64,000 nucleotides of DNA, taken from Acidobacteriota bacterium (GTDB lineage: Bacteria; Acidobacteriota; Terriglobia; Terriglobales; Acidobacteriaceae). Positions 1 to 64,000 of this stretch are shown in pieces. The notes below the pieces were generated by a model, which worked only from the letters and a program-made list of their open reading frames with translations, was not told the DNA's origin and ran no database searches. Where the stretch lies: contig JAJYVU010000005.1 of the NCBI GenBank assembly GCA_021791875.1, positions 1-64,000 of the forward strand, written 5' to 3'. The translations under genes were made by a program, and so were the position numbers. The first letter of the stretch is position 1; the number at the start of each line of letters is the position of its first letter.

Positions 1-50
1 ATGTCCCGCTGATTGTCTCGGTCCTCTACCCTGCCCATCGCCATACCTCG

Positions 51-395
51 TTAGACGCTCTTCATCCCCGATCGCACCTCACAACAATCAGACTTTAACC
101 ACGGACTGTTAAGAGTGATCCTGTTTCCCGCACCTTGATTCCACTCGCCGATCAGTCTGAATCCCGCATCCAAGAGCGCCTGGGAAGGAAAGGAAGGGTG
201 CCGCTGGGCAGATTTCCCGGAAACCGTCACATGCTCTGGGTGTTTGCCGTGACTTAAGCCGCCGGTCATCCCAGCATCGATCATGACTTTTCGTACATGT
301 TGGTAGGAGATTCCCAGCTGGTCAGCGATTGCTTTGCGTGTCAGGCCCGCCCGCGCCAGAGTTCTAATCTTCTCGGATGTGGTTACCCTGTTCAT
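51..395 (-). CDS. small helix-turn-helix protein, possibly truncated
   Basis: A 114-residue protein. Residues about 5 to 40 form a clear helix-turn-helix of the resolvase/homeodomain-like type (SEKIRTLARAG, then KAIADQLGISYQHVRKVM). This part probably binds DNA. After a linker, the segment DAGFRLIGEWNQ resembles the entry to a GIY-YIG-like domain that often follows this HTH in accessory-region proteins, but the protein ends before any catalytic residues. It may therefore be a broken two-domain protein. It lies at the window edge, on the same strand as the XRE regulator. The function is not known. The HTH call is seen in the sequence; the truncation is inferred. Confidence 0.5.
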   Translation of the reverse strand: MNRVTTSEKIRTLARAGLTRKAIADQLGISYQHVRKVMIDAGMTGGLSHGKHPEHVTVSGKSAQRHPSFPSQALLDAGFRLIGEWNQGAGNRITLNSPWLKSDCCEVRSGMKSV

Positions 396-481
396 CGAAT
401 AAGCTCCTCGTGACCTATGCCCCCACCCCGGTCTTTGGAATGTGTGCTCACGCGGTGATCGTGGAACAAACGCGCATGAGT

Positions 482-907
482 CTACTGGTCTTCAACGATG
501 ACTAAACTCAATGCACCCTCAACAGCTCGCGCCACATCTTGAGGAGATTTCCGCTTCAACTTGTTAATGGTCTTACGGATTTCTACGTAATGAATCAATT
601 CGAGAATTTGCCCGGGAGTCAATCCGATCGCTGCTTCGCTCAATTTTGTATGGAGAGATAAAGGTTCGGCGCCGGGAATTAACGTTGCCACAGGAACACC
701 AAAGAAATGTGCAATCGCGTTGAGATCTCTTATCGATGGCCTAAAGTTGCCGCTTTCCCAGCGAGAAATGGTATTCGGCTTCGTATCGAGAGCCGCCGCT
801 AATTCCGATTGGCTCACGACGCGACCCTTTGCATTGGTTCGCACGTGGCGAATTGCTGCCCCCAATTCACGGTAAAAGGGAAGTGCTGGATCTTTCGATT
901 TGCGCAT
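482..907 (-). CDS. XRE-family transcriptional regulator
   Basis: A 141-residue protein with an N-terminal Cro/C1-type HTH at residues about 12 to 70. The pattern SQSELAAALDTKPNTISRWE is the canonical helix 2-turn-helix 3, followed by a third helix ending in the usual FFGVP-type sequence. The C-terminal half is helical and may serve dimerisation. Such proteins usually repress their own and neighbouring promoters in mobile elements. It is transcribed away from the transposition genes. The 440-bp gap upstream of it contains three phased GTATGGC repeats that could be its operator (inference). No toxin partner is visible next to it. Confidence 0.75.
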   Translation of the reverse strand: MRKSKDPALPFYRELGAAIRHVRTNAKGRVVSQSELAAALDTKPNTISRWESGNFRPSIRDLNAIAHFFGVPVATLIPGAEPLSLHTKLSEAAIGLTPGQILELIHYVEIRKTINKLKRKSPQDVARAVEGALSLVIVEDQ

Positions 908-1345
908 TTGTTAATTCACCTTAAAAGAAGTCTCATCGTGAGACCAATGCCAAAACCATCCTTTACGTGGACAGGCGATTTGTGTTTCCGAATCCCCGAA
1001 TAATGCGCTCTTGGATGGTTGATTGATTTTGTTGCTCGGGTATGGCACGAGTATGGCTCAGTATGGCAAATATCTCCCCCTGCGTAAATCGGAGAAACGC
1101 GAATCTTCCGGAGTCGAGGCCCCTTGTTTGCTGCTTGACTCTGGTCAATTCGAGCCCTCTCAAAAGTTTTCCTTTGCAATATGTGTGTTTTGTGGATATA
1201 GTGTGGGTGCGATTGAAAGCAGCAGAACTCTGCTTGGACCTGCCGATTGGATATGGATCCCGAGCGACTTATTTAGTGCAGGAAACATCACCGTGGAACA
1301 AGACTCAATCCAACGGGACCGACCACTGCGCTCAAGAACAGGGTC
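908..1345. other. gap between XRE gene and transposition region
   Basis: Several short overlapping reading frames occur here on both strands, but none resembles a protein. The only structure found is a cluster of three GTATGGC repeats at 1040 to 1067. No repeats matching those at 17576 to 17628 were found, so this is probably not the transposon end. Confidence 0.5.
1040..1067 (+). repeat. three helically phased GTATGGC direct repeats
   Basis: GTATGGC occurs at 1040, 1051 and 1061, that is at 11- and 10-bp spacing, about one DNA turn. This arrangement suits cooperative binding of a protein on one face of the helix. It lies in the promoter region between the XRE gene and the transposase genes, so it may be a regulator operator. 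The repeats are seen; the role is inferred. Confidence 0.45.
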
Positions 1346-1837
1346 ATGGGAAATAGCGGAAGGCCGAAAGCGATGGCTGCCAGAAGCCTGAATCTAAAGG
1401 AGACACAATTGAGCGAAAGTCAGTTTTTCAACCTAAGCGAGCCGCAAGGCAAAACGGGAATCATCAGGTTACCCGGGTTGGTGCAACTAGAACTTGTCAA
1501 CCAGGAATGGGTTCTGGAGAGTACGGTGATTGACACAATCTACTGCGGCAGTCCAGCGGCTGAGCCCCAGCGGCTATTTACGGTAATGGATTCCTATACC
1601 CGATCAATTATTGGAGCCAGGATTGCTCCGGGCCAAACGCTGAGCCTACTACGAATGCTAGATAGGCTGATCGGCCAACTTGGATGTCCAAAGGTCCTCC
1701 GGCTGCGCTGCGATCCCAAAATGCTGAGCATCGAGTACGAGAAATGGGCTAGCGAGCGAGGCATCACGCTTAATTACAATCCGCCGTTTAGACCACATAG
1801 ACTCGCCCGGAACTCGGGAGACAAGCGTGAACAATAG
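1346..1837 (+). pseudogene. truncated IS3-like transposase (rve/DDE) fragment
   Basis: This 163-residue frame resembles the central part of an IS3-family OrfB. NQEWVLESTVIDTIYCG aligns with the usual NqvWsmDfv region. LFTVMDSYTRSIIGARI matches the tVvDdfTRe strand. The second acidic block is degenerate (LRCDPKML in place of a DNGpEF-like motif), and the frame ends just after NPPFRP, before the catalytic glutamate. The zinc/HTH part is also missing. It overlaps the tnsA frame by 11 bp. It is most likely a dead IS copy; a domesticated DNA-binding fragment cannot be excluded. The similarity is by eye only. Confidence 0.5.
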
Positions 1838-2606
1838 CGAGATAAGAGGCGCACTTCCACCACTGACGGCAAGTCTCTGTGGAGATTCTGCACGCGTCTA
1901 CGGCCACTTATGGGAAGGTTGGTCAGCTGGGCCGATCGGCGGCATCAAGTGGATCCGAACCTGCTCGCGCGAACAAATCAGAATTCGCCGAATTATTAAA
2001 CGGGGAAGAATGCGTCCAACAGGAAAATTCTCAAGCTGGAAAAACAGCAGATATATGCATTGGGAATCACCTAACGAACGTAACGCGTTTACCACGCTCG
2101 ATTTCAGCCCGCAGGTCATTGCATATCGAGAGCAATCTTGTGAAATCGTATATGTCGACGACGATGGTAACGAGTGCAGACATTATCCAGACATTGAAGT
2201 CTTTGCTGTGAGTGGGTGCGAATTGTGGGAAGTGAAAACAAAGCATTACGCCGAGAGCAAGGACGTCAAACGCCGAACGGAGATCGTCTCCGAGTCGCTA
2301 GCCGCAATTGGAATTAAATATCGGATGGCGATCGCCGAGGAGTTGGGAAAGCAGCCACAACTTGGAACTATGGAGAAGGTCCTGCACTTTGCGCGGCGAC
2401 CAGTCTCAAGCGTGGAGCGAATTTGCTTAGCGCAGGAACTGAGCCAAATCGGCTGCATTACTTGGGCGCAGGCGTGTTCGGGACGTCTAGGGGCATACGG
2501 TCGAGAGATTATTTGCCGGCTTCTATTGGAGGGGTATCTTCAGATCGATTTGAATCTTCCATTCGGCCCAACAACCGAGTTCAATCTCGGCTCTAGAGGA
2601 TGGTGA
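1827..2606 (+). CDS. tnsA: TnsA-like transposon endonuclease
   Basis: TnsA cuts the 5' ends of the transposon and works with TnsB to give cut-and-paste movement. In this 259-residue frame the nuclease core is clear: ESPNER (residues 80 to 85), LDFSPQVIAYREQ, PDIEV with D122 and EVKTK with K137, which match the E-D-K catalytic pattern of TnsA. A winged-helix-like C-terminal half follows. The first 60 residues look non-conserved, so the true start may be the ATG at 2010, which is preceded by GGGGAAG. The stop is 1 bp before the tnsB GTG, so the two are translationally coupled. Presence of TnsA separates this element from Tn5053/Tn402 types, which lack it. Confidence 0.85.
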   Translation: MNNSEIRGALPPLTASLCGDSARVYGHLWEGWSAGPIGGIKWIRTCSREQIRIRRIIKRGRMRPTGKFSSWKNSRYMHWESPNERNAFTTLDFSPQVIAYREQSCEIVYVDDDGNECRHYPDIEVFAVSGCELWEVKTKHYAESKDVKRRTEIVSESLAAIGIKYRMAIAEELGKQPQLGTMEKVLHFARRPVSSVERICLAQELSQIGCITWAQACSGRLGAYGREIICRLLLEGYLQIDLNLPFGPTTEFNLGSRGW

Positions 2607-2607
2607 A

Positions 2608-4611
2608 GTGGGCGTCTTTCATATCCAAAAGAATACAGTTCTTGTCCTCGATGGTGTCCGCATGCGCATCAGGAAGAAGGTGCAGCAAGGCTCGGGCAAC
2701 AAGTGGCAGCTTGAAGAGACCGTATCTGGCTCCATTCAGCAAATGGATGAAGAGGAGCTATTCAGACTCCTTTGCAAGGGTAATTTACGAATCATCGGTG
2801 TCGGAAATCATCTCGAAGGGAAGACCACTCACCTCAAACTTACAGATGATGAGAAAGAGGAAATCAGTTGGCGTCTACCGTATGTCAAGGCCGTCTTAAG
2901 GTTACCGGCCACCCAATCGACCTTTGAAGCTACCATAGACGAGGTATGGAAGAAGTTCCAGAGTGGAGAATATCCGGCCAAAAGTCACTCTGGTTCTTCG
3001 ACGAAAATGAGACGCAGGAAAAAGCGTACGCGTCCTCCTGGATGGGTTTCCGTCTACAGGTGGAGGAACCGCTACGTGCGCGCGGGCCACGACGCTTACG
3101 CACTGCTAAATAAAGACAGGGATCGATCGGAGGACCATCATCCGGACTTCGAGCAGGCAATCGACGATGCGCTGGAAGAAGAATATCTAACCGATGAAAA
3201 GCAAGCTTTACAGGAGGCGGTAGACGCTGCAAAGACGAAGTGCAAGGAAAAGAATGAAGAAAATGAGCGTCTTGGATTAAAGCTTTTGGATATTCCAAGC
3301 CGCGCGGAAGTGCAGAAGCGATTGAAGAAGATGCCGGCTTTTGACGTGTATGCAGCGCGTTTTGGACGCGATGCCGCAAGGAACAAGTTTCGCTCTGTTG
3401 AAGGTCACACGGTTACGTCGGAGCCACTGGAACGAGCTGAAATCGACCATACTCCGTTAGATCTCTTCGTTGTTGATGAAGAACACGGCCTTCCTTTGGG
3501 CCGTCCGTACATTACAGCCTGCATCGACGATTTTACCCGCTGCATCCTCGGAATGTACGTCGGATTCGTTCCTCCCAGCTATCAATCGGTGGCACTATGC
3601 CTCAAGCACGCATTCCTGCCGAAAGTTACGCAGGCAGAAGACTATCCCGATATACAAAACTCTTGGTTCGCTTATGGAGTAATGCGTACATTAACATGCG
3701 ACAACGCCCCGGAATTCCACTCCGAACCGCTTGAGAACGGATGCAACCAACTCGGCATAAATCTGGAATATGCTCCGCGAAAGACTGGATGGCACAAAGC
3801 TAAGATCGAGCGACTTTTCAGGACTATGAACCAGCAAGTTGCTCATGGAACCAAAGGCACGACATTCAGCAACATCTTCGAGCGGGGAGATTATAACCCG
3901 GAGAAAAATGCGGTAGTCCGCCTGTCAACTCTCCAGCGTGGACTCCAAATGTGGGTGCGCGATATCTACCACCAGAAAAAGCACAGTGCTCTAAACATGC
4001 CACCGGAGACGATGTGGAAGCTCCACGCCAGGACGGAAGACATACGCGTTCCAGGGGACCGGAATAGCCTCCAAATTATCATGGGGCGTCCATATCCTCG
4101 AAGGCTGACTCATAAGGGAATTGAGTTTGCCGGACTCTACTATGGATCAGAAGCTGTACATGAGCTTCGTATGCAATATGGTTCGGTACTCGACGCTGAG
4201 ATCAGGGTGAATGAGGCGGATATTGGTGAGATACATGTGCTTTACGGTGGACAGATCGTTGTCGCCCGCGCTCTGAAATTTGAGTATGCCGAGGGCCTTA
4301 GCCTATGGCTCCACGAGCAGATCAAGAAACATAGTCCGAAATACGATCCAGATACTTGGCTCGCGGCTAAGCAGCGCTTGAAACGACTCTTCAGGGGTGA
4401 GCCTGGCGCTCTGGCAAAGTCCGGAAAACGTGGACGGGGGCGAGTGGCTGAGCAACTTGGACCAAAGGAAGTATCTGGCCCTAAGCCGATTCCGCAGCTT
4501 CCCGCGCCAGTGGTTACTCTCGAAGCCAGCGACTTTAATATTTCGTCTGAGATGACGGAAATACTAGATATCCCACGATACAGTGTGGTTCGCAATGGAG
4601 GTAGCAGCTAA
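2608..4611 (+). CDS. tnsB: TnsB-like DDE transposase
   Basis: TnsB binds the transposon ends, cuts the 3' strands and joins them to target DNA. The protein has 667 residues, close to Tn7 TnsB. The start is a GTG with AGAGGA 7 bp upstream. N-terminal DNA-binding parts occupy residues about 1 to 240, including WVSVYRWRNRYVRAGHDA. The rve catalytic core has D280 (AEIDHTPLD), D365 (TCDNAPEFH) and E401 (HKAKIERLF); the 35-residue D-E spacing is that expected for DDE integrases. A Mu-type C-terminal domain follows (residues about 470 to 550) and then a basic, proline-rich tail, which in the family contacts TnsC. It overlaps tnsC. All catalytic residues are present, so it appears functional. Confidence 0.93.
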   Translation: MGVFHIQKNTVLVLDGVRMRIRKKVQQGSGNKWQLEETVSGSIQQMDEEELFRLLCKGNLRIIGVGNHLEGKTTHLKLTDDEKEEISWRLPYVKAVLRLPATQSTFEATIDEVWKKFQSGEYPAKSHSGSSTKMRRRKKRTRPPGWVSVYRWRNRYVRAGHDAYALLNKDRDRSEDHHPDFEQAIDDALEEEYLTDEKQALQEAVDAAKTKCKEKNEENERLGLKLLDIPSRAEVQKRLKKMPAFDVYAARFGRDAARNKFRSVEGHTVTSEPLERAEIDHTPLDLFVVDEEHGLPLGRPYITACIDDFTRCILGMYVGFVPPSYQSVALCLKHAFLPKVTQAEDYPDIQNSWFAYGVMRTLTCDNAPEFHSEPLENGCNQLGINLEYAPRKTGWHKAKIERLFRTMNQQVAHGTKGTTFSNIFERGDYNPEKNAVVRLSTLQRGLQMWVRDIYHQKKHSALNMPPETMWKLHARTEDIRVPGDRNSLQIIMGRPYPRRLTHKGIEFAGLYYGSEAVHELRMQYGSVLDAEIRVNEADIGEIHVLYGGQIVVARALKFEYAEGLSLWLHEQIKKHSPKYDPDTWLAAKQRLKRLFRGEPGALAKSGKRGRGRVAEQLGPKEVSGPKPIPQLPAPVVTLEASDFNISSEMTEILDIPRYSVVRNGGSS

Positions 4612-5659
4612 GGTGATTGATCCGGAGAGTCTCTTGAACGTAACAATCATGCATGAAGCATTCGTCAACGCAGTGGAGCGGATCGAAAGGGCGCAAGCGC
4701 TTAAGGATCGGCGAGAGGACCCATGCTGTCTGGCGCTACTCGGCGAGTCTGGCTCCGGCAAAAGCTTTGTACTGGATAGGCTAGAAGAGAAAAATCCTTC
4801 AATAGAAACTGATGAAGGCACTTTGAAGCCAATTGTTCGTGCGTCAGTTCCATCTAAGCCGACAATCAAGAGTCTCGCTGAAGAGATAAAATCGCAACTG
4901 GACCCAAACGATACCCAAAAAAGGTACACGGAAAATGAACTTACAAGGCGTATTGCGGTCTTGATGGACGAGTGCGACACGGATGTGATTGTTCTGGACG
5001 AATTTCAGCACTTCTATGACAGGACCACCGAAACGGTGTGGGAACATGCTGCCGATTGGCTGAAGCGATTGATGGAAGTGAGGAAAAAAGCGAATCGAAC
5101 GAGAAGGATGCTTATTGTTTCAGGGTTAACGCAGTCGATGGACGTTATTCAGCAAAACAGCCAGTTGAAAAGGCGATTTAAGGCACCCCTGTTCCTTCCG
5201 TGCTATTCATGGACAAGCCCTAAGGAGAGGGCTCAGTTTGCCGCGTGCTACAACGGCTTCGCAGAAATTATCGGGCAGCATTTTGTAATGCCTGATGTCG
5301 AGAAGAACATGATGTACTTCCGTTCCTATTGCGCAACCGGAGGGTTAATCGGTTATCTCAAAGCGCTCATGCACGACGTTGTCGACGTAGCACTGAAAGA
5401 AAATAAGAAGAAACTAGAAGTGGAAGATTTCACAACTGCCTTCAATCAATTTCTCTTCTCGAATCCTGATCTTAAAGTAGGCTATCAACCATTTAGCAAG
5501 TCGTTCAACACTACCCCAACTGCATCTGTTCTCCAACAGGCATTCCTCATTGCTCACCCGCCTGCACTCGATAAAGGGAGAAAAATTTCGAGGACTACAA
5601 CCGCGTCACTCCCCGGCAACTCACTTGTTGCCAAGGAACTCGCCCAGATGGCGAGTTGA
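4595..5659 (+). CDS. tnsC: TnsC/TniB-like AAA+ transposition regulator
   Basis: TnsC is an ATPase that assembles on target DNA and links the target selector (TniQ) to the TnsAB transposase. This 354-residue protein shows Walker A GESGSGKS (residues 50 to 57), Walker B VIVLDE (131 to 136) followed by FQHFYDR, and a sensor region near IVSGLTQS, as in TniB/TnsC proteins. The chosen start is the ATG at 4595, giving a 17-bp overlap with tnsB; a GTG at 4583 is an alternative. It is followed directly by the first tniQ, whose possible TTG start overlaps this stop. Operon position and motifs make the call firm. Confidence 0.92.
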   Translation: MEVAAKVIDPESLLNVTIMHEAFVNAVERIERAQALKDRREDPCCLALLGESGSGKSFVLDRLEEKNPSIETDEGTLKPIVRASVPSKPTIKSLAEEIKSQLDPNDTQKRYTENELTRRIAVLMDECDTDVIVLDEFQHFYDRTTETVWEHAADWLKRLMEVRKKANRTRRMLIVSGLTQSMDVIQQNSQLKRRFKAPLFLPCYSWTSPKERAQFAACYNGFAEIIGQHFVMPDVEKNMMYFRSYCATGGLIGYLKALMHDVVDVALKENKKKLEVEDFTTAFNQFLFSNPDLKVGYQPFSKSFNTTPTASVLQQAFLIAHPPALDKGRKISRTTTASLPGNSLVAKELAQMAS

Positions 5660-5694
5660 GCGGACGGTCAATTCATGCGTTGGATGAGGAGTCT

Positions 5695-7548
5695 ATGAAG
5701 GACGCATCGGCCCAATTAGTAAGGCGTTCAAAGCCGCACTCTACTGAAAGTCTGATGGCATACTATCTGCGCATCAGCGAAGTGAACGGCTTCGAAACAC
5801 CATGGCATCTCTTCAAGCGTGCAGGTATGGATGCACATGAGTGGCGAACAAGGGGAGCAAGAACGGATAAGATCGCGATCATTGCAAAGTGCCGTAAAGA
5901 GCATCTTGATCGGATTGCCTACTCAACGAGAGATTCTGCGAGGCCATTTAGACTACTGGGCCATCCAGTCAACAGTACGGACATCGAGCCTGAACGGCCC
6001 AAGCTATGCCCTCAATGCGTGTACGAAAAGAAATTTGTAGAGGCGCATTGGGACCTGGCATATATGGTGGCGTGTCCGGTGCATTATCGCTGGGCGACTA
6101 CCGCCTGTTTAGCGTGTGGGAAGAGATTGAGCCTCTTCCGGAGAGGGTTGTTGATCTGTCATTGCGGTGCAACGCTGCAACACAGTAACGACACTGACAT
6201 CCCTCCTTCGCTAGGCTGCCTGCTCACAATCGTCAGGGCGCGAGTGTTGCCTCTTCTTCCTTTTGCAGACTTCGAGATAGGGCTTCCAGTGCTGGAGCTA
6301 CATCGACTTGAACTTCACACCTTGCTGCGCGTCATAGAGGTGGTCGGCCGTTGTGAACTAATCGCGTTAGGGAAAGACGTAAAAGAAGTTGCTGCGCAGG
6401 ATATTGTTTGCGCAGCAGCGGAAGTTCTGTCTACGTGGCCGAGCAATTTCAACAGATTATTGCAGGCACTGGCTATTCGAAACAAAAGCGCGAGAGGCAT
6501 TCGGGAGCAGTTTGCTCCCCTATACACTGCGTTATTGAAGCGAGGAAGAGGTGAGAGTCCAGGTTCTCTCGACTTCATCAGAGAGGCATTTCTGAGATTT
6601 GTGACCTACGAGTGGAATGGGCGCAGAGTCGATCCCCGGACGCTCCAGGAAGTAAGCACAAAGGTTGGTCGACTGTTTGTGAGCGGTAATGAACTCGCGC
6701 GGCGTTTGAATATAGATCCAAGAACAGTGAAGCGCCACGCAAAAATATATTCGCAGAAAATCACGCGGGGGCCTCAGTTGACATATGCGGTTAACACCGA
6801 CTGCGTATCAACGGATTTTCAATCAGCGCATAAGGTCATTCGGATCAGGCAAGCCGCGGCAGAAATTGGAATACCCGTTAATGTCTTGCGTGCGCTGAAA
6901 GAGTCGGGAGACTTTGAAGTGAAGCACCAGATGCCAATGCAAGCGGGATTTCGAGAAGCCGATGTAGTTGCATTCAAGAGCAGGATTTCTGCACTGGTGC
7001 CAACGGGTCCTCATTCTTCAGGTGTGGGAGATGTCGGGAGCCTTGGTACGTGCATGGCAGGATCGCGCTACTCAATTGGCGAGAAGATAACTGTGATTCG
7101 TAAAGTCTTGGATCGGTCGCTGCCGATTGTCGGGCAGAAGCATGATGGAGTGAAGGGGCTGATGGTGTCTTCGGCGGCTTTGTCGGCAATCATTAGAGGA
7201 GAAAGATCAACTATCCACGGTCCAGTAATGTCGGGAAAAGAAGCTGCAAAGGCGATAGGGTGTGAATTCGTGATCCTTTGTGAACTCGTTAAGGGCGGTG
7301 TTATCACAGGCGAAAAAACTGGCAAGCAGTGGAAAGTAGCGGTATCGTCGGTCGCTGAGTTTTGCAGAACTTACGTGTCATTGGCTGCGGTGGCCTCCGA
7401 GCTTATGACGACTTCCACCCGTCTAAGGAATCTTTGTCGCGAGGAGGGCATTCAAGTACTTATTGCGAAGAGAGCTAGCAAATCGCCACAACCGTTCATT
7501 CGTCTTTGTGATCGTTCCAAATTGGTCAGAAATGGGGAACGCTCATAG
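5695..7548 (+). CDS. tniQ: TniQ/TnsD-like target-selection protein 1
   Basis: TniQ proteins recognise the target site, directly (TnsD) or through a CRISPR complex, and recruit TnsC. The protein has 617 residues. The TniQ domain starts at ESLMAYYLRISE, followed by a zinc-binding array: C105/C108, C127/H130, C138/C141 and C155/C157. The remaining 450 residues contain at least three HTH-like segments (for example NELARRLNIDPRTVKRH and RQAAAEIGIPVNVLRAL), as in the long DNA-reading arm of TnsD. The ATG at 5695 has AGGAG upstream; a TTG at 5656 overlapping the tnsC stop is the alternative. Its length argues for direct DNA recognition rather than the short TniQ of type I-F CRISPR transposons. Confidence 0.88.
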   Translation: MKDASAQLVRRSKPHSTESLMAYYLRISEVNGFETPWHLFKRAGMDAHEWRTRGARTDKIAIIAKCRKEHLDRIAYSTRDSARPFRLLGHPVNSTDIEPERPKLCPQCVYEKKFVEAHWDLAYMVACPVHYRWATTACLACGKRLSLFRRGLLICHCGATLQHSNDTDIPPSLGCLLTIVRARVLPLLPFADFEIGLPVLELHRLELHTLLRVIEVVGRCELIALGKDVKEVAAQDIVCAAAEVLSTWPSNFNRLLQALAIRNKSARGIREQFAPLYTALLKRGRGESPGSLDFIREAFLRFVTYEWNGRRVDPRTLQEVSTKVGRLFVSGNELARRLNIDPRTVKRHAKIYSQKITRGPQLTYAVNTDCVSTDFQSAHKVIRIRQAAAEIGIPVNVLRALKESGDFEVKHQMPMQAGFREADVVAFKSRISALVPTGPHSSGVGDVGSLGTCMAGSRYSIGEKITVIRKVLDRSLPIVGQKHDGVKGLMVSSAALSAIIRGERSTIHGPVMSGKEAAKAIGCEFVILCELVKGGVITGEKTGKQWKVAVSSVAEFCRTYVSLAAVASELMTTSTRLRNLCREEGIQVLIAKRASKSPQPFIRLCDRSKLVRNGERS

Positions 7549-7565
7549 GACAATTGGAAGTTTTA

Positions 7566-9560
7566 ATGGATCGATCCAGTGGAGGTCGGCAGCCGAGAGG
7601 GAAGATGATTGTTACCGCACCCAGTAGAAATTTACCTCAGCAACGATTGCTCCCTGTGCGCCCGAAGCCACGAGACACGGAGAGTCTTTGCAAGTATGTC
7701 ATCAGAGTATCAGAGCGTAATGGCTTTAATTCACCAAGTTTTGTTCTCTCCAGAGCCCGAATAAAGGGTGGCTTGGGCGTTGGCATTGACGTCTCCAAAT
7801 TGGCGACCGTCACGGGTTGGAAGAAGAATTTGAAGAAAATCGAATACCGGTCAAAGGGTGCAGATTCAATTGAAAGCCGGATTCTTGGTCATTCGGTTCG
7901 GTCGGAAGATCTGGCCGTGAATGCGCAGAAAATGTGCCCTGAATGTGTCTTGGAGAATGGTTACGTAGAGGCTCACTTCGATCTGGCGGTGATGATTGCA
8001 TGCCCAGTCCACAGACGAATGCTGATACATGAGTGTGAATCGTGCGGGAATAGATTGGAGGCGCTGCGTCCAGGCCTTCTTGAATGTTCCTGCGGCGCTA
8101 GCCTGTCCGGTGTTCGTGGACCAGTTGCCCCTGTTGAATTGGTGGATCTTCTCGACATCATCCGACGTAAGGTTCTATCGCTTTCGCTTGATCAGCAGTA
8201 TTCGTCGCTCATTCCAGCTCGCGACCTTGGAGAGATGGAGCTTAAGACAATTCTTGGGTCAATTAATGCTCTTGGCCGGCATGGTGCGTCGAGTACGAAA
8301 TGTACGAAGCCTGACTTTGCTGGATTCGCGGTTCGTGAGGCATCTCGAATTCTCGCGCAATGGCCGGCTAGGTTTCTGGAGATGTTGTCCAAACTCGAAC
8401 CAGATGCATCGATTGACAATCCTGTTTATCTCAAGGCCAGCCGTATTCGGGGCCTATATGGAGCTCTTCGCAGGGCTGGAGCAAAATCAATAGCCGGTGC
8501 CACGGCTGAGTATGCGGCGCTACACTTTGGTCCGGGAGCGCGTAAAGAAATAACCTCTTGTCTCGGCAAGGATGGAATGCCCAGATATGTGAGCAAGAAG
8601 CGATTCGCAGAGATGTGTAAAGTGGATCCGAGGTGCGTGGATACAGTCTTAGAAAATAGAGGCATTCTGACTATCCAGATTCAATATGGCAAATGCACTA
8701 GGACTCTTGTTGACCTCAGCCAGCACGGCGTTCCACGAAAAATGCCTGGTCGCGTCTACCAACTGACGAATGCAGCCAAAGTTTTAGATATTCCAGTGTC
8801 GGTTCTTCGTAGGCTTCGTAACGAGGGAATCTATAAGTCAGCTCGATTGCCATCAGGCATGATTGGATTCCATGAGGGGGACGTCGCCGAATTTTATCAA
8901 GCGCTGCTCTCTCGTGGAGTCGCAGGTAGTCCAAGCGAAGGTTCTGTGCTTCGATTTGATCGGCTCATGAAAATGACAACTTTTCCAATTGAGGTAAAGA
9001 CCAGAGTGATTTCCAAGATTTTGTCGCGACAGATCGATGTTTTCGTATCTACTGATGGAACTCTTGGAGGGCTGCTCATTGAGCGTAAGAAGGTCGATTT
9101 GTGGACTCGCCGAGCGCAGGCTCTAAATTGTGGGCTGCTGACAGACACGGATGAGGACATTTGCGATCCTTCTACGCTGCCGATGACAACGCAAGAGGCT
9201 GCTCTTACTCTAGGCTGTCATCCACATACGGTGCATCAGCTAGCCATTCGTGGGATGCTGCCGGGGAAACCTGTCTGTAGAAGTTTCATATTTGACCGCA
9301 AAGTTGTAGAAGCCTTCAGCAAGCGGTATGTATTTCTCACCTTGCTTGCGCGCAACATACCAACAACCGCTCATGGGCTTAGGTGCCTGGCGCGAAAGCG
9401 TGGTTTCTGGACAGACAGTATCGCATGTAAGAGTTTGGGATTGAATCAGGCTTTTATCCGCGCTAAAGATGCCCAGCAGCTATTGCATTTAGCAACCGAA
9501 TTACTTGGGTGGGAAAATCGAAATAACCGGAAAAGTCTCTCGAGATCTGGTTTGTGGTAG
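7566..9560 (+). CDS. tniQ: TniQ/TnsD-like target-selection protein 2
   Basis: This is a second, full-length TniQ/TnsD paralogue (664 residues), 17 bp after the first. The layout is the same: a TniQ motif (TESLCKYVIRVSERNGF), zinc ligands C124/C127, C146/H149, C157/C160 and C174/C176, and a long C-terminal arm with HTH-like segments (VLDIPVSVLRRLRNEG; EAALTLGCHPHTVHQLA). The N-terminal zinc part is clearly similar to protein 1, while the C-terminal arms differ much more, which suggests that the two read different target sequences. The start is the ATG at 7566 with GGAAG 5 bp upstream; a TTG at 7554 is also possible. Two selectors in one element is known for Tn7-like elements with dual targeting. 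Confidence 0.87.
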   Translation: MDRSSGGRQPRGKMIVTAPSRNLPQQRLLPVRPKPRDTESLCKYVIRVSERNGFNSPSFVLSRARIKGGLGVGIDVSKLATVTGWKKNLKKIEYRSKGADSIESRILGHSVRSEDLAVNAQKMCPECVLENGYVEAHFDLAVMIACPVHRRMLIHECESCGNRLEALRPGLLECSCGASLSGVRGPVAPVELVDLLDIIRRKVLSLSLDQQYSSLIPARDLGEMELKTILGSINALGRHGASSTKCTKPDFAGFAVREASRILAQWPARFLEMLSKLEPDASIDNPVYLKASRIRGLYGALRRAGAKSIAGATAEYAALHFGPGARKEITSCLGKDGMPRYVSKKRFAEMCKVDPRCVDTVLENRGILTIQIQYGKCTRTLVDLSQHGVPRKMPGRVYQLTNAAKVLDIPVSVLRRLRNEGIYKSARLPSGMIGFHEGDVAEFYQALLSRGVAGSPSEGSVLRFDRLMKMTTFPIEVKTRVISKILSRQIDVFVSTDGTLGGLLIERKKVDLWTRRAQALNCGLLTDTDEDICDPSTLPMTTQEAALTLGCHPHTVHQLAIRGMLPGKPVCRSFIFDRKVVEAFSKRYVFLTLLARNIPTTAHGLRCLARKRGFWTDSIACKSLGLNQAFIRAKDAQQLLHLATELLGWENRNNRKSLSRSGLW

Positions 9561-9762
9561 ATGGATTAGAGATGTTGGTGATAAACAATCGTGCTGGTGC
9601 GCAGTGTTCAGTGTTTGTGTTAGTCCAAGTTCCGGAAGAGTGAAGTCACTTGCCATTGCTTTCCACGGTAGTGGGCACAGCCAAACAATCGCCTTTATCC
9701 TGGAAATCCGCGTAATGGTTGCTGAGGAGGCATTTCAGCCGTGCACCGGATTGCTCGGGACC
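9561..9762. other. convergent gap after the transposition operon
   Basis: This is 200 bp between the stop of the second tniQ and the stop of hsdR. No strong terminator hairpin and no repeat array like that at 17576 was found. The 9-mer AAACAATCG occurs twice (9583 and 9684). There is no sign of a transposon end here, which supports the hsd operon being inside the element. Confidence 0.4.
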
Positions 9763-12720
9763 TCATGCTCCGATCTCTTGATGTGTAGGCCCCGCGTTAT
9801 ACGTTGCGGCAAAGTTTGACTCTGCCAACCACTTCTTGAATGCAGGGTTGTCGCTGAACTGCTTAAACAGTTCTGAGTAGTCTGCGAGCAGCCCTACTAC
9901 TACTCCCTCCAACGCCTTGTCGTGCTCGATTCGGGCATTTTGACGGTCGGAGTTCTTCATTGCGTTTTGGTACGCCTTGTTGGCGGAGACCTTCTCGGGA
10001 ATCTCCTCGGTGATCGCCCGCCTAATCCTGTCAACGTCTTTCCAGTCGATATTTCCAAACTGCTCATTGAACGTCTTGAGAATGTTGGACAGCCTATCGA
10101 GCTCAGGCTCTGGCTTATGTCCTCCACCGGCGGTCGGTACCGGTTCAATTTCGGAATCGCTGTCGGGGAGCGCAATGGAAATGGATTGCTGCTTCTCCAC
10201 GCGATAGCTGTCCATATCAATGGTCTCGATCAGACCCTTCGAGAGGTCTTCTTCCTTCGGGGCAGGGAGCTTAGGGATCAGGCAGTTGAGCAATATGGAA
10301 AGCTTCTCCCAGGCGGCATTGTTGTAGGGCAGCACCGCGGAGAGGAATCCATAGGTGCGTACAAATGCCTTTGCATTGCCCTTGAAGCTTACCTGTCCGT
10401 CTTCGTCGAGATCACTCAAATAAGTGGCGACACAGGCGTCGAGGATTGCATCGAGCTTTTCCCGGGCAGAGCTCGCAAGAAACAGCTCGGCAAACGACTC
10501 TGTCTGATCGGGACTGTAGACTTGTGCATTATCGAGATTTGCTTTCAGATCGTGCAGCTTGTTGGGATCTGTTTCCTCGCTGAGGATCGTAGTGCGATAG
10601 TAGTCGGCGAAAGCCTTCTGGACGGTGTCTGTGTCGTTGATGAAGTCGAGGACAAAGGTGTCGTACTTGCGCGGGTGGGCGCGATTGAGCCGGGACAGAG
10701 TTTGGACGGCTTTGATCCCGGATAGCTGCTTGTCCACGTACATGGTGTGGAGCAACGGTTCGTCGTAGCCGGTCTGGAACTTCTCGGCCACGATCAGGAA
10801 GCGATAGGGATCAGTCTTGAACAGCTTCTCAATCTGGCTGCTTGGAAAGCCGTTCAGGCTTGATTCCGTAACCTTCACGCCCTTGTATTCGTGTTCTCCA
10901 GAGAATGCCACGATTGCCTTGTAGGGGCTGTTGATTTCGTTCAGATATTCCTGAAATGCGTGAAAGTATTGGATCGCCCGTTGAATGCCACTGGTGATGA
11001 CCATCGCCCGGGCCTGTCCGCCAATCTTCAGCTTGGCGATGACCTGTTCCTGGAAATGATCCACCATGATTTCGGCTTTCTGGCGGATGGCGTGGTCGTG
11101 ACTCTCCACGTACCTGCGTAGCTTCTTTTGGGCCTTTTTGGTGTCGAATTCCGGGTCGTCTTCGATCTTCTTCATCAAGCGGTAGTAGCTTTGGACCGGC
11201 GTATAGTCCTTCAATACGTCAAGGATGAAGCCCTCCTGAATAGCTTGCTTCATCGTGTAGCTGTCAAAAGGGCGGTGCTTCACCTTGTCGCCTGATGGAA
11301 CCGGCTCGCCAAAAATCTCCAGTGTTTTGTTTTTAGGGGTGGCGGTGAAGGCAAAGTAGCTCGCATTGGGAAGCATCTTGCGGGCTTCCATAATGCGGAT
11401 GATCTTATCTTCGGTCGACTCTTCTTCTTCCTCTGCAGCGTTTTCCGCAAGCGCAATGTTCATCTTTGCGGCGGTTCGGCCCCCCTGGCTGGAGTGCGCT
11501 TCGTCAATGATGATGGAGAAGCGGTTCTCGCGATGCTCGTTGCCGATGTCGTCCAGGATGAACGGGAACTTTTGGACGGTGGTAATGATGATCTTCTTCC
11601 CGTCGCGCAGAAACTTGCGCAGGTCGCCGGAGTGCTCCGCGTGGCCAACGGTGGCTTGGACTTGTGCGAAGTGCCTTATCGTCTCTCTGATCTGGCGGTC
11701 CAGGACGCGGCGATCTGTGACGACAATGACGGAGTCGAAGACCTTCTTGTGTTCTCTTTCGATGTCGATGAGCTGGTGTGCGAGCCATGCAATCGTGTTG
11801 CTTTTGCCGCTGCCCGCCGAGTGCTGGATCAAATAGCGCTTGCCCGCTCCGCGATCTTTGGCATCGGCAAGCAGGCGGTGCACCGCCCTGAGCTGGTGGT
11901 ATCGCGGAAAGATTTGCTTGCGCCTCTTCTTTCCCTTGTCGTCGACTTCTTCAATGATTTCGGTGAAGTTTTCGAGTAGGTCGGTCAGCCCCGGTTTTGC
12001 GAGTATTTCTTTCCAGAGGTAATCGGTCTTCAGGCCGTTCGGGTTCGGCGGGTTGCCAGCATCGTCTTTGTGGCCTTTGTTGAACGGCAGGAACCATGAT
12101 GCCTTGTCTTTCAGGTGAGTGCAGAACCGGACTTCCTGATCGTCTACGGCAAAGTGGGCGATACAACGGCCAAACTGAAACAGCAGTTCGCGCGAGTCGC
12201 GATCGCGCTTGTACTGCTGGACTGCATCTTCGACGGTTTGTTTGGTGAGGCTGTTCTTCAGTTCAAAGGTGGCGATGGGCAGGCCGTTGATAAAGATGCC
12301 GAGATCGAGCGCAAGCTGGGTATCGTCCTTGCTGTAGCGAAGCTGGCGGGTCACGCTGAAGATGTTGGCCGCGTACTGCTGGAGGGCCTTCGCATTGCCC
12401 GGCGACGGCGTGCCATAGAAGAGTTGCACGGTGCAGGAGAGATGATTGACGCCTTTGCGAAGGACTTCAATAATGCCGCGCTTTGCGATTTCACCCTGCA
12501 AGCGGTTGAGAAATTTGTCGCGGTTTGGGCCTTCGACGCCGATGCCGAGGCGCTCAACGACTTCCGGCTGCGTAGCGCTGAGGAAGGCCATTAGCTTGAC
12601 GGTGTCGACGGCGTGCTCGCGGTCGAAGTCCTTTGGATCACCGGCGACGTATGCGGCGTCCTCAATCAAGGAGGAGACGATGAGTGTCTCCAGGCCCTTC
12701 TCGCTGATATCAGTCGGCAT
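9763..12720 (-). CDS. hsdR: type I restriction enzyme R subunit
   Basis: HsdR is the motor and nuclease of a type I restriction complex. It cuts unmodified DNA after ATP-driven translocation. This 985-residue protein has the N-terminal PD-(D/E)xK nuclease core (LDLGIFINGLPIATFELKN, with D139, E153 and K155). Two helicase lobes follow with Walker A (SAGSGKSNT), the DEAH box (IIIDEAHSSQGG), FAFTATPKN, and motif VI-like QTLSRLNRAHP. The C-terminal helical part would bind HsdM. The start ATG has AGGAGA upstream. It is the last gene of the hsdM-hsdS-PLD-hsdR operon, 13 bp after the PLD gene. All motifs appear intact, so the system is probably active. Confidence 0.93.
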   Translation of the reverse strand: MPTDISEKGLETLIVSSLIEDAAYVAGDPKDFDREHAVDTVKLMAFLSATQPEVVERLGIGVEGPNRDKFLNRLQGEIAKRGIIEVLRKGVNHLSCTVQLFYGTPSPGNAKALQQYAANIFSVTRQLRYSKDDTQLALDLGIFINGLPIATFELKNSLTKQTVEDAVQQYKRDRDSRELLFQFGRCIAHFAVDDQEVRFCTHLKDKASWFLPFNKGHKDDAGNPPNPNGLKTDYLWKEILAKPGLTDLLENFTEIIEEVDDKGKKRRKQIFPRYHQLRAVHRLLADAKDRGAGKRYLIQHSAGSGKSNTIAWLAHQLIDIEREHKKVFDSVIVVTDRRVLDRQIRETIRHFAQVQATVGHAEHSGDLRKFLRDGKKIIITTVQKFPFILDDIGNEHRENRFSIIIDEAHSSQGGRTAAKMNIALAENAAEEEEESTEDKIIRIMEARKMLPNASYFAFTATPKNKTLEIFGEPVPSGDKVKHRPFDSYTMKQAIQEGFILDVLKDYTPVQSYYRLMKKIEDDPEFDTKKAQKKLRRYVESHDHAIRQKAEIMVDHFQEQVIAKLKIGGQARAMVITSGIQRAIQYFHAFQEYLNEINSPYKAIVAFSGEHEYKGVKVTESSLNGFPSSQIEKLFKTDPYRFLIVAEKFQTGYDEPLLHTMYVDKQLSGIKAVQTLSRLNRAHPRKYDTFVLDFINDTDTVQKAFADYYRTTILSEETDPNKLHDLKANLDNAQVYSPDQTESFAELFLASSAREKLDAILDACVATYLSDLDEDGQVSFKGNAKAFVRTYGFLSAVLPYNNAAWEKLSILLNCLIPKLPAPKEEDLSKGLIETIDMDSYRVEKQQSISIALPDSDSEIEPVPTAGGGHKPEPELDRLSNILKTFNEQFGNIDWKDVDRIRRAITEEIPEKVSANKAYQNAMKNSDRQNARIEHDKALEGVVVGLLADYSELFKQFSDNPAFKKWLAESNFAATYNAGPTHQEIGA

Positions 12721-12733
12721 CCATTCTCTCCTG

Positions 12734-13708
12734 TCAGCTACGCGTCAAAAGCGAGGCGTCTTCTCCGAGTACATCCAGCAGGTTCATCGTAAAGTCGCGA
12801 TTCTTGATTTGTTGATCTTTCCGCAAGTCTTTCATGGGGCAGCCAAGGGCCTCAGCGACCGATCGCAGGGGCTTGCGCCTTCGATCCGGTCTTTCCAGGT
12901 AAACGAAGGAGACTTGTCTTCTGCCGATCTTCTGGGGCGGCTCAACGTGGTATACGGTGGCAGGGGGCGTTACCAGGACTTTTTTCTTGTTGTCTTCATA
13001 GACCTGGATGATTACGTCGCCTCTTTGGTAAGGGTTTTTCCTCGTCCAAATGAATTCTTCCTGTATCCAGCTTCGGGGATGTTTTCGGTATTTTTTACCC
13101 GCTTCGAAGCCTTGGTCGCTACATTCCTGCTCTTCTTCCGAGTAGTCCACGTCTTGAAGTTGTGCAAGAAAGAGGCGAGGGAGCGTTGGATTGTTGCTTT
13201 TTTTTCGAGGTGTTCGTTTGCTGCCAGTACCGCCGGGGACTCCGAAGCCGGTTGGAGGTTGGTAGATTTTGTTTAGCTGCTCCAAGGCTTCGGGGCCGAG
13301 TTCTATGTAGTGCAAGCTCTCCACAAACTCGCGGGCAGCCTTAACGACGCCGGGGTCTGTTGTGCGGACCACGGCTTCTTTCCAGTAATTGGCAGAGTTT
13401 CTGGATACATTCGCTGAGCCGATGAAGGCTGTTTTCCCAACGACGAAGACCTTCGCGTGTAACTTGGGCTCGCTGAAGATGCGTACGCCGCGATTGTGCA
13501 ACTTGTTGAGGTCTGCGGGACAGGTTTCGCCTCTCTTCACCACCGATTCACTTGCATTGACAACCAGGCGGCTGCCTGCAAGGAGTGGTAACTGGCGGCT
13601 TGCTCCCTCGCTGAAGTACGCCACTGCAACGTGGCATGGCCGTTGGGCCGCGCGTACCGCCCTGGTGATCTCCGGCCAGATGCCGTCGCTGAGGAACTCA
13701 GTCGGCAT
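12734..13708 (-). CDS. PLD-like phosphodiesterase domain protein in hsd operon
   Basis: A 324-residue protein. Residues about 100 to 125 carry one HKD-like motif (HAKVFVVGKTAFIGSANVS), the signature of phospholipase D-superfamily nucleases and phosphodiesterases. One motif implies a dimeric active site. The C-terminal 150 residues are charged and unassigned. The ATG has GAGGA 5 bp upstream and overlaps the end of hsdS by 11 bp; hsdR follows after 13 bp, so it is an integral member of the operon. PLD-family proteins do occur beside restriction genes. Its role here (extra nuclease, repair or RM accessory) is unknown. Confidence 0.7.
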   Translation of the reverse strand: MPTEFLSDGIWPEITRAVRAAQRPCHVAVAYFSEGASRQLPLLAGSRLVVNASESVVKRGETCPADLNKLHNRGVRIFSEPKLHAKVFVVGKTAFIGSANVSRNSANYWKEAVVRTTDPGVVKAAREFVESLHYIELGPEALEQLNKIYQPPTGFGVPGGTGSKRTPRKKSNNPTLPRLFLAQLQDVDYSEEEQECSDQGFEAGKKYRKHPRSWIQEEFIWTRKNPYQRGDVIIQVYEDNKKKVLVTPPATVYHVEPPQKIGRRQVSFVYLERPDRRRKPLRSVAEALGCPMKDLRKDQQIKNRDFTMNLLDVLGEDASLLTRS

Positions 13709-15035
13709 CGGAATCCTCTCCGGCTGCTAATAACTCCTCGGCCTCTTCGAGTTCGCCCTCCTCTGAATCACTGAGCGGTTCGAGAGCGTCTTCTGGTTCC
13801 AGTTCCGGCAGTTCCACACCGCGTACGTCTAGCTTGCCAGTGACGACATCAGCGATGAGGCGGGTGCGGTATTCGCGGAGGCGGTCAATCTGAAATTGAA
13901 CTGACTGGGTGACCTTTTCGAAATGGTTGAGTTGGTCCGCCACCTGTGCAGCTATCGATGGTTGTTCTCTGAGCGGAGGGATAGCGACTGGAATTTCATA
14001 AAGGTCCTTACGATCTACACCAGGCACGGCTGATTTTGATCCAAGGTCAACCTTTGAAATGACCCGAAGAAGGTAATAACACCAGCGCGGATCATTGCCT
14101 TGGAAGTTCGTCACAAAAAGGGCCGTATTATGGGGCCAGAACTCTTCTTCCAGATAGAACACAGAATCCGTCGATCCGTAGCGGCCCATCACTACTCCGG
14201 GCGCTATGGCACGCGCTTCACTGTGAGTATCTATGATTCCCCCCGAGGAAACGACGGGAATGGTGCCTTGGAGCCGTCGATCGCTTGGCAAGTCGTAGCC
14301 CCGCTGCAAGCGTGTGACCCATTTAAGCCTCTTCACCGACCAATGCTCAGGAATATCTCCGAGCCAGTCGATGCCGGAGGGTTTTAGGGGGACGTTGGGA
14401 TCGAGGCCACGGGTTACTGCTCGATGGATGATGGCCTGCTTCTGCTCGTTCAGCAACTCGATCACCCGCCGCTTAGCCCGGATTAAGTGATTGATTTTTG
14501 CAATTGCAAATCTGAGAAAGCCTCCGATTTTCTCTTGCGTCTCAATTGGAGGCACCGGTAGTTCGGTATTGCAAAGCTTGTTGTAGTCAATGTTCTGTCC
14601 CTCCCGAATACCGGTCACATAGAGAGTCAGTGCGTCAACAAATGGCTTCGACTTGAAAAAGAATTCAAAATAATCGCGCTTTGCTATATCACCGGGGCAT
14701 AACACCGTGTAGGCGGGGCTAATGATGCCACGGTAGTGGGCGTATTCAATTCCGCCTTCGAAAGACCTGAGGCTGATGACGTAATCCCCTTGTTTAACAA
14801 GCTTCAACAGGTGCAAATCCTTCATAGCCACAACGGTTCGGTTTTCGTAAAGCGACTTCGGCACGACGCCCATGGTTTGGGTTGCGGCCAAGAGTGGCTC
14901 ATCCGGATAACCCTTTTGAACTCTTTCTGAAAAAAGGTACTTCATCTTCAGGAGTTCCCAATCGTCTGGAATCGCATCCATCCAGGGTACGTTCGTCGTC
15001 TTGTACGCTGGATACGGTCTCAGTCTTATGCTCAC
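13698..15035 (-). CDS. hsdS: type I restriction-modification specificity subunit S
   Basis: HsdS recognises the two-part DNA target for the HsdM methyltransferase and HsdR. The 445-residue protein shows the expected two-fold layout. TRD 1 (residues about 10 to 165) ends at LPVPPIETQEKIGGFL and is followed by a coiled-coil spacer. TRD 2 starts near IDWLGDIPEHWSVKRLKWV and ends with VAIPPLREQPSIAAQV and a second helical spacer. The tail is strongly acidic. The GTG start overlaps the hsdM stop (GTGA), so the two are translationally coupled. The target sequence cannot be predicted from the sequence by eye. Confidence 0.92.
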   Translation of the reverse strand: MSIRLRPYPAYKTTNVPWMDAIPDDWELLKMKYLFSERVQKGYPDEPLLAATQTMGVVPKSLYENRTVVAMKDLHLLKLVKQGDYVISLRSFEGGIEYAHYRGIISPAYTVLCPGDIAKRDYFEFFFKSKPFVDALTLYVTGIREGQNIDYNKLCNTELPVPPIETQEKIGGFLRFAIAKINHLIRAKRRVIELLNEQKQAIIHRAVTRGLDPNVPLKPSGIDWLGDIPEHWSVKRLKWVTRLQRGYDLPSDRRLQGTIPVVSSGGIIDTHSEARAIAPGVVMGRYGSTDSVFYLEEEFWPHNTALFVTNFQGNDPRWCYYLLRVISKVDLGSKSAVPGVDRKDLYEIPVAIPPLREQPSIAAQVADQLNHFEKVTQSVQFQIDRLREYRTRLIADVVTGKLDVRGVELPELEPEDALEPLSDSEEGELEEAEELLAAGEDSDAD

Positions 15036-17173
15036 TGAGCTGCCCTCATCGCCAAAAGAACTTGATCTAGCAGTCCCTCGGTCTCGCGTTCGATGGCTTC
15101 AATGTCAGCGCGAATTTCTTCGAGTGTGCGCAATGGCTGTGGCTTGTAGAAGTAGCGGGTGAAGGAGATTTCGTAGCCGATCTTGGTCGCGTTGGCGTCC
15201 ACCCAGGCGTCGGGCACATGCGGCAAGACCTCCCGACGAACAAAGGCCTGGATACCGCCTTCTTCCAGCAGTGGAACCTGCTCTGTGTCTCGCAGGTCGG
15301 TGTCCGGCTCATACTCCACAACGTGCTCTTTGCCCTGAAGGGTGATTTGATACCTGCCGTGCAGCGGGTCTGGTTGGGCTTTGCCGGGCTTGTGCAGCTT
15401 TTTGATGACCGGTTGTGCGCTTTCATCCTTGACGGCCAATGCCGACTGGATGAGCTTGCGCCGCTTGGCCGAGAGCTTGAAGTCGCGAGCGTCAGCAAGA
15501 GCTTCGAACTTCTCGGAGAAGAGGTTGAAGTCGTTGTGCGGCCCAGTTCCGATCTCGTCTGTAACCTGTTCCAGAAATGCTGCCAGAGGCGCTTCCGACG
15601 CATCGGTACAGGCCATGCGGAAGTGCGTGAGACGTTCTTTGGTGAGTTCGACCTTGAGCCGGAGCGGACGCTCGACCGTGATTTTCCAGTAGCCGAATGC
15701 CTCGTTGGGGAAGATTTTGGATTGCTCGTTCTCTTCGAAGTTGAGGAACGTGTCCAGAATGCGGCGTATGTTTTCGGGGGAGAGTTCGCAGTTCTTTTTG
15801 CCTAGATTCTTGCGGAGGGGTTGAAACCACTTGGTGGCGTCGATCAACTGCACTTTGCCCCGGCGATGGGTTGGCTTGCGGTTGCTGAGCACCCAGATAT
15901 AGGTGGCAATGCCGGTGTTGTAGAACATGTTGAGCGGGAGCGCGATGATCGCTTCCAGCCAGTCGTTTTCGAGAATCCAGCGGCGGATGTTGCTTTCACC
16001 CTGGCCCGCGTCACCGGTGAAGAGAGATGAGCCGTTGTGCACCTCGGCAATGCGGCTGCCGAGGGGCGTGTCCTCTTTCATCTTGGAAAGCTTGTTGACG
16101 AGGAAGAGAAGCTGCCCGTCTGAAGAGCGCGGCAGGAGGTTGAATTCGGAGTCATCGGCGTGAGTGATGATGAAGCGCGGATCGCTGATCCCGTCCTTGC
16201 CGCCCATCCGTTCGAGGTCAGTTTTCCAGCTCTTTCCGTAGGGAGGGTTGGAGAGCATGAAGTCGAAGCGCCGTGCCCGGAATCCGTCCTGGGAGAGGGT
16301 GGACCCATAGATGACGTTCTCGGCTTCGCCGCCCTCGCCTTGGAGCAGAAGATCGGCTTTGGTGATGGCGTAGGTTTCCGGGACGGTTTCCTGGCCGTAC
16401 AGGTGAATCGAGACTTCCTTGTCGTGCTCCTGCGCCAGTTCCTGCAGGCGTTCCTGGGCGATGGTGAGCATGCCGCCGGTTCCGCAGGCTCCGTCATAGA
16501 CGAGATAGGTGCCGGATTCGATTTGGTCGGCGATGGGGAGCAGGATGAGGTCGGCCATGAGCTTGACCACGTCTCGCGGGGTGAAGTGCTCTCCGGCTTC
16601 TTCGTTGTTCTCCTCGTTGAAGCGGCGGATGAGCTCCTCGAAGATGGTGCCCATTGCGTGGTTGTCGAGAGCGGGAAGCTTCTCCTGGCCGTTGCCGTCG
16701 TAGATGGGCTTGGGGCTGAGATTGATGCTGGAGTCGAGGAACTTTTCGATGATGCCGCCGAGGATGTCAGCGTCGACGAGGGTTTGAATCTGGTTGCGGA
16801 ACTTGAACTTGTCGAGAATCTCCTGGACGTTGGGGGAGAAGCCGTCGAGGTAGGCTTCAAAGTCAGCTTTGAGCTGCTGCTGCCGGGCGCGGGATTTGAG
16901 GTCGCGCAGGGTGAATTTCGAAGTGTTGTAGAAGGCCTGTCCAGATGCCTGGTTGAGCGCTGCGTGTTGATTGGCAATTTTAGCGGCGTCCAGGTTCTCC
17001 TTCATCTTGAGCACGGATTGCTTTGTCGGCTCGAGAATGGCGTCAAGCCGCCGGATGACCGTCATGGGCAGAATTACATCTCGGTATTTGCCGCGCACAT
17101 AGACGTCCCGGAGCACGTCGTCCGCGATGCCCCAGATAAAGTTCGCAATCCAGTTCAAATCACTGTTCGCCAC
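15032..17173 (-). CDS. hsdM: type I restriction-modification DNA methyltransferase M subunit
   Basis: HsdM is the N6-adenine methyltransferase that protects host DNA and forms the core of the restriction complex. The protein has 713 residues, longer than the common ~500. The N-terminal HsdM helical domain (residues 1 to 170) precedes the methyltransferase fold with the AdoMet motif DGACGTGGML and the catalytic NPPYGKSW. The extra C-terminal part includes a segment near residues 600 to 700 (LEEGGIQAFVRREVLPHVPD) common in large M subunits. The start is GTG with AGGAG 9 bp upstream. It is the first gene of the operon, whose promoter should lie between 17174 and 17480. Confidence 0.93.
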   Translation of the reverse strand: MANSDLNWIANFIWGIADDVLRDVYVRGKYRDVILPMTVIRRLDAILEPTKQSVLKMKENLDAAKIANQHAALNQASGQAFYNTSKFTLRDLKSRARQQQLKADFEAYLDGFSPNVQEILDKFKFRNQIQTLVDADILGGIIEKFLDSSINLSPKPIYDGNGQEKLPALDNHAMGTIFEELIRRFNEENNEEAGEHFTPRDVVKLMADLILLPIADQIESGTYLVYDGACGTGGMLTIAQERLQELAQEHDKEVSIHLYGQETVPETYAITKADLLLQGEGGEAENVIYGSTLSQDGFRARRFDFMLSNPPYGKSWKTDLERMGGKDGISDPRFIITHADDSEFNLLPRSSDGQLLFLVNKLSKMKEDTPLGSRIAEVHNGSSLFTGDAGQGESNIRRWILENDWLEAIIALPLNMFYNTGIATYIWVLSNRKPTHRRGKVQLIDATKWFQPLRKNLGKKNCELSPENIRRILDTFLNFEENEQSKIFPNEAFGYWKITVERPLRLKVELTKERLTHFRMACTDASEAPLAAFLEQVTDEIGTGPHNDFNLFSEKFEALADARDFKLSAKRRKLIQSALAVKDESAQPVIKKLHKPGKAQPDPLHGRYQITLQGKEHVVEYEPDTDLRDTEQVPLLEEGGIQAFVRREVLPHVPDAWVDANATKIGYEISFTRYFYKPQPLRTLEEIRADIEAIERETEGLLDQVLLAMRAAQ

Positions 17174-17480
17174 AGAACAAAACTCCTCTTATCTGTCGGA
17201 AAGGGAAAGGGTAACACTATTTGGTCCCGCGACTTAAGGCGGATCTATCTCGGACAGGGCTGAGCGAGGCCGGGGGGGGCAGAATCGCAAGGGTATTGGC
17301 GGCTTTCCTGGGCTGAACCATTGGAGGTTTTGCCTCACGGGGTATTCAAGGGAATTTGTCGGGTGTGCGATGTGGAGGTGGATTCGGGCGAGACTGGTAA
17401 ATGAGTCAAACGAATTGTTCTCTCGGTCGGTCCGGAGCATTTATTGATTCGTGCTCCTGTGGTTCAGAGCCGCTGAAATT
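17174..17480. other. hsdM upstream region
   Basis: About 300 bp upstream of hsdM. It should hold the operon promoter, but no convincing -35/-10 pair was picked out by eye. A 68-codon frame on the - strand (17234 to 17440) looks non-coding. A run of G residues occurs near 17270. Confidence 0.4.
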
Positions 17481-17497
17481 GTTAACACAGTGTTAAC
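17481..17497. repeat. perfect 17-bp palindrome
   Basis: GTTAACAC, one A, then GTGTTAAC: 8-bp arms around a single base. It may be an operator for the hsd operon or part of the element end. Only the symmetry is seen in the sequence. Confidence 0.6.
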
Positions 17498-17518
17498 GAG
17501 CGGCGGTTTTGAGCAAAA

Positions 17519-17552
17519 TTAAGGGACATGACCTTGTGGTCATGTCCCTTAA
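17519..17552. repeat. perfect 15-bp inverted repeat with 4-nt loop
   Basis: The arms 17519-17533 (TTAAGGGACATGACC) and 17538-17552 are exact reverse complements around TTGT. As RNA this would be a very stable hairpin, but no T-run follows on either side. As DNA it could be two abutting IS-type ends or a recombinase/operator site. It sits 24 bp inside the direct repeats of the putative transposon end. Confidence 0.7.
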
Positions 17553-17575
17553 CTGATTCAGAATGAATAGCTTAA

Positions 17576-17628
17576 TCGACTTTCATTTTGATCGTTCGAA
17601 CTTTCATCCAAATGGCTCGAACTTTCAT
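17576..17628. repeat. three 21-bp-phased repeats, candidate TnsB sites
   Basis: CTTTCAT recurs at 17580, 17601 and 17622, exactly 21 bp apart, within the fuller unit TCGAACTTTCAT (the first copy lacks one A). Read inward from 17646 the order is TGTGCGTTG, then three units each containing ATGAAAG and ending TCGA. Abutting ~20-bp TnsB sites starting 8 to 9 bp from a TGT terminus are the usual build of Tn7-family ends. IS21-family ends also carry repeats, so a remnant IS is the alternative. Confidence 0.6.
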
Positions 17629-17670
17629 TTTCGGCGGCAACGCACAGCGAAGCCGCGGTTGCCCCTCTGG

Positions 17671-20600
17671 CTAAGAGCAGCCGGAGGTGCTTCCGCAGCT
17701 CATGCAGCGGTAGCAGCTTCCGTTGCGGACCATGATGGCTCCGCAGGTGTGGCAGCTGGGGGCGTCTCCCATGTCGTACATGTCCCGCATGGCGTCGGCG
17801 GCGTGGTAAACGCCTCTGTCTTCCATGGAGAGGTTGTCGCTGGCGGTTTCGGAGGTGGCGTCGATTTCACGGAGCATGCCTCCGTGGGGTGCGCTGGTGG
17901 CTCCCATTCCCCTGGTGGAGGAGTGCTGCTCGGGGGAGAGCGGGAGGTCGTGGGACTCGGCTTCGTGGATCGCCTCAGCGGAAGCGGCGGCCGGGGCGAG
18001 TCCGGCGAAGAGAGAGAGCTGGTGGCCGGAGAGGAAGCGGATCTGGAGCCAGCGGAAGATGTAATCCATGATGGACTTGGCGAAGCCGATCTGCTCGTTG
18101 CCGGTCCATCCGGAGGGTTCGAAGCGGGAGTGGGCGAACTTCTCACAGAGCACCTTGAGGGGCACGCCGTGCTGGAGGGAGAGGGAGATGGCGGTGGCGA
18201 AGCTGTCCATGAGGCCGGAGACGGTGGAGCCTTCCTTGGCCATCTTGATGAAGATTTCGCCGGGCTGGCCGTTGGGGTAGAGGCCGACGGTGATGTAGCC
18301 TTCGTGACCGGCGATGGAGAATTTGTGGGTGAGGGAAGCGCGCTCCTCGGGCAGGCGATGGCGGACGGCGCGCGGCGGCGCGTTGAGGTCCTGGTCCTCG
18401 CCCTGGGCGCCGAGCGAGGCGAGCGCGGTGCTAAAGGCGTTGGTGGCGATGGCGACGGCGGCGACCTGTGAGGCGGCGACGGCTACCTTGTCAGAGAGTT
18501 TGCCGGTGAGGGACTTTACGTCGGCCTCAGGCGTGGGCTGGCCGGCAGCCATGGCGGTAAGGACGCGGGTGGCGGCTGCGGAGAGAGTGGCGTTGACGTC
18601 CTTGATCTCCTTGGCGCCCTTGCCGTCGGAGACGTTGAGGGGCTGCGCACCCTTGGAGCCGTCACGATAGATGGCCACGGCCTTGAGGCCCTGACGCCAT
18701 GACTCGAGGTAGGCCTCGGCGATGTCGTCAATGGTGGAGTCGTGCGGCATGTTGACGGTTTTGGAGATGGCGCCGGAGAGGAATGGCTGGGTAGCGGCCA
18801 TCATCTTGATGTGGCCGAGGTAGTGGATGGAGCGGGTGCCCTTGGCGGGCTTGAAGGAGCAGTCGAAGACGGCGAGGTGCTCGGGCTTGATGCCGGGCGC
18901 GCCCTCGATGGTGCCGGTGGCGTCGATGTAGCTGACGATGGCGTCGACTTCGGAGTCAGAGTAGCCGAGCTTGAAGAGGGCGTCGGGGACGGTGTTGTTG
19001 ACGATCTTGATCATGCCGCCGCCGACGAGCTTCTTGTACTTCACTAGGGCGAGATCGGGCTCGATGCCGGTGGTGTCGCAGTCCATCATGAAGCCGATGG
19101 TGCCGGTTGGGGCGAGGACGGTGACCTGGGAGTTGCGGTAGCCGTATTTTTCGCCGTGGGCGAGGGCTTCGTCCCAGCACTGCTTGCTGGCGGCGATGAG
19201 GTCATCGATCTGTGGCACCTTGAAGGGCTCGGAGGAGGATTTGGACTTGCCGATTTTGTTGACTTCGGCGCGGTGCATGCGGATGACGTCGAGGAATGGC
19301 TCGCGATTGACGTAGAAGCCGGGGCAGGCACCACCTTCGCGCTCGACCGAGGCGGTGAGCGGTGTGGCAGAGCCGAGGGCCGGGCATTTTTCGGCGATGC
19401 GGGCGGACTGGAGGTAGGCCTCGCCGCACATGATGGCGGTGAGGGTGGCTGCGAAGTCGCGTCCGGCGTCGGAGTCATAGGGCAGGCCGAAGGCCATGAG
19501 CAGTGCGCCGAGATTGGCGTAGCCGAGGCCGAGGGGGCGGTAGTCATGGGAGTTCTTGGCGATGTTCTCGGTGGGGTAACCGGAGTTGTCGACGAGGATT
19601 TCCATGGCGGTGATGAGGATGTCGACGGCGTGACGGTAGGCGGGGATGTCGAAGGTGCCCGCCGGGGTGACGAACTTGAGGAGGTTGAAGCTGGCGAGGT
19701 TGCAGGCCGAGTTGTCGAGGAACATGTACTCGGAGCAGGGGTTGGAGGCGTTGATGCGGCCAGTGTTCTTGGAGGTGTGCCAGCGGTTGATGGTGGAGTC
19801 GTACTGCATGCCGGGGTCGCCGCACTGCCAGGTGGCTTCGGCGATCTTGTGCATGATGTCGCGGGCCTTGTAGCTCTTGACGGGTTTGCGGTCCTTGACG
19901 GTGAGGGTGGAGAATTCGCCATCCTTCTCGACGGCGCGCATGAACTCGTCGTTGACGCGGACGGAGTTGTTGGCGTTCTGGAAGAAGATGGAGGAGTAAG
20001 CCTCGGAGTCTGGACCGGAGGAGCCGTCGTAGCCCTCGCGCATGAGCGCCCAGGCCTTGGCTTCTTCCTTCATCTTGCACTCGATGAAGTCGATGATGTC
20101 GGGGTGGTCGACGTTGAGGATGACCATTTTGGCGGCGCGGCGGGTTTTTCCGCCGGACTTGATGACGCCGGCGAAGGCGTCAAAGCCGCGCATGAAGCTG
20201 AGGGGGCCGGACGCGGTGCCGCCGCCGGAGAGCTGCTCCATGGAGCCGCGGATGGCCGAGAGATTGGAGCCTGTGCCGGAGCCCCACTTGAAGAGCATGC
20301 CTTCGGTCTTGGCGAGGGTGAGGATGGAGTCGAGGGAGTCGTCTACGGCGTTGATGAAGCAGGCGGAGCACTGGGGGTTGCGGTATCCGGTGACGGAGAA
20401 CTCGACGGCGCAGGTGTGGGGGTTCCAGTGCCAGTTCTGGGCGTCGGAGTTGGGTTCGAGGCGGTCACAGCCGACGTTGAACCAGACGGGCGAGTTGAAG
20501 GCGGCCTTCTGCGTGACGAGGAGGTGGGTGAGCTCGTCGAAGAAGATGCCTGCGTCTTCGGCGGTGGCGAAGTAGCCGCCCCTGAGGCCCCAGTCGCGGA

Positions 20601-20928
20601 CGGTTTCGGCGACGCGGGAGATGAGCTGGCGGACGCCGGATTCGCGCTCGGGCGTGTTCATGGGCCCGTGGAGGTACTTGCTGGCGACGATGTTGGTGGC
20701 GGTCATGGACCAGTCGACGGGGACTTCGACGTCTTTCTGCTCGAAGATGGTTTTTCCGCCGGCGTCGGTGATGGCGGCGGTGCGGCGTTCCCACTGGACT
20801 TCGTCAAAGGGCGAGACACCATTTTTGGTGAAGAAACGGCGGAAGCGGAGGGCCGTGGATTTGGCGGGCTGGAGTGCGGGTGCGCCGTGCTGCGCTGCTG
20901 AGGTGGGACTGGTCTTTACATCAGCCAT
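17671..20928 (-). CDS. nrdJ: adenosylcobalamin-dependent ribonucleotide reductase
   Basis: Class II ribonucleotide reductase reduces ribonucleotides to deoxyribonucleotides with an adenosylcobalamin radical, independent of oxygen. The protein has 1085 residues. It shows the glycyl/thiyl-barrel motifs NPCSEYMFLDNSACNL and GTIGFMMDCDTTGIEPD, the ATP-cone-free N-terminus of the long bacterial form, and a C-terminal Cys-rich tail (CHTCG, then CYRCMSCGSTSGC) that delivers electrons. The ATG start is preceded by GAGAGGAG-like sequence. Cobalamin dependence implies B12 uptake or synthesis elsewhere. The 3' end of the gene borders the putative transposon end, so this conserved coding sequence may be the attachment site. 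Confidence 0.95.
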   Translation of the reverse strand: MADVKTSPTSAAQHGAPALQPAKSTALRFRRFFTKNGVSPFDEVQWERRTAAITDAGGKTIFEQKDVEVPVDWSMTATNIVASKYLHGPMNTPERESGVRQLISRVAETVRDWGLRGGYFATAEDAGIFFDELTHLLVTQKAAFNSPVWFNVGCDRLEPNSDAQNWHWNPHTCAVEFSVTGYRNPQCSACFINAVDDSLDSILTLAKTEGMLFKWGSGTGSNLSAIRGSMEQLSGGGTASGPLSFMRGFDAFAGVIKSGGKTRRAAKMVILNVDHPDIIDFIECKMKEEAKAWALMREGYDGSSGPDSEAYSSIFFQNANNSVRVNDEFMRAVEKDGEFSTLTVKDRKPVKSYKARDIMHKIAEATWQCGDPGMQYDSTINRWHTSKNTGRINASNPCSEYMFLDNSACNLASFNLLKFVTPAGTFDIPAYRHAVDILITAMEILVDNSGYPTENIAKNSHDYRPLGLGYANLGALLMAFGLPYDSDAGRDFAATLTAIMCGEAYLQSARIAEKCPALGSATPLTASVEREGGACPGFYVNREPFLDVIRMHRAEVNKIGKSKSSSEPFKVPQIDDLIAASKQCWDEALAHGEKYGYRNSQVTVLAPTGTIGFMMDCDTTGIEPDLALVKYKKLVGGGMIKIVNNTVPDALFKLGYSDSEVDAIVSYIDATGTIEGAPGIKPEHLAVFDCSFKPAKGTRSIHYLGHIKMMAATQPFLSGAISKTVNMPHDSTIDDIAEAYLESWRQGLKAVAIYRDGSKGAQPLNVSDGKGAKEIKDVNATLSAAATRVLTAMAAGQPTPEADVKSLTGKLSDKVAVAASQVAAVAIATNAFSTALASLGAQGEDQDLNAPPRAVRHRLPEERASLTHKFSIAGHEGYITVGLYPNGQPGEIFIKMAKEGSTVSGLMDSFATAISLSLQHGVPLKVLCEKFAHSRFEPSGWTGNEQIGFAKSIMDYIFRWLQIRFLSGHQLSLFAGLAPAAASAEAIHEAESHDLPLSPEQHSSTRGMGATSAPHGGMLREIDATSETASDNLSMEDRGVYHAADAMRDMYDMGDAPSCHTCGAIMVRNGSCYRCMSCGSTSGCS

Positions 20929-21859
20929 TGTGGGGAGACTCCTCTCAGGATGGGAACTTTGTTTTGTCGGCCAGCAAAAGCGGTCGAGGGGTCACAGAAC
21001 TCAGGTCTGCGCCAAGGAGAAAAAGATCAAAGTGCGGTCTTGCCGGGCCCTGGTGTGACGTTTTTCCTGAGGCCTGTGGCTTTCACAAAATAGAGCCGCA
21101 TGTGGGAAGGTAGCTCTATTGGTTGTTGATGTCAACAGGGAACCACAAGATGTTGTATTCAGTGGGCGAAATAGGACGCAAGACGGTAAACCGCAGGAAA
21201 GAACTGTGGAGAATGGCGGAAGCGCGTCAAAGATGCGGCTTCCGGATGCCGACGGATGGGCATCCTGCTTCATGCTTCGAGGGTAGGCCTGTTCGGCGGT
21301 GGTGGGCAAGGGGATGGCGGGGCGGGATTGCAGCGATTCTGGGGCGGGAAGCTGTGGAAAGTTGTGGGGGATGTGGGAAACGGGTGCGGAATGAGGGCTG
21401 GTATTCCCACAAGTCATTGAATTTGCCGTCGTAGGCAATGGTGAGGACATCTTCTCCGCCAAAAAGCGAGAGGCTATCGGAGTTGTCGACCCAGTCCGCG
21501 GCCGGGTAAACGCGCGCCGGGGGTCTAGGTTGCGAGGCAGGCGGATTCGGGTTCGTGAGAGGTGTCGCGGTGGGGGAAGTGCAGGTTCTTCGGTTTCGCC
21601 TGAGGACGATGCAGTGCCGGGAGGGCCGGTTCGGGCGGCCGGTAGAGGGCGTATTGGAAGGGGGATTGCGTGCAGAGATAAAAATTTGGAGACAGGAAAC
21701 GCGGTTGAATTCTCGCGCCATCGAAGCATATAGCCCATGATGTATTTCCGGGTTCGGTGCGTGAACGGTTACCGGGAATCACGGGCCTGCGAGGGCCCAA
21801 ATCTCCACTTTGTCTCGCCAAGATACCCGCGAAGACGCAACCGAAGAGGACCCAAATCG
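20929..21859. other. 930-bp intergenic region upstream of nrdJ
   Basis: No convincing intact gene. On the - strand, a frame inside 21227 to 21721 contains a protein-like stretch (SLSLFGGEDVLTIAYDGKF) flanked by compositionally random sequence, so it may be a decayed gene. Two palindromes near 21124 to 21156 may serve nrdJ regulation. No cobalamin riboswitch core was recognised. Confidence 0.4.
21124..21156. promoter_or_regulatory. two adjacent palindromes upstream of nrdJ
   Basis: TGTTGATGTCAACA (21124 to 21137) has 6-bp arms, and ACAAGATGTTGT (21145 to 21156) has 4-bp arms; the centres are 20 bp apart and about 200 bp upstream of nrdJ. The second faintly resembles an NrdR box, but the spacing is not the usual ~31 bp. 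Operator function is inferred only. Confidence 0.3.
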
Positions 21860-22123
21860 ATGATGAATGAGTGTTTTAATCCAAACTGCAGGAAACCACT
21901 GCACTACCTGCGGGAAGGCAGAGTGTTCGTGTTCGGCGTAAAAGCGGACAGCGAAGGCCAGGACGGCGAGGGGAGCCACCTGGAACACTACTGGCTGTGC
22001 GGAGCGTGCGCCCAGTTCTACGGTCTGGCGCAGGATGGGGATGGTGTCCGGCTGGTGAAGAGGAATCGAGTGCAGCGAAGCGCCGATCTGGAATTGCCGG
22101 GGCCGGAGGCTCTGGCTTCCTGA
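21860..22123 (+). CDS. small zinc-ribbon-like protein
   Basis: An 87-residue protein. Two cysteine pairs, CFNPNC near the N-terminus and CGAC (residues about 43 to 46), could form a zinc ribbon; between them lies LHYLREGRVFVFGVK, a short beta-rich stretch. The chosen ATG at 21860 has GAAGAGGA 9 bp upstream; the open frame extends to 21737 but that part looks non-coding. It is not part of an obvious operon and is followed by a 250-bp gap and then the HU gene. Function is unknown; a regulatory or structural metal-binding role is a guess. Confidence 0.6.
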   Translation: MMNECFNPNCRKPLHYLREGRVFVFGVKADSEGQDGEGSHLEHYWLCGACAQFYGLAQDGDGVRLVKRNRVQRSADLELPGPEALAS

Positions 22124-22376
22124 AACGAGCGGCAAGGACAAGCGGCCGGGGAGGCGAGAGCAGGCAGGGGCTTTCGTCGATTCCCGGCCTGTTTCCTGCA
22201 GGCAGGCAAGGGGAAACGGGACGGAGTTTTCCGATTCCGAGGCGTTTCCGGCGGGGGCGATGTACCGAATCTGCAAAATCCGAGTAAGATTTCTTGAAAA
22301 ATAGGGTTGAGGTGCAGAAATTTGTTGCATCTACTATGGTTACAAGGTGGAAGAAACTTCCGGAGCGAAGCCGAAC

Positions 22377-22721
22377 ATGACAAAGGCAGATCTAGTTGAA
22401 GAACTAACCAGAAGCGGAGAACTCACCCGCCGTGATGGCGAGGTGATCGTCGATACGATCTTCGACTCGGTGATTGCCGCGTTGAAATCAGGGGATAAGA
22501 TCGAGATTCGCGGATTTGGCAGCTTCCGCGTACGGCAGCGGAACCCGCGCATCGGGCGCAATCCGAAGACGGGGGCGAAGGTGGAAGTGCCGGCCAAGAA
22601 AGTGCCGTACTTCAAGCCGAGCAAGGAATTGCGCGACCTGGTGAATCCCGGCGAAGCAGCCGCCAAGGCTGAAAGCAAGCCTGGGACGTCCGCGCCGCAC
22701 GCGGCGGAATCTACGACTTAA
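22377..22721 (+). CDS. hup: HU/IHF-family DNA-binding protein
   Basis: A nucleoid-associated protein of 114 residues that bends DNA as a dimer. The N-terminal MTKADLVEELTRSGELTRRD is the typical HU start, and the beta-arm signature GFGSFRVRQRNPRIGRNPKTG is followed by VPAKKVPYFKPSKELRDLVN. A short alanine-rich tail (about 20 residues) extends beyond the usual ~90-residue form. The ATG at 22377 is chosen over the upstream GTG at 22347 because it gives the standard N-terminus, with GGAG 11 bp upstream. It is monocistronic, with a good terminator at 22886. Confidence 0.93.
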   Translation: MTKADLVEELTRSGELTRRDGEVIVDTIFDSVIAALKSGDKIEIRGFGSFRVRQRNPRIGRNPKTGAKVEVPAKKVPYFKPSKELRDLVNPGEAAAKAESKPGTSAPHAAESTT

Positions 22722-22885
22722 AGCATCTTCGCTGATGCCATGAGGCGTCCTGGATCGATCCGGTGTGGCCGTTCTTTGGTGTAACGTCCACGCCAACTTC
22801 CTTGTTCTCCCCTACATCCTCAGTGAAAATGCTAGAGCGTCTCCGATGCGAGAGATTGGCGGACGGAGATTTCGTTCGCGGGAGT

Positions 22886-22918
22886 GAGGTGCGCCTGGGT
22901 GGCGCGCCTCTTTATTTT
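22886..22918 (+). terminator. rho-independent terminator between hup and pgeF
   Basis: A ten-pair stem GAGGTGCGCC/GGCGCGCCTC (one T-G wobble) with a 5-nt loop, followed by TTTATTTT. It ends the hup transcript and lies at the stop codon of the convergent pgeF gene. Confidence 0.75.
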
Positions 22919-23976
22919 GCGCGGATTCCGATGACCGAGAGCATGCGGCCCGCGAAGCCGTGTTCGGCGCGGTGCGAGAAGTAGCGATTGGTCTGGCAAC
23001 TGGTGCAATGGCCAAGGACGTGGATGGCTTCGGGGCAGAGTCCGGCGTCGAGGAGCTGGCGGCGGTTGGCCTCGAAGAGATCGAGGTGGAGGCTGGGACC
23101 GATGGGGCTGTGGCCGGGGGCGCGCGCGGTGAGAAAGAGAAGCGGGTATTTCTCGCGGACGGGGTCGGAGTCGTAGACCTCGCAGAAGAGGTCGTTGGCG
23201 TAGGCGAACTGGGAAGTGAATTCGGCGCGGACTTCTTCTCCGACGGAGTAGCAGCACTGTGCGATGCCGGGTCCGACGGCGGCGACGAGGTCTTCGGGTC
23301 GGCTGCCGAATTCGAGGCGCATGCGGCCAATGCCACCCTCGACGATGCGCTTGAGGGTGCCGCGCCAGCCGGCGTGGAAAATGGCGACGGCTTTGCGACG
23401 GGTGTCGGCAACCATGACGGGAATGCAGTCGGCGGTCAGGATGCCAAGGAGGATGCCGGGGCGGCCGGTCATGAGGCCGTCGCCGCTATGGAGGACGCCG
23501 GCGTCGGCGGGGGTGGTGATTTTGCGGGTGAGGCTGGAGTGGATCTGGCGGAGGGTGACGAGGGGTGCATCGGGATTGCCGGTGACGGCCTGGAGGAAGC
23601 GGCGGCGGTTTTCGAGGACGTTTTCCTGTGTGTCCGAGGGGGTGAAGCCGAGGTTGAGCTCGCCGGAGCGCTGGCCGGGGCGGTAGATTTTTGTGACGCC
23701 GCCGGTGCGTGTGCTGAAGCCGTGCTGGAGCCACGGGTAGCGGGACCAGTCGGGGATCTGGACGACGGAGAGCTTTGATTTCGCAACGGATGGCTGGGGC
23801 TGCGTGGGGATTTCGAGTTCAGGGCCGCGGGAGCGCGCGTATTTGGCCTGGCGATGGATGCCGGCGCGGCCGAGCTTGCGGCGGCCATGTTCGAGGCCGA
23901 CGTTGGAGAGCAGGTCGTCAATGGCCTGAATGGCTGCGGGGCTGGAGGGTGAGAAGTTTGCGGCTTGTTTCGGCAC
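22912..23976 (-). CDS. pgeF: PgeF-family peptidoglycan editing factor (laccase domain)
   Basis: PgeF-family enzymes (YfiH/DUF152) clear wrongly incorporated amino acids from muropeptide precursors and can act as purine nucleoside phosphorylases. The protein has 354 residues. The metal-site motifs are present: LTADCIPVMVAD (Cys ligand), FHAGWRGTLKRIV (His) and AVGPGIAQCCYSVG, plus an earlier QIHSS His. The N-terminal ~65 residues (charged, helical) precede the usual domain start and are not recognised. The start is GTG; the frame contains no later good start before the domain. It is convergent with hup and stands alone on its strand. Confidence 0.85.
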   Translation of the reverse strand: MPKQAANFSPSSPAAIQAIDDLLSNVGLEHGRRKLGRAGIHRQAKYARSRGPELEIPTQPQPSVAKSKLSVVQIPDWSRYPWLQHGFSTRTGGVTKIYRPGQRSGELNLGFTPSDTQENVLENRRRFLQAVTGNPDAPLVTLRQIHSSLTRKITTPADAGVLHSGDGLMTGRPGILLGILTADCIPVMVADTRRKAVAIFHAGWRGTLKRIVEGGIGRMRLEFGSRPEDLVAAVGPGIAQCCYSVGEEVRAEFTSQFAYANDLFCEVYDSDPVREKYPLLFLTARAPGHSPIGPSLHLDLFEANRRQLLDAGLCPEAIHVLGHCTSCQTNRYFSHRAEHGFAGRMLSVIGIRAK

Positions 23977-24318
23977 GATTTCATTTTATCGGGAGGCCGA
24001 GGCCGAGAAGGAGGCAGCCGGATTGGAGAGGGTGGTGAAGGCAGAAAACAGCAGGCCCGCTTTCCAGCGGGCCTTTCTTTTCCAGAGGCGTAAAGGATGG
24101 GTTCCAGGAGGTATAGTAGCGGGGTCCGCACCAGGCGGCCGGGTCTTGCAGGAGGAACAGCTTACAGGTGAGCTAAGTGATTGACTGCCTCTTCTTGTTA
24201 CTGAGATAGATGCAGGTTGGATGCCGGGGTTGTTCGCGATTCTTAGAGATTTTTCATGGTGCGGCGCGGCGGCCCGGGATGGTTCCGAGAAGCGAATCGA
24301 AGTGCGTGAGGCCGCGGG
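23977..24318. other. gap between pgeF and alpha-galactosidase gene
   Basis: 340 bp with no gene. It holds one strong hairpin terminator at 24054 to 24081. The rest shows no clear feature. Confidence 0.5.
24054..24081 (+). terminator. hairpin with T-rich tail
   Basis: GGCCCGC, loop TTTCCA, GCGGGCC, then TTTCTTTT. The T-run is on the + strand although the nearest genes are on the - strand; on that strand it would follow the alpha-galactosidase gene. It may act in both directions. Confidence 0.6.
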
Positions 24319-25671
24319 TTACTCGTCCTTGTGCTCGACGAGGAGCAGGCGGCAGCCGTGGGGCGGCACCATGACCTGAATGTCGCTCCTGGAGCCAAGC
24401 GATTGATGGGACCAGAGGTCGGCAACGATGCGTGGGCCGACGAGGCCGGACTGGTTCCAGTTGGCGGACATGACGCGGGCTTTGTCTTCGAAGTTGAAGA
24501 GAGCGACATAGAGGCCGTCCTCGCCGGCCGCCGCCCAGATGGAGCCGTTCTCATTCAGCGTGAGGGGGTGGTTGCCGTAGGAGTGCTGGTCAATGGCGAT
24601 GACCTGAGGATTGGTGAGGAGGGATAGGGTATAGGGGTCCATCTTGAGGAGGTTGCCGCCCATGATGAGCGGGGATTTGGCGATGGACCAGAGGGTGACG
24701 AGGGTGCGCTCTTCCTCGTGGTTGAGACGGGAGACGCGCGGCTTTCCCCAGCCGGGATGGGGAGCGAGCGTGCCGATGGGGAGCATGTCGGCATCGGGCC
24801 AATGGCCGGGGCCGCGGAACGGGATCCACTGAGCGAGGAGTCCGAACTGGGCGGTGAGGGATTGCGGGAAGCTGGGTGCATCGGGGGGCTTGGACCAGAC
24901 GTCCCACATATCGTTGGAGATGCGCCACATATTGGCGTTGTTTTCAGCGTTGAGGGCGTCTTTGAGGGGTGTGGGCCCGGGGGAAAGGCTGAGGACGATG
25001 GGCCGACCGGTTTTGAGGATGGCCTTGTGGATCATCTGGATTTCTTTGGCGTTGTAGGGCTGGGAGATGCAGTCAACCTTGAGGAAGTCGACGCCCCAGG
25101 AGGCGTACATCCTGAGCATGGAGTCGTAATAGGCCTGGCCGGCGGCATTGTCTTTGACGCCGTAATTGTCGGAGTTCCAGGCGCAGACGTCGGATGTTTT
25201 GGCGGCCTGACGGGCGGTGAACCGGGAGCCAAGGATGGGCAGGTTTTTCGCGACGGCTTCACGTGGGATGCCATGAATGATGTGAATGCCGAATTTGAGA
25301 CCGAGGGAGTGGACGTAGTCGGCGATGGCCTTGAAGCCGCTGGGGAAGCGGTTGGGCGCGGGGAGATAGAGGCCGTTGGGTGAAATGTTGTAGCCTTCGA
25401 CCTTGCGCGGGACGCCTTTCTTGTCAGGGTAGCCGGCGAACCAGCCTTCGTCGATGATCATGTACTGCCAGCCGTACTTTTGCAGGTGCTGGTGCATGTA
25501 GTCGGCTTCGTGCTCGAACTCAGATTGGTTGATGGTGAGCCCGAAGGAGTCCCAGCTGTTCCAGCCCATGGGGGGCGTGGCGGCGACGATGTTCTGGGCG
25601 GTGGCGGCGGGCAGCAGAGCGAGAGCCAGACCAGCGAAAACAAGGGAAGACAGGAGGCGGGAACGCAGCAT
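24319..25671 (-). CDS. secreted GH27 alpha-galactosidase
   Basis: GH27 enzymes release terminal alpha-linked galactose (some members act on N-acetylgalactosamine or arabinose). The 450-residue protein begins with a signal peptide (MLRSRLLSSLVFAGLALALL, cut after TAQ). GH27 hallmarks are PPMGWNSWDSFG, the (beta/alpha)8 segment YMIIDEGWF, the nucleophile in VDFLKVDCIS, and the acid/base in RISNDMWDVW. A short beta-sandwich domain (WAAAGEDGLYVALFNFEDK) closes the protein. The start at 25671 is preferred over the longer frame because of the signal peptide and CGGAG 6 bp upstream. It is divergent from ispD with a 69-bp gap, so the promoters overlap. Confidence 0.9.
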   Translation of the reverse strand: MLRSRLLSSLVFAGLALALLPAATAQNIVAATPPMGWNSWDSFGLTINQSEFEHEADYMHQHLQKYGWQYMIIDEGWFAGYPDKKGVPRKVEGYNISPNGLYLPAPNRFPSGFKAIADYVHSLGLKFGIHIIHGIPREAVAKNLPILGSRFTARQAAKTSDVCAWNSDNYGVKDNAAGQAYYDSMLRMYASWGVDFLKVDCISQPYNAKEIQMIHKAILKTGRPIVLSLSPGPTPLKDALNAENNANMWRISNDMWDVWSKPPDAPSFPQSLTAQFGLLAQWIPFRGPGHWPDADMLPIGTLAPHPGWGKPRVSRLNHEEERTLVTLWSIAKSPLIMGGNLLKMDPYTLSLLTNPQVIAIDQHSYGNHPLTLNENGSIWAAAGEDGLYVALFNFEDKARVMSANWNQSGLVGPRIVADLWSHQSLGSRSDIQVMVPPHGCRLLLVEHKDE

Positions 25672-25740
25672 AGTGACTCCGATAGTTAGTAGCGTAATGC
25701 CGGGAACAGTGTAGATCATTGCGGCGACTGGTATACTCCA

Positions 25741-26466
25741 ATGCTTATGCGGGTATTCGTCATACTGCCGGCGGCGGGTCTGGGCACGCGCATGGCTACT
25801 GGCCATGGAACGCCTCAGAGTCCCAAACAATTCCTCGAACTCGGGGGCATCCCCGTGTTGATTCACACGCTGCGGGCGTTTGCCGCGGTGCCGTCTGTGA
25901 CGCGGATGTATGTAGCTGTGCGGGCGGGCGAGATGGAGCGCGTGGAGGCGCAGGTGAGCGAGCATGGCCTGGCCGACAAGGTGCGCGTGGTGATGGGAGG
26001 CGACTCGCGGCAGGAAAGCGTGTCGCATGCGCTGGCGGCGGTGGAGTGCGACGACGAGGACATTCTGCTGGTGCATGATGCGGTGCGTCCGCTGATTGAA
26101 CCGGCGGTGATTGAGCGCACGATCGAGGCTGCGCAGAAATCGGGAGCGGCGATTGTGGGGCTGCCCGCGGTGGACACGATCAAGCAGGTGGAACGGACGG
26201 CGGACGGCGCGCTGATTACGGCGACGATTCCGCGGGAGTATATCGTGCAGGCGCAGACGCCGCAGGGATTTCGCGCAGGACTGTTGCGCCGTGCATTCGC
26301 CGAGGCCGAGGCGGATGGGTTTACGGGGACCGACGAGGCGAGCGTGGTGGAACGCGCCGGAGCGCAGGTGATGGTGGTTCCGGGCTCGCCTACGAATCTG
26401 AAAATCACGCAGCCGGGCGACCTGGATCTGGCCGAGTTCTATCTTCGCCAGCGTGCTTCAAGGTAA
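25741..26466 (+). CDS. ispD: 2-C-methyl-D-erythritol 4-phosphate cytidylyltransferase
   Basis: IspD transfers CMP to methylerythritol phosphate in the MEP isoprenoid pathway. The protein has 241 residues, the normal length. The N-terminal nucleotide-binding loop ILPAAGLGTRM and SPKQFLEL are present, as are VHDAVRPLI and the C-terminal TDEASVVERAG and VPGSPTNLKIT blocks. The Met at 25747 is an alternative start. ispF follows after 20 bp, so the two form a small operon; dxr of the same pathway lies further along on the other strand. Confidence 0.95.
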   Translation: MLMRVFVILPAAGLGTRMATGHGTPQSPKQFLELGGIPVLIHTLRAFAAVPSVTRMYVAVRAGEMERVEAQVSEHGLADKVRVVMGGDSRQESVSHALAAVECDDEDILLVHDAVRPLIEPAVIERTIEAAQKSGAAIVGLPAVDTIKQVERTADGALITATIPREYIVQAQTPQGFRAGLLRRAFAEAEADGFTGTDEASVVERAGAQVMVVPGSPTNLKITQPGDLDLAEFYLRQRASR

Positions 26467-26486
26467 GCTGGAAGACGGTAACCAGG

Positions 26487-27107
26487 ATGAAGATACGCAT
26501 TGGATACGGATGGGATTCGCACGCCTTCAAGCCGGGTGTGCCGCTCAGAATTGGCGGGCTTGCCATTGAGCATCCCGAGGGACTGGCGGGGCACTCGGAC
26601 GGAGATGTGCTGCTGCACGCGATTACCGATGCTCTGCTGGGGGCGGTTTCGGCCGGGGATATCGGCAGCTTCTTTCCGCCGGGCGATGCGCGCTGGAAGG
26701 GCGCGGACTCGGCGATCTTTTTGAACATTGCGCTCGAAGAGATACAGAACGCCGGATACAGGATTGCCAACGTGGATACGACGCTGGTGCTGGCGGCGCC
26801 GAAGATCGCGCCGATCGCGGGCGAGATACGGGAGCGGGTGGCGTCGCTGCTGGATATTCCGCCGGGGGACGTGAGCATCAAGGCGAAGACGCCGGAGGGC
26901 CTGGGGCTGGATCACGTGGCGCAGGCGCATGCGGTCGTGCTGCTGGAACGCGTGGAAGAAAACAACGATGTGCGCGTGATGCATGCGGAGATTGACGAGA
27001 CGATGAGCGTGGGTGCGGACGAGATCGACGAGATGCTGAAGGAGATGTCGCGGGGACGGAAGTCTGCGGTGAAGAAGCCGGCGTTCGATACGGAAGACTT
27101 TACGTAG
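26487..27107 (+). CDS. ispF: 2-C-methyl-D-erythritol 2,4-cyclodiphosphate synthase, extended
   Basis: IspF makes the cyclic diphosphate of the MEP pathway. The core (residues 1 to 157) has the family motifs: GYGWDSHAF with the metal-binding Asp and His, HSDGDVLLHAITDALLGA, and KAKTPEGLG near the end. The protein is 206 residues long, about 45 more than usual. The extra tail is charged (VEENNDVRVMHAEIDETM, then RGRKSAVKKPAFDTEDF) and of unknown role. The extension continues in frame without a stop, so it appears genuine. It is coupled to ispD. Confidence 0.94.
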   Translation: MKIRIGYGWDSHAFKPGVPLRIGGLAIEHPEGLAGHSDGDVLLHAITDALLGAVSAGDIGSFFPPGDARWKGADSAIFLNIALEEIQNAGYRIANVDTTLVLAAPKIAPIAGEIRERVASLLDIPPGDVSIKAKTPEGLGLDHVAQAHAVVLLERVEENNDVRVMHAEIDETMSVGADEIDEMLKEMSRGRKSAVKKPAFDTEDFT

Positions 27108-27187
27108 ATAGCTATCAGCCGTTAGCTCTTAGCTTTCAGCTTTTGGTTGAACCGCAGATTCTTCGCTTCGTTTCGCCAGGGCGAAAC

Positions 27188-27202
27188 TTCGCTCAGAATG
27201 AC
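27188..27202 (+). repeat. dispersed repeat fragment (copy 1)
   Basis: TTCGCTCAGAATGAC here and TCCGCTCAGAATGAC at 31577 to 31591 differ by one base, and both lie in intergenic DNA. They look like pieces of a dispersed REP-like element of the genome. Confidence 0.4.
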
Positions 27203-27235
27203 CCATCTTCAGGGATGGGTTTCATGTTGGCGAGA

Positions 27236-27266
27236 TATTTGTAACAAATGGCGCCATATTTGTAAT
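27236..27266 (+). promoter_or_regulatory. phased repeats and palindrome upstream of gltX
   Basis: ATATTTGTAA occurs at 27236 and 27257, exactly 21 bp (two helical turns) apart. The first copy is part of the perfect palindrome ATTTGTAACAAAT (27238 to 27250). This lies 27 to 57 bp before the gltX start codon and is a candidate operator or promoter element. The function is inferred. Confidence 0.4.
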
Positions 27267-27292
27267 AGAACAGGTTACTTTCAAGAATTTTC

Positions 27293-28756
27293 ATGCCTAC
27301 GAATTCGAAAGAGACTCCGCGCGTTCGATTTGCGCCTTCGCCCACCGGGTATCTGCATGTGGGCGGGGCTCGCACTGCACTGTTCAACTGGCTCTTTGCC
27401 CGGCACTTTGGCGGGACGCTGATATTGCGCATTGAAGACACGGATTTTGAGCGGTCTTCGGAAGCGATGGTCGAGGGCATTCTGGAAGGGATGCGCTGGT
27501 TGGGTCTGAACTGGGATGAGGGTCCGTTCTTCCAGTCGCAGCGGCTGGAGCTGTATCGGGCGACGGCGGAGAAACTACTGGCGAGCGGCCATGCGTACTA
27601 CTGCTTCTGCACGAAGGAAGAGCTGGAGCAGCGGCGCGCGGAGGCGGCAGCGGCTGGGCGCCCGCCGATGTATGACCGGCGGTGCAGGAATATCGACCGG
27701 GCGACGGCGGCCGCGCGAAAGGCGGCGGGCGAGGCGTGCGCGGTGCGGTTCGCGGTTCCGGAGGGCGGCGCGACGAGCTTTGAGGACGCGGTGTTCGGCA
27801 AGGTGGAGTTTGCGAATAGCGAGATTGAGGATTTTGTGCTGCTGCGGTCGGACGGGATTCCGACGTACCACCTGAGCGTGGTGGCCGATGATGTGGAGAT
27901 GCGGCTGACGCACATTATTCGCGGGGCGGATCATATTTCGAACACGCCGAAGCAGGTGCTGCAGTACCGCGCACTGGGTGTGGAAACACCGATTTTTGCG
28001 CATGTGCCGCTGATCCTGGGGCCGGACAAGACGCGACTGAGCAAGAGGCACGGGGCGACGAGCGTGATCGCGTACAAGGAGATGGGGATTGTTCCGGAGG
28101 CGTTCCGGAATTTTCTGGCGCTGCTGGGATGGACGCCGGGTTCGGCGCATAAGGACCGGGAGATTTTCTCATCGGAGGAACTGATCGAGCTGTTCGGGCT
28201 GGATGGGATTTCGAAGTCGAACGCGGTCTTTGATAACGACAAGCTGGCGTGGTTCAACACGGAGTATATTCGCGCGTACGAGGCGGAGCGGCTATTGCCG
28301 CTGGCCCGGGAAGAGTGGCAGAAGGCGGATTGTGAGCCGACGCGGCCGGAGAGCGAGATTCTGGCGGCAATAGAGCTGTTGAAGCCGAGGGCGCGGAATC
28401 TGAAGGACTTTGCCGGGGCATTTCGTGCCTATTTCAGCGACGAATTCGAGTTTGATCCCGCGGCGGTTACGAAATTTCTGAAAGATGAGCATGTGCGGGG
28501 GCTGCTGGGCGAGCTGGCCGAGCGGTACGCGGCGGCGGAGGAGTTTACGGAAGAGTCGACCGAGCAGGTGCTGCGCGGCTTTGCCGAGGAAAAGGGCATG
28601 AAGGCGGGCGCGCTGATTAATGGATCGCGCGTGGCGCTGACGGGACAGGCGGTGGCTCCGAGTTTGTTTGCGGTGATGGTGAATCTGGGGAAAGAGCGGG
28701 TGGTGAAACGGCTAGCGGCAGTGAAGGGGATGGTAGTGGAGGAGCCTCCGGCGTAA
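27293..28756 (+). CDS. gltX: glutamate-tRNA ligase
   Basis: GltX charges tRNA(Glu) with glutamate. The 487-residue protein has the class I HIGH-type motif (FAPSPTGYLHVGGARTALF), the KMSKS-type motif (TRLSKRHGATS), and IEDTDFERSS in the catalytic domain. The C-terminal anticodon-binding helical domain starts near residue 330. CFCTKEELEQRR marks the tRNA acceptor-binding domain; the full zinc Cys set is not evident. It is monocistronic with its own leader (palindromes upstream) and a terminator at 28831. Confidence 0.95.
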   Translation: MPTNSKETPRVRFAPSPTGYLHVGGARTALFNWLFARHFGGTLILRIEDTDFERSSEAMVEGILEGMRWLGLNWDEGPFFQSQRLELYRATAEKLLASGHAYYCFCTKEELEQRRAEAAAAGRPPMYDRRCRNIDRATAAARKAAGEACAVRFAVPEGGATSFEDAVFGKVEFANSEIEDFVLLRSDGIPTYHLSVVADDVEMRLTHIIRGADHISNTPKQVLQYRALGVETPIFAHVPLILGPDKTRLSKRHGATSVIAYKEMGIVPEAFRNFLALLGWTPGSAHKDREIFSSEELIELFGLDGISKSNAVFDNDKLAWFNTEYIRAYEAERLLPLAREEWQKADCEPTRPESEILAAIELLKPRARNLKDFAGAFRAYFSDEFEFDPAAVTKFLKDEHVRGLLGELAERYAAAEEFTEESTEQVLRGFAEEKGMKAGALINGSRVALTGQAVAPSLFAVMVNLGKERVVKRLAAVKGMVVEEPPA

Positions 28757-28758
28757 AA

Positions 28759-28784
28759 CCCACATGTCAAAATCGAGATGTGGG
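28759..28784. repeat. small inverted repeat, likely dispersed genome element
   Basis: The arms CCCACAT (28759 to 28765) and ATGTGGG (28778 to 28784) enclose 12 nt, immediately after the gltX stop. The sequence resembles a short palindromic element that recurs between genes in Acidobacteriaceae (recollection, not checked). Confidence 0.35.
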
Positions 28785-28830
28785 GTACCCCCGTCTGGGC
28801 GGAATAGATGAAGGCGGTTATGAAATGAAG

Positions 28831-28860
28831 AAGCGGGGCATGGCGCCCCGCTTTTGTTTT
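28831..28860. terminator. bidirectional terminator between gltX and dsbD-like gene
   Basis: A nine-pair perfect stem AAGCGGGGC/GCCCCGCTT around ATGGC, followed on the + strand by TTGTTTTT. It serves gltX and, on the other strand, probably the convergent thiol-disulfide operon. Confidence 0.8.
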
Positions 28861-28876
28861 TCGATTTCTGAAGGGG

Positions 28877-29401
28877 CTACTTGCCGATGACGTCGATGGT
28901 GACGGGGATGGTGCGGGGCGGGTAGCAGGAGTTGGTGGCGCAGGCCTGGTAGCGGAGTTTGGCCTGCATCATGTGGTTTCCGCGGGTGGCGGTGAGCCTG
29001 GCCTGGACGGTGAACTCGCCGGTGTAGACGCTGAGCTTGTCCTGCGGGAAGGCAGGGAGCGCGTAGTTTGATCCGGGAGGGAAGTTCACGGCGGAGAGTT
29101 TGGCGTTGGGGTCGGTGGGCAGGAGCAGCTCGGTGCGAATGAAGGTCTTGGAAGTGGGCGTATGCGAGTTGATATGCAAGCCGTTGGCAACGCGGAAGGT
29201 GAGGCTGATGGGGGTGGGCTTGCCGGCCGGGACGGTCAACTGGAGCGGGAAAAGAAAGGCCACGGGCTGCGAGTTTTTGCTGGTTTGCCAGGGCATGTGC
29301 TGGGCGCGCGCGCCGGTGGGCAGGAGCAGGGCGATGCCAAGCAGAAGAGCGGCTGCCGTCCCGGTGATGCGATGGAGAAAGCCGTGCGTAGAGTGCTTCA
29401 T
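28877..29401 (-). CDS. stand-alone DsbD-alpha-like periplasmic protein
   Basis: A 174-residue secreted protein (signal peptide with AAALLLGIALLLPTGARA, cut after ARAQ). The body matches the N-terminal immunoglobulin-like domain of DsbD. The redox pair is in YQACATNSCYPP, equivalent to the CxxxxxC pair of DsbD-alpha. The membrane (beta) and thioredoxin (gamma) domains of full DsbD are missing. It overlaps the upstream TlpA-like gene by 4 bp, so the two are translationally coupled and probably pass electrons to each other or serve cytochrome c/extracytoplasmic thiol chemistry. Confidence 0.8.
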   Translation of the reverse strand: MKHSTHGFLHRITGTAAALLLGIALLLPTGARAQHMPWQTSKNSQPVAFLFPLQLTVPAGKPTPISLTFRVANGLHINSHTPTSKTFIRTELLLPTDPNAKLSAVNFPPGSNYALPAFPQDKLSVYTGEFTVQARLTATRGNHMMQAKLRYQACATNSCYPPRTIPVTIDVIGK

Positions 29402-30069
29402 GCGGTGCCTCCGGTGGAGAGAGCTTTCTGGATGTCGGCTTCGATGTCGCCGCGGGGCGCGAGGCCCACGGTGCTGGCGACGACCTTGCCGCTGCGATTG
29501 ATAAAGAAGGTGGTGGGGATGGAGTCGATGCCGCCGTACTGGTTGGCAACCTTGAGGTCAGCCATGAGGATTGGGTACTCCATGTGGTGCTGGGCGACGA
29601 ATCTGGCGATGGTGGAGTGGGGGTCTTTCTCGCCGGTGTCGCTGTCGATGGTGTCGGTGGCGACGCCGAGGACGGTGAGACCCTGGGAGGCGTATTTCTT
29701 GTCGAGCTCGACGAGCCAGGGGATTTCCATGCGGCAGGGGCCGCACCAGGTGGCCCAGAAGTCGACGACGACGGCTTTGCCGCGATAGTCGGCGAGGGAG
29801 ACTTTTTTACCCTGGAGGTCGACGAGGGTGAAGTTGGGAGCCTGCTGGCCGAGGAGGGGTTGTTCGTCGGGCATGCCGGAGTTGCCGTCGTCCTGACTGG
29901 AGGCGCTGTTGGCCTGGGCCTCGGCGGCGTTGAGTGCTGCCTGAAGGGCATGGACCCTGGCTTGTTCCTGCTGGTGGGCGCGGTAGTTTTCTATGCCAGC
30001 CCAGACCATGAGGCCCAGCCCGGAGATCATCATGGCCAGGACAAAAATGTTGCGTTTCACTCGAACCAC
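29398..30069 (-). CDS. TlpA/ResA-like membrane-anchored thioredoxin
   Basis: A 223-residue protein with one N-terminal membrane anchor (residues about 7 to 26), a short helical linker, and a thioredoxin-fold AhpC/TSA-Redoxin domain from about residue 75. The active site is ATWCGPCRMEIPWL; the cis-Pro loop is GGIDSIPTTFFI. It faces the periplasm and acts as a thiol-disulfide oxidoreductase, in related proteins as a reductant for apocytochrome c. It is the first gene of a two-gene operon with the DsbD-alpha-like protein and divergent from kdsD. Confidence 0.88.
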   Translation of the reverse strand: MVRVKRNIFVLAMMISGLGLMVWAGIENYRAHQQEQARVHALQAALNAAEAQANSASSQDDGNSGMPDEQPLLGQQAPNFTLVDLQGKKVSLADYRGKAVVVDFWATWCGPCRMEIPWLVELDKKYASQGLTVLGVATDTIDSDTGEKDPHSTIARFVAQHHMEYPILMADLKVANQYGGIDSIPTTFFINRSGKVVASTVGLAPRGDIEADIQKALSTGGTA

Positions 30070-30205
30070 CCTCTGCTTCTATTTTAGAGGACGATGCTAC
30101 GCGGGGCGAGCGGGGTTTGGCTGTGCGGATGGTCACCAGAGGCTGAGCTGGAGTGAAGAACAACCTCTATGCTGGTAGCATCCGTAGTTTGAGGGCGAAT
30201 TGGTG

Positions 30206-31189
30206 ATGAGCAAGCAGGAACGGACGCCGGCGGAGCTGGTTCGAGTGGAAGCCGCGGCGCTGCTGGCGCTGGCAGCGCGGCTGGAGGGGCCGATGGCCGC
30301 CGACTTTGAGCGGGCGGTGGAGTGCGTTCTGTCCTGCGGGCGCGAGCGGGGCCGGGTGGTGGTGACGGGGATGGGCAAGAGCGGGCTGATCGCGCAGAAG
30401 ATTGCCGCGACCTTGTCTTCGACGGGGACGCCGGCCTTGTTTTTGCATCCGGCAGAGGCGGTGCACGGCGACCTGGGGATGCTGGCGCGGGGCGATGTGG
30501 TGATTGCGCTTTCGGCGAGCGGCGAGACGGAGGAGATTCTGCGGCTGCTGGCGACGCTGAAGCGGATTGGGGATGCACTGATCAGCTTTTGCTGCAAGCC
30601 CGAGTCGACGCTGGCGCGGGCGAGCGACGTGGCGCTGGATGTGAGCGTGCCGGAGGAGGCATGCGGGCTGGGACTGGCGCCGACGGCCTCGACGACGGCG
30701 ATGCTGGCGCTGGGGGATGCGCTGGCGGTGGCGGTTTCGATGCGTAAAGGATTCAAAGCAGAGGACTTTGCGGATCTGCATCCAGGCGGGAAGCTGGGCA
30801 AGCGGCTGGCGCGCGTGCGGGAGCTGATGCATGCGGGCGATGCGCTGCCGCGGGTGGAGCCGGGCACGGCGATGAAGGATGTGATCTACGAGATGTCCCG
30901 GAAGGGGCTGGGGATGACGACGGTGGTCGAGGATGGGCGGCTGAAAGGGATTATCAGCGACGGGGACCTGCGGCGGATGCTGGAGCGCGACAGCGGGGAG
31001 GGCCTGAAGAAGACCGCGCGGGAGATTATGAATCCGCGGCCGAGGACGATTGCCGGGGAGGAGCTGGCGGCGCGGGCGCTGCACGAGATGGAGGAGCGGA
31101 AGATTACGTCGCTAATTGTGGTGGACGGGGGCGGGCGGGTGGAGGGCGTGATTCATCTGCATGATTTGTGGGAGACGGAGCTGATTTAA
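30206..31189 (+). CDS. kdsD: KpsF/GutQ-family D-arabinose 5-phosphate isomerase
   Basis: This enzyme makes arabinose 5-phosphate, the first step to Kdo for lipopolysaccharide. The protein has 327 residues. The SIS domain (residues about 35 to 175) has VVTGMGKSGLIAQKIAAT, HPAEAVHGDLGM and ALSASGETEEIL; two CBS domains follow (about 205 to 325). The ATG at 30206 is preferred; GTG and TTG codons directly upstream are in frame. It shares a divergent promoter region with the TlpA operon. Other Kdo genes are not in the window. Confidence 0.92.
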   Translation: MSKQERTPAELVRVEAAALLALAARLEGPMAADFERAVECVLSCGRERGRVVVTGMGKSGLIAQKIAATLSSTGTPALFLHPAEAVHGDLGMLARGDVVIALSASGETEEILRLLATLKRIGDALISFCCKPESTLARASDVALDVSVPEEACGLGLAPTASTTAMLALGDALAVAVSMRKGFKAEDFADLHPGGKLGKRLARVRELMHAGDALPRVEPGTAMKDVIYEMSRKGLGMTTVVEDGRLKGIISDGDLRRMLERDSGEGLKKTAREIMNPRPRTIAGEELAARALHEMEERKITSLIVVDGGGRVEGVIHLHDLWETELI

Positions 31190-31602
31190 GTCCCCAGTTG
31201 TCAGTCCCCAGGTGTCAGATTTGCCGGGGCGAAGAGTTGCGCACCTGTTCTTTCCTGCCAAGCAATGAGTAAAGGGCAAAAGGCGCCGGCGAGGTCCTCA
31301 CCTTCACGGGGCTGGCTGCAGGCGCACTCAAGCCAAAATCGGGCTTGAATCTATTTCACGGACCAGGATCTGTCCGTGAAGACCACGGAAATGGGGTACG
31401 AGCGTCGATAGCTCTGTCGCATTTTCGGTCCACTCGTTGACAAGCGGACAGAGTCCACGGTGGCTTTGTCCTGGGGAAAAAGCCAGAGGGCAGTTTGCAT
31501 GTTGCAACGAGTTGAACGGAAGACGCTTTCGTTGCAGATTTTTCGATTGCGTCTGAGGCGCACGAGCGCGCCAGGCTCCGCTCAGAATGACAATTCAAAT
31601 TT
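31190..31602. other. intergenic region between kdsD and rseP
   Basis: 410 bp without a gene, between convergent genes. It contains a tandem 14-bp repeat (AGTCCCCAGTTGTC, AGTCCCCAGGTGTC at 31190), a small hairpin CAAGCC/GGCTTG (31329 to 31347), a 9-bp-arm inverted repeat TTCACGGAC/GTCCGTGAA (31355 to 31380), and the second dispersed repeat copy at 31577 to 31591. It resembles repeat debris, some of which may act as terminators. Confidence 0.5.
31577..31591 (+). repeat. dispersed repeat fragment (copy 2)
   Basis: TCCGCTCAGAATGAC, one mismatch from the copy at 27188. It lies just downstream of the rseP stop. Confidence 0.4.
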
Positions 31603-33033
31603 TCAGGGTTTGAGCTTGCTGAAGAGGTTGAGCTTGGCGACGTCGTTGACCATGATGAAGGCGAAGAAGACGACGAGCATGACGAAGGCGACCTGATAGA
31701 GGCGTTCCTTGACTTCGGGTTTGAGGTCGTGGCGGAGGACTTCTTCGATGAGGAGCAGGGTGATCATGCCGCCGTCGAGGATGGGGATGGGCAGCAGGTT
31801 CATGATGCCGAGGTTGAGGCTGATGAGCGCCATGAGGGCGATGATGGGCTGCCAACTCGCCATTTCGACGGCTTCGCCGGTTTGCTGTGCGATGCCGATG
31901 GGGCCGCTGAGCTGCTGGAATTCCGAGCGGTGGGTCAGCAGGCGATGGAGCACGTCGAGGATGTAGCCGGAGTAATGCATGTTGGTCACGGCAGACTTGT
32001 GGGCGGCGGCGAGGAAGGGCATCTGCTGGACGGTGTAGGGCGGCGGTGCGGTGCCGAAGCCGAGGCGGTAACCCATCACACCGGAGCCGTCGTCACCCCA
32101 CTTGGGGGCCATGGTGAGCTGCATGGGTTTGCCATCGCGCAGAATGCTGAGCGTGACGGGATTTTTGCCATTGCTCTGCAGGAAGGCGATAACGGCCTGG
32201 ACGGAGTGCAAGGAGACGCCGTTGATGGCGGTGATTTCGTCACCGAGCTTGAGCCCGACCTGAGCGGCAGGGAAGCCGGGGACGATCTGCATGACCTTGA
32301 GCGGACCGGCCTGCATGCGGGGAATGATGCCCGAGTTGCTGAGCTGGAAGTTCTGGCCCTTGGTGGGGTCATTGATGAAGAGCTGGGTCTGGATGTCCCT
32401 GGTCTGGCCGTTGACGGTGCGGGCGACGGTGACGGGGACGGTGGAGTTGGCGTCGAGCGCGGCGCGGATGCGGACATCGTCCCATGTGGGATTTTCGGGA
32501 GCGCTGTCGAAGCGGACGATCGTGTCACCGGGCTGGAGGCCAGCTTTGGCGGCGAAGGAGTTGGCGGGCACGAAGTCCAGGACCGCGGGGTCGGAGAGAT
32601 AGCGGGGGACCTCGTTGTGCATCATGTAGAGGCCTGTCATGAGGCCGAAGGCGAGCAGGAAGTTGGCAAAGGGTCCGGCAAAGCCGATGATCATGCGCTG
32701 CCAGCGGGGCTTGGCGTTCAGGTCGCCGGGATCGAGGACGCGCGGTCCGTCATTTTCATTTTCCTGATTGCTGGAAGATCCAGAGAGCGGGACGGTGCCG
32801 TCTCCTCCGAGTTCGCCCGCCATTTTTACGTAGCCGCCGAGGGGCAGAAGGCAGACGCGGTAGTCGGTGTCGCCGTGGCGGAAGCCAAAGAGGCGAGTGC
32901 CGAAGCCGATGGAGAAGACTTCGACGCGGACGCCGAAGAATTTGGCCGCGATGAAGTGTCCGAGCTCGTGCACGAGCACCATGATGCCCAGCACGATGAT
33001 CATGGAAATAGTGGCAGTCAGAAAGAAAGGCAT
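31603..33033 (-). CDS. rseP: RseP-family site-2 intramembrane metalloprotease
   Basis: RseP cuts transmembrane segments of anti-sigma factors and signal-peptide remnants. The protein has 476 residues. The zinc motif HELGH (residues 22 to 26) is in the first membrane helix, two PDZ domains lie in the periplasmic loop (for example GLQPGDTIVRFDSAP and GLKLGDEITAINGVS), and the second metal-ligand motif NLLPIPILDGG is in the C-terminal membrane part. It is the last gene of cdsA-dxr-rseP. The ECF sigma/anti-sigma pair at 57 to 58 kb is a conceivable pathway partner, though unproven. Confidence 0.94.
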   Translation of the reverse strand: MPFFLTATISMIIVLGIMVLVHELGHFIAAKFFGVRVEVFSIGFGTRLFGFRHGDTDYRVCLLPLGGYVKMAGELGGDGTVPLSGSSSNQENENDGPRVLDPGDLNAKPRWQRMIIGFAGPFANFLLAFGLMTGLYMMHNEVPRYLSDPAVLDFVPANSFAAKAGLQPGDTIVRFDSAPENPTWDDVRIRAALDANSTVPVTVARTVNGQTRDIQTQLFINDPTKGQNFQLSNSGIIPRMQAGPLKVMQIVPGFPAAQVGLKLGDEITAINGVSLHSVQAVIAFLQSNGKNPVTLSILRDGKPMQLTMAPKWGDDGSGVMGYRLGFGTAPPPYTVQQMPFLAAAHKSAVTNMHYSGYILDVLHRLLTHRSEFQQLSGPIGIAQQTGEAVEMASWQPIIALMALISLNLGIMNLLPIPILDGGMITLLLIEEVLRHDLKPEVKERLYQVAFVMLVVFFAFIMVNDVAKLNLFSKLKP

Positions 33034-33081
33034 AGCTCGATCAGGGACGAATTCCTTGTCACATCCTCTACGGCCCCTGCA

Positions 33082-34278
33082 TCAGTGGCGACTGGCGCCG
33101 GCTGATGCGTGGCTAAAGTGGCTGAGCACCTCAGAGGCGGTCTGACGCGACTGCCGGTCGAGCGCGAGCACCTCCTGGATGGTGGCAGGGTGGGTGACGG
33201 GCGTCGTCTCAAGCACTCTCTCTATTGTACGCGGGATGCCCAGGAAAGGTATCTGTCCGGCGAGAAATGCCTCGACGGCGATCTCGTCGGCGGCATTGAG
33301 GGCGATGGTGTGCGCGCCGCCTTTTTCCGCGGCTTCGTAGGCGAGGCGCAGGCAGGGAAAGCGCTCGAAATCAGGAGTTTCGAAGGTGAGCTGGCTGAGC
33401 GAGGCCATGTCGAAGGTGAGGTCAGAGGCGACGCGCTCGGGCCAAGTCATGGCGTAGAGGATGGGCAGGCGCATGTCAGTGACAGAGATTTGCGCGAGGA
33501 GGCTACCGTCGATGTATTCGACCAGCGAGTGCACGGTGGATTGGGGGTGCACGGTGACTTTGACGGCCGAGGGCGGGAGGTCAAAGAGGCGGCAGGCCTC
33601 GATGATTTCGAGGCCCTTGTTGAGCATCGTGGCCGAGTCGATGGTGATGCGGCGTCCCATGACCCAGGTGGGGTGCTTGAGGGCCTGGGCGACGGTGATG
33701 TGTTCGAATTCGGCGAGCGGGAGGGTACGGAACGGGCCGCCGGAGGCGGTGAGCCAGATCTGCTTGATTTCTGGGAGGGAGCCGGCGCGCATGCACTGGT
33801 GGACGGCGTTGTGCTCGGAGTCGATGGGGAGCAGCGGGAGGTTTTTGGCACGGGCGGCGGCGGTGAGGAGTTCGCCGGCGGCGACCATGGCCTCCTTGTT
33901 GGCGAGGCCGACGGGTTTTCCTGCGAGGACGGCGGCGTAGGTGGCTTCGAGCCCGGCAACGCCGACGATGGCCGAGACGACGAAATCGACCTGCGGGAGG
34001 GTGGCCACGCGGACGGTTCCGGCGGAGCCGTGGACGACTTCGATGCCGGAGATGCCGGCGGCTTTGAGGCGGGCGGCGAGGTCAGCGGCGAGTTTTTCGG
34101 TCGCCATGGAGACGACGGCAGGGCGCCAGCGGCGGGCCTGCTCGAAGGCGAGGTCGAGGTTGCGGCCAGCGGCGAGCGAGGCAACGGCGAAACGCTGGGG
34201 GAAGCTTTCGACGATGCTGAGGGTGCTCTGGCCGATGGAACCGGTCGAGCCGAGGATGGCAATGTGCTTCAAAGGCAT
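33082..34278 (-). CDS. dxr: 1-deoxy-D-xylulose 5-phosphate reductoisomerase
   Basis: Dxr makes methylerythritol phosphate, the committed step of the MEP pathway. The protein has 398 residues, the standard length. The NADPH-binding start ILGSTGSIGQSTL, ANKEAMVAAGELL, the metal-binding DSEHNAVHQC and the flexible-loop GGPFRTLP are all present. It lies between cdsA and rseP, a common bacterial order. The overlap with ispD/ispF function shows that this window encodes three MEP enzymes in two places. Confidence 0.95.
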   Translation of the reverse strand: MPLKHIAILGSTGSIGQSTLSIVESFPQRFAVASLAAGRNLDLAFEQARRWRPAVVSMATEKLAADLAARLKAAGISGIEVVHGSAGTVRVATLPQVDFVVSAIVGVAGLEATYAAVLAGKPVGLANKEAMVAAGELLTAAARAKNLPLLPIDSEHNAVHQCMRAGSLPEIKQIWLTASGGPFRTLPLAEFEHITVAQALKHPTWVMGRRITIDSATMLNKGLEIIEACRLFDLPPSAVKVTVHPQSTVHSLVEYIDGSLLAQISVTDMRLPILYAMTWPERVASDLTFDMASLSQLTFETPDFERFPCLRLAYEAAEKGGAHTIALNAADEIAVEAFLAGQIPFLGIPRTIERVLETTPVTHPATIQEVLALDRQSRQTASEVLSHFSHASAGASRH

Positions 34279-34295
34279 GAACTATTCAGTATGGA

Positions 34296-35120
34296 CTAAA
34301 AGTACTGCTGGGCAAGGTGAGCGTACCACAGGACAGGGGCGGCCAGCAGGAGCGCGTCAATGCGGTCGAGGACGCCGCCGTGTCCGGGCAGGAGGCTGCC
34401 GGAATCCTTGATGCCGGCGGCGCGCTTGAGGCCTGATTCGACGAGGTCACCCAACTGGCCGGCGGCATTGACGATGACGGCGAGGACGAGCCAGCGGAAC
34501 CAGGAGCCGGGATAACTGAGGTTGTCGACCGAGTGGGCGGTAAGGAAAGACGCAACCCACAGGAGAAAGAGCGTAAGGAAGGCACTGGCGACGAGCGATG
34601 CGAGGGAGCCTTCCCAGGTTTTTCCGGGGCTGAGCTGCGGAGCTAACTTATGCTTTCCAAAGGCTTTACCAATGTAGAGGGCGGCGATGTCGCCGGACCA
34701 GACGGCCACGAAGAGGAAGAGGAGCAGGGAGGGTCCGTTGCTTTGTTCAAAGAGCAACGGGAGGGTGGCAAAGGAGAGCCCGACGTAAATGATGCCGATG
34801 TAGACCGAGGCTGCGTCCGGCAGGATACGGTCGACGGGGGAATGAAAGGTGCAGTAGGTGAGCAGGGCGAGCGCGATGGCGCCGACGGTGGCGGTGAGGA
34901 AGTCAGGATACTTCCAGATAGAGATGTAAATGGCCGCAAATGCAACAAAAGAAACGATTCTGGGTGACTGGGCGCCGATGGCGTCGGCGATGTCGAGATA
35001 TTCCCAGAAGGCCAGGCCGGCGGCGATGGCGCAGAAGAGCGTGAAAAGCCAGAATGGGCCACAGAAGACCAGTGCGAGGGTGACGAGAATCAGGACGGCT
35101 GCCGTTAGAATTCGCTTCAT
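34296..35120 (-). CDS. cdsA: phosphatidate cytidylyltransferase
   Basis: CdsA makes CDP-diacylglycerol, the precursor of phospholipids. It is a multi-pass membrane protein of about 274 residues. Helices are evident from the N-terminus (LTAAVLILVTLALVF, then LFCAIAAGLAFWEYL), and the C-terminal CDP-alcohol signature includes SPGKTWEGSLASLVAS and KRAAGIKDSGSLLPGHGGVL with the acidic DRID. The start is uncertain: ATG at 35120 lacks proper ribosome-site spacing, and a GTG at 35138 is possible. It is the first gene of cdsA-dxr-rseP; uppS, often just upstream, is absent here. Confidence 0.92.
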   Translation of the reverse strand: MKRILTAAVLILVTLALVFCGPFWLFTLFCAIAAGLAFWEYLDIADAIGAQSPRIVSFVAFAAIYISIWKYPDFLTATVGAIALALLTYCTFHSPVDRILPDAASVYIGIIYVGLSFATLPLLFEQSNGPSLLLFLFVAVWSGDIAALYIGKAFGKHKLAPQLSPGKTWEGSLASLVASAFLTLFLLWVASFLTAHSVDNLSYPGSWFRWLVLAVIVNAAGQLGDLVESGLKRAAGIKDSGSLLPGHGGVLDRIDALLLAAPVLWYAHLAQQYF

Positions 35121-35308
35121 TCCTTTGGCAGGATACACTTTCGCCCCGTTGAAGACCCGGTAAGGCGCACAACTATTCAGGAGGGGCGGAGTCTTTTCTT
35201 TTAGATGGGAAGTCCATAGAGCAGGAAGAGTTTCAGGCCCGGGGCACATCCAATAAGAGTAGAGTGCGGACGCCGGCCGCGTGGCCGCTCTGCCGCGAGG
35301 GGGAAACG

Positions 35309-36253
35309 ATGAAGCTGCGAACCAACGGAATGTGGACGATAGCGATGGTTGCGGGGCTGGCCGCGATGATGGGTCTGCCTGCGCTGGCGCAAACGCAAGG
35401 GCAGGGCCGGGCTGTGGTGACGGTGGTCAACAAGCAGGACAAGAATGCCCCGATCACGGTTCCGCAGCAGGATTTGAAGCTGAGAGTGGACGGGCGTCCG
35501 GCGATGATCGACCACTGGGCTCCGGCAACGAATCAGCTGCAGGTGGTGATTCTGATTGACAGCTCGGCGTGGGGGACGCTGGGAACCCAGATGAAGGATA
35601 TTCGGGAGTTTGTTCGCTCGTTGCCGGCGGATGTGGAAGTGGGGATCGCGTACATGCAGAACGGGCAGGCGGTGTTTGCGGGGCCGTTGACGAAGGACAA
35701 GGAAGCGGCATTGCGCGGACTGCATCTGCCCTCGAGCGTGCCGGGCGGGAGCGCCAGCCCGTACTTCTGCCTTTCGGATCTGGCGAAGCACTGGCCGTCG
35801 CACGACATGAATGCGCGGCGCGAAGTGATCATGATCACGAACGGGGTGGATAACTACGAGCCGCGTTTCGATCCGGAAGATCCGTATGTGCAGGCGGCGA
35901 TCCAGGATTCGGTGAAGGCGGGGCTAGTGGTGTACTCGATCTACTGGCACAGCGCAGGCGTGCCTCCGGCGATGTACCTGACCACTGCCGGTCAGAGCCT
36001 GTTGCTGATGGTGAGCCAGGCGACGGGGGGCGAGGCGTACTGGCAGGGGTTCAGCAATCCGGTGTCGTTTTCGCCGTACTTCAATGAGATGAAGCAGCGG
36101 TTTGGCGAGCAGTACAACCTGGAATTTCATGTGCCGATGCGGGGTAAGGCCTACATGGCAACGATGAAGCTGAAAGTGAGCACTCGGGGCGCGAAGGTGA
36201 CGGCCCCGGAACAGGTGTGGCTGGCGCCGCAGGGAGCGAAGGAAGCGCAATAA
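35309..36253 (+). CDS. secreted VWFA-related protein
   Basis: A 314-residue protein with a signal peptide (cleavage near PALAQ, residue 19 on) followed by a von Willebrand factor A-type domain. The MIDAS-like start VVILIDSSAWGTLG lacks the perfect DxSxS (it has DSSAW), and the later REVIMITNGVDNYEP fits the family. It is of the acidobacterial VWFA-related type. These secreted proteins often occur in multiple copies and may mediate protein-protein or metal binding; the real role is unknown. The start at 35309 has GAGGGGG upstream. It is divergent from cdsA and ends at a strong terminator. Confidence 0.75.
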   Translation: MKLRTNGMWTIAMVAGLAAMMGLPALAQTQGQGRAVVTVVNKQDKNAPITVPQQDLKLRVDGRPAMIDHWAPATNQLQVVILIDSSAWGTLGTQMKDIREFVRSLPADVEVGIAYMQNGQAVFAGPLTKDKEAALRGLHLPSSVPGGSASPYFCLSDLAKHWPSHDMNARREVIMITNGVDNYEPRFDPEDPYVQAAIQDSVKAGLVVYSIYWHSAGVPPAMYLTTAGQSLLLMVSQATGGEAYWQGFSNPVSFSPYFNEMKQRFGEQYNLEFHVPMRGKAYMATMKLKVSTRGAKVTAPEQVWLAPQGAKEAQ

Positions 36254-36409
36254 GGACTGGCCGTCCAGGCGAACGCGCCTTCGGCGCAAAGAGCCAGTCA
36301 GCAGAAAAGACAACCAGCAGTGGGCAGAGTTGTGTGCATGTCAAAAGCATCTGGCCGCCGCTACGTGCTTCGACCCCGCATATCATTTGAAATTGAACAG
36401 AAATACGAC

Positions 36410-36436
36410 GGCGCGCTGTGATGGCGCGCCTTTTTG
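36410..36436 (+). terminator. rho-independent terminator of the VWFA gene
   Basis: GGCGCGC, loop TGTGATG, GCGCGCC, then TTTTT. A seven-pair G+C stem, 157 bp after the stop codon. Confidence 0.8.
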
Positions 36437-36529
36437 CTGCCTGAAATCAACATGAAGATAGAAACCCGGAGGTGAGCGGGTCCGTCTGAGGTTGTGAGAT
36501 GGTCCGGATTCGAGACTGGGGAGGCGTGA

Positions 36530-36934
36530 ATGAAGCGACTGATAGTGGTGCTGATGATGCTGTTTCCCGTGGTGATGATGGGGCAGACGACGTCGACTGC
36601 GGCGCAGTTTCCGCTGACGGTGCATGTGGTTTCGTCGGAGACAGAGGCTTCTCCAGGCTATTGCAGCAAGACTTCCAACGGGGTGGTGTTGTTGAACTTG
36701 CTTGGGGTCACTATCGGGGGGCGGAAATATGTGCTGGCGGCGCCGATTCCCGGTCGATCTTTTCCCTACGGATTATTTGATCGATCCCGTCCGATTTTGA
36801 TTGCGCCCGGCAATTATTCAGCACGGGTGGCGCAGGACAAGCAGCCGAATCCGGGAGAGGTTGAGCGGACATATGAGCTGCAGCTGGCAAATGGGAAAAC
36901 GGTGGTGGCGTATCTGTGGGGGATGAGCGAGTAG
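36530..36934 (+). CDS. small secreted protein of unknown function
   Basis: A 134-residue protein with a signal peptide (MKRLIVVLMMLFPVVMMGQ). The mature part has beta-rich sequence (FPLTVHVVSSETEA, RTYELQLANGKTVVAYLWG) and one cysteine (GYCSK). The pattern of an N-terminal strand, a glycine-rich turn and a final strand resembles short envelope proteins common in Acidobacteria, but no family was recognised. It stands alone, between two terminators. Confidence 0.65.
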   Translation: MKRLIVVLMMLFPVVMMGQTTSTAAQFPLTVHVVSSETEASPGYCSKTSNGVVLLNLLGVTIGGRKYVLAAPIPGRSFPYGLFDRSRPILIAPGNYSARVAQDKQPNPGEVERTYELQLANGKTVVAYLWGMSE

Positions 36935-36991
36935 GGCGGTCAGATTTAGAGTATTTCCCCTATTCCTGTGAACTTTCTGAAATCAACCAAG

Positions 36992-37019
36992 CGCAGCTTT
37001 TCTTAACGGAAAAGCTGCG
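36992..37019 (+). terminator. hairpin after the 36.5-kb gene
   Basis: An eleven-pair perfect stem CGCAGCTTTTC/GAAAAGCTGCG with a 6-nt loop, 57 bp after the stop. The tail is only weakly T-rich (TTGAGATTCTC). Confidence 0.6.
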
Positions 37020-37097
37020 TTGAGATTCTCTCTTCGGTCTATACCAATAGTGGAAATGCTCCAGCGACGCGAGTGCGCGTTGAGCCGCGGCTGAAGT

Positions 37098-38135
37098 ATG
37101 CTGTTGTGCATGGTCAGACCACTTGTTGCCGCTTTGATTTTCGCTGCTCTTTCAGGATTTGCACCGCATGCTCATGCCGCCAATGTGACCGTCCTGGTGA
37201 AGCCGGGTGTGCCGATGTATCAGCCGGGGCAGAAGAAATCCCACGGGATGCTGGTGTTTCCGACGATCCAGAACGCGCTGGACCACGCGCCGCAGCCGAC
37301 GGATGGCGGGCGGGTGATCATCCGGATTACGCCGGGGATATACCACGAGCGGATATGGGTGGCGCAGAACCGTCCGAATGTGGAGCTACTGGGGCTGGGC
37401 AAGTCGCCGGCGGACACGGTGATTGTTTCGAATCACTATGCGAAGGAGTCGGGCGGGACGTTTTTTACCGAAACGGCGGAGATTGCCGGGAACGGATTCA
37501 TAGCAGACAACGTGACGTTTGAGAATTCGGCGGGGCCGGTGGGGCAGGCGGTGGCGGTGTCGGTGCTGGCGGACCGTGTGATCTTCAAGCACTGCCGATT
37601 TCTGGGCTACCAGGACACGCTGTTTGCCAATTACGGGCGGCAGTATTACGTGGACGATTACATTTCCGGGGCGGTGGATTTTATTTTCGGGAATGCGACG
37701 GCGGTGTTTGACCACAGCCTGATTCATGCGGTGGGGCCGGGATATCTGACAGCGCAGAGCCGGTTGAGCGCGGATTCGACGACGGGATATGTAATTCGCG
37801 ACAGCAGAATTACGCTGGCGCCGAGGATATGGGCGAGCGGGCGGACGGTGGCGCTGGGGCGTCCGTGGCGGGATTACTCGCGGGTAATTTATCTGAATAC
37901 GTATATGCCGAAGGGGATTTCGCCGCAGGGATTCTCGAAGTGGGGGCGCTCGCAGAATTACAGGACGACGTTTTATGCCGAGTCGGGGTCGACGGGGCCG
38001 GGTGCGGATCCGGCGGGACGGCCGGCGTGGGAGCGGAAGCTGAACGCGGCGGAGGTGGAGTCGTTTGAGCCACAGAATTTCCTGCGGGGCAGCGATGACT
38101 GGAATCCCCTGGCGGAGGCGGCGAAGCTGCCGTAG
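37098..38135 (+). CDS. secreted CE8 pectinesterase
   Basis: Pectinesterases remove methyl groups from pectin. The 345-residue protein has a signal peptide (residues about 1 to 27, ending AHA) and a right-handed beta-helix. The catalytic signatures are GYQDTLFA (first Asp), VDFIFGNATAVF (second Asp) and LGRPWRDYSRV (Arg). These match CE8. Met at 37110 is an alternative start. It is monocistronic. Together with the GH27, GH79 and DUF5054 genes it points to a plant-polymer-degrading lifestyle. Confidence 0.93.
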   Translation: MLLCMVRPLVAALIFAALSGFAPHAHAANVTVLVKPGVPMYQPGQKKSHGMLVFPTIQNALDHAPQPTDGGRVIIRITPGIYHERIWVAQNRPNVELLGLGKSPADTVIVSNHYAKESGGTFFTETAEIAGNGFIADNVTFENSAGPVGQAVAVSVLADRVIFKHCRFLGYQDTLFANYGRQYYVDDYISGAVDFIFGNATAVFDHSLIHAVGPGYLTAQSRLSADSTTGYVIRDSRITLAPRIWASGRTVALGRPWRDYSRVIYLNTYMPKGISPQGFSKWGRSQNYRTTFYAESGSTGPGADPAGRPAWERKLNAAEVESFEPQNFLRGSDDWNPLAEAAKLP

Positions 38136-38182
38136 GCGGTGCGGGGGATCGTGCACTGGTGGTTAATTTTTTGCTGCAGAGG

Positions 38183-38198
38183 TGTGACCGCCGTCACG
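38183..38198. promoter_or_regulatory. CRP/FNR-like palindrome upstream of the haem genes
   Basis: TGTGACCGCCGTCACG contains the perfect GTGAC-N4-GTCAC palindrome and fits the TGTGA-N6-TCAC pattern of CRP/FNR-family sites. It lies 118 bp before the PPOX start codon. Binding is inferred. Confidence 0.4.
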
Positions 38199-38263
38199 GC
38201 TTCATCGGTCCTGCCGCCTTAGCGTAGAGCCAGCAACTCAGCCGGTAAATGATCACCTGTAGC

Positions 38264-38288
38264 GGGGCCCGGCGAGAGGCCGGGTCCC
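38264..38288 (+). promoter_or_regulatory. leader hairpin before the PPOX gene
   Basis: A ten-pair stem (38264 to 38273 with 38279 to 38288, one G-T wobble) closed by a GAGAG loop, followed by the ribosome site GGAGG. It may be a 5' UTR stabiliser or translation control element. Confidence 0.4.
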
Positions 38289-38315
38289 GACCGGCGCCGG
38301 GAGGCTGACGGGGAA

Positions 38316-39728
38316 ATGAAACACATTGTTATTATTGGCGGCGGCATCACGGGGCTGGCCACCGCATATTATCTGCAGCGTGCGACACGCGGTTCTCTGA
38401 AGGTAACGCTGATCGAAAGTTCGCAGCGGCTGGGTGGCAAGATTGCCACGGCGCGCGAGGGCGGATTTATCGTCGAGGGCGGGCCGGATTCGTTTCTGGC
38501 GCGAAAGACGGCGACGCTGGATTTGTGCCGGGCGCTGGGGCTGGGAGATCAACTGCAGCCGGCGCGGAGCGGGAAGCATTCCACGTTTGTGTGGAGCGGA
38601 CGCCGGTTGCATGCGTTGCCGATGGGCGTGGGTCCGATGCTGAAGTCGGAGCTGATATCGTGGCCGGGGAAGCTGCGGATGGGGGCCGAGATGGTGATCC
38701 CAGCGCGCCGGGCCAGCGGCGACGAGAGTGTTGGCAGCTTCATGCGGCGGCGTTTTGGAAACGAAATGCTGACCAAGCTGGCCGGGCCGCTGATGGGCGG
38801 AATTTATGCGGCCGATCCGGAGCGATTGAGCCTGGAAAGCACCTTTCCTTTTCTGCCGGCGATGGAGAAAAAGTACGGGAGCGTGCTGCGGGGCTGGATG
38901 AAGCAGCGCGGGCGCAGCGGGAAAGGCGAGCGTTCGATGTTCATGACGCTGCGCGGCGGCTTGCTGCAGTTGACCGAGGCGCTGGCGACGGCGATCGGGC
39001 CGGAGGCAATATTACGGGGCGCGCGAGTGGCGGCGGTGCTGCCGTACCGGGGGCGCTATGAGGTGATCCTGGAGAGCGGCACGTCGATCGATGCCGATGA
39101 TGTGGTGTTTGCCACGCCGGCGCATGTAACCGCGGGGCTGGTGGCATACATCGATGCTGAGCTGGCCGAGCGGTTGCGGGCGATCCGGTATGTTTCGACG
39201 GCGACGGTGTCGCTGGGCTTCCGGGAGCAGGATCTGCCGCGGGCAGAAGGGCTGAACGGGTTCGGTTTTGTGGTGCCGCGGACGGAGAACCGGCGGATCA
39301 ACGCATGTACGTGGTCTTCGACGAAATTTGAGGGGCGTGCGCCGACGGGGCATGTGCTGCTGCGAGTCTTTGTGGGTGGCGCGGGCGCCGAGGCATTTGC
39401 CGAGCGGCCTGACGAAGCGATGGTGGCTCTAGCGAGAGAGGAAGTGGACGCGGCGACTGGTATCGGGGCCGAGCCGGTGCTGGCGCGCGTTTATCGCTGG
39501 GAAAAAGGGAATCCGCAGTACGAGGTGGGGCACCGGGCGCGGGTGGCGGAGATCGAGTCGCTGGCAGCGGCGCATCGGGGCCTGTACCTTGCCGGGGCCG
39601 CGTTTCATGGCGCGGGGATTCCGGACTGCATTGAGAACGCGCAGGCTGTGGTGCGGCAGCTTGCGGGGAAGCATGGGATGTACCGACAACCTGCCGCCGG
39701 AAGTGCCGTAGCGGCAGGGGCGCACTAG
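38316..39728 (+). CDS. hemY: protoporphyrinogen/coproporphyrinogen oxidase
   Basis: This FAD enzyme of the HemY/HemG2 type aromatises the porphyrin ring late in haem synthesis (protoporphyrinogen IX in the classical route or coproporphyrinogen III in the coproporphyrin route). The protein has 470 residues. The dinucleotide-binding start VIIGGGITGLATAYYL, the RLGGKIATAREGGFIVEGGP block, the LTKLAGPLMGGIYAADPE segment and the C-terminal LYLAGAAFHGAGIPDCI are typical. A radical SAM/SPASM gene follows after 38 bp, so they probably share an operon. The leader carries a candidate CRP/FNR-type site and a hairpin. Confidence 0.93.
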   Translation: MKHIVIIGGGITGLATAYYLQRATRGSLKVTLIESSQRLGGKIATAREGGFIVEGGPDSFLARKTATLDLCRALGLGDQLQPARSGKHSTFVWSGRRLHALPMGVGPMLKSELISWPGKLRMGAEMVIPARRASGDESVGSFMRRRFGNEMLTKLAGPLMGGIYAADPERLSLESTFPFLPAMEKKYGSVLRGWMKQRGRSGKGERSMFMTLRGGLLQLTEALATAIGPEAILRGARVAAVLPYRGRYEVILESGTSIDADDVVFATPAHVTAGLVAYIDAELAERLRAIRYVSTATVSLGFREQDLPRAEGLNGFGFVVPRTENRRINACTWSSTKFEGRAPTGHVLLRVFVGGAGAEAFAERPDEAMVALAREEVDAATGIGAEPVLARVYRWEKGNPQYEVGHRARVAEIESLAAAHRGLYLAGAAFHGAGIPDCIENAQAVVRQLAGKHGMYRQPAAGSAVAAGAH

Positions 39729-39766
39729 GCCCTAGAGACAGATCAGCCGTAAAGGAAGGAAAGGAA

Positions 39767-40897
39767 ATGACTTCAGCCGTAGCTCCAACCACTCACGCCC
39801 ATCCACATGCCGCAGGCAAATATGACTACTCACGCAATCCGATGATTGTGTACTGGGAGATGACGCAGGCGTGTCCGCTGGCCTGCCGCCATTGCCGTGC
39901 CGAGGCGATGACACAGGCGCATCCCTGCGAATTGAACCATGAGGAGAGCCTGGGCCTGCTGCGGCAGATTGCGGAATTCGGCGATCCGATGCCGCACCTG
40001 ATTCTGACGGGCGGCGATCCGCTGAAGCGGGCGGATCTGTTTGACATTATCGACTACGGCCGGAGCCTTGGGATTTCGGTGTCGATTACGCCGGCGGCGA
40101 GCCAGGAGCTGACGCTGCGGAAGATGGCGGAGCTGAAGGAGCATGGCATCGAGGCGCTGGGCCTGAGCCTGGACGGCTCGACGGCCGCGCGTCACGATGC
40201 GGTGCGCGGCGTGCCGGGCTGCTTCGACGCGACTGTAGCGGCGTTGCGGCATGCGGCGACGGTGGGTTTTCCGGTGCAGGTGAACACGCTGGTTTCAGAA
40301 GAGACGGCGGATGATCTGCCGGCGGTTTATGATCTGCTGGAGCGGCACCAGGTGATGCGCTGGAGCCTGTTTTTCCTGATCGCGGTAGGACGGGGCAAAT
40401 CGCTTCTGCCGGTGACGCCGAAGCGCGGCGAGGATCTGATGCGGTGGATCTATCAGCAGTCGCTCAAGTCTCCCTTCGCGATCAAGACGACGGAAGCGCC
40501 GTCGTACCGGCGAATTGCGCTGGACGAAATGAGGGCGGCGGGGATGCATGCGGCGGAGATTCACCGGACGCCGGTGTACCGCGGATTTGGGATTCGCGAT
40601 GGACATGGGGTTGTATTTGTCTCGAATCAGGGGGATATTTATCCCGCCGGGTTTTTACCGCTATCGGCGGGCAATATCCGGCAGAACCGGCTCGCGTATG
40701 TGTACCGCAATGCTCCGGTGTTCCGGGCGCTGCATACGCCGGACCGTTTCCGGGGCAAGTGCGGGCAGTGCGAGTATCGGGGATTGTGCGGTGGTTCGCG
40801 GGCGCGGGCGTATGCGTACACGGGGGATCCGCTGGCGAGCGATCCGTTCTGCGCGTATGTGCCTGCGGTCACGCCGGCGTTTCCGATGCACGCTTAG
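39767..40897 (+). CDS. radical SAM/SPASM protein, probably haem-related
   Basis: A 376-residue protein. The radical SAM cluster motif is CPLACRHCRAEA (CxxxCxxC), followed by the SAM-binding LTGGDPL. The C-terminal SPASM region has CGQCEYRGLCGG and a final Cys (SDPFCAYVP) for auxiliary Fe-S clusters. This architecture matches AhbD/NirJ-like proteins and the family often found beside haem genes (TIGR04053-type, from recollection). It follows the PPOX gene, which supports a role in haem or modified tetrapyrrole synthesis. The exact reaction is unknown. A hairpin lies 34 bp after the stop. Confidence 0.85.
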   Translation: MTSAVAPTTHAHPHAAGKYDYSRNPMIVYWEMTQACPLACRHCRAEAMTQAHPCELNHEESLGLLRQIAEFGDPMPHLILTGGDPLKRADLFDIIDYGRSLGISVSITPAASQELTLRKMAELKEHGIEALGLSLDGSTAARHDAVRGVPGCFDATVAALRHAATVGFPVQVNTLVSEETADDLPAVYDLLERHQVMRWSLFFLIAVGRGKSLLPVTPKRGEDLMRWIYQQSLKSPFAIKTTEAPSYRRIALDEMRAAGMHAAEIHRTPVYRGFGIRDGHGVVFVSNQGDIYPAGFLPLSAGNIRQNRLAYVYRNAPVFRALHTPDRFRGKCGQCEYRGLCGGSRARAYAYTGDPLASDPFCAYVPAVTPAFPMHA

Positions 40898-40930
40898 CAT
40901 GGGGTGCGGGTAGTTTGGGGCAAGGAAAGT

Positions 40931-40968
40931 GGCGGGTGAGACTCTTATGTGTGATGAGCCTCACCGCC
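40931..40968 (+). terminator. hairpin after radical SAM gene
   Basis: GGCGGGTGAGACTC pairs with GAGCCTCACCGCC with one bulge and one mismatch. It is strong but has no T-run, so it may be an attenuator-like or stabilising structure. Confidence 0.45.
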
Positions 40969-40999
40969 GTGAAGAGAAGTCAGGAGTGCAATCACTAAG

Positions 41000-41105
41000 G
41001 CGTGATTCATAAACAGGGTTTCGCAGGCTCTTGAACTTTGGATCCTGGCCGGATGGCGGGTTCCAAGCAACCAGTCCGGGGCAGCCGGGTGTTTATGAAA
41101 CACGC
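41000..41105 (+). ncRNA. structured leader upstream of cytochrome c gene
   Basis: The 16-bp arms 41000-41015 (GCGTGATTCATAAACA) and 41090-41105 are complementary with one mismatch and enclose 74 nt, with an inner CCGGA/TCCGG stem. The right arm ends 5 bp before the ribosome site of the cytochrome c gene. It may be a cis-regulatory RNA or a short mobile element; no known riboswitch was matched. Confidence 0.4.
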
Positions 41106-41122
41106 TGTAGGGAGGTTTCAAG

Positions 41123-41605
41123 ATGAAGCTGTTCCTGGTGGCAGTTGCATGCATGCTTCCTTTGATTGGCGCGGCTGCTGTGCCGCAGACGCAGAACAAT
41201 GCCACGCCGCAGACGCAGACAAAGCCACAGAGCCAGACCACGACACCGGCGCCGGCCGCGCCGGCTCCCGCGAATAATGGGGCGAGCCTTGTGAATCCAG
41301 TGAAGCCGACCGAGGCTTCGCAGAAGATGGCCAAGGAGCGTTATGGCTGGGACTGTGCGATGTGCCATGGTGACACGGGCAAGGGAAATGGCAGCCTTGC
41401 GGTGAGCGAAAAGCTGACCATGCAGGACCTTTCCAATCCGAGCACACTGCAGGGGATGAGCGATGGTCAGATTTTCACGATCATCCGCAAGGGCGCCGCG
41501 CAAATGCCACCGGAAGACAAGGCACGCGCGAACGATAACGCGGTGTGGAACCTTGTGATTTATCTGCGGTCGCTGTCGAAGGGCCAGGAAGCGCCGGCCA
41601 GCTAG
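41123..41605 (+). CDS. secreted class I cytochrome c
   Basis: A 160-residue protein: signal peptide, a Gln/Thr/Ala/Pro-rich linker (residues about 18 to 52), and a mono-haem cytochrome domain. The haem motif is CAMCH, followed by GDTGKGNGS; the axial Met is in GAAQMPPE. The final helix (VWNLVIYLRSLSK) is typical of class I. It is a periplasmic electron carrier; the partner is not identified. The ATG has GGGAGG upstream and a structured leader before it. Confidence 0.88.
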   Translation: MKLFLVAVACMLPLIGAAAVPQTQNNATPQTQTKPQSQTTTPAPAAPAPANNGASLVNPVKPTEASQKMAKERYGWDCAMCHGDTGKGNGSLAVSEKLTMQDLSNPSTLQGMSDGQIFTIIRKGAAQMPPEDKARANDNAVWNLVIYLRSLSKGQEAPAS

Positions 41606-41800
41606 GATTTCGCGCAAGGCGCGAGGGGATAGCACGCCGGCTGGCGCGCCCATCGAGCGGCGCGGGCTGGCGCTGCTTTTTACTTGTGGGGAATGGAGAT
41701 GGCAGGAAGCCGCGCTTTGAACGGCACTGCGACCGGCGGAGTATACTTTTCGCGGTGTCCGGGGAGAGGTGTGAAATACGCACAAGAATGAGGTGCGACC

Positions 41801-42133
41801 ATGGCGAGTTATATGCTGCAAGTTGCCTACACGCCGGAGATGATCAAGGCTGCGATTTCTGATCCGAAGGACCGTACGCAACATATCAGCCGGGTGATTG
41901 AGAACCTGGGTGGAACGATGTACGGGATGTGGTACTGCCTGGGGGATTACGACGTGGTGACGATCTTCGAGTTGCCGGACAATGAAGCGGCGGCAGCCTT
42001 TTCACTTGCGGTTGCCGGGGGCGGCGCGGTGAAGGAGATGAAGACGACGCCGTTGTTGAGCGTTGCCGAGGCATTTGCCGCGATGTACAAGGCGCAGCAA
42101 TGCGGATATGCGCCGATGAAAATCGACAGGTAA
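41801..42133 (+). CDS. GYD-domain protein
   Basis: A 110-residue protein. The GYD signature WYCLGDYDVVTIFELPD is followed by a helix (EAAAAFSLAVA) and TTPLLSVAEAF, with the same overall shape as GYD proteins, a ferredoxin-like alpha/beta fold of unknown function. It is a cytoplasmic, small, probably oligomeric protein. It is not in a clear operon: the cytochrome gene ends about 195 bp upstream and queD starts about 120 bp downstream. Function is unknown. Confidence 0.82.
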   Translation: MASYMLQVAYTPEMIKAAISDPKDRTQHISRVIENLGGTMYGMWYCLGDYDVVTIFELPDNEAAAAFSLAVAGGGAVKEMKTTPLLSVAEAFAAMYKAQQCGYAPMKIDR

Positions 42134-42254
42134 GACCTGATTTTTGCCGTGCAGGTGGGGTGAGCCCCTCCGGGAGGAGTAGTGCGGCTTCTGTGGGCGA
42201 TGGGGAAGTACAATGAAAGGAGGGTAATTCCCCGAAGAAACGAGCTGGAAACGA

Positions 42255-42632
42255 ATGTACGAGGTCACAGTTGAGCGCGGGTTTTCCTCCGGGCACTATC
42301 TGCGCAACTACAAAGGCAAGTGCGAGAATCCGCACGGCCACAATTACAAGGTGAGAATCACGCTGCGCGGCGAGAGGCTGGACGCGGCGGGGCTGCTGCT
42401 GGACTTCAAGGATCTGAAGCAGGTGATGCGGCCTGTGATCGACCGAATCGATCACCAGATGCTGAACGACCTGGAGCCGTTCACCGAGATCAATCCCTCG
42501 GCGGAGAACCTGGCCCGGTATTTCTATGACGAAACGAACAAGCAGCTTGCGGAGATGACGGGCAACCGCGTCCATGTGAAAGACTGCACCATCTACGAAA
42601 CCGACACCACGACGGCCACCTACTACGAGTAA
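42255..42632 (+). CDS. queD: 6-carboxytetrahydropterin synthase
   Basis: QueD converts dihydroneopterin triphosphate to 6-carboxytetrahydropterin in the preQ0/queuosine pathway. The protein has 125 residues. The zinc ligands are in FSSGHYL and HGHNY; the catalytic Cys is in GKCENPHGHN. The charged end (IYETDTTTATYYE) includes the conserved ET motif. queE follows after 5 bp, so they form a two-gene unit. Other pathway genes (queC, queF) are not in the window. Confidence 0.95.
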   Translation: MYEVTVERGFSSGHYLRNYKGKCENPHGHNYKVRITLRGERLDAAGLLLDFKDLKQVMRPVIDRIDHQMLNDLEPFTEINPSAENLARYFYDETNKQLAEMTGNRVHVKDCTIYETDTTTATYYE

Positions 42633-42637
42633 GCGCC

Positions 42638-43318
42638 TTGCACCTGATTGAGATTTACAAGTCGGTGCAGGGGGAATCGTCATTTGCGGGGCGGCCGTGC
42701 ATTTTTGTGCGGTTGGCCGGATGCAATTTGCGCTGCATCTGGTGCGATTCGGAATACACGTTCCAGGGCGGGATTCCGTATACGGACGAGCAGATCGTGG
42801 CCGAGATGGAGAAGCTGGCTCCGGTGCGGCTGGTGGAGTTTACGGGTGGCGAGCCGCTGCTGCAGGCACGGGAACTGATTCCGCTGATGGAGCGGCTGCT
42901 GGATGTGGGCTACGAAGTGATGATCGAGACGAGCGGGGAACGGCCGCTGGACGAAGTGCCGGCGGCGGTGCATAAGATTGTGGACGTGAAGTGCCCGGCG
43001 TCGGCCGAGGGCGGCTCATTCCGGATGGAGAATCTGAAATGGCTGACGGGGCGTGACGAAGTGAAGTTCGTGATACAGAACCGCGGCGATTACGAATTTG
43101 CGCGGGCATTTATCCGGGAGCACAGGCTGGAGGAAAAGGCGGGGCAGATTTTGTTGTCGCCGGCGTTCCACAAGATGCCGTCGCTCGAACGGAGCACGCG
43201 CAATGCGGCGCTCGATCCGCGGCTGCTGGTGGAGTGGATGCTGGAAGACGGGCTGCCGGCGCGGCTGAGCCTGCAGATTCACAAGTACATCTGGGAGCCG
43301 CAGAAGAAGGGCGTGTAG
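42638..43318 (+). CDS. queE: 7-carboxy-7-deazaguanine synthase
   Basis: QueE is a radical SAM enzyme that contracts the ring to give 7-carboxy-7-deazaguanine. The protein has 226 residues. The cluster motif is CNLRCIWCDSEY, and EFTGGEPLLQ is the SAM-binding GGE. The C-terminal LSLQIHKYIWEP is the usual QueE end. The start is an uncommon TTG at 42638, chosen because it gives the family-like N-terminus (HLIEIYKSVQGES). It is coupled to queD, 5 bp upstream. Confidence 0.95.
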   Translation: MHLIEIYKSVQGESSFAGRPCIFVRLAGCNLRCIWCDSEYTFQGGIPYTDEQIVAEMEKLAPVRLVEFTGGEPLLQARELIPLMERLLDVGYEVMIETSGERPLDEVPAAVHKIVDVKCPASAEGGSFRMENLKWLTGRDEVKFVIQNRGDYEFARAFIREHRLEEKAGQILLSPAFHKMPSLERSTRNAALDPRLLVEWMLEDGLPARLSLQIHKYIWEPQKKGV

Positions 43319-43461
43319 GGCATTTCTTCCGCATAAGACCCCGGAGAATCCTGGCTTATGCCGCGATACCTGCCGGTAAATGCAATTTACTGGCTTTGTT
43401 TTGCGCGCCTTGGTATCTTGCCTCACAAGTTAGCAATTGTTTCTTAGAAGGATGGAAAAGG

Positions 43462-46400
43462 ATGCGTAGAAGCTGGCTGCGTCTGCTGCCCTGGGGTCTC
43501 ATTGTCCTGTGTGTGATTACTTTTGCAGGTGTAACGCATGCGCAAGACGCGGAATGGACGCTGACGGGACCGGCATTCAGTGCGACGCCGGCGCAGATTC
43601 TGGCTGCCGCTGCGAAGGTGAAGGCGAATCCGGCGAGCGACGCGACGGTTCTGTTCGAGGACGAGCACTATACGATCGACGCGCAGGGACGGGTGGTTCA
43701 TACGCACCACATCATTTACCGGATCGATACGCAGGCGGGCGTGAATGCATGGTCGTCAGTCGCGGTAGAGTGGGAGGCTTTTTACCAGAAGCGACCGGAG
43801 ATACGGGCGCGGGTGATTCAGCCGAATGGCTCAGTCACGGAGCTCGATCCCAAAACAATTACGGATACGGCGGCGAATAACGCCGATCTTGCCGAGGGCA
43901 CATACTCGGACGACCGCATTCTGACCGCGCCGCTGCCGGCGCTGAGCGTCGGCTCGATTGTGGAAGAAGACACGGAAGTGGTGGACGAGGAGCCATTCTT
44001 CTCTGGCGGCGGAGTTTACCGGAACTACTTTGAGCGGAATGTGCCGATTACGTTTTCGCGGCTGGTGGTAGAGGCGCCGGCGGCGACGCCGCTGCGGTAC
44101 CGGGTGCACGACCTGCCGGATGCCCAGGTGAAGACGGATGTGGCGCATGGCGTGCGCACGATCACATTTTCGGTGTCGAACCTGAAGGCGGTGGTGCCGT
44201 CGGATATTCCGCTGGTGACGCCGGAGATCAAGGCGCCGTGGGTCGATTTCTCAACCGGGGAGTCGTGGCATGCGGTGGCCGAAGCATACGCACGGCTTGC
44301 GGATCCGCAGCTTCTGCCGGATGAAGTGAAGAGCCTGATTCCGGCGACTCTACCTGCGGGGCGCAATGCGCGGATCGCGGTCCTGGTGGCGATTCTGCAT
44401 AAGGAAGTGCGCTACACAGGCATTGAGTTTGGCAAGGCGAAGCTGCAGCCGCGAACTCCGGCTGAAGTGCTGGCGCGGCATTACGGAGACTGCAAGGATA
44501 AGGCTGCTTTTCTGGTGGCTATGCTGCGTGAGGCGGGGATTCCGGCGGACCTGGCGCTGCTGGAAGCGGGTCCGGGCAATGATGTGAATCCTGACCTGCC
44601 GGGCATGAATCGATTTGACCACGCGATTGTGTATGTTCCGGGAGACGCGAAGAACCAGCCGCTGTGGATCGATGCGACGGCAGAGTTCACGAAGGTAGGG
44701 GACCTGCCCTATGGCGACCAGGACCGGCGCGCACTGATTATTGCGGCGCAGACGCAGGGACTGACGCTGACGCCGAAGCCGACGCCGGAGGACAGCGTGC
44801 TGATAGAGACACGGGAGTTCGATCTGGCGGATTATGGTCCGGCAAAGGTGATTGAGACTTCGCAAACCAGCGGTTACATCGACGCGGATTACCGGTACTT
44901 CTACCAGAACTCGAATAACGAACAGGTGAAGCAGGAACTGGATAACTACGCGAAGAATGCATACGACGCGAAGAGCCCGATCCAGGTAACGCACGGCGAC
45001 GCGCACGATTTGAACAAGCCATTCGACCTTCGGATTGTGATTCCGAAAGCGGGCCGAGGGCATACGGGGATTCAGCAGGCGGAGGTCGCGCTTTATCCGA
45101 ACGGGACATTTGGCTCGCTGCCGGGGTGGTTCAACCGCGACCCGAACCTGAACCGGCCGAAGCCGGGGTCGCCGGGCGATGAGCTGCTATTGAAAGAAAA
45201 GCTGCAACGGAGCGACGAGTACGAAATTACGCCGTTCATCGGCGAACGCGTGTACAAGATTGTGCCGCCGAGCGGCTTTGCGGTGCGGGGATTGCCGGCG
45301 AACCAGACACTGAAGATGGGTCCGGCGACGCTGACGGAGACATACTCGACCGACGCCAAGGGCGTAGTGACGGCGGACTACAAGTTCGACACAGGGAAGT
45401 CGCTCTACAGCCTGGCGGACGTCCTGGCGCTGCGCGACGCGGTGGTACAGGCGAACAAAGGCAGCGCGGTGATCATCACCTTTGACCAGGTGGGCGCGAA
45501 GCTGATGGCGCAGGGCAAAGTGCGGGAAGCGTTTGCTGCGGACCGCAAAGCCATTGCCGCCGATCCAAACGGGGCGCTGCCGCATGTGCGTTTTGCCGAC
45601 GCGCTGCTGTCGGCGGGCGTGGGCGAGGAAGCCAGGGCAGAAGCGCAAGAGGCGGTGAAGCTGGATCCAAAATCGGCGGTGGCGTGGCAGACGCTGGGAT
45701 GGATGTCGCAATTTGATTCCATCGGGCAGCGCTTCGGGCCGGGATTCGACCTGGCCGGTTCGATCGCTGCGTACCAGAAGGCAAAAGAGCTTGATCCGGA
45801 CAGTGTGACCACGCGCGTGAACCTTGCGATTGCGTACGAGTACAACCAGGAGGGTGAGCGGTACGAGTCAGTGAGCGGTATGGATCACGCGATTGCGGAA
45901 TACCGCGAATTGATCAAGCTGCATCCGCAGCAGGGGCAGCAATACGAGGACAACCTGCTGTTCGACCTGCTGTATGCACACCACTACAAGGAGCTGCTGA
46001 CGGAGCTGGATCCGCTGCCGGATTCGGCGAGGCGAGATGCGCTGGGAGTGGCCGCGGTGGCGGCAAGCCAGGGCGTACCGGCGGCTCTGAAGCGGGCTGC
46101 GAGCATTTCCGGGAATACGGCGCAGCAGGATACGGTGCTGGTGATCGCGGGCGGCGAGCTGGTGCGGCTGCGGATGTATTCCGAGGCGTCGCAATTGCTT
46201 TCCGCCGGGCTGCCGGGGCAGCAGGATGCCGCCGATATCGAGCGTCGCATCCAGGTGTTCCAGAACCTGAAGCCCTTTGATTACAAGAACTATTCGTCAA
46301 CCGGGCCGGAGGGCGTGGTGCGCCGGATGATGGTGGATGAGATGACGGGCAACCTGAGCGATGCGGAAGTCGCGCAGTTCCTGACGCATCACGCTTACGC

Positions 46401-47613
46401 CAACCAGGCTGCATGGGAGAAAAATCTGAAGGAGATGCAGCGGTCGGCGCAGGGCATGCGGGTGGTTGCCGACCAGGTGGGGCTGCCGGTTCCGGTGATG
46501 CGGGATACGGTGCTGGGGATGATGAAGATTTCCTCAGAAGGCAACGATAAGACGGGGTACCGCGTGACGCTACAGGAACTGGGCACACCGTCGCGCCAGT
46601 TCTTTGTGGTGCACGAAAAAGAGGGCTACCGGATTGTGGCCGAGCAGACGGACACGGCCGAGGTGGGCAACGAGGCGCTGTATCTGCTGCAGAGCGGAAA
46701 GGAAGCCGAGGCGGAGTCGCTGCTGAACTGGCGGCGAAATTTTGCGCACCTGGGCGGCGGCGATGACCCGCTGGATGGAATGCTGTTTCCGCGGTTCTGG
46801 ACCACGGGGGAGACGAGCGGAGCGGACGCCATCAAGCTGGCCGCGGCCTCACTGCTGGTGGGGACTCCGGAGACGAATACGCTGCTGCCGGAGATTGTTC
46901 GCCTGAGGTCGAAGACGAAGGATCACACCGCGATGGATCAGCTGCTGGCGTTGGCCTACCTGTATGTAGGGGATTACGGAAAGGCACGGGATGTGGCGGA
47001 AGCGCTGCTGAAGAAATATCCGAACTCGGACTCGGCAGTGGCACTGATGACCGAAGCAGAGAGCAAGCAGGGGAACGCAAAAGCCGCCTATGCGCTGGTG
47101 GATGCGCGGATTGCGAAGGGTCCCGACGACCGCAGCCTGGTGGAGACGAAGTCCTCGATCGCGCAGGAGCAGGGGGATTTTGCGGGCGCGGCGAAGATTC
47201 TGCAGGGACTGCTGAACAGCGGGAATGCGAATGCGTCAGACTACAACGACTTTGCATGGAACGCGCTGTTCGAGGGCAAGGTGGATGCAGCGGCCTTGCA
47301 GGCAGCGCAGCAGGCGAACCTGCTGACGAGCCGGAATAACTTCTCGATTCTGCACACGCTGGCCTGTGTGTATGCCGCGCAGGGCAAGACGACCGAGGCA
47401 AGGCAACTGGCGCGGCAGGCGATGAAGATATTGCATGTGGAGGAGCCGAACTCGGACGTGTGGTTCTTGTATGGGCTGATTTACCAGCAGTACGGTGCGA
47501 AGCAGGCGGCGGTGGCAGCCTTCCAACGAGTGAAGAAGCCGGTGGGCCCCATCGCTTCGGTGGACACCTATGTGCTGGCGCAGCGGCATCTGAAAGAGCT
47601 GCAGGCGGAATAA
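43462..47613 (+). CDS. DUF3857/transglutaminase-like/TPR protein
   Basis: A very large protein (1383 residues) with a signal peptide (residues about 1 to 28, cut after THAQ). The N-terminal DUF3857 (about 60 to 240, for example YRIDTQAGVNAWSSVAVEW) is followed by a transglutaminase-like domain with the Cys in HYGDCKDKAAF, and a His and Asp in FDHAIVYVP and WIDATAEF. TPR-like repeats dominate from about residue 690 on. It is periplasmic or exported. Such proteins are common in Bacteroidota and Acidobacteria; substrates are unknown. The open frame runs further upstream, but the ATG at 43462 has the ribosome site AGAAGGA. Confidence 0.85.
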   Translation: MRRSWLRLLPWGLIVLCVITFAGVTHAQDAEWTLTGPAFSATPAQILAAAAKVKANPASDATVLFEDEHYTIDAQGRVVHTHHIIYRIDTQAGVNAWSSVAVEWEAFYQKRPEIRARVIQPNGSVTELDPKTITDTAANNADLAEGTYSDDRILTAPLPALSVGSIVEEDTEVVDEEPFFSGGGVYRNYFERNVPITFSRLVVEAPAATPLRYRVHDLPDAQVKTDVAHGVRTITFSVSNLKAVVPSDIPLVTPEIKAPWVDFSTGESWHAVAEAYARLADPQLLPDEVKSLIPATLPAGRNARIAVLVAILHKEVRYTGIEFGKAKLQPRTPAEVLARHYGDCKDKAAFLVAMLREAGIPADLALLEAGPGNDVNPDLPGMNRFDHAIVYVPGDAKNQPLWIDATAEFTKVGDLPYGDQDRRALIIAAQTQGLTLTPKPTPEDSVLIETREFDLADYGPAKVIETSQTSGYIDADYRYFYQNSNNEQVKQELDNYAKNAYDAKSPIQVTHGDAHDLNKPFDLRIVIPKAGRGHTGIQQAEVALYPNGTFGSLPGWFNRDPNLNRPKPGSPGDELLLKEKLQRSDEYEITPFIGERVYKIVPPSGFAVRGLPANQTLKMGPATLTETYSTDAKGVVTADYKFDTGKSLYSLADVLALRDAVVQANKGSAVIITFDQVGAKLMAQGKVREAFAADRKAIAADPNGALPHVRFADALLSAGVGEEARAEAQEAVKLDPKSAVAWQTLGWMSQFDSIGQRFGPGFDLAGSIAAYQKAKELDPDSVTTRVNLAIAYEYNQEGERYESVSGMDHAIAEYRELIKLHPQQGQQYEDNLLFDLLYAHHYKELLTELDPLPDSARRDALGVAAVAASQGVPAALKRAASISGNTAQQDTVLVIAGGELVRLRMYSEASQLLSAGLPGQQDAADIERRIQVFQNLKPFDYKNYSSTGPEGVVRRMMVDEMTGNLSDAEVAQFLTHHAYANQAAWEKNLKEMQRSAQGMRVVADQVGLPVPVMRDTVLGMMKISSEGNDKTGYRVTLQELGTPSRQFFVVHEKEGYRIVAEQTDTAEVGNEALYLLQSGKEAEAESLLNWRRNFAHLGGGDDPLDGMLFPRFWTTGETSGADAIKLAAASLLVGTPETNTLLPEIVRLRSKTKDHTAMDQLLALAYLYVGDYGKARDVAEALLKKYPNSDSAVALMTEAESKQGNAKAAYALVDARIAKGPDDRSLVETKSSIAQEQGDFAGAAKILQGLLNSGNANASDYNDFAWNALFEGKVDAAALQAAQQANLLTSRNNFSILHTLACVYAAQGKTTEARQLARQAMKILHVEEPNSDVWFLYGLIYQQYGAKQAAVAAFQRVKKPVGPIASVDTYVLAQRHLKELQAE

Positions 47614-47662
47614 GCAAAGACAGAGCGGAGCGCACTGCGCGGCAGTGCACTCGGCAGATGAA

Positions 47663-47700
47663 AAAACGGCGTGAGCCCGGTGGGGCGCACGCCGTTTTCC
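47663..47700. terminator. bidirectional terminator between DUF3857 gene and trxB
   Basis: A perfect 11-pair stem AAAACGGCGTG/CACGCCGTTTT around a 14-nt loop; A- and T-runs at the two ends make it work on both strands. Confidence 0.85.
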
Positions 47701-47720
47701 TTTAGCCGAAGAACGAGGTG

Positions 47721-48662
47721 TCAGCGGCCGTGTTCTTCGAGGTATTTCTCGACTTCGAGTGCGGCCATGCAGCCGGTTCCGGCGGCGGTGATGGCCTGGC
47801 GGTAGCGGCGGTCCTGCACGTCGCCGCAGGCAAAGATGCCGGGGACGCGGGTGAAGACGTAGTCGTGGGTGCGGATGTAGCCGTCTTCGTCGAGGTCGAG
47901 CTGGCCGGCGAACATCCTGGCGTTGGGCTCGTGGCCGATGCCGAGGAAGAGTCCGCTGATAGGCAGGACGGATACCTCGCCGGTGACGCGGTCGCGCAGG
48001 CGCACGCCTTTGACTTCCTTGTCGTCTACGCCGAGGACTTCTTCGACGATGACGTTGGTGAGGATCTGGATTTTGGGGTGGGCCATGGCGCGGTCGAGCA
48101 TGATGCGGGAGGCGCGGAAGTGCTCGCGGCGATGGAGGATGGTCACCTTGGTGCAGAAGCGGGTGAGGAAGAGCGCTTCTTCCATGGCGGAGTCGCCACC
48201 GCCGACGACCGCGATTTCCCTGCCGGAGAAGAAGAAGCCGTCGCAGGTGGCGCAGGAGCTGACACCGTGGCCGATGAGCGCCTGCTCGGAGGGCAGGCCG
48301 AGCCAGCGGGCGGAGGCTCCACTGGCGATGATGAGGGTGCGGGTGTGGATCTTTTCGTGGCCGTTCCCGAGGTCGAGTTCGAAGGGATGCTTGCTGAGAT
48401 CGGCCTTGGCGAGATGGCCGAGGCGGAACTCGGCGCCGAAGCGCGAGGCCTGCTTGCGCATGTTCTCAATGAGCTCGGGGCCCTGGATGCCGTCTGGCCA
48501 GCCGGGGAAGTTTTCGACGAGCGTGGTGATGGAGAGCTGCCCGCCGGGCTCATGGCCTTCGAGGACGAGCGGCTTCAGGTTGGAGCGTGCGGCATAGATG
48601 GCGGCGGTGAGGCCGGCGCAGCCGGAGCCAAGGATGACGGTATCGCGAATCGTATCTGTCAT
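47721..48662 (-). CDS. trxB: thioredoxin-disulfide reductase
   Basis: TrxB reduces thioredoxin with NADPH. The 313-residue flavoprotein has an FAD-binding start ILGSGCAGLTAAIYAARS, the redox motif CATCDGFFF, the NADPH loop VVGGGDSAMEEALFL and the C-terminal GIFACGDVQDRRYRQ. One oddity is Cys instead of the usual Pro in GSGxAG; the rest is normal, so activity is likely. It is monocistronic, convergent with the giant upstream gene across a shared terminator. Confidence 0.94.
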   Translation of the reverse strand: MTDTIRDTVILGSGCAGLTAAIYAARSNLKPLVLEGHEPGGQLSITTLVENFPGWPDGIQGPELIENMRKQASRFGAEFRLGHLAKADLSKHPFELDLGNGHEKIHTRTLIIASGASARWLGLPSEQALIGHGVSSCATCDGFFFSGREIAVVGGGDSAMEEALFLTRFCTKVTILHRREHFRASRIMLDRAMAHPKIQILTNVIVEEVLGVDDKEVKGVRLRDRVTGEVSVLPISGLFLGIGHEPNARMFAGQLDLDEDGYIRTHDYVFTRVPGIFACGDVQDRRYRQAITAAGTGCMAALEVEKYLEEHGR

Positions 48663-48773
48663 GGGCTTCTCTTCATGTTACCTGCTATGGGATTCATTGG
48701 CCCAGCGTTGCGATGCAATCGCGAGGTTTCGCGGGGCGGGCTGGACGGGGACGGCGCCATATACGATGGAGGG

Positions 48774-48974
48774 ATGGCAAACCTAACACTTGTTTATGGA
48801 CTGAGGCTTCTCCCCGCCGATGAAGTGGCTTCGATCGGCGACGCTCCGATCGAGCTGAAGAACGGCAACAGGGCGCGGGTTACGATGCACTTGCTGGAGG
48901 GTACGCGCGAGGAGATCGAGGGGCAGTTGCGGCAGAGTATCGATGCATTTTTTGATTTTTTCCCGGAGATTTAG
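48774..48974 (+). CDS. small conserved-looking protein of unknown function
   Basis: A 66-residue protein (starts MANLTLVYGLRLLP, ends FFDFFPEI). It shows a beta-strand start and a long amphipathic helix (EGTREEIEGQLRQSIDAF). The ATG at 48774 is directly after GGAGGG, so the spacing is short and the start could differ. It sits alone between trxB (divergent) and the TIG gene. Composition and codon use look coding. No family was recognised. Confidence 0.5.
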   Translation: MANLTLVYGLRLLPADEVASIGDAPIELKNGNRARVTMHLLEGTREEIEGQLRQSIDAFFDFFPEI

Positions 48975-49157
48975 AGGTTTTTGGGAGGCGCGAGGCGGGG
49001 TTGTGCGCGCTTCCCGGATTGGGAAAGTGCCGGAGCGCGGATTTTCATTTTGAAACGGCGATGCGAAAAGAGCACAGGTTGGGGCTCTTGAAGACGGCGC
49101 TGCATGGCGAAATAAGAGCGAAGCTTACCGGCGAGGCCGGCGGGCGGAGAGCTTGCC

Positions 49158-52067
49158 ATGCGATTTCAGAAGAGTCTTTTGTGGGTGGTGTGCGGGGTTG
49201 TGGGGCTGGTGTGGGCTCCCCGGGCCGTGGCGGGCGGGCCGCGCTGGTATGCGGGTTCGGCGTATTTTGATCCTGCGGCGATGGGCCAGCCGGTGGTGTG
49301 GAGCAACGGGCAGGTGATGTACTACACGGATCAGGGCGCGCTGAGCCCGATGGTGAGCAATTCACAGGCGGACACGATGGTGGCGAATGCGGCCGCGGTG
49401 TGGAGCGGGGTGAAGACCGCAGCGGTTTCGATTACGCGCGGCGGCAGCCTGGCGGAAGACGTGAACGGCACCAATGTGACGGACGGCAGCACGGGGCTGG
49501 TGGAGCCGGCGGATATTCAGTCGACCGATACGAGCGTGCCGGTGGCCGTGGTGTACGACGAAGACGGCTCTGTGATTGACGCGATGTATGGGCAGGGCGC
49601 GAGCGATCCGAATGATTGCCCGCAGGATGGGGTGATGACCTATGTGGACAATTTTTCGACCACGGGGAATATTCTGCATGCGGTGATGCTGGTGAACGGG
49701 TTGTGCGCGACCAGCAGCACACAGCTTGCAAACCTGCAGTACGAGATGATTCGCGGGTTTGGGCGGGTGCTGGGACTGGACTGGTCGCAGGCGAACGAAG
49801 AGATGTTTGCGAACGACCAGATCACGACGGACGGGACGGCGGGCTGGCCGATCATGCATCCGATTGAGCGGCTGTGCAACGGCGGCGGCGGCGAGTGCAT
49901 GCCGAACGAGACGACGCTGCGCTACGACGATATTTCCGCGCTGAACCGGACGTACCCGGTGACGGCGGCGAATCAGTCGCGGTATCCCGGCAAACAAGTC
50001 ACCGCGACGGTGACATTTTCGATTCACGGGGCGATCCGCTTCCAGCGCGGGCAGGGGATGCAGGGTGTGAATGTGGTGCTGCGTCCACTGACCAGCAGCG
50101 GTCCGGAGCTGGAATATACGGTGACGGCGGTGAGCGGCGCGAGCTACCAGGGCAATGCGGGGAATCCCGTGGATGGGTACACGGATGCCAATGGGAATGC
50201 GCTGAAGCGCTTTGGGAGCAACGACCAGACGTTGGAAGGCTACTTTGACCTGAGCGGCGTGCCGCTGCCACCAGGCATGACGCAGTCGGATTATCAGCTG
50301 ACGTTTGAGGCAATCAATCCGCTTTATGCCGATGAGCAGTCGGTGGGGCCGTATACACCGGGGCAGGTGACGCCTTCGGGGACGATGCCGGTGATTGCGA
50401 TTCCCGGCGTGCAGGCGGGGATGAGCCTGGAAGAGGATGTGACGATCCGCGATTCCGCGGATGAGTTGCACAGCGGAGACGACGGCACGGACGCGGATCC
50501 GGCGGTTGTGAATTCCACGGGGCAGTGGATGGGCCGCATTTGCTGTTACGGACATTCGGGGTGGTTCAAGTTTTATGCGCGGGCCAACCGCGAATTCACG
50601 GTGGAGGCCGAGGCGCTGGATGAAACGGGTGCGGCGACGGAGAACAAGCTGCGTCCGGTGATCGGGCTGTGGAACATTACGGATGCGGTAGGCACGGCGC
50701 CGGTGACGGCAACGGCGCAGCCTTTCAATGGAAGTGAACCGGGATTGACGACGCTTGCCGCGGTGAGCACGGCGAGCAGCTTTGTGCGCATCGGTATTGC
50801 GGACCAGCGCGGCGATGGGCGTCCTGACTATGCGTACATCGGGCGCGTGCTGTATGCCGACACGGTGAGTCCCGCGCGGCTGCCAGCAGCGGGCGGCGAG
50901 ATTACAATCCTCGGGATGGGGTTCCGGCCGGACTCGGCGGTGTATGTGAACGGCGTGGCGGCGCAGGTGACGTCGGTGACGCCAACGCGGATCACGGCGG
51001 TGGCGCCGCCATCGAATGGCGCGACGGGCACGGTGCTGCTGGAGGTGGAAGATCCGCAGACGCTGGGCGTGGCGATGATTGCCGATGGGCTTGCCTACGA
51101 TGCGCAGAACGGCGATGCGCTGACGATCCTGACGGCGCCTTCGGGAACACTTCCAGAGGCGGTTCCGGAGGAATTCACGGTGCGCGCGCTGAGTGTGGAT
51201 CTGACGCCCGCGGCGGGGATTCCGGTGACATTTGCCGTGACCGGGGGAAGTGCGGGATTGAGTTGCGGAGCGGCAATATGCACCGTGGCGACGAATGCGG
51301 ACGGCGTGGCAACGATTGCGGTGACTCCGGACTCGATGGCGCTGGCGCAGATTACAGCATCACTGGTAAACGGCGCGAAGGTACTGGCGGAGTTTACGGG
51401 CGTGCCGCCGTCGAGCTTGTACGCGCTGACGCCGAATCTGTATGTGGCGATTGGCGGCTCGACGACGTGGACTCCGCAGGCGCTGGTGCTGGCGAGCGGA
51501 CAGCCGCTGGCCGGTGGCCAGGTGCTGTGGCAAACGACGAGCCCGGGCGTTACGCTGGGCACGCAGATGGCCACGACGACAAACAGCAGCGGCGTCGCGA
51601 CAGGGCAAGTTTCCGTAGGGGCGCAGATCGGCGCGAATGCGGGGACGGTGCAGGCGTGCCTGGTGAGCACGACGACGTGCGTGACCTTCAACGTAGTGCC
51701 GGTGCACCTGGAGACCGCCGCGATACAACCGGTCTCCGGCACGGCGCAGAGCGTGGACGCGACGCAGGCTCTATCTGCGGCAGTGCTGGAAGTGACGGAC
51801 GCGATCGGCAGGCCGATGGCGGGCGCGACGGTTACTTTTCACGAGACGATGTTTGCGTGGACGCCAGCGTGCACGGGAAGCGAGCCGTGCCCCTCGCCGC
51901 CAGTGCTTGGCGAGCAGACGGTGGAGGCTGTTTCTGCGAGTGATGGCACGGTGAGCCTGACTTCGATGGCGAACCAGGGAGTGCCGGTGCGCATTGTGGT
52001 GGAGGCAACCGTGGGAGCGAATGCGGTGTATGACTTCGAGTTGGAGCAGGCGCCCACGACAGAGTGA
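49158..52067 (+). CDS. secreted TIG/Ig-like protein with degenerate metalloprotease motif
   Basis: A 969-residue protein with a signal peptide (to about residue 25, ending AVA). The N-terminal ~220 residues look like a matrixin/metzincin-like domain. At residues 199 to 209 the motif is RGFGRVLGLDW where active enzymes have HExxHxxGxxH: all three His ligands and the catalytic Glu are replaced, so it should not bind zinc or cut. Then follow a beta domain (CarboxypepD-like, TVTAVSGASYQGN), an IPT/TIG domain (near ARLPAAGGEITILGMGFRPD), and Ig-like (Big_1-type) domains to the end. It is probably a cell-surface adhesion or binding protein. Confidence 0.75.
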   Translation: MRFQKSLLWVVCGVVGLVWAPRAVAGGPRWYAGSAYFDPAAMGQPVVWSNGQVMYYTDQGALSPMVSNSQADTMVANAAAVWSGVKTAAVSITRGGSLAEDVNGTNVTDGSTGLVEPADIQSTDTSVPVAVVYDEDGSVIDAMYGQGASDPNDCPQDGVMTYVDNFSTTGNILHAVMLVNGLCATSSTQLANLQYEMIRGFGRVLGLDWSQANEEMFANDQITTDGTAGWPIMHPIERLCNGGGGECMPNETTLRYDDISALNRTYPVTAANQSRYPGKQVTATVTFSIHGAIRFQRGQGMQGVNVVLRPLTSSGPELEYTVTAVSGASYQGNAGNPVDGYTDANGNALKRFGSNDQTLEGYFDLSGVPLPPGMTQSDYQLTFEAINPLYADEQSVGPYTPGQVTPSGTMPVIAIPGVQAGMSLEEDVTIRDSADELHSGDDGTDADPAVVNSTGQWMGRICCYGHSGWFKFYARANREFTVEAEALDETGAATENKLRPVIGLWNITDAVGTAPVTATAQPFNGSEPGLTTLAAVSTASSFVRIGIADQRGDGRPDYAYIGRVLYADTVSPARLPAAGGEITILGMGFRPDSAVYVNGVAAQVTSVTPTRITAVAPPSNGATGTVLLEVEDPQTLGVAMIADGLAYDAQNGDALTILTAPSGTLPEAVPEEFTVRALSVDLTPAAGIPVTFAVTGGSAGLSCGAAICTVATNADGVATIAVTPDSMALAQITASLVNGAKVLAEFTGVPPSSLYALTPNLYVAIGGSTTWTPQALVLASGQPLAGGQVLWQTTSPGVTLGTQMATTTNSSGVATGQVSVGAQIGANAGTVQACLVSTTTCVTFNVVPVHLETAAIQPVSGTAQSVDATQALSAAVLEVTDAIGRPMAGATVTFHETMFAWTPACTGSEPCPSPPVLGEQTVEAVSASDGTVSLTSMANQGVPVRIVVEATVGANAVYDFELEQAPTTE

Positions 52068-52235
52068 TTGCGGCAGAGGCACTCGCGGTAGCGAGGCGGC
52101 GAACCTTAATTTACTCTGAAGGCCGCGTCATTATTGGCGATTTTTCGCAACTAATGACGATCGTGGAGTGTCTGATGAGGTGTATTCCAGGTGGAACTGC
52201 GGAATGTTTGGGCGGCCATCGGAATGAGGACTTTT

Positions 52236-53939
52236 ATGAGTACGAATACACAGCAGGTTGGGAGCTTGGAGCACAGTAAGGCACGGGCGGGTGCGGTTCC
52301 CCTGCTTCGTCGAGGGCTGGCATTGGCTCTGGCGTACCTGATGATTCCGATGAGTATCGGCGATGTGTACGCGCAGCAGTATGGGCAGAACTACCCACCG
52401 CCTCCTCCGAATCAGCAGTATGGTCAGCCGAATAACCAGCAATATGGACAGCAGTATGGTCAGCCATACAATCCGCAATACGGGCAGCAGTATCCGCAGC
52501 AATACGGGCAGCAGTACGGTCAGCCGTATGGCCAGCCGAGCTACTACCAGCCGCTGAGCCCGGATCAGCTGGATCAACTGGTGGCGCCAGTGGCGTTGTA
52601 TCCGGATGCGCTGCTTGCGCAGGTGCTGGCGGCGTCGACGTATCCGACGCAGGTGATGGATGCGGATCGCTGGATGCAGTCGTACCAGGGATATCCGCCG
52701 GACCAGGTGGCGCAGATGGCGAACGGGATGCCCTGGGATCCGAGCGTGAAGTCGCTGACGGCGTTTCCTTCGGTGCTGAATGACCTGGCGTCCAATCTGA
52801 ACTGGACGTCGCAGCTCGGCAACGCGTACTACAACCAGCCGCAGGATGTAATGGAAGCCGTGCAGGCAATGCGGCAGCAGGCGTATGACTCGGGTTATCT
52901 ACGGTCGACGCCACAGATGTATGTGAACTACTCGCCCGCGTACATTTCGATCATGCCGGCGAATCCGAGCGTGGTGTACGTGCCTTACTACAATCCATGG
53001 AATGTGTATGGACCTGTAATTCATCCGTGGTATAGCTACTATGCGCCGCCACCGGCGGGGGTGTACTTTGGCGGACTGGCGATCGGTTTTGGAGTGGGCA
53101 TCGCGATTGTTTCCTTCACGCACTGGGGCTGGGGCTGGGGGCACTGGCGTCCGGACTGGCGGCGTCATGAGATCTATTACGGTCATCGGCGTTACATTTC
53201 GCGCAGCCGCTCGGTGTTCAACTACGGGCACTTCGGAGGTTTCGACCGGCACTGGGCGCGGGCGGATTTCCGCCGCGGTCCGAATGGGCACGCGCAGGGT
53301 TTCGACCGCAATCATCAGTTTCATGGCAGACCGAATTTCCAGAACCCGAACTTCCATGCGGCGCCGGGGCGGCAGCAGAACTTCAACCGCGGGCGGCAGA
53401 ATTTCAATCCGCGGCCGGCGCAGAACTTCAATAGTCATCGGCAGCAGAACGCATTCGGTAATCGGCAGAGCTTCAACCAGCGGCAGCCGCAGCAGTTCCG
53501 CAACCAGCAGAACTTTAATCGCGGGCAGCAGAACTTTAATCCGCGGCCGGCACAGAACTTTAACCAGCGGCAGCAGAACGCATTCGGTAATCGGCAGAGC
53601 TTCAACCAGCGGCAGCCGCAGCAGTTCCGCAACCAGCAGAACTTTAATCGCGGGCAACAGAACTTTAATCGCCCGCCGCAGAACTTTAACCGGCCGCAGC
53701 AGAGATTCAATCCGCGGCCACAGAACCAGTTCCAGAACCGGCAGAACTTCAACCGGCCACAACCGCAGTTCCGCAACCAGCAGAACTTCAATCGCGGGCG
53801 GCAGAACTTTAACCGGCCGCAGCAGAGGTTCAATTCGCAGCCGCAGAACCAGAGCCGACAAAACTTCAGCCGGCCACAGAATCATGGACGGCCGCAAGGT
53901 CATCCGAACAATCACGGGAACGGACACGGCCGGCGGTAG
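52236..53939 (+). CDS. DUF3300 protein with QNFN-rich low-complexity tail
   Basis: A 567-residue protein. An N-terminal signal/membrane segment (LALALAYLMIPMSIGDVYA) is followed by a QYGQ/NPQYGQQ repeat region and a DUF3300 domain (about 100 to 245: LDQLVAPVALYPDALLAQVLAA). A short Gly/Trp-rich stretch (WGWGWGHWRPDWRRH) and about 170 residues of QNFN, RGQQNFN and QRQPQQFRNQ repeats follow. The tail is coded by tandem DNA repeats of 129 bp. It is possibly an outer-surface or matrix protein. The start at 52236 has GAGGA 5 bp upstream and is preferred over 52191. Confidence 0.8.
   Translation: MSTNTQQVGSLEHSKARAGAVPLLRRGLALALAYLMIPMSIGDVYAQQYGQNYPPPPPNQQYGQPNNQQYGQQYGQPYNPQYGQQYPQQYGQQYGQPYGQPSYYQPLSPDQLDQLVAPVALYPDALLAQVLAASTYPTQVMDADRWMQSYQGYPPDQVAQMANGMPWDPSVKSLTAFPSVLNDLASNLNWTSQLGNAYYNQPQDVMEAVQAMRQQAYDSGYLRSTPQMYVNYSPAYISIMPANPSVVYVPYYNPWNVYGPVIHPWYSYYAPPPAGVYFGGLAIGFGVGIAIVSFTHWGWGWGHWRPDWRRHEIYYGHRRYISRSRSVFNYGHFGGFDRHWARADFRRGPNGHAQGFDRNHQFHGRPNFQNPNFHAAPGRQQNFNRGRQNFNPRPAQNFNSHRQQNAFGNRQSFNQRQPQQFRNQQNFNRGQQNFNPRPAQNFNQRQQNAFGNRQSFNQRQPQQFRNQQNFNRGQQNFNRPPQNFNRPQQRFNPRPQNQFQNRQNFNRPQPQFRNQQNFNRGRQNFNRPQQRFNSQPQNQSRQNFSRPQNHGRPQGHPNNHGNGHGRR
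53409..53666 (+). repeat. 129-bp (43-codon) tandem duplication in DUF3300 gene
   Basis: A 129-bp unit occurs twice head to tail with few differences (for example CGGCAGCAGAACGCATTCGG at 53439 and again at 53568). It codes part of the QNFN tail and can change in copy number by recombination. Confidence 0.8.
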
Positions 53940-53965
53940 AGCTGCCGTTTGCCGGATCCAGAAGC

Positions 53966-54000
53966 AAGAGCGGGAATCAATTCCCGCTCTTTTGCTTTTT
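53966..54000 (+). terminator. terminator of the DUF3300 gene
   Basis: A perfect 11-pair stem AAGAGCGGGAA/TTCCCGCTCTT with loop TCAA, then TTGCTTTTT. Confidence 0.88.
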
Positions 54001-54191
54001 GCGGAAGACGGGAGATTTGCGGGGCGATTGCGGAAATCCCGGGAAATGTAGTCGATTGAGTGACAAAAAGAACTGCGTAATGAAATGCGCCGGTGCTTCG
54101 AGGGGTGATGGTCCCTGGACTCGTGCAGAGGGCGAATTAAAGTCAGAGCAGGGGTGACAGATCAGGCAAGTTCCGGCATTCTAATCAAGGA

Positions 54192-56000
54192 ATGAAAGCA
54201 ATCTATATCCTGCCGCTGCTTGCGGCAGTTTCCGTCTACGCACAAACAAAAACTTCCACTCCTGTTTCGCCGGTGTCGACGACAGTGGTGGTTGTCGGGA
54301 ATCCTGAACCGGTGACTCTGGGCGAGTCTGACCGCTCGACGGCGGTGATGAACACGCAGAAGCATCCGCTGGCTTATTCGACGGTGGAAAGTTACCTGCG
54401 CACGGACGCGTCGACGTATGTGGAGCAGCGCGGCGGCGGCGGAAGCCAGGCCGATATTTCCATTCGCGGGACTTCGTTTGAGCAGACACTGGTGCTGCTG
54501 AACGGGCTGCGGATCACGGATCCCGAGACTTCGCACAACAACATGGACATCCCGGTGCCGCTGGTTGCCCTGGGAAGCATTGACATACTGCACGGAGCGG
54601 GGTCGACGCTGTATGGGTCGGATGCGATTGGTGGCGTGATCGACTTTGTGACGGTGAAGCCCACGCACGATGCGCTGCTGCTGCGAGCAGGCGGCGGCAA
54701 CTACGGCGAAAACGAAGAAGCGGCGGTTGCTTCGGCGGTGGGGCGGCGATGGTCAGAGATGCTGGCGGGGCAGCGCGATTTTTCCTCCGGATTTATGTAC
54801 GACCGCGACTATCGCGATGAGGAGGGAAGTTCGGAGTCGCGCTGGCAGAGCGTGCTGGGGACGACGGACATCCTGCTTGCCGGCGATGATCGTGCGTTTG
54901 GCGCGAATGACTTCTATGGCAACTATCCGTCGTATGAGCGGACGAAGGGATGGTTCGCCTCGATTGAACAGGATCTTGGGCGCAGAATGCAGGCGGCGTT
55001 TGGTTATCGTCGCCACACGGATGAATATGTTCTCTTCCGGAACGATCCGGCGATTTATGAGAACAACCACATCGATACAAGCTGGGAAGCGACGCTGCGG
55101 CGCCATGACGCGGTTGGCGCGAATCTGAAGCTCTACTACGGGCTTGAGGGCGACGGCGACGGGATCCACAGCAACGATCTCGGCATTCATGCGCGCAACT
55201 GGGGCGCGGGCTACCTGGATGGGACATGGCGCACGCGCAAGGCAAGCGTGAGCGCGGGGCTGCGGCAGGAGATCATCAGCGGCGGGTACGACGTGACCAG
55301 CCCGATGCTCGAAGGCGGCTACTTTGTGAGGCCGCGCATCAAGCTGCGCGCCGCGGCGGGGTACGGATTTCGACTGCCGACGTACCTGGATCTTTACTAC
55401 AGCGACCCGACGACACTGGGGAATGCGAACCTGCAGCCTGAGTCCGCATGGAATTTTGAAGGCGGCGTGGACTGGTTTGCAAGCGCGAAGTTTTTCTTTG
55501 AGTCGACGGTGTTCACCTCGCTGCAGCATCATGCGATTGACTACGTGCGCGCCAACGCGAATGAGAAGTGGCAGGCGACCAACCTGAGCAACTTCCAGTT
55601 CACGGGATGGGAGAATTCGGCAGAGTGGCGCGCGGATGAGGCGAACGACATCAAGGCTTCATGGACGCTGCTGACCGGTGCGCAGAGCGCGCTGCATGGG
55701 TTGCAGTCGCGGTACGTCTTCAACTATCCGGTGAACAATGCGAGTCTGGTGGGTACGCATGTGTGGAGGGCCGGATACATGATGGAGACGCGCATTGGCG
55801 TGACGGAGCGGTACGAGCAGAGTCCTTATGCGGTATGGGGCATGGCCTTTGCGAAAGAGGATGGACGGCTGCGGCCTTATGTGCGGCTGAGCAACATCAC
55901 GAACACGGGCTACCAGGAGATTGAAGGCGTGCAGATGCCGGGCAGGGAAGTGGTGGCCGGGCTGGAGCTGTCAGTGGCGCGCAAGGCGAAGGCGAACTGA
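54192..56000 (+). CDS. TonB-dependent receptor (BtuB-like)
   Basis: A 602-residue outer membrane receptor. Signal peptide MKAIYILPLLAAVSVYA, then a short Thr/Ser/Val-rich segment, a plug domain (about 50 to 150: GGGGSQADISIRGTSFEQTL, VLLNGLRITDP, GSTLYGSDAIGGVIDF) and a beta-barrel ending in the NTGYQEIEGVQMPGREVVAGL region. The size and plug sequence suit the siderophore/vitamin B12 group, and a B12-dependent ribonucleotide reductase is in the window, but the ligand is not shown. It is monocistronic. No cobalamin riboswitch was seen before it. Confidence 0.88.
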   Translation: MKAIYILPLLAAVSVYAQTKTSTPVSPVSTTVVVVGNPEPVTLGESDRSTAVMNTQKHPLAYSTVESYLRTDASTYVEQRGGGGSQADISIRGTSFEQTLVLLNGLRITDPETSHNNMDIPVPLVALGSIDILHGAGSTLYGSDAIGGVIDFVTVKPTHDALLLRAGGGNYGENEEAAVASAVGRRWSEMLAGQRDFSSGFMYDRDYRDEEGSSESRWQSVLGTTDILLAGDDRAFGANDFYGNYPSYERTKGWFASIEQDLGRRMQAAFGYRRHTDEYVLFRNDPAIYENNHIDTSWEATLRRHDAVGANLKLYYGLEGDGDGIHSNDLGIHARNWGAGYLDGTWRTRKASVSAGLRQEIISGGYDVTSPMLEGGYFVRPRIKLRAAAGYGFRLPTYLDLYYSDPTTLGNANLQPESAWNFEGGVDWFASAKFFFESTVFTSLQHHAIDYVRANANEKWQATNLSNFQFTGWENSAEWRADEANDIKASWTLLTGAQSALHGLQSRYVFNYPVNNASLVGTHVWRAGYMMETRIGVTERYEQSPYAVWGMAFAKEDGRLRPYVRLSNITNTGYQEIEGVQMPGREVVAGLELSVARKAKAN

Positions 56001-56069
56001 GGCGATGATGGGCAGGTGGTGAGCCGGCTTGCTTCGGCATGGTCTTGAGCGCGGAGATGCGCGATGGGG

Positions 56070-56792
56070 TCAGTGCCGCGGCGGCTGCGGCGGGGGTGGC
56101 GGCTGCGGCGCCTGCCATGGCTGGACCGACAGCAAGCTGCCGAGGATGTGGCGCTCGCGCGGAGAGTATTCAGCACGGAAGCGAGCCGAGTTGAGGATGG
56201 TCGTGCGCTCGTTGGGCGGCAAGGCGCGCAAGGTGTGAAAGGCGCTGCGGAGCTGCCGTTTGCGGGCAGGGGGCATGCGCTGGAATGCCTGAGCCGCGGC
56301 GCGGACTTCCTGCCTGCGCTCGGGTGAAAGGCGCTCGAAGGCCTCCTGCCAGGCCATCATGCGCTGGCGGACGGCGGGCGGTTGCGAGTCGAGGTAGCGA
56401 AGGCGATTGAGGACGCGCTGGCGTTGCGCGGGGCTCAGGCGGTTGAAGCCGGGCTGTTGGCGGAGTGCGCGCTCCTGCTGCTGGAAGGACATGTTCTGGT
56501 GCGTGCGGTACCACTCCGGCAGATGCTCATGGGCGGGATTCATTTGCGACCGCATGTAAGGACCGCGTTGCGGGCCACGCGGAAAATTTTCGTGATGCTG
56601 AAATCCGCCGCCCATCCGGGGGCCATGTGCTCCCATGGCGGGATGCGGTCCGCCGGGTCCGCCATGCCGGCCCCAGGGGCGCGCGTGCGCAGGCGATGAG
56701 AGCGCGAGCAGCACGGCAACGGCGGCTATCCGGAGTGCCATGCGAGCGCAGCCGCGGCGCGCTGGGTGGGGGATGGAGCGGGTTTCATCCAT
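56070..56792 (-). CDS. DUF3106 protein
   Basis: A ~240-residue secreted protein. The N-terminus has a signal sequence (MALRIAAVAVLLALSSPAHA, its Met at 56741 being an alternative start) and a Gly/Pro/His-rich segment. DUF3106 repeats follow with the typical LSPERRQEVRAAAQAFQRM and LPPNERTTI patterns and charged helices, ending in a Pro-rich tail. It is the last gene of a sigma factor/anti-sigma operon, so it may be a periplasmic partner of that system or its sensor. The exact role is unknown. Confidence 0.7.
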   Translation of the reverse strand: MDETRSIPHPARRGCARMALRIAAVAVLLALSSPAHARPWGRHGGPGGPHPAMGAHGPRMGGGFQHHENFPRGPQRGPYMRSQMNPAHEHLPEWYRTHQNMSFQQQERALRQQPGFNRLSPAQRQRVLNRLRYLDSQPPAVRQRMMAWQEAFERLSPERRQEVRAAAQAFQRMPPARKRQLRSAFHTLRALPPNERTTILNSARFRAEYSPRERHILGSLLSVQPWQAPQPPPPPQPPRH

Positions 56793-56995
56793 GGGCGTGG
56801 GATACGCGGGAGGGCTTGATAAACCCGGGTCGTTGCCGGGTTTCCTGCGCACCGCTCGAGGCGCCGCCGTGTGGATGAAACAGGCTCTTGCGCATCCTTT
56901 CATGTCGTTGCATCTCCAAAAGAACCAGGCTGAGTGAGTTTTCATTGAGCGGCAGCCTCTCTGCGGAGCTTGCCGGCTGGTGCCGTTTTTACCTG

Positions 56996-57499
56996 TTACA
57001 TACTTCCAGCGTTGGCTGCGTTGGCGCCGCCATCGTACTGGTCGATGGCGTTCATCTGCTGGAAGACTTCGGCATTCTGATCGAGAGACTGGAGATCGCG
57101 GAGCGTGGCCGATTTGGGGATGACAACTGCCTGCCGGCTGGTCAGAGTGGCGATGCCGGCGTAGGTGCCTCCGCCAATGAGCAGCAGGATCGCCAGCGCG
57201 ACGGCGGCCACGGGGCGGGGCGAGCGATTGCCGAGCAGCATGCGCATGCGGAGGCGTTCGAGCCAGCCGGCGCGGCCGCTGGCCTGCTCTTCGCGGAGAA
57301 GTGCCTGCATGCGGACGGAGAAGTATGGGTTGACCTGGGGCGCATGCCACTCGTCGAGCAGCGCAAGGGTGGCCTGCATTTCGGCCAGCTCCCGGCGGCA
57401 GCCCGGGCAGGCGGCGAGGTGTTCGCGGGCGGCCTGTGACGCCTTATCGGGCGCCAGCAGCATCTCCTCAAGATTGGATTTCATGTTTCGGCAAGTCAT
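56996..57499 (-). CDS. zinc-finger anti-sigma factor
   Basis: A 167-residue membrane anti-sigma factor. The N-terminal ZAS motif is HLAACPGC (HxxxCxxC, with the upstream His); after about 95 residues a single membrane helix occurs (AVALAILLLIGGGTYAG), and a short periplasmic part follows. It should sequester the ECF sigma factor encoded just upstream. The start at 57499 has GAGGA 5 bp upstream and is better than the TTG at 57511 overlapping the sigma stop. The genes are coupled. RseP (31.6 kb) might act in its proteolysis (inference). Confidence 0.85.
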   Translation of the reverse strand: MTCRNMKSNLEEMLLAPDKASQAAREHLAACPGCRRELAEMQATLALLDEWHAPQVNPYFSVRMQALLREEQASGRAGWLERLRMRMLLGNRSPRPVAAVALAILLLIGGGTYAGIATLTSRQAVVIPKSATLRDLQSLDQNAEVFQQMNAIDQYDGGANAANAGSM

Positions 57500-57507
57500 G
57501 GCATTCC

Positions 57508-58407
57508 TCAATTTTCTTCGACAAATTCCTTGAGCCGCTCCCGCAGGGTTTGATAGGCGCGGAAGAGCAGCGATTTGGTGGCGGACTCGCTCAGGTTGAG
57601 CACTTCGCCAATCTGGCGGTAGTCCAGCCCTTGATATTTATGCATGAGCACGGCGTTGCGCTGGCGCTCGGGCAGGGCCATTACGTGTTGGCGAATGGCT
57701 TTCATCCGTTCCTGGCGGACGAGATCCTGCTCGACGCTTGGTTGGCTGTCGGCCACGTCGGGGGTGGTGCCGGTTTCCTGATCCTGCTCGTCGAGATAGA
57801 CGGTGTGCGCGGTGCGTTCGTGGCGGGTGTCGCGGGCGTAATTGACGCCGAGGTTGGTGGCGATGCGGTAAAGCCAGGTGGAGAAGCGCGCCTCGGCACG
57901 GTAGGTTTCCCGCGAACGATAGACGCGGAGGAAGACTTCCTGCGCGAGTTCTTCGGCCACGGCCTGGTTGTGCGTCATCCGGTACATGAAGTGAGTCATG
58001 GGCCGGTGATACTTTTCGACGAGCAGGTTGAAGGCGGCATCGTCGCCAGCCCGCACACGGAGCATGATGGCCGAGTCGTTATCGAGCTGCCCGGCGTGAG
58101 CTACGGTTGGGTTGGCGGACTTAACGCTTTTGAGCGTTGCGGGATCGAGCGCAAGAGTCGCCATACTCTCTTCGACACGGCCGGGTTCCGGGAGTTGCGG
58201 CAAATTGGCATCGATTTCATGCTCATTTGGCGCGGAATCGGCGGAATTCTGCTCGCTTTCTGGGTTTGGGAGGGGCTGAGTGGGGGCGTCGTCCGGATTC
58301 AGCGCGCCGGATTCGTCTTTCCGGGGCTGAGGATTTCGCGAGGCGCGGTTCCGGCGGGAATCCCGCTGGGGGGTGTCTTGATCGGAATGGAAGTCCCCTT
58401 GAGCCAT
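57508..58407 (-). CDS. ECF RNA polymerase sigma factor with long N-terminus
   Basis: A 299-residue RpoE-type sigma factor. Region 2 (about 110 to 190: LLVEKYHRPMTHFMYRMT, RFSTWLYRIATNLGVNYAR) and region 4 (about 235 to 295: VMALPERQRNAVLMHKYQ, LNLSESATKSLLFRAYQ) are clear. The first ~110 residues are charged, Pro/Asn-rich and look disordered, which is long for this family. A Met at 58164 would give a normal-length protein; the upstream start has AAAGG 8 bp before it. It leads a three-gene operon with its anti-sigma factor and a DUF3106 protein. Confidence 0.88.
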   Translation of the reverse strand: MAQGDFHSDQDTPQRDSRRNRASRNPQPRKDESGALNPDDAPTQPLPNPESEQNSADSAPNEHEIDANLPQLPEPGRVEESMATLALDPATLKSVKSANPTVAHAGQLDNDSAIMLRVRAGDDAAFNLLVEKYHRPMTHFMYRMTHNQAVAEELAQEVFLRVYRSRETYRAEARFSTWLYRIATNLGVNYARDTRHERTAHTVYLDEQDQETGTTPDVADSQPSVEQDLVRQERMKAIRQHVMALPERQRNAVLMHKYQGLDYRQIGEVLNLSESATKSLLFRAYQTLRERLKEFVEEN

Positions 58408-58504
58408 GCGACCGGCCTTTTGATTTTACAGGCGGGAAAGATTGGCAAGCAGGGATGTGGATGCTAATCTAACGATGGCCGGACGGTCTGTCCGGTTCTC
58501 GCCA

Positions 58505-58579
58505 GGGCGCATAACTCAGCGGTAGAGTGCCACCTTCACACGGTGGAAGTCGTAGGTTCGAATCCTGCTGCGCCCACCA
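58505..58579 (+). tRNA. tRNA-Val (anticodon CAC)
   Basis: A full cloverleaf: acceptor GGGCGCA with TGCGCCC, D-arm with AGCGGTAGAG, anticodon stem CCACC/GGTGG with loop TTCACAC (anticodon CAC), and T-arm GTAGG-TTCGAAT-CCTGC. The 3' CCA is encoded. It lies between the sigma operon and a lower-G+C region, and its 3' end is followed by apparent integration remains. Confidence 0.95.
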
Positions 58580-58861
58580 ATCGAATCAACAAGTTAGCGG
58601 GTCCGGACGGAGCAAAAAGGTCCAATTAGAAGGTCGTGGGTCCATTAAGGGTCCAATAGCCTATGCTGCTTTCCCTTTTGGCTCTTGTTGCTGCGTGTCC
58701 GCGAAGAGCGCTGCCACTCTGGCCTGTGCGAGGCGTTTGTCTTCGGTAACGGATTCCGTGTCCGAATTCGTCGCCGTTGACCAGTTTTGATGCCCTCCTA
58801 TCGGATTTTCAGGATTAACAAGTTGCCGGCTTTGCCAAATGCAGGCGCATGGAATATCGCG
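58580..58861. other. region behind tRNA-Val, probable integration scar
   Basis: 280 bp between the tRNA and the DUF5054 gene. Near the tRNA lie repeats GGTCCAATTA, GGTCCATTAA and GGTCCAATAG. On the - strand about 60 codons (58664 to 58850) read like the C-terminus of a protein (LAQARVAALFADTQQQEPKG, stop at 58664), possibly an integrase remnant. The identity is not proven. Confidence 0.35.
58619..58659 (+). repeat. direct repeats GGTCCAWTW behind tRNA-Val
   Basis: GGTCC followed by AATTA, ATTAA or AATAG at 58619, 58639 and 58650, with one more GGTCC at 58600. They could be arm-type sites of a tRNA-targeting integrase or chance repeats. Confidence 0.35.
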
Positions 58862-60955
58862 CTATGCATGCAGCACAAAGCGGAACCGCATGTTTTCTCC
58901 GTACCACATGACGTAGTTTGTTCCCCACGCATTATTCAGCAAGCAGCAGTGGATGCCAGTGGAGAGGTCGGGTTGGGCGAGAGAGAAATTCAACGGCGAC
59001 TTATGGCCCAGCGCAACCACGGGCGCATCGATCGTTTCTACATAGAATTTGTCTTCAGGAGAGTTGTACTCGAAGCCAGAGGAGAGGGCATGCATATGCC
59101 GGCCACCGCCTACCGCGACGTCGAATGGGGAAACGCGTTCATCAAGTTTGTGGAGCAACCAACCGTGCTGATCAGCGACTATGGGATTAAAGTCCAGCCA
59201 GAGGGCTTCCGGCATACGTGTGGCGGTCTTCTCGAACCAGTAAAAGTGAATGTGGACAAGAGGCTCGCGTCTGGGCAGGAATAGTTCGAGAAACATTTTT
59301 CGCGGAAATGCGGCCCGACCGGAGTGGAGTGCTTCCGGGTCGACAATTGTAAGTTGCGCGAGAACTCTGTGGCCCTCCTGGCTCTGCTCGTAGTGAATGT
59401 TGGTAAGGCTGGGAAACCAGTCCTGATTTCTGGCGCCGAAGAGCTCGATATTCGGTTTCCCGAAGTCTTTCTTCGTCCATGAGGCATGGCGGATCAGATA
59501 TTTTGTACGGTAAGTCGTGTAGTCTTCCTGCGAGAGCGTCTGATAGGAAAAGAGAGCCAGTGGATGTGCCTGCGACGCCCATTCGCGCCCAGTCTTCTTG
59601 TTGCGGAGACGAGAGATAGCGCCCGTTTTCGGGTCCAAGGCGATGGCGAAATGTTCGGCGTCGATTACATCGCCGGGTTGCACGCGTACCGGGTGGTAGA
59701 GCCTGGGTTCTTTTGCATCCAGTGCGCTGATGCGGGATTCAGCCTGTTCGCGGAGGGCCGAGGGAAGAGTAGCTATCCCTCTGAATAGATCGTTGCGCTT
59801 TTCTTCCCAACTGAACTGCACCACTTCATAGTTCTTAGTGTGCAAGACGGACGCCAAGGCGCGGGGAGTGTAATGGTCGTAGTCGAGCCATTTCTTGATG
59901 TCTACTCCCCAAGTGTGCTCTGCTTCCAGAAGCATGTAAGCAAGAAGGGCAAGGTCGGTTTTCCCGCCCAAAATCAGTGTGCCTTCTTCGATCCAGCTTT
60001 TGCGGAGCCGGGACAGTTCGCGATAACGCGCGACTTTCAAGGGATCACTGGCGGCACCGTAAATCCAGGTATCCCCAATTTCTTCGGTAACTACGGGAAA
60101 AGCATGGCTATATGGAGCGACCGCATTGGCAATCTCTGTGAGATTGGTTGGAATCACTTCCGCATTGGGATACCGTGATTTGAGCCCGGAGTAAATGCCG
60201 GCAATCTCTGCCGGAGTATGTGGGCCGCTGTTGTCGTTGCGGACAATGATAGCTACGGCTATGTCGGCTCCCGGAATGCGCGCAACCGTTCCGTAATCGT
60301 GGTGGTACAGCATAGGCAGCGTTGTTCCCGTGGAATCTCTCCACCGGAAGAACAACGGAACTTTGGCGGGCATGCTTCCACTATTGACACCGATGTCCAG
60401 GAAACTGACGCCCTGGGAAACGATGGGAGTGATGAGTCCGCGAGTGTGCCCTGGGACATCCGTCATCTTTGCTCCCGTTGTTACACGGCCGAACCGTTTG
60501 TCGAGCGCTTTGGAAAGACCAATGCTTGCCGAAATCTGGGAAGTGTCCATCAACTCTGTTTCCCAGTTAAAGGGCAGTGCAAACCATGCAATATCCCCTC
60601 GCAAAATGGCCTGGTCCATCCGCTTGCGCTCTGCTGTCGTGGCCTGCTCCAGATATTCGTAGAGCAGCCATGATCCAGTAGTCCATACATACCGGCTGGG
60701 GCCGCTGCGGCGCATCTCTTCTGCGACTTGAATGGCCCGAGGGAAATAGTCATGGAAGTAAAGATCGATAATCGCGGTCTGTGTATTGAGAAAGCCGGCA
60801 TCGAAATGGCACATGAACATGGCCAGGACGCGCTTTACCTGGGGGTCGGGTTTGGATGGTGGGACGGGTGAAACAGCACTCAGCGGATCGCCGCGCATAG
60901 CGGCGGTGGTTCCACAAACGGCTACGACGGACGCTATAAAGTTGCGGCGATTCAT
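58862..60955 (-). CDS. DUF5054 protein, glycoside hydrolase family 38-like
   Basis: A 697-residue exported protein. The start MNRRNFIASVVAV shows a twin-arginine (Tat) signal. The N-terminal domain recalls the alpha-mannosidase fold (MFMCHFDAGF, then the GSWLLYEYLEQ and LPFNWETELMD segments); the C-terminal part is a beta-sandwich (FAIALDPKTGAISRLRNKKTG). It matches the DUF5054 family, distantly related to GH38; the substrate is unknown. It follows the GH79-like gene by 149 bp on the same strand, so the two probably act on the same glycan. The longer open frame (to 61045) is not preferred. Confidence 0.72.
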   Translation of the reverse strand: MNRRNFIASVVAVCGTTAAMRGDPLSAVSPVPPSKPDPQVKRVLAMFMCHFDAGFLNTQTAIIDLYFHDYFPRAIQVAEEMRRSGPSRYVWTTGSWLLYEYLEQATTAERKRMDQAILRGDIAWFALPFNWETELMDTSQISASIGLSKALDKRFGRVTTGAKMTDVPGHTRGLITPIVSQGVSFLDIGVNSGSMPAKVPLFFRWRDSTGTTLPMLYHHDYGTVARIPGADIAVAIIVRNDNSGPHTPAEIAGIYSGLKSRYPNAEVIPTNLTEIANAVAPYSHAFPVVTEEIGDTWIYGAASDPLKVARYRELSRLRKSWIEEGTLILGGKTDLALLAYMLLEAEHTWGVDIKKWLDYDHYTPRALASVLHTKNYEVVQFSWEEKRNDLFRGIATLPSALREQAESRISALDAKEPRLYHPVRVQPGDVIDAEHFAIALDPKTGAISRLRNKKTGREWASQAHPLALFSYQTLSQEDYTTYRTKYLIRHASWTKKDFGKPNIELFGARNQDWFPSLTNIHYEQSQEGHRVLAQLTIVDPEALHSGRAAFPRKMFLELFLPRREPLVHIHFYWFEKTATRMPEALWLDFNPIVADQHGWLLHKLDERVSPFDVAVGGGRHMHALSSGFEYNSPEDKFYVETIDAPVVALGHKSPLNFSLAQPDLSTGIHCCLLNNAWGTNYVMWYGENMRFRFVLHA

Positions 60956-61047
60956 AATGCTCTCTTTCTGCCCCAATAGATTCGAATAGAGCCGAGCCGA
61001 TGCGAACCCGAAATTTTGAGTGGCCCCGCATTTGCTGAGCTGCATTG

Positions 61048-61097
61048 CCGTCAGCCTGACGGAATGAAATAAATTTCAGGTGTGCAAGATTCTTGCA
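61048..61097. promoter_or_regulatory. two palindromes between the glycosidase genes
   Basis: CCGTCAGCCTGACGG (61048 to 61062) and TGCAAGATTCTTGCA (61083 to 61097) are both perfect 7+1+7 palindromes. They lie between the GH79 stop and the DUF5054 start. One may be a terminator, the other an operator. Confidence 0.4.
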
Positions 61098-61103
61098 ACG
61101 TTT

Positions 61104-63833
61104 CTAATTCACCTGCCCCTCGTGTGAATAAAATCGGATTCCCTTTTCGCCGAGGTCTATCCATCCATTCCAATGCGGGCCTGAACTCAACTGCCAGTTT
61201 GACCATACATCTCCGTTCGGCCCAATCGTAAAGATCTGAATGCGGCCGACAGAGGTGCTGCTTCCGACGAGGCGCGGATGCAATTCGCTACCACCAATAT
61301 CCGTCCATTTATCTCCAAAGGTGCTCGTTGGAAGATCGTCTTGTGTCAAACTCCAGAGATGATGCGGCGCCGAAGCGGCGATTCCCAGCAGTACCAAATA
61401 GCCATTTCGGTTCTGGTCTACGACGAAACCCGGCTCCAGGTTTTTTCCAGGGAGACTTTCCCAACCGTGCCAGGCTCCGCCCGGGGTGGTTTGCCAGTTG
61501 TGCCAGATGCGGCCGCTGGCGTCTATGCCGAAGATTTCGATTCGTCCGTCGAGATTTCTGGCGACTGCCAATTGTGACTGAAGGCGAGGTCCAGGCAGGG
61601 CAGCCCACCCGCTCCAGTCATCCTCGTTGATTTGCGTGTTCGACCACACATGCCCACCGAGGCCGACACCGAAGACTTCGAGATTTCCGTTGAGGTTTTG
61701 TCCGACTGCGTATCCAGCCTGAATGGACTTATCGCGAAGCTCCGTCCACCCCGACCATGCAGCTTCCGGAGCGTATTCGCTGCTTACGTAAAGCTTGCCA
61801 TTCTTCGCGATACCAAAAATGCTGAGACTTCCGTCTACGTTCCGTTCAGCGGCCAGATGGCGGAGGTTTGGGCCGTTCATGGCAGACCATGAACCCCAGG
61901 GTCCGTCTGGGACGCGCTGGCGAATGTATTCAACCCGGCCATGTGAAGCGGGTGCGAATATTTCCAGCGTATTGTCTTGATTACGAGCGACGACGACGCC
62001 AGGATGAGCGGGCATTCCGCTCGGCAGATCATTCCAGAGTTTCTGCCTGGCTGCAGTAGTGCTCGGTCGTTCGGCAGGGTCGTGCCGAAGGAACGTCATT
62101 ACACCGTCTGGCAACACACCGAAGAGATGAAGCGCCCCGTCCTGATAGTGACTGACTGGTCCTGTATTTTCACCTGTGGCGCGAATCTTCACGATTGCCG
62201 CAGTTGAGGGCGGGACGGTTATCACAACTCGGCCGTCTCTCTCGGGACTCATGGGAGTCCAATGGCCAAGCCACCGGGAATAGTTGGTAATTCGAGAGCC
62301 CCCGATTGTTGCCGACTTCAAAGATGGGTCGCCGGGGTGGCCGTCGGTCATTAGCATAGATGCGACACTGGCCGCGTCTAAGTGTTCTGGAAGGATAGAT
62401 ACTCTGGTAGAACGAGATGTTAGTGCTCCGCTGGTCTTGTTAATGATCGTGACATAAAGGTCTCGCCCTGCACGGACGCCGTATGCGGTGACATTCATGT
62501 GGTCAGGATTGGAGATCGCGACGGGCTCGACATAACCGTGTCCACCGAGAGTGAAGGCTTTAATACCATACCCCTTTGGCGTGATCCGGTATCTGGAACA
62601 GGGGGAAGGGCTGCACTGAGAAGATCCGCGCACGAGATTGATGGGGACGATTGTGTCCGTATAGATCCACGGGTTGTTGTGAAAGTTGACGCCACTGGCG
62701 CCGTGAGCCGCCCACCAATGCATGAAATCGAGAGCCCAGAGGGCAGAGGCGAACGCGTTACTTGTTCCTGGAACTCCGCCGAGAAAGTCGTTAGCCTCAG
62801 TCAGCCTGTAGTGGATGCCCATTGCGAGGAGAGGTGCGAGGTTGTGTTGATACAGCCATGGGTAGGGAGTGTAGACAAGACCGTTGGTCCTGCCTGGTCC
62901 GCAGGCATTCTGAGGCGCACTGGGTTCCGAATCAATTGAGTTGCCATCTACCCAATTGGTGGACAGCATATCTTGAATAGCCTGTTTCGAGTTGAGGGTA
63001 TAGGTGGTTTTTGGTGTTCCGCAACGGACGGTGAATCCATGCCCTACATAGAAATGTTGAAGAGCCAGCGCAATGTCTCCATCGCGCTGGGTCGCTGCAG
63101 CGAATGCCTGAGTCCAGGAAACCCGAGAAGATGGGTCAGGCACATCCGTCGCAGGCGTGTAGGCTCCGGTATCCGGCCCTGAAAGCCTGGCGTTCGGCAC
63201 TTCTTTTCGGATTGCGGTCGCAAACTTTTCCCAGTCGGCGAGATAGGACGGAAATGCAGAGCCGGGTACGCCGGGAGAGGCCTCGTAGATCGCAGGATCC
63301 AGTCTGTGGTATGAATGCCAGTCCGGCTCGTTTCCAATGGCAAATGAGTCGAGGCTGGTTCGATAATGCCTCCAGATCCACTGCGCGGTGTCAGCATCCT
63401 CTGTAACCAGATTGGGATGAAAGCATCCCCGCGGGTTGAGCAAGCGCAAGGAATAGATAACCTTCACGCCAGCTTTCTGTGCGAAGGTAAACAGTTGACG
63501 TACATCTGCGTGAGATGGAATCGGAGTGCGGCACATACCTGAACCAGCGAATCCATCTACTGTGCCTCCACCGACCCGAATGTTACGGACGCCGAGGTTC
63601 TGAAGCAAGGTAATTAGGCTGGTGTTTCTCGGAGTGAAGAAGTACCCGGCAACGCCATATCGATCAGGCAGCATGCTTGCTGTCTCGAATCCGATTCCGG
63701 CAAAAGCGGGGGGGATTGCGTGGGCATGAGATAACGTCGAAATTCTAAGGGTGATACCAACCTGGGCAACCGCGACGGATGAGAGCAGAAAAACTATTGC
63801 AAACAGCTCAGTGGATTTTCTGATCGTCAACAT
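61104..63833 (-). CDS. secreted GH79-like hydrolase with C-terminal beta-propeller
   Basis: A 909-residue secreted protein with signal peptide LFAIVFLLSSVAVAQ. The (beta/alpha)8 domain has the acid/base in FAIGNEPDW (E169) and the nucleophile in YRLTEANDF (E346), the pattern of clan GH-A families such as GH79 (beta-glucuronidase/heparanase-like). A beta-sandwich follows to about residue 570. The C-terminal ~320 residues contain repeats of the form ARNLDGRIEIFGIDASGRIWH with Trp-Gly-Trp motifs every ~50 residues, as in PLL/tectonin-like propeller lectins. Substrate unknown. The ribosome site is GGAAAG. The gene is preceded by a LacI-type operator. Confidence 0.78.
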   Translation of the reverse strand: MLTIRKSTELFAIVFLLSSVAVAQVGITLRISTLSHAHAIPPAFAGIGFETASMLPDRYGVAGYFFTPRNTSLITLLQNLGVRNIRVGGGTVDGFAGSGMCRTPIPSHADVRQLFTFAQKAGVKVIYSLRLLNPRGCFHPNLVTEDADTAQWIWRHYRTSLDSFAIGNEPDWHSYHRLDPAIYEASPGVPGSAFPSYLADWEKFATAIRKEVPNARLSGPDTGAYTPATDVPDPSSRVSWTQAFAAATQRDGDIALALQHFYVGHGFTVRCGTPKTTYTLNSKQAIQDMLSTNWVDGNSIDSEPSAPQNACGPGRTNGLVYTPYPWLYQHNLAPLLAMGIHYRLTEANDFLGGVPGTSNAFASALWALDFMHWWAAHGASGVNFHNNPWIYTDTIVPINLVRGSSQCSPSPCSRYRITPKGYGIKAFTLGGHGYVEPVAISNPDHMNVTAYGVRAGRDLYVTIINKTSGALTSRSTRVSILPEHLDAASVASMLMTDGHPGDPSLKSATIGGSRITNYSRWLGHWTPMSPERDGRVVITVPPSTAAIVKIRATGENTGPVSHYQDGALHLFGVLPDGVMTFLRHDPAERPSTTAARQKLWNDLPSGMPAHPGVVVARNQDNTLEIFAPASHGRVEYIRQRVPDGPWGSWSAMNGPNLRHLAAERNVDGSLSIFGIAKNGKLYVSSEYAPEAAWSGWTELRDKSIQAGYAVGQNLNGNLEVFGVGLGGHVWSNTQINEDDWSGWAALPGPRLQSQLAVARNLDGRIEIFGIDASGRIWHNWQTTPGGAWHGWESLPGKNLEPGFVVDQNRNGYLVLLGIAASAPHHLWSLTQDDLPTSTFGDKWTDIGGSELHPRLVGSSTSVGRIQIFTIGPNGDVWSNWQLSSGPHWNGWIDLGEKGIRFYSHEGQVN

Positions 63834-63944
63834 TTCAACTTTCCAATCCCGGAAGCAATCGCTCTCTGCATTGGATGGGCATAAGGCTGGGCGTGATTGG
63901 CACGAGAAATTTCTGATTCATGGGCGCTGCGCCAGCAATAAAAC

Positions 63945-63964
63945 GATCGTAATCGATTACGATC
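63945..63964. promoter_or_regulatory. LacI-family-type operator
   Basis: GATCGTAATCGATTACGATC is a perfect 20-bp palindrome with the central CG typical of LacI/GalR-family operators. It lies 112 bp upstream of the GH79 start codon, directly after the -10 box of a candidate promoter, so a bound repressor would block transcription. No lacI-type gene is in the window. Confidence 0.7.
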
Positions 63965-63968
63965 CTAA

Positions 63969-63998
63969 AATTTAGTTAGAGTGGCGCCTAATTGTCAA
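63969..63998 (-). promoter_or_regulatory. sigma-70-type promoter of the GH79 gene
   Basis: On the - strand TTGACA (63998 to 63993) is a perfect -35 box; 18 bp later TAAATT (63974 to 63969) is a four-of-six -10 box. The 20-bp operator lies just downstream, overlapping the expected transcription start. Confidence 0.6.
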
Positions 63999-64000
63999 GG

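What the first reader, a model, noticed from the sequence alone, without database searches (positions are those of the whole stretch)
1827..9560. Tn7-like transposition operon with two tandem full-length TniQ/TnsD selectors
tnsA, tnsB, tnsC and two tniQ genes follow each other on one strand with overlaps or gaps of a few bases. The key residues of TnsA (E, D122, K137), TnsB (D280, D365, E401) and TnsC (Walker A and B) are all present. Two TniQ-type proteins in one element are known from dual-pathway elements such as type I-B CRISPR-associated transposons, but no cas gene or CRISPR array is in this window and both proteins are long like TnsD. This may be an undescribed Tn7-like lineage with two protein-guided targets. 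Operon and motifs are seen; the dual-target reading is inferred.
Basis: partly seen in the sequence, partly recalled or inferred. Interest (0 to 1): 0.75.

Follow-up and report, generated by a model that had tools for sequence, protein, structure and literature searches.

The report
Tn7-like transposon homing beside nrdJ
This is a Tn7-type jumping element of soil Acidobacteria that carries two different targeting proteins and a restriction system; comparison with relatives shows that its lineage lands just after the gene nrdJ (vitamin-B12-dependent ribonucleotide reductase), a landing site we could not find described, while the job of the second targeting protein is still unknown.

Summary
In detail: tnsA, tnsB, tnsC and two full-length tniQ genes lie in tandem at 1827-9560, with intact active sites and zinc fingers. 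The two TniQ proteins are 30% identical, old in-situ paralogues. The same pair, in swapped order, occurs in Granulicella sp. S190; a third acidobacterial element has one long and one short TniQ. Nearly all other relatives have one TniQ. No CRISPR array or cas5 was found, so there is no sign of a CAST. Dual TniQ/TnsD loci are already known (about 1,000 in Faure 2023), so the tandem is not new in kind. New here is the landing site. I mapped the element's right end to 17646, 24 bp past the nrdJ stop codon. Equivalent ends lie 23-31 bp past nrdJ in about a dozen Acidobacteriaceae and eight proteobacterial relatives. One complete 43.8-kb element has a perfect 5-bp target duplication there. No paper found links Tn7-like elements to ribonucleotide reductase. 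TniQ1 resembles the single selectors of nrdJ-inserted relatives and is the likely nrdJ selector. TniQ2 is more diverged; a second target is inferred, not shown. The left end is off the contig. Verdict: a new variant of a known kind, with a new attachment site.

The parts
482..907 (-). divergent XRE-family regulator gene upstream of the tns operon
   Evidence: HTH_3 E=3.7e-11; homologues sit divergently upstream of tnsA in 7 other acidobacterial Tn7-like loci
1346..1837 (+). IS3-type transposase fragment (rve domain cut before the catalytic E); probably an insertion-sequence remnant, not a conserved part
   Evidence: rve E=1e-7, IS3 model E=1.5e-5 at 24.5 of 160 bits; no homologue in relatives' upstream regions
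1827..2606 (+). tnsA
2608..4611 (+). tnsB
4583..5659 (+). tnsC (TniB-like AAA+ ATPase)
5656..7548 (+). tniQ1, 630 aa, TniQ core plus C-terminal winged-helix domains; likely nrdJ selector
7554..9560 (+). tniQ2, 668 aa, diverged paralogue; function inferred to be a second selector
9763..17173 (-). cargo: type I restriction-modification (hsdM 15032-17173, hsdS 13698-15035, PLD protein 12734-13708, hsdR 9763-12720)
17577..17646 (-). right end of the transposon: terminal TGTGCG with outermost base 17646 and three TnsB-box repeats (ATGAAAGT) at 21-bp spacing
   Evidence: homology to the empty site of genome G001 begins exactly at 17647
17647..17651 (.). expected 5-bp target duplication (GCGAA on +, TTCGC on the nrdJ strand); the second copy is off the contig
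   Evidence: by analogy with the verified duplication GCTTC in G065
17671..20928 (-). nrdJ (class II, B12-dependent ribonucleotide reductase): attachment-site gene; stop codon 17671-17673, 24 bp from the transposon end

Best explanation
A Tn7-like cut-and-paste transposon (TnsA+TnsB transposase, TnsC ATPase, two TniQ-type selectors, XRE regulator, type I restriction-modification cargo) inserted 24 bp downstream of the stop codon of nrdJ. Shown: the genes, the right end, the same end position beside nrdJ in about 20 genomes of two phyla, and one complete relative with both ends and a target duplication. Inferred: a TniQ protein binds the conserved zinc-ribbon-coding 3' end of nrdJ with its C-terminal winged-helix domains and recruits TnsC and TnsAB, which insert the element with its dense end nearest nrdJ at a fixed distance, leaving nrdJ intact (as TnsD does at glmS). 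TniQ1, closest to the single selectors of nrdJ-inserted relatives, most likely does this. TniQ2 is an old duplicate kept beside it and most likely gives access to a second target, perhaps one used for spread (about 45% for this last step alone).
For: Genes and active sites. Right end beside nrdJ in window, S190, G065, G090; homology to the empty nrdJ site of the same-genus genome G001 starts at exactly the first base outside the end. G065: element 437073-480886, 43.8 kb, dense end at nrdJ, sparse end far, GCTTC on both sides. S190: left-type end on another contig flanked by CCCCT, matching AGGGG at its nrdJ end. Family-wide scan for nrdJ 3' end followed by a transposon end: 12 of 398 genomes, none with the reversed pattern; G038 is probably chance. 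An nrdJ-independent scan for three-box ends: 14 genomes, 11 of them at nrdJ. Proteobacterial relatives L037, L041, L043, L044, L048, L049, L061, L112 have ends 23-31 bp after nrdJ. TniQ tree: all seven acidobacterial TniQ form one clade; Q2 of window and S190 100/100, Q1 100/98. Profiles of nrdJ-linked TniQ score Q1 above Q2 in the C-terminal part: 190 vs 105 bits in window, 170 vs 136 in S190. Both fold as TniQ core plus winged-helix domains.
Against: No experiment. The window's left end and second target-duplication copy are missing, so its full extent is unknown. No insertion of this end type at a second target was found, so the dual-target step rests on paralogy alone. Q1 also scores above Q2 against other single TniQ, some of which may be nrdJ-linked too, so slower evolution explains part of the difference. 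In the window the tns operon faces the nrdJ-side end, opposite to G065 and S190. The S190 region is a tandem of two elements whose internal junction (AAAAA) does not fit simple insertion, and its scaffold holds an N gap.
Confidence: 0.75

Rival explanations
1. TniQ1 and TniQ2 act together at one site: a TniQ1-TniQ2 heterodimer (or two sequential binders) recognises nrdJ, and there is no second target.
For: TniQ works as a dimer in type I-F3 CASTs (established knowledge); all TGTGCG-type dense ends found (window, S190 twice, G818) lie at nrdJ or in tandem there; the pair is kept together in window and S190.
Against: Relatives with a single TniQ insert at the same site, so a second protein is not needed there; Q2 diverges faster (Q1 41% vs Q2 31% identity between window and S190). 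Chromosome sampling would miss plasmid targets.
Confidence: 0.25
2. TniQ2 is a redundant or decaying duplicate without a function of its own.
For: Longer branches for Q2; single-TniQ relatives are the rule; the duplicate in G065 is only 297 aa.
Against: The open frame is intact over 668 codons with all zinc ligands and a confident fold; an orthologue is kept in S190 although TnsB has diverged to 55% and the gene order is swapped.
Confidence: 0.15
3. It is a CRISPR-associated transposon whose cas genes lie beyond the contig start, with one TniQ serving the Cascade.
For: TnsB is nearest among solved structures to I-F3 CAST TnsB, and the best TniQ matches are I-F3 TniQ; parE-targeting I-F3 elements have two TniQ (PMC11406308).
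Against: No Cas5 anywhere in the G000, G296 or G065 assemblies, no CRISPR repeats in the contig or the relatives' elements; both TniQ have TnsD-like long C-termini whereas Cascade-binding TniQ are about 400 aa or less; the complete relative G065 carries DISARM and Wadjet, with no cas gene seen. Cas5 family PF09704 may not cover every subtype, and the assembly is 93% complete.
Confidence: 0.03

Closest known systems
Tn7 (TnsD pathway at glmS)
   Same: TnsA+B+C plus a TniQ/TnsD selector; end boxes bound by TnsB, TGT...ACA termini, 5-bp duplication; insertion about 25 bp past the 3' end of a conserved gene, dense end next to it
   Different: Attachment gene is nrdJ, not glmS; TnsB only distantly related (E=5e-30); two long TniQ, no tnsE seen; XRE regulator
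Tn7017/EasCAST-type I-F3 elements with dual TniQ (parE attachment site)
   Same: Closest TnsB and TniQ relatives among solved structures are I-F3; dual TniQ; XRE regulators (RtaC/RtbC) also occur in I-F3 (PMC11406308)
   Different: No Cascade or CRISPR found; both TniQ long; target nrdJ
Dual tniQ-tnsD Tn7-like loci without Cascade (Faure et al. 2023, PMC10293859)
   Same: In-situ duplicated TniQ/TnsD pair in a tnsABC operon, including cases with two tnsD
   Different: There one protein is usually substantially smaller; no nrdJ site is mentioned in the main text searched
Single-TniQ nrdJ-located relatives (Rubrivivax, Roseateles, Undibacterium, Methylotenera, Azospirillum, found here)
   Same: Same TnsB superclade, same end design, same attachment gene
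   Different: One TniQ only (split into two frames in Undibacterium)

Membership tests
Tn7-like transposon | tnsB (DDE) with tnsC ATPase and tniQ/tnsD in one operon | tested here: met
Tn7-like transposon | separate tnsA endonuclease with conserved catalytic residues | tested here: met
Tn7-like transposon | arrays of TnsB-binding repeats inside TGT...ACA ends | tested here: met
   right end in the window; both ends in G065
Tn7-like transposon | 5-bp target-site duplication | tested here: inconclusive
   left end missing in the window; met in relative G065, GCTTC
Tn7-like transposon | insertion at a fixed distance from the 3' end of a conserved gene | tested here: met
   23-31 bp after the nrdJ stop in about 19 genomes of two phyla
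Dual tniQ-tnsD locus (Faure 2023) | two intact tniQ/tnsD genes beside tnsC, related to each other by in-situ duplication | tested here: met
CRISPR-associated transposon | cas effector genes and a CRISPR array in the element | tested here: not met
   no Cas5 in the assembly, no repeats, no Rfam CRISPR match; the unseen left part of the element could not be read
Tn5053/Tn402 family | lacks tnsA; carries a resolvase and res site | tested here: not met
   tnsA present and intact
Tn6022 family | tnsF (orf3) beside a short tniQ, insertion in comM | tested here: not met
   long TniQ pair and nrdJ site; no tnsF-like gene between tniQ2 and the cargo

The most novel reading that the evidence does not exclude
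A two-address, purely protein-guided Tn7-like lineage: TniQ1 homes to nrdJ while the equally long paralogue TniQ2 recognises a second, different DNA target (chromosomal or plasmid), so that one transposase serves two protein selectors without any CRISPR or TnsE component.
Probability: 0.4. Interest if true: 0.7.

Novelty: new variant of a known kind. Interest (0 to 1): 0.55.

Why it matters
Attachment sites of Tn7-like elements named in the papers read are few: glmS, yhiN, comM, parE, guaC, yciA, ffs, rsmJ and tRNA genes (PMC11406308). A lineage that homes to nrdJ in both Acidobacteriota and Proteobacteria adds a new safe landing site and a new protein-DNA recognition pair, and marks nrdJ as an island site for defence cargo (type I restriction-modification here, DISARM and Wadjet in a relative). 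The dual-TniQ members sit among single-TniQ relatives with the same site, which makes the open question of how a second selector evolves directly testable.

Tried and rejected
Looked for direct and inverted repeats in the first 1.9 kb and across 1-22 kb: no usable ends. Looked for the window's left end in the own assembly with a degenerate end pattern: only the right end and chance-level matches. Considered the IS3-like ORF 1346-1837 as a conserved extra component: no homologues beside tnsA in relatives, so it is probably an insertion-sequence remnant. Considered Undibacterium L041 as dual TniQ: its second frame matches only the C-terminal half of a TniQ, so it is one split gene. Considered class I NrdA hits in L040 and L052 and RNR hits in L078-L080 as attachment sites: no transposon end follows. 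Took G090 first as evidence tying a single TniQ to nrdJ: its tns contig is not joined to the nrdJ contig and is 99.9% identical to a contig of another genus, so it is not used for that. L040 and L052 were first put in the nrdJ-TniQ profile and removed in the repeat. Literature search for nrdJ or ribonucleotide reductase with Tn7-like elements: nothing relevant; supplementary tables could not be read.

Full report
What was checked. The window is bases 1-64000 of a 119-kb contig (G000:C30) and starts at the contig's first base. ORFs and Pfam confirm tnsA, tnsB, tnsC, tniQ1 and tniQ2 at 1827-9560. Active-site residues are invariant in family alignments (TnsB; TnsA). A TnsB profile hits I-F3 CAST TnsB best among solved structures (E about 1e-106 to 1e-113), then V-K (1e-51), I-B (2e-33) and Tn7 (5e-30). 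The genome has exactly these two TniQ.

The two TniQ. They align over their whole length at 30% identity. A genome-contig scan with the TnsB alignment gave 80 loci; nearly all with a tniQ have a single one. The window's closest relative, Granulicella sp. S190 (TnsB 55%), has the same two types in swapped order: window TniQ1 with the S190 second protein 41%, window TniQ2 with the S190 first protein 31%. G065 has a 640-aa TniQ and a 297-aa one without a C-terminal part. In a maximum-likelihood tree all seven acidobacterial TniQ form one clade (97/90) inside a 39-row clade of mostly proteobacterial single TniQ; the Q2 pair is 100/100 and the Q1 pair 100/98. This is an in-situ duplication older than the window/S190 split, kept since then. 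AlphaFold models of both (mean pLDDT 82 and 81) show a TniQ core matching I-F3 TniQ and I-B TnsD, followed by winged-helix (MerR/Xis-like) domains.

Where it is inserted. The gene next to the element in the window is nrdJ, class II ribonucleotide reductase. In S190 and G065 the tns operon also lies within 30 kb downstream of nrdJ. Sequences right after the nrdJ stop hold three TGAAAGT-type boxes at 21-22-bp spacing behind TGTGCG or TGTGGG. In G065 the other end is found 43.8 kb away, with four sparser boxes, inverted, and GCTTC flanks both ends: a complete element at 437073-480886, 27 bp past the nrdJ stop. In the window the end's outermost base is 17646, 24 bp past the nrdJ stop codon, and homology to the same-genus genome G001, which lacks an insertion there, begins exactly at 17647. 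In S190 the nrdJ-side flank AGGGG is matched by CCCCT before a left-type end at the end of another contig. The dense end lies next to the attachment gene, as the Annual Review notes for Tn7-like elements (PMC11406308).

How general it is. A pattern joining the nrdJ 3' coding end to a transposon end matches 12 of 398 Acidobacteriaceae genomes, and the reversed control matches none; 11 of the 12 show real box arrays on inspection. A scan for three-box ends that does not ask for nrdJ finds 14 genomes: 11 at nrdJ, two 10-11 bp after a Sel1-repeat gene, one 8 bp after a metallo-beta-lactamase-fold gene. Eight proteobacterial relatives (Rubrivivax, Undibacterium, Mitsuaria, Roseateles twice, Methylotenera, Arenimonas, Azospirillum) have ends 23-31 bp after nrdJ. 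So nrdJ is the attachment gene of this TnsB clade in two phyla. Several genomes have the end but no TniQ at all, as expected for decayed or cargo-only elements. Occupancy varies: most sampled genomes show no such end at nrdJ.

What the second TniQ does. Profiles of TniQ from nrdJ-linked relatives score Q1 above Q2, above all in the C-terminal recognition part (window 190 vs 105 bits; S190 170 vs 136), but other single TniQ show the same direction, more weakly in the window (167 vs 123), and some of those may also be nrdJ-linked, so general rate differences contribute. TniQ1 as nrdJ selector and TniQ2 as a second selector is the reading I prefer. Joint action at nrdJ is the main rival.

Not a CAST as far as can be tested. 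No CRISPR repeats in the contig or the relatives' elements, no Rfam CRISPR match, no Cas5 in G000, G296 or G065. The G065 cargo is a class 1 DISARM and a Wadjet system; the window's cargo is a type I restriction-modification system with a PLD protein.

Other parts. The divergent XRE gene 482-907 has homologues in the same place in seven loci of a different acidobacterial Tn7-like clade and is a plausible transposition regulator (inferred from position and from the XRE regulators of I-F3 elements, PMC11406308). ORF 1346-1837 is an IS3-type fragment and not conserved.

Literature. Faure 2023 (PMC10293859) reports 998 dual tniQ-tnsD loci, including two tnsD, arisen repeatedly by in-situ duplication, usually with one small partner. 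Attachment genes named in the review are glmS, yhiN, comM, parE, guaC, yciA, ffs, rsmJ and tRNA genes. Searches combining Tn7-like with nrdJ or ribonucleotide reductase found no relevant paper in the open library; subscription papers and supplements were not searchable.

Verdict. A new variant of a known kind: an ordinary Tn7-like core with a conserved long-long TniQ pair and, as the more useful finding, an attachment site I could not find described.

Noticed in passing
L028 (G065:C10:437181-437766): A C-terminal fragment of GyrA (194-aa frame, named from its sequence only) lies just inside the right end of the complete G065 element.
   Followed up: no
L190 (G732:C79:4607), L191 (G712:C14:377512), L199 (G038:C468:3468): Three-box transposon ends of the same design lie 8-11 bp after the stop codons of a Sel1-repeat gene (two genomes) and a metallo-beta-lactamase-fold gene (named from sequence): possible further attachment sites of related elements. 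No TniQ is left in these genomes.
   Followed up: partly
L148/L150/L151 (G296:C34:106585-121219): In Granulicella S190 two elements are stacked in tandem at nrdJ, abutting across 5 bp (AAAAA); the junction does not fit two simple insertions.
   Followed up: partly
L163/L171 (G818:C116): Two right ends of different types (TGTGGG and TGTGCG) are stacked directly after nrdJ.
   Followed up: no
L206 (G823:C146) and L019 (G090:C276): A 2.9-kb tnsC-tniQ stretch is 99.9% identical in genomes of two genera whose nrdJ is about 76% identical: recent transfer or shared bin contamination.
   Followed up: partly
window 482-907 (-): The XRE gene beside tnsA is shared with a different acidobacterial Tn7-like TnsB clade (L020, L065, L073-L076, L105), so regulators seem to move between clades.
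   Followed up: partly
L144 (G296:C34:120822-120876): A second array of three CATAAGYTGTCAT repeats lies inside the element nearest nrdJ in S190; its owner is unknown.
   Followed up: no
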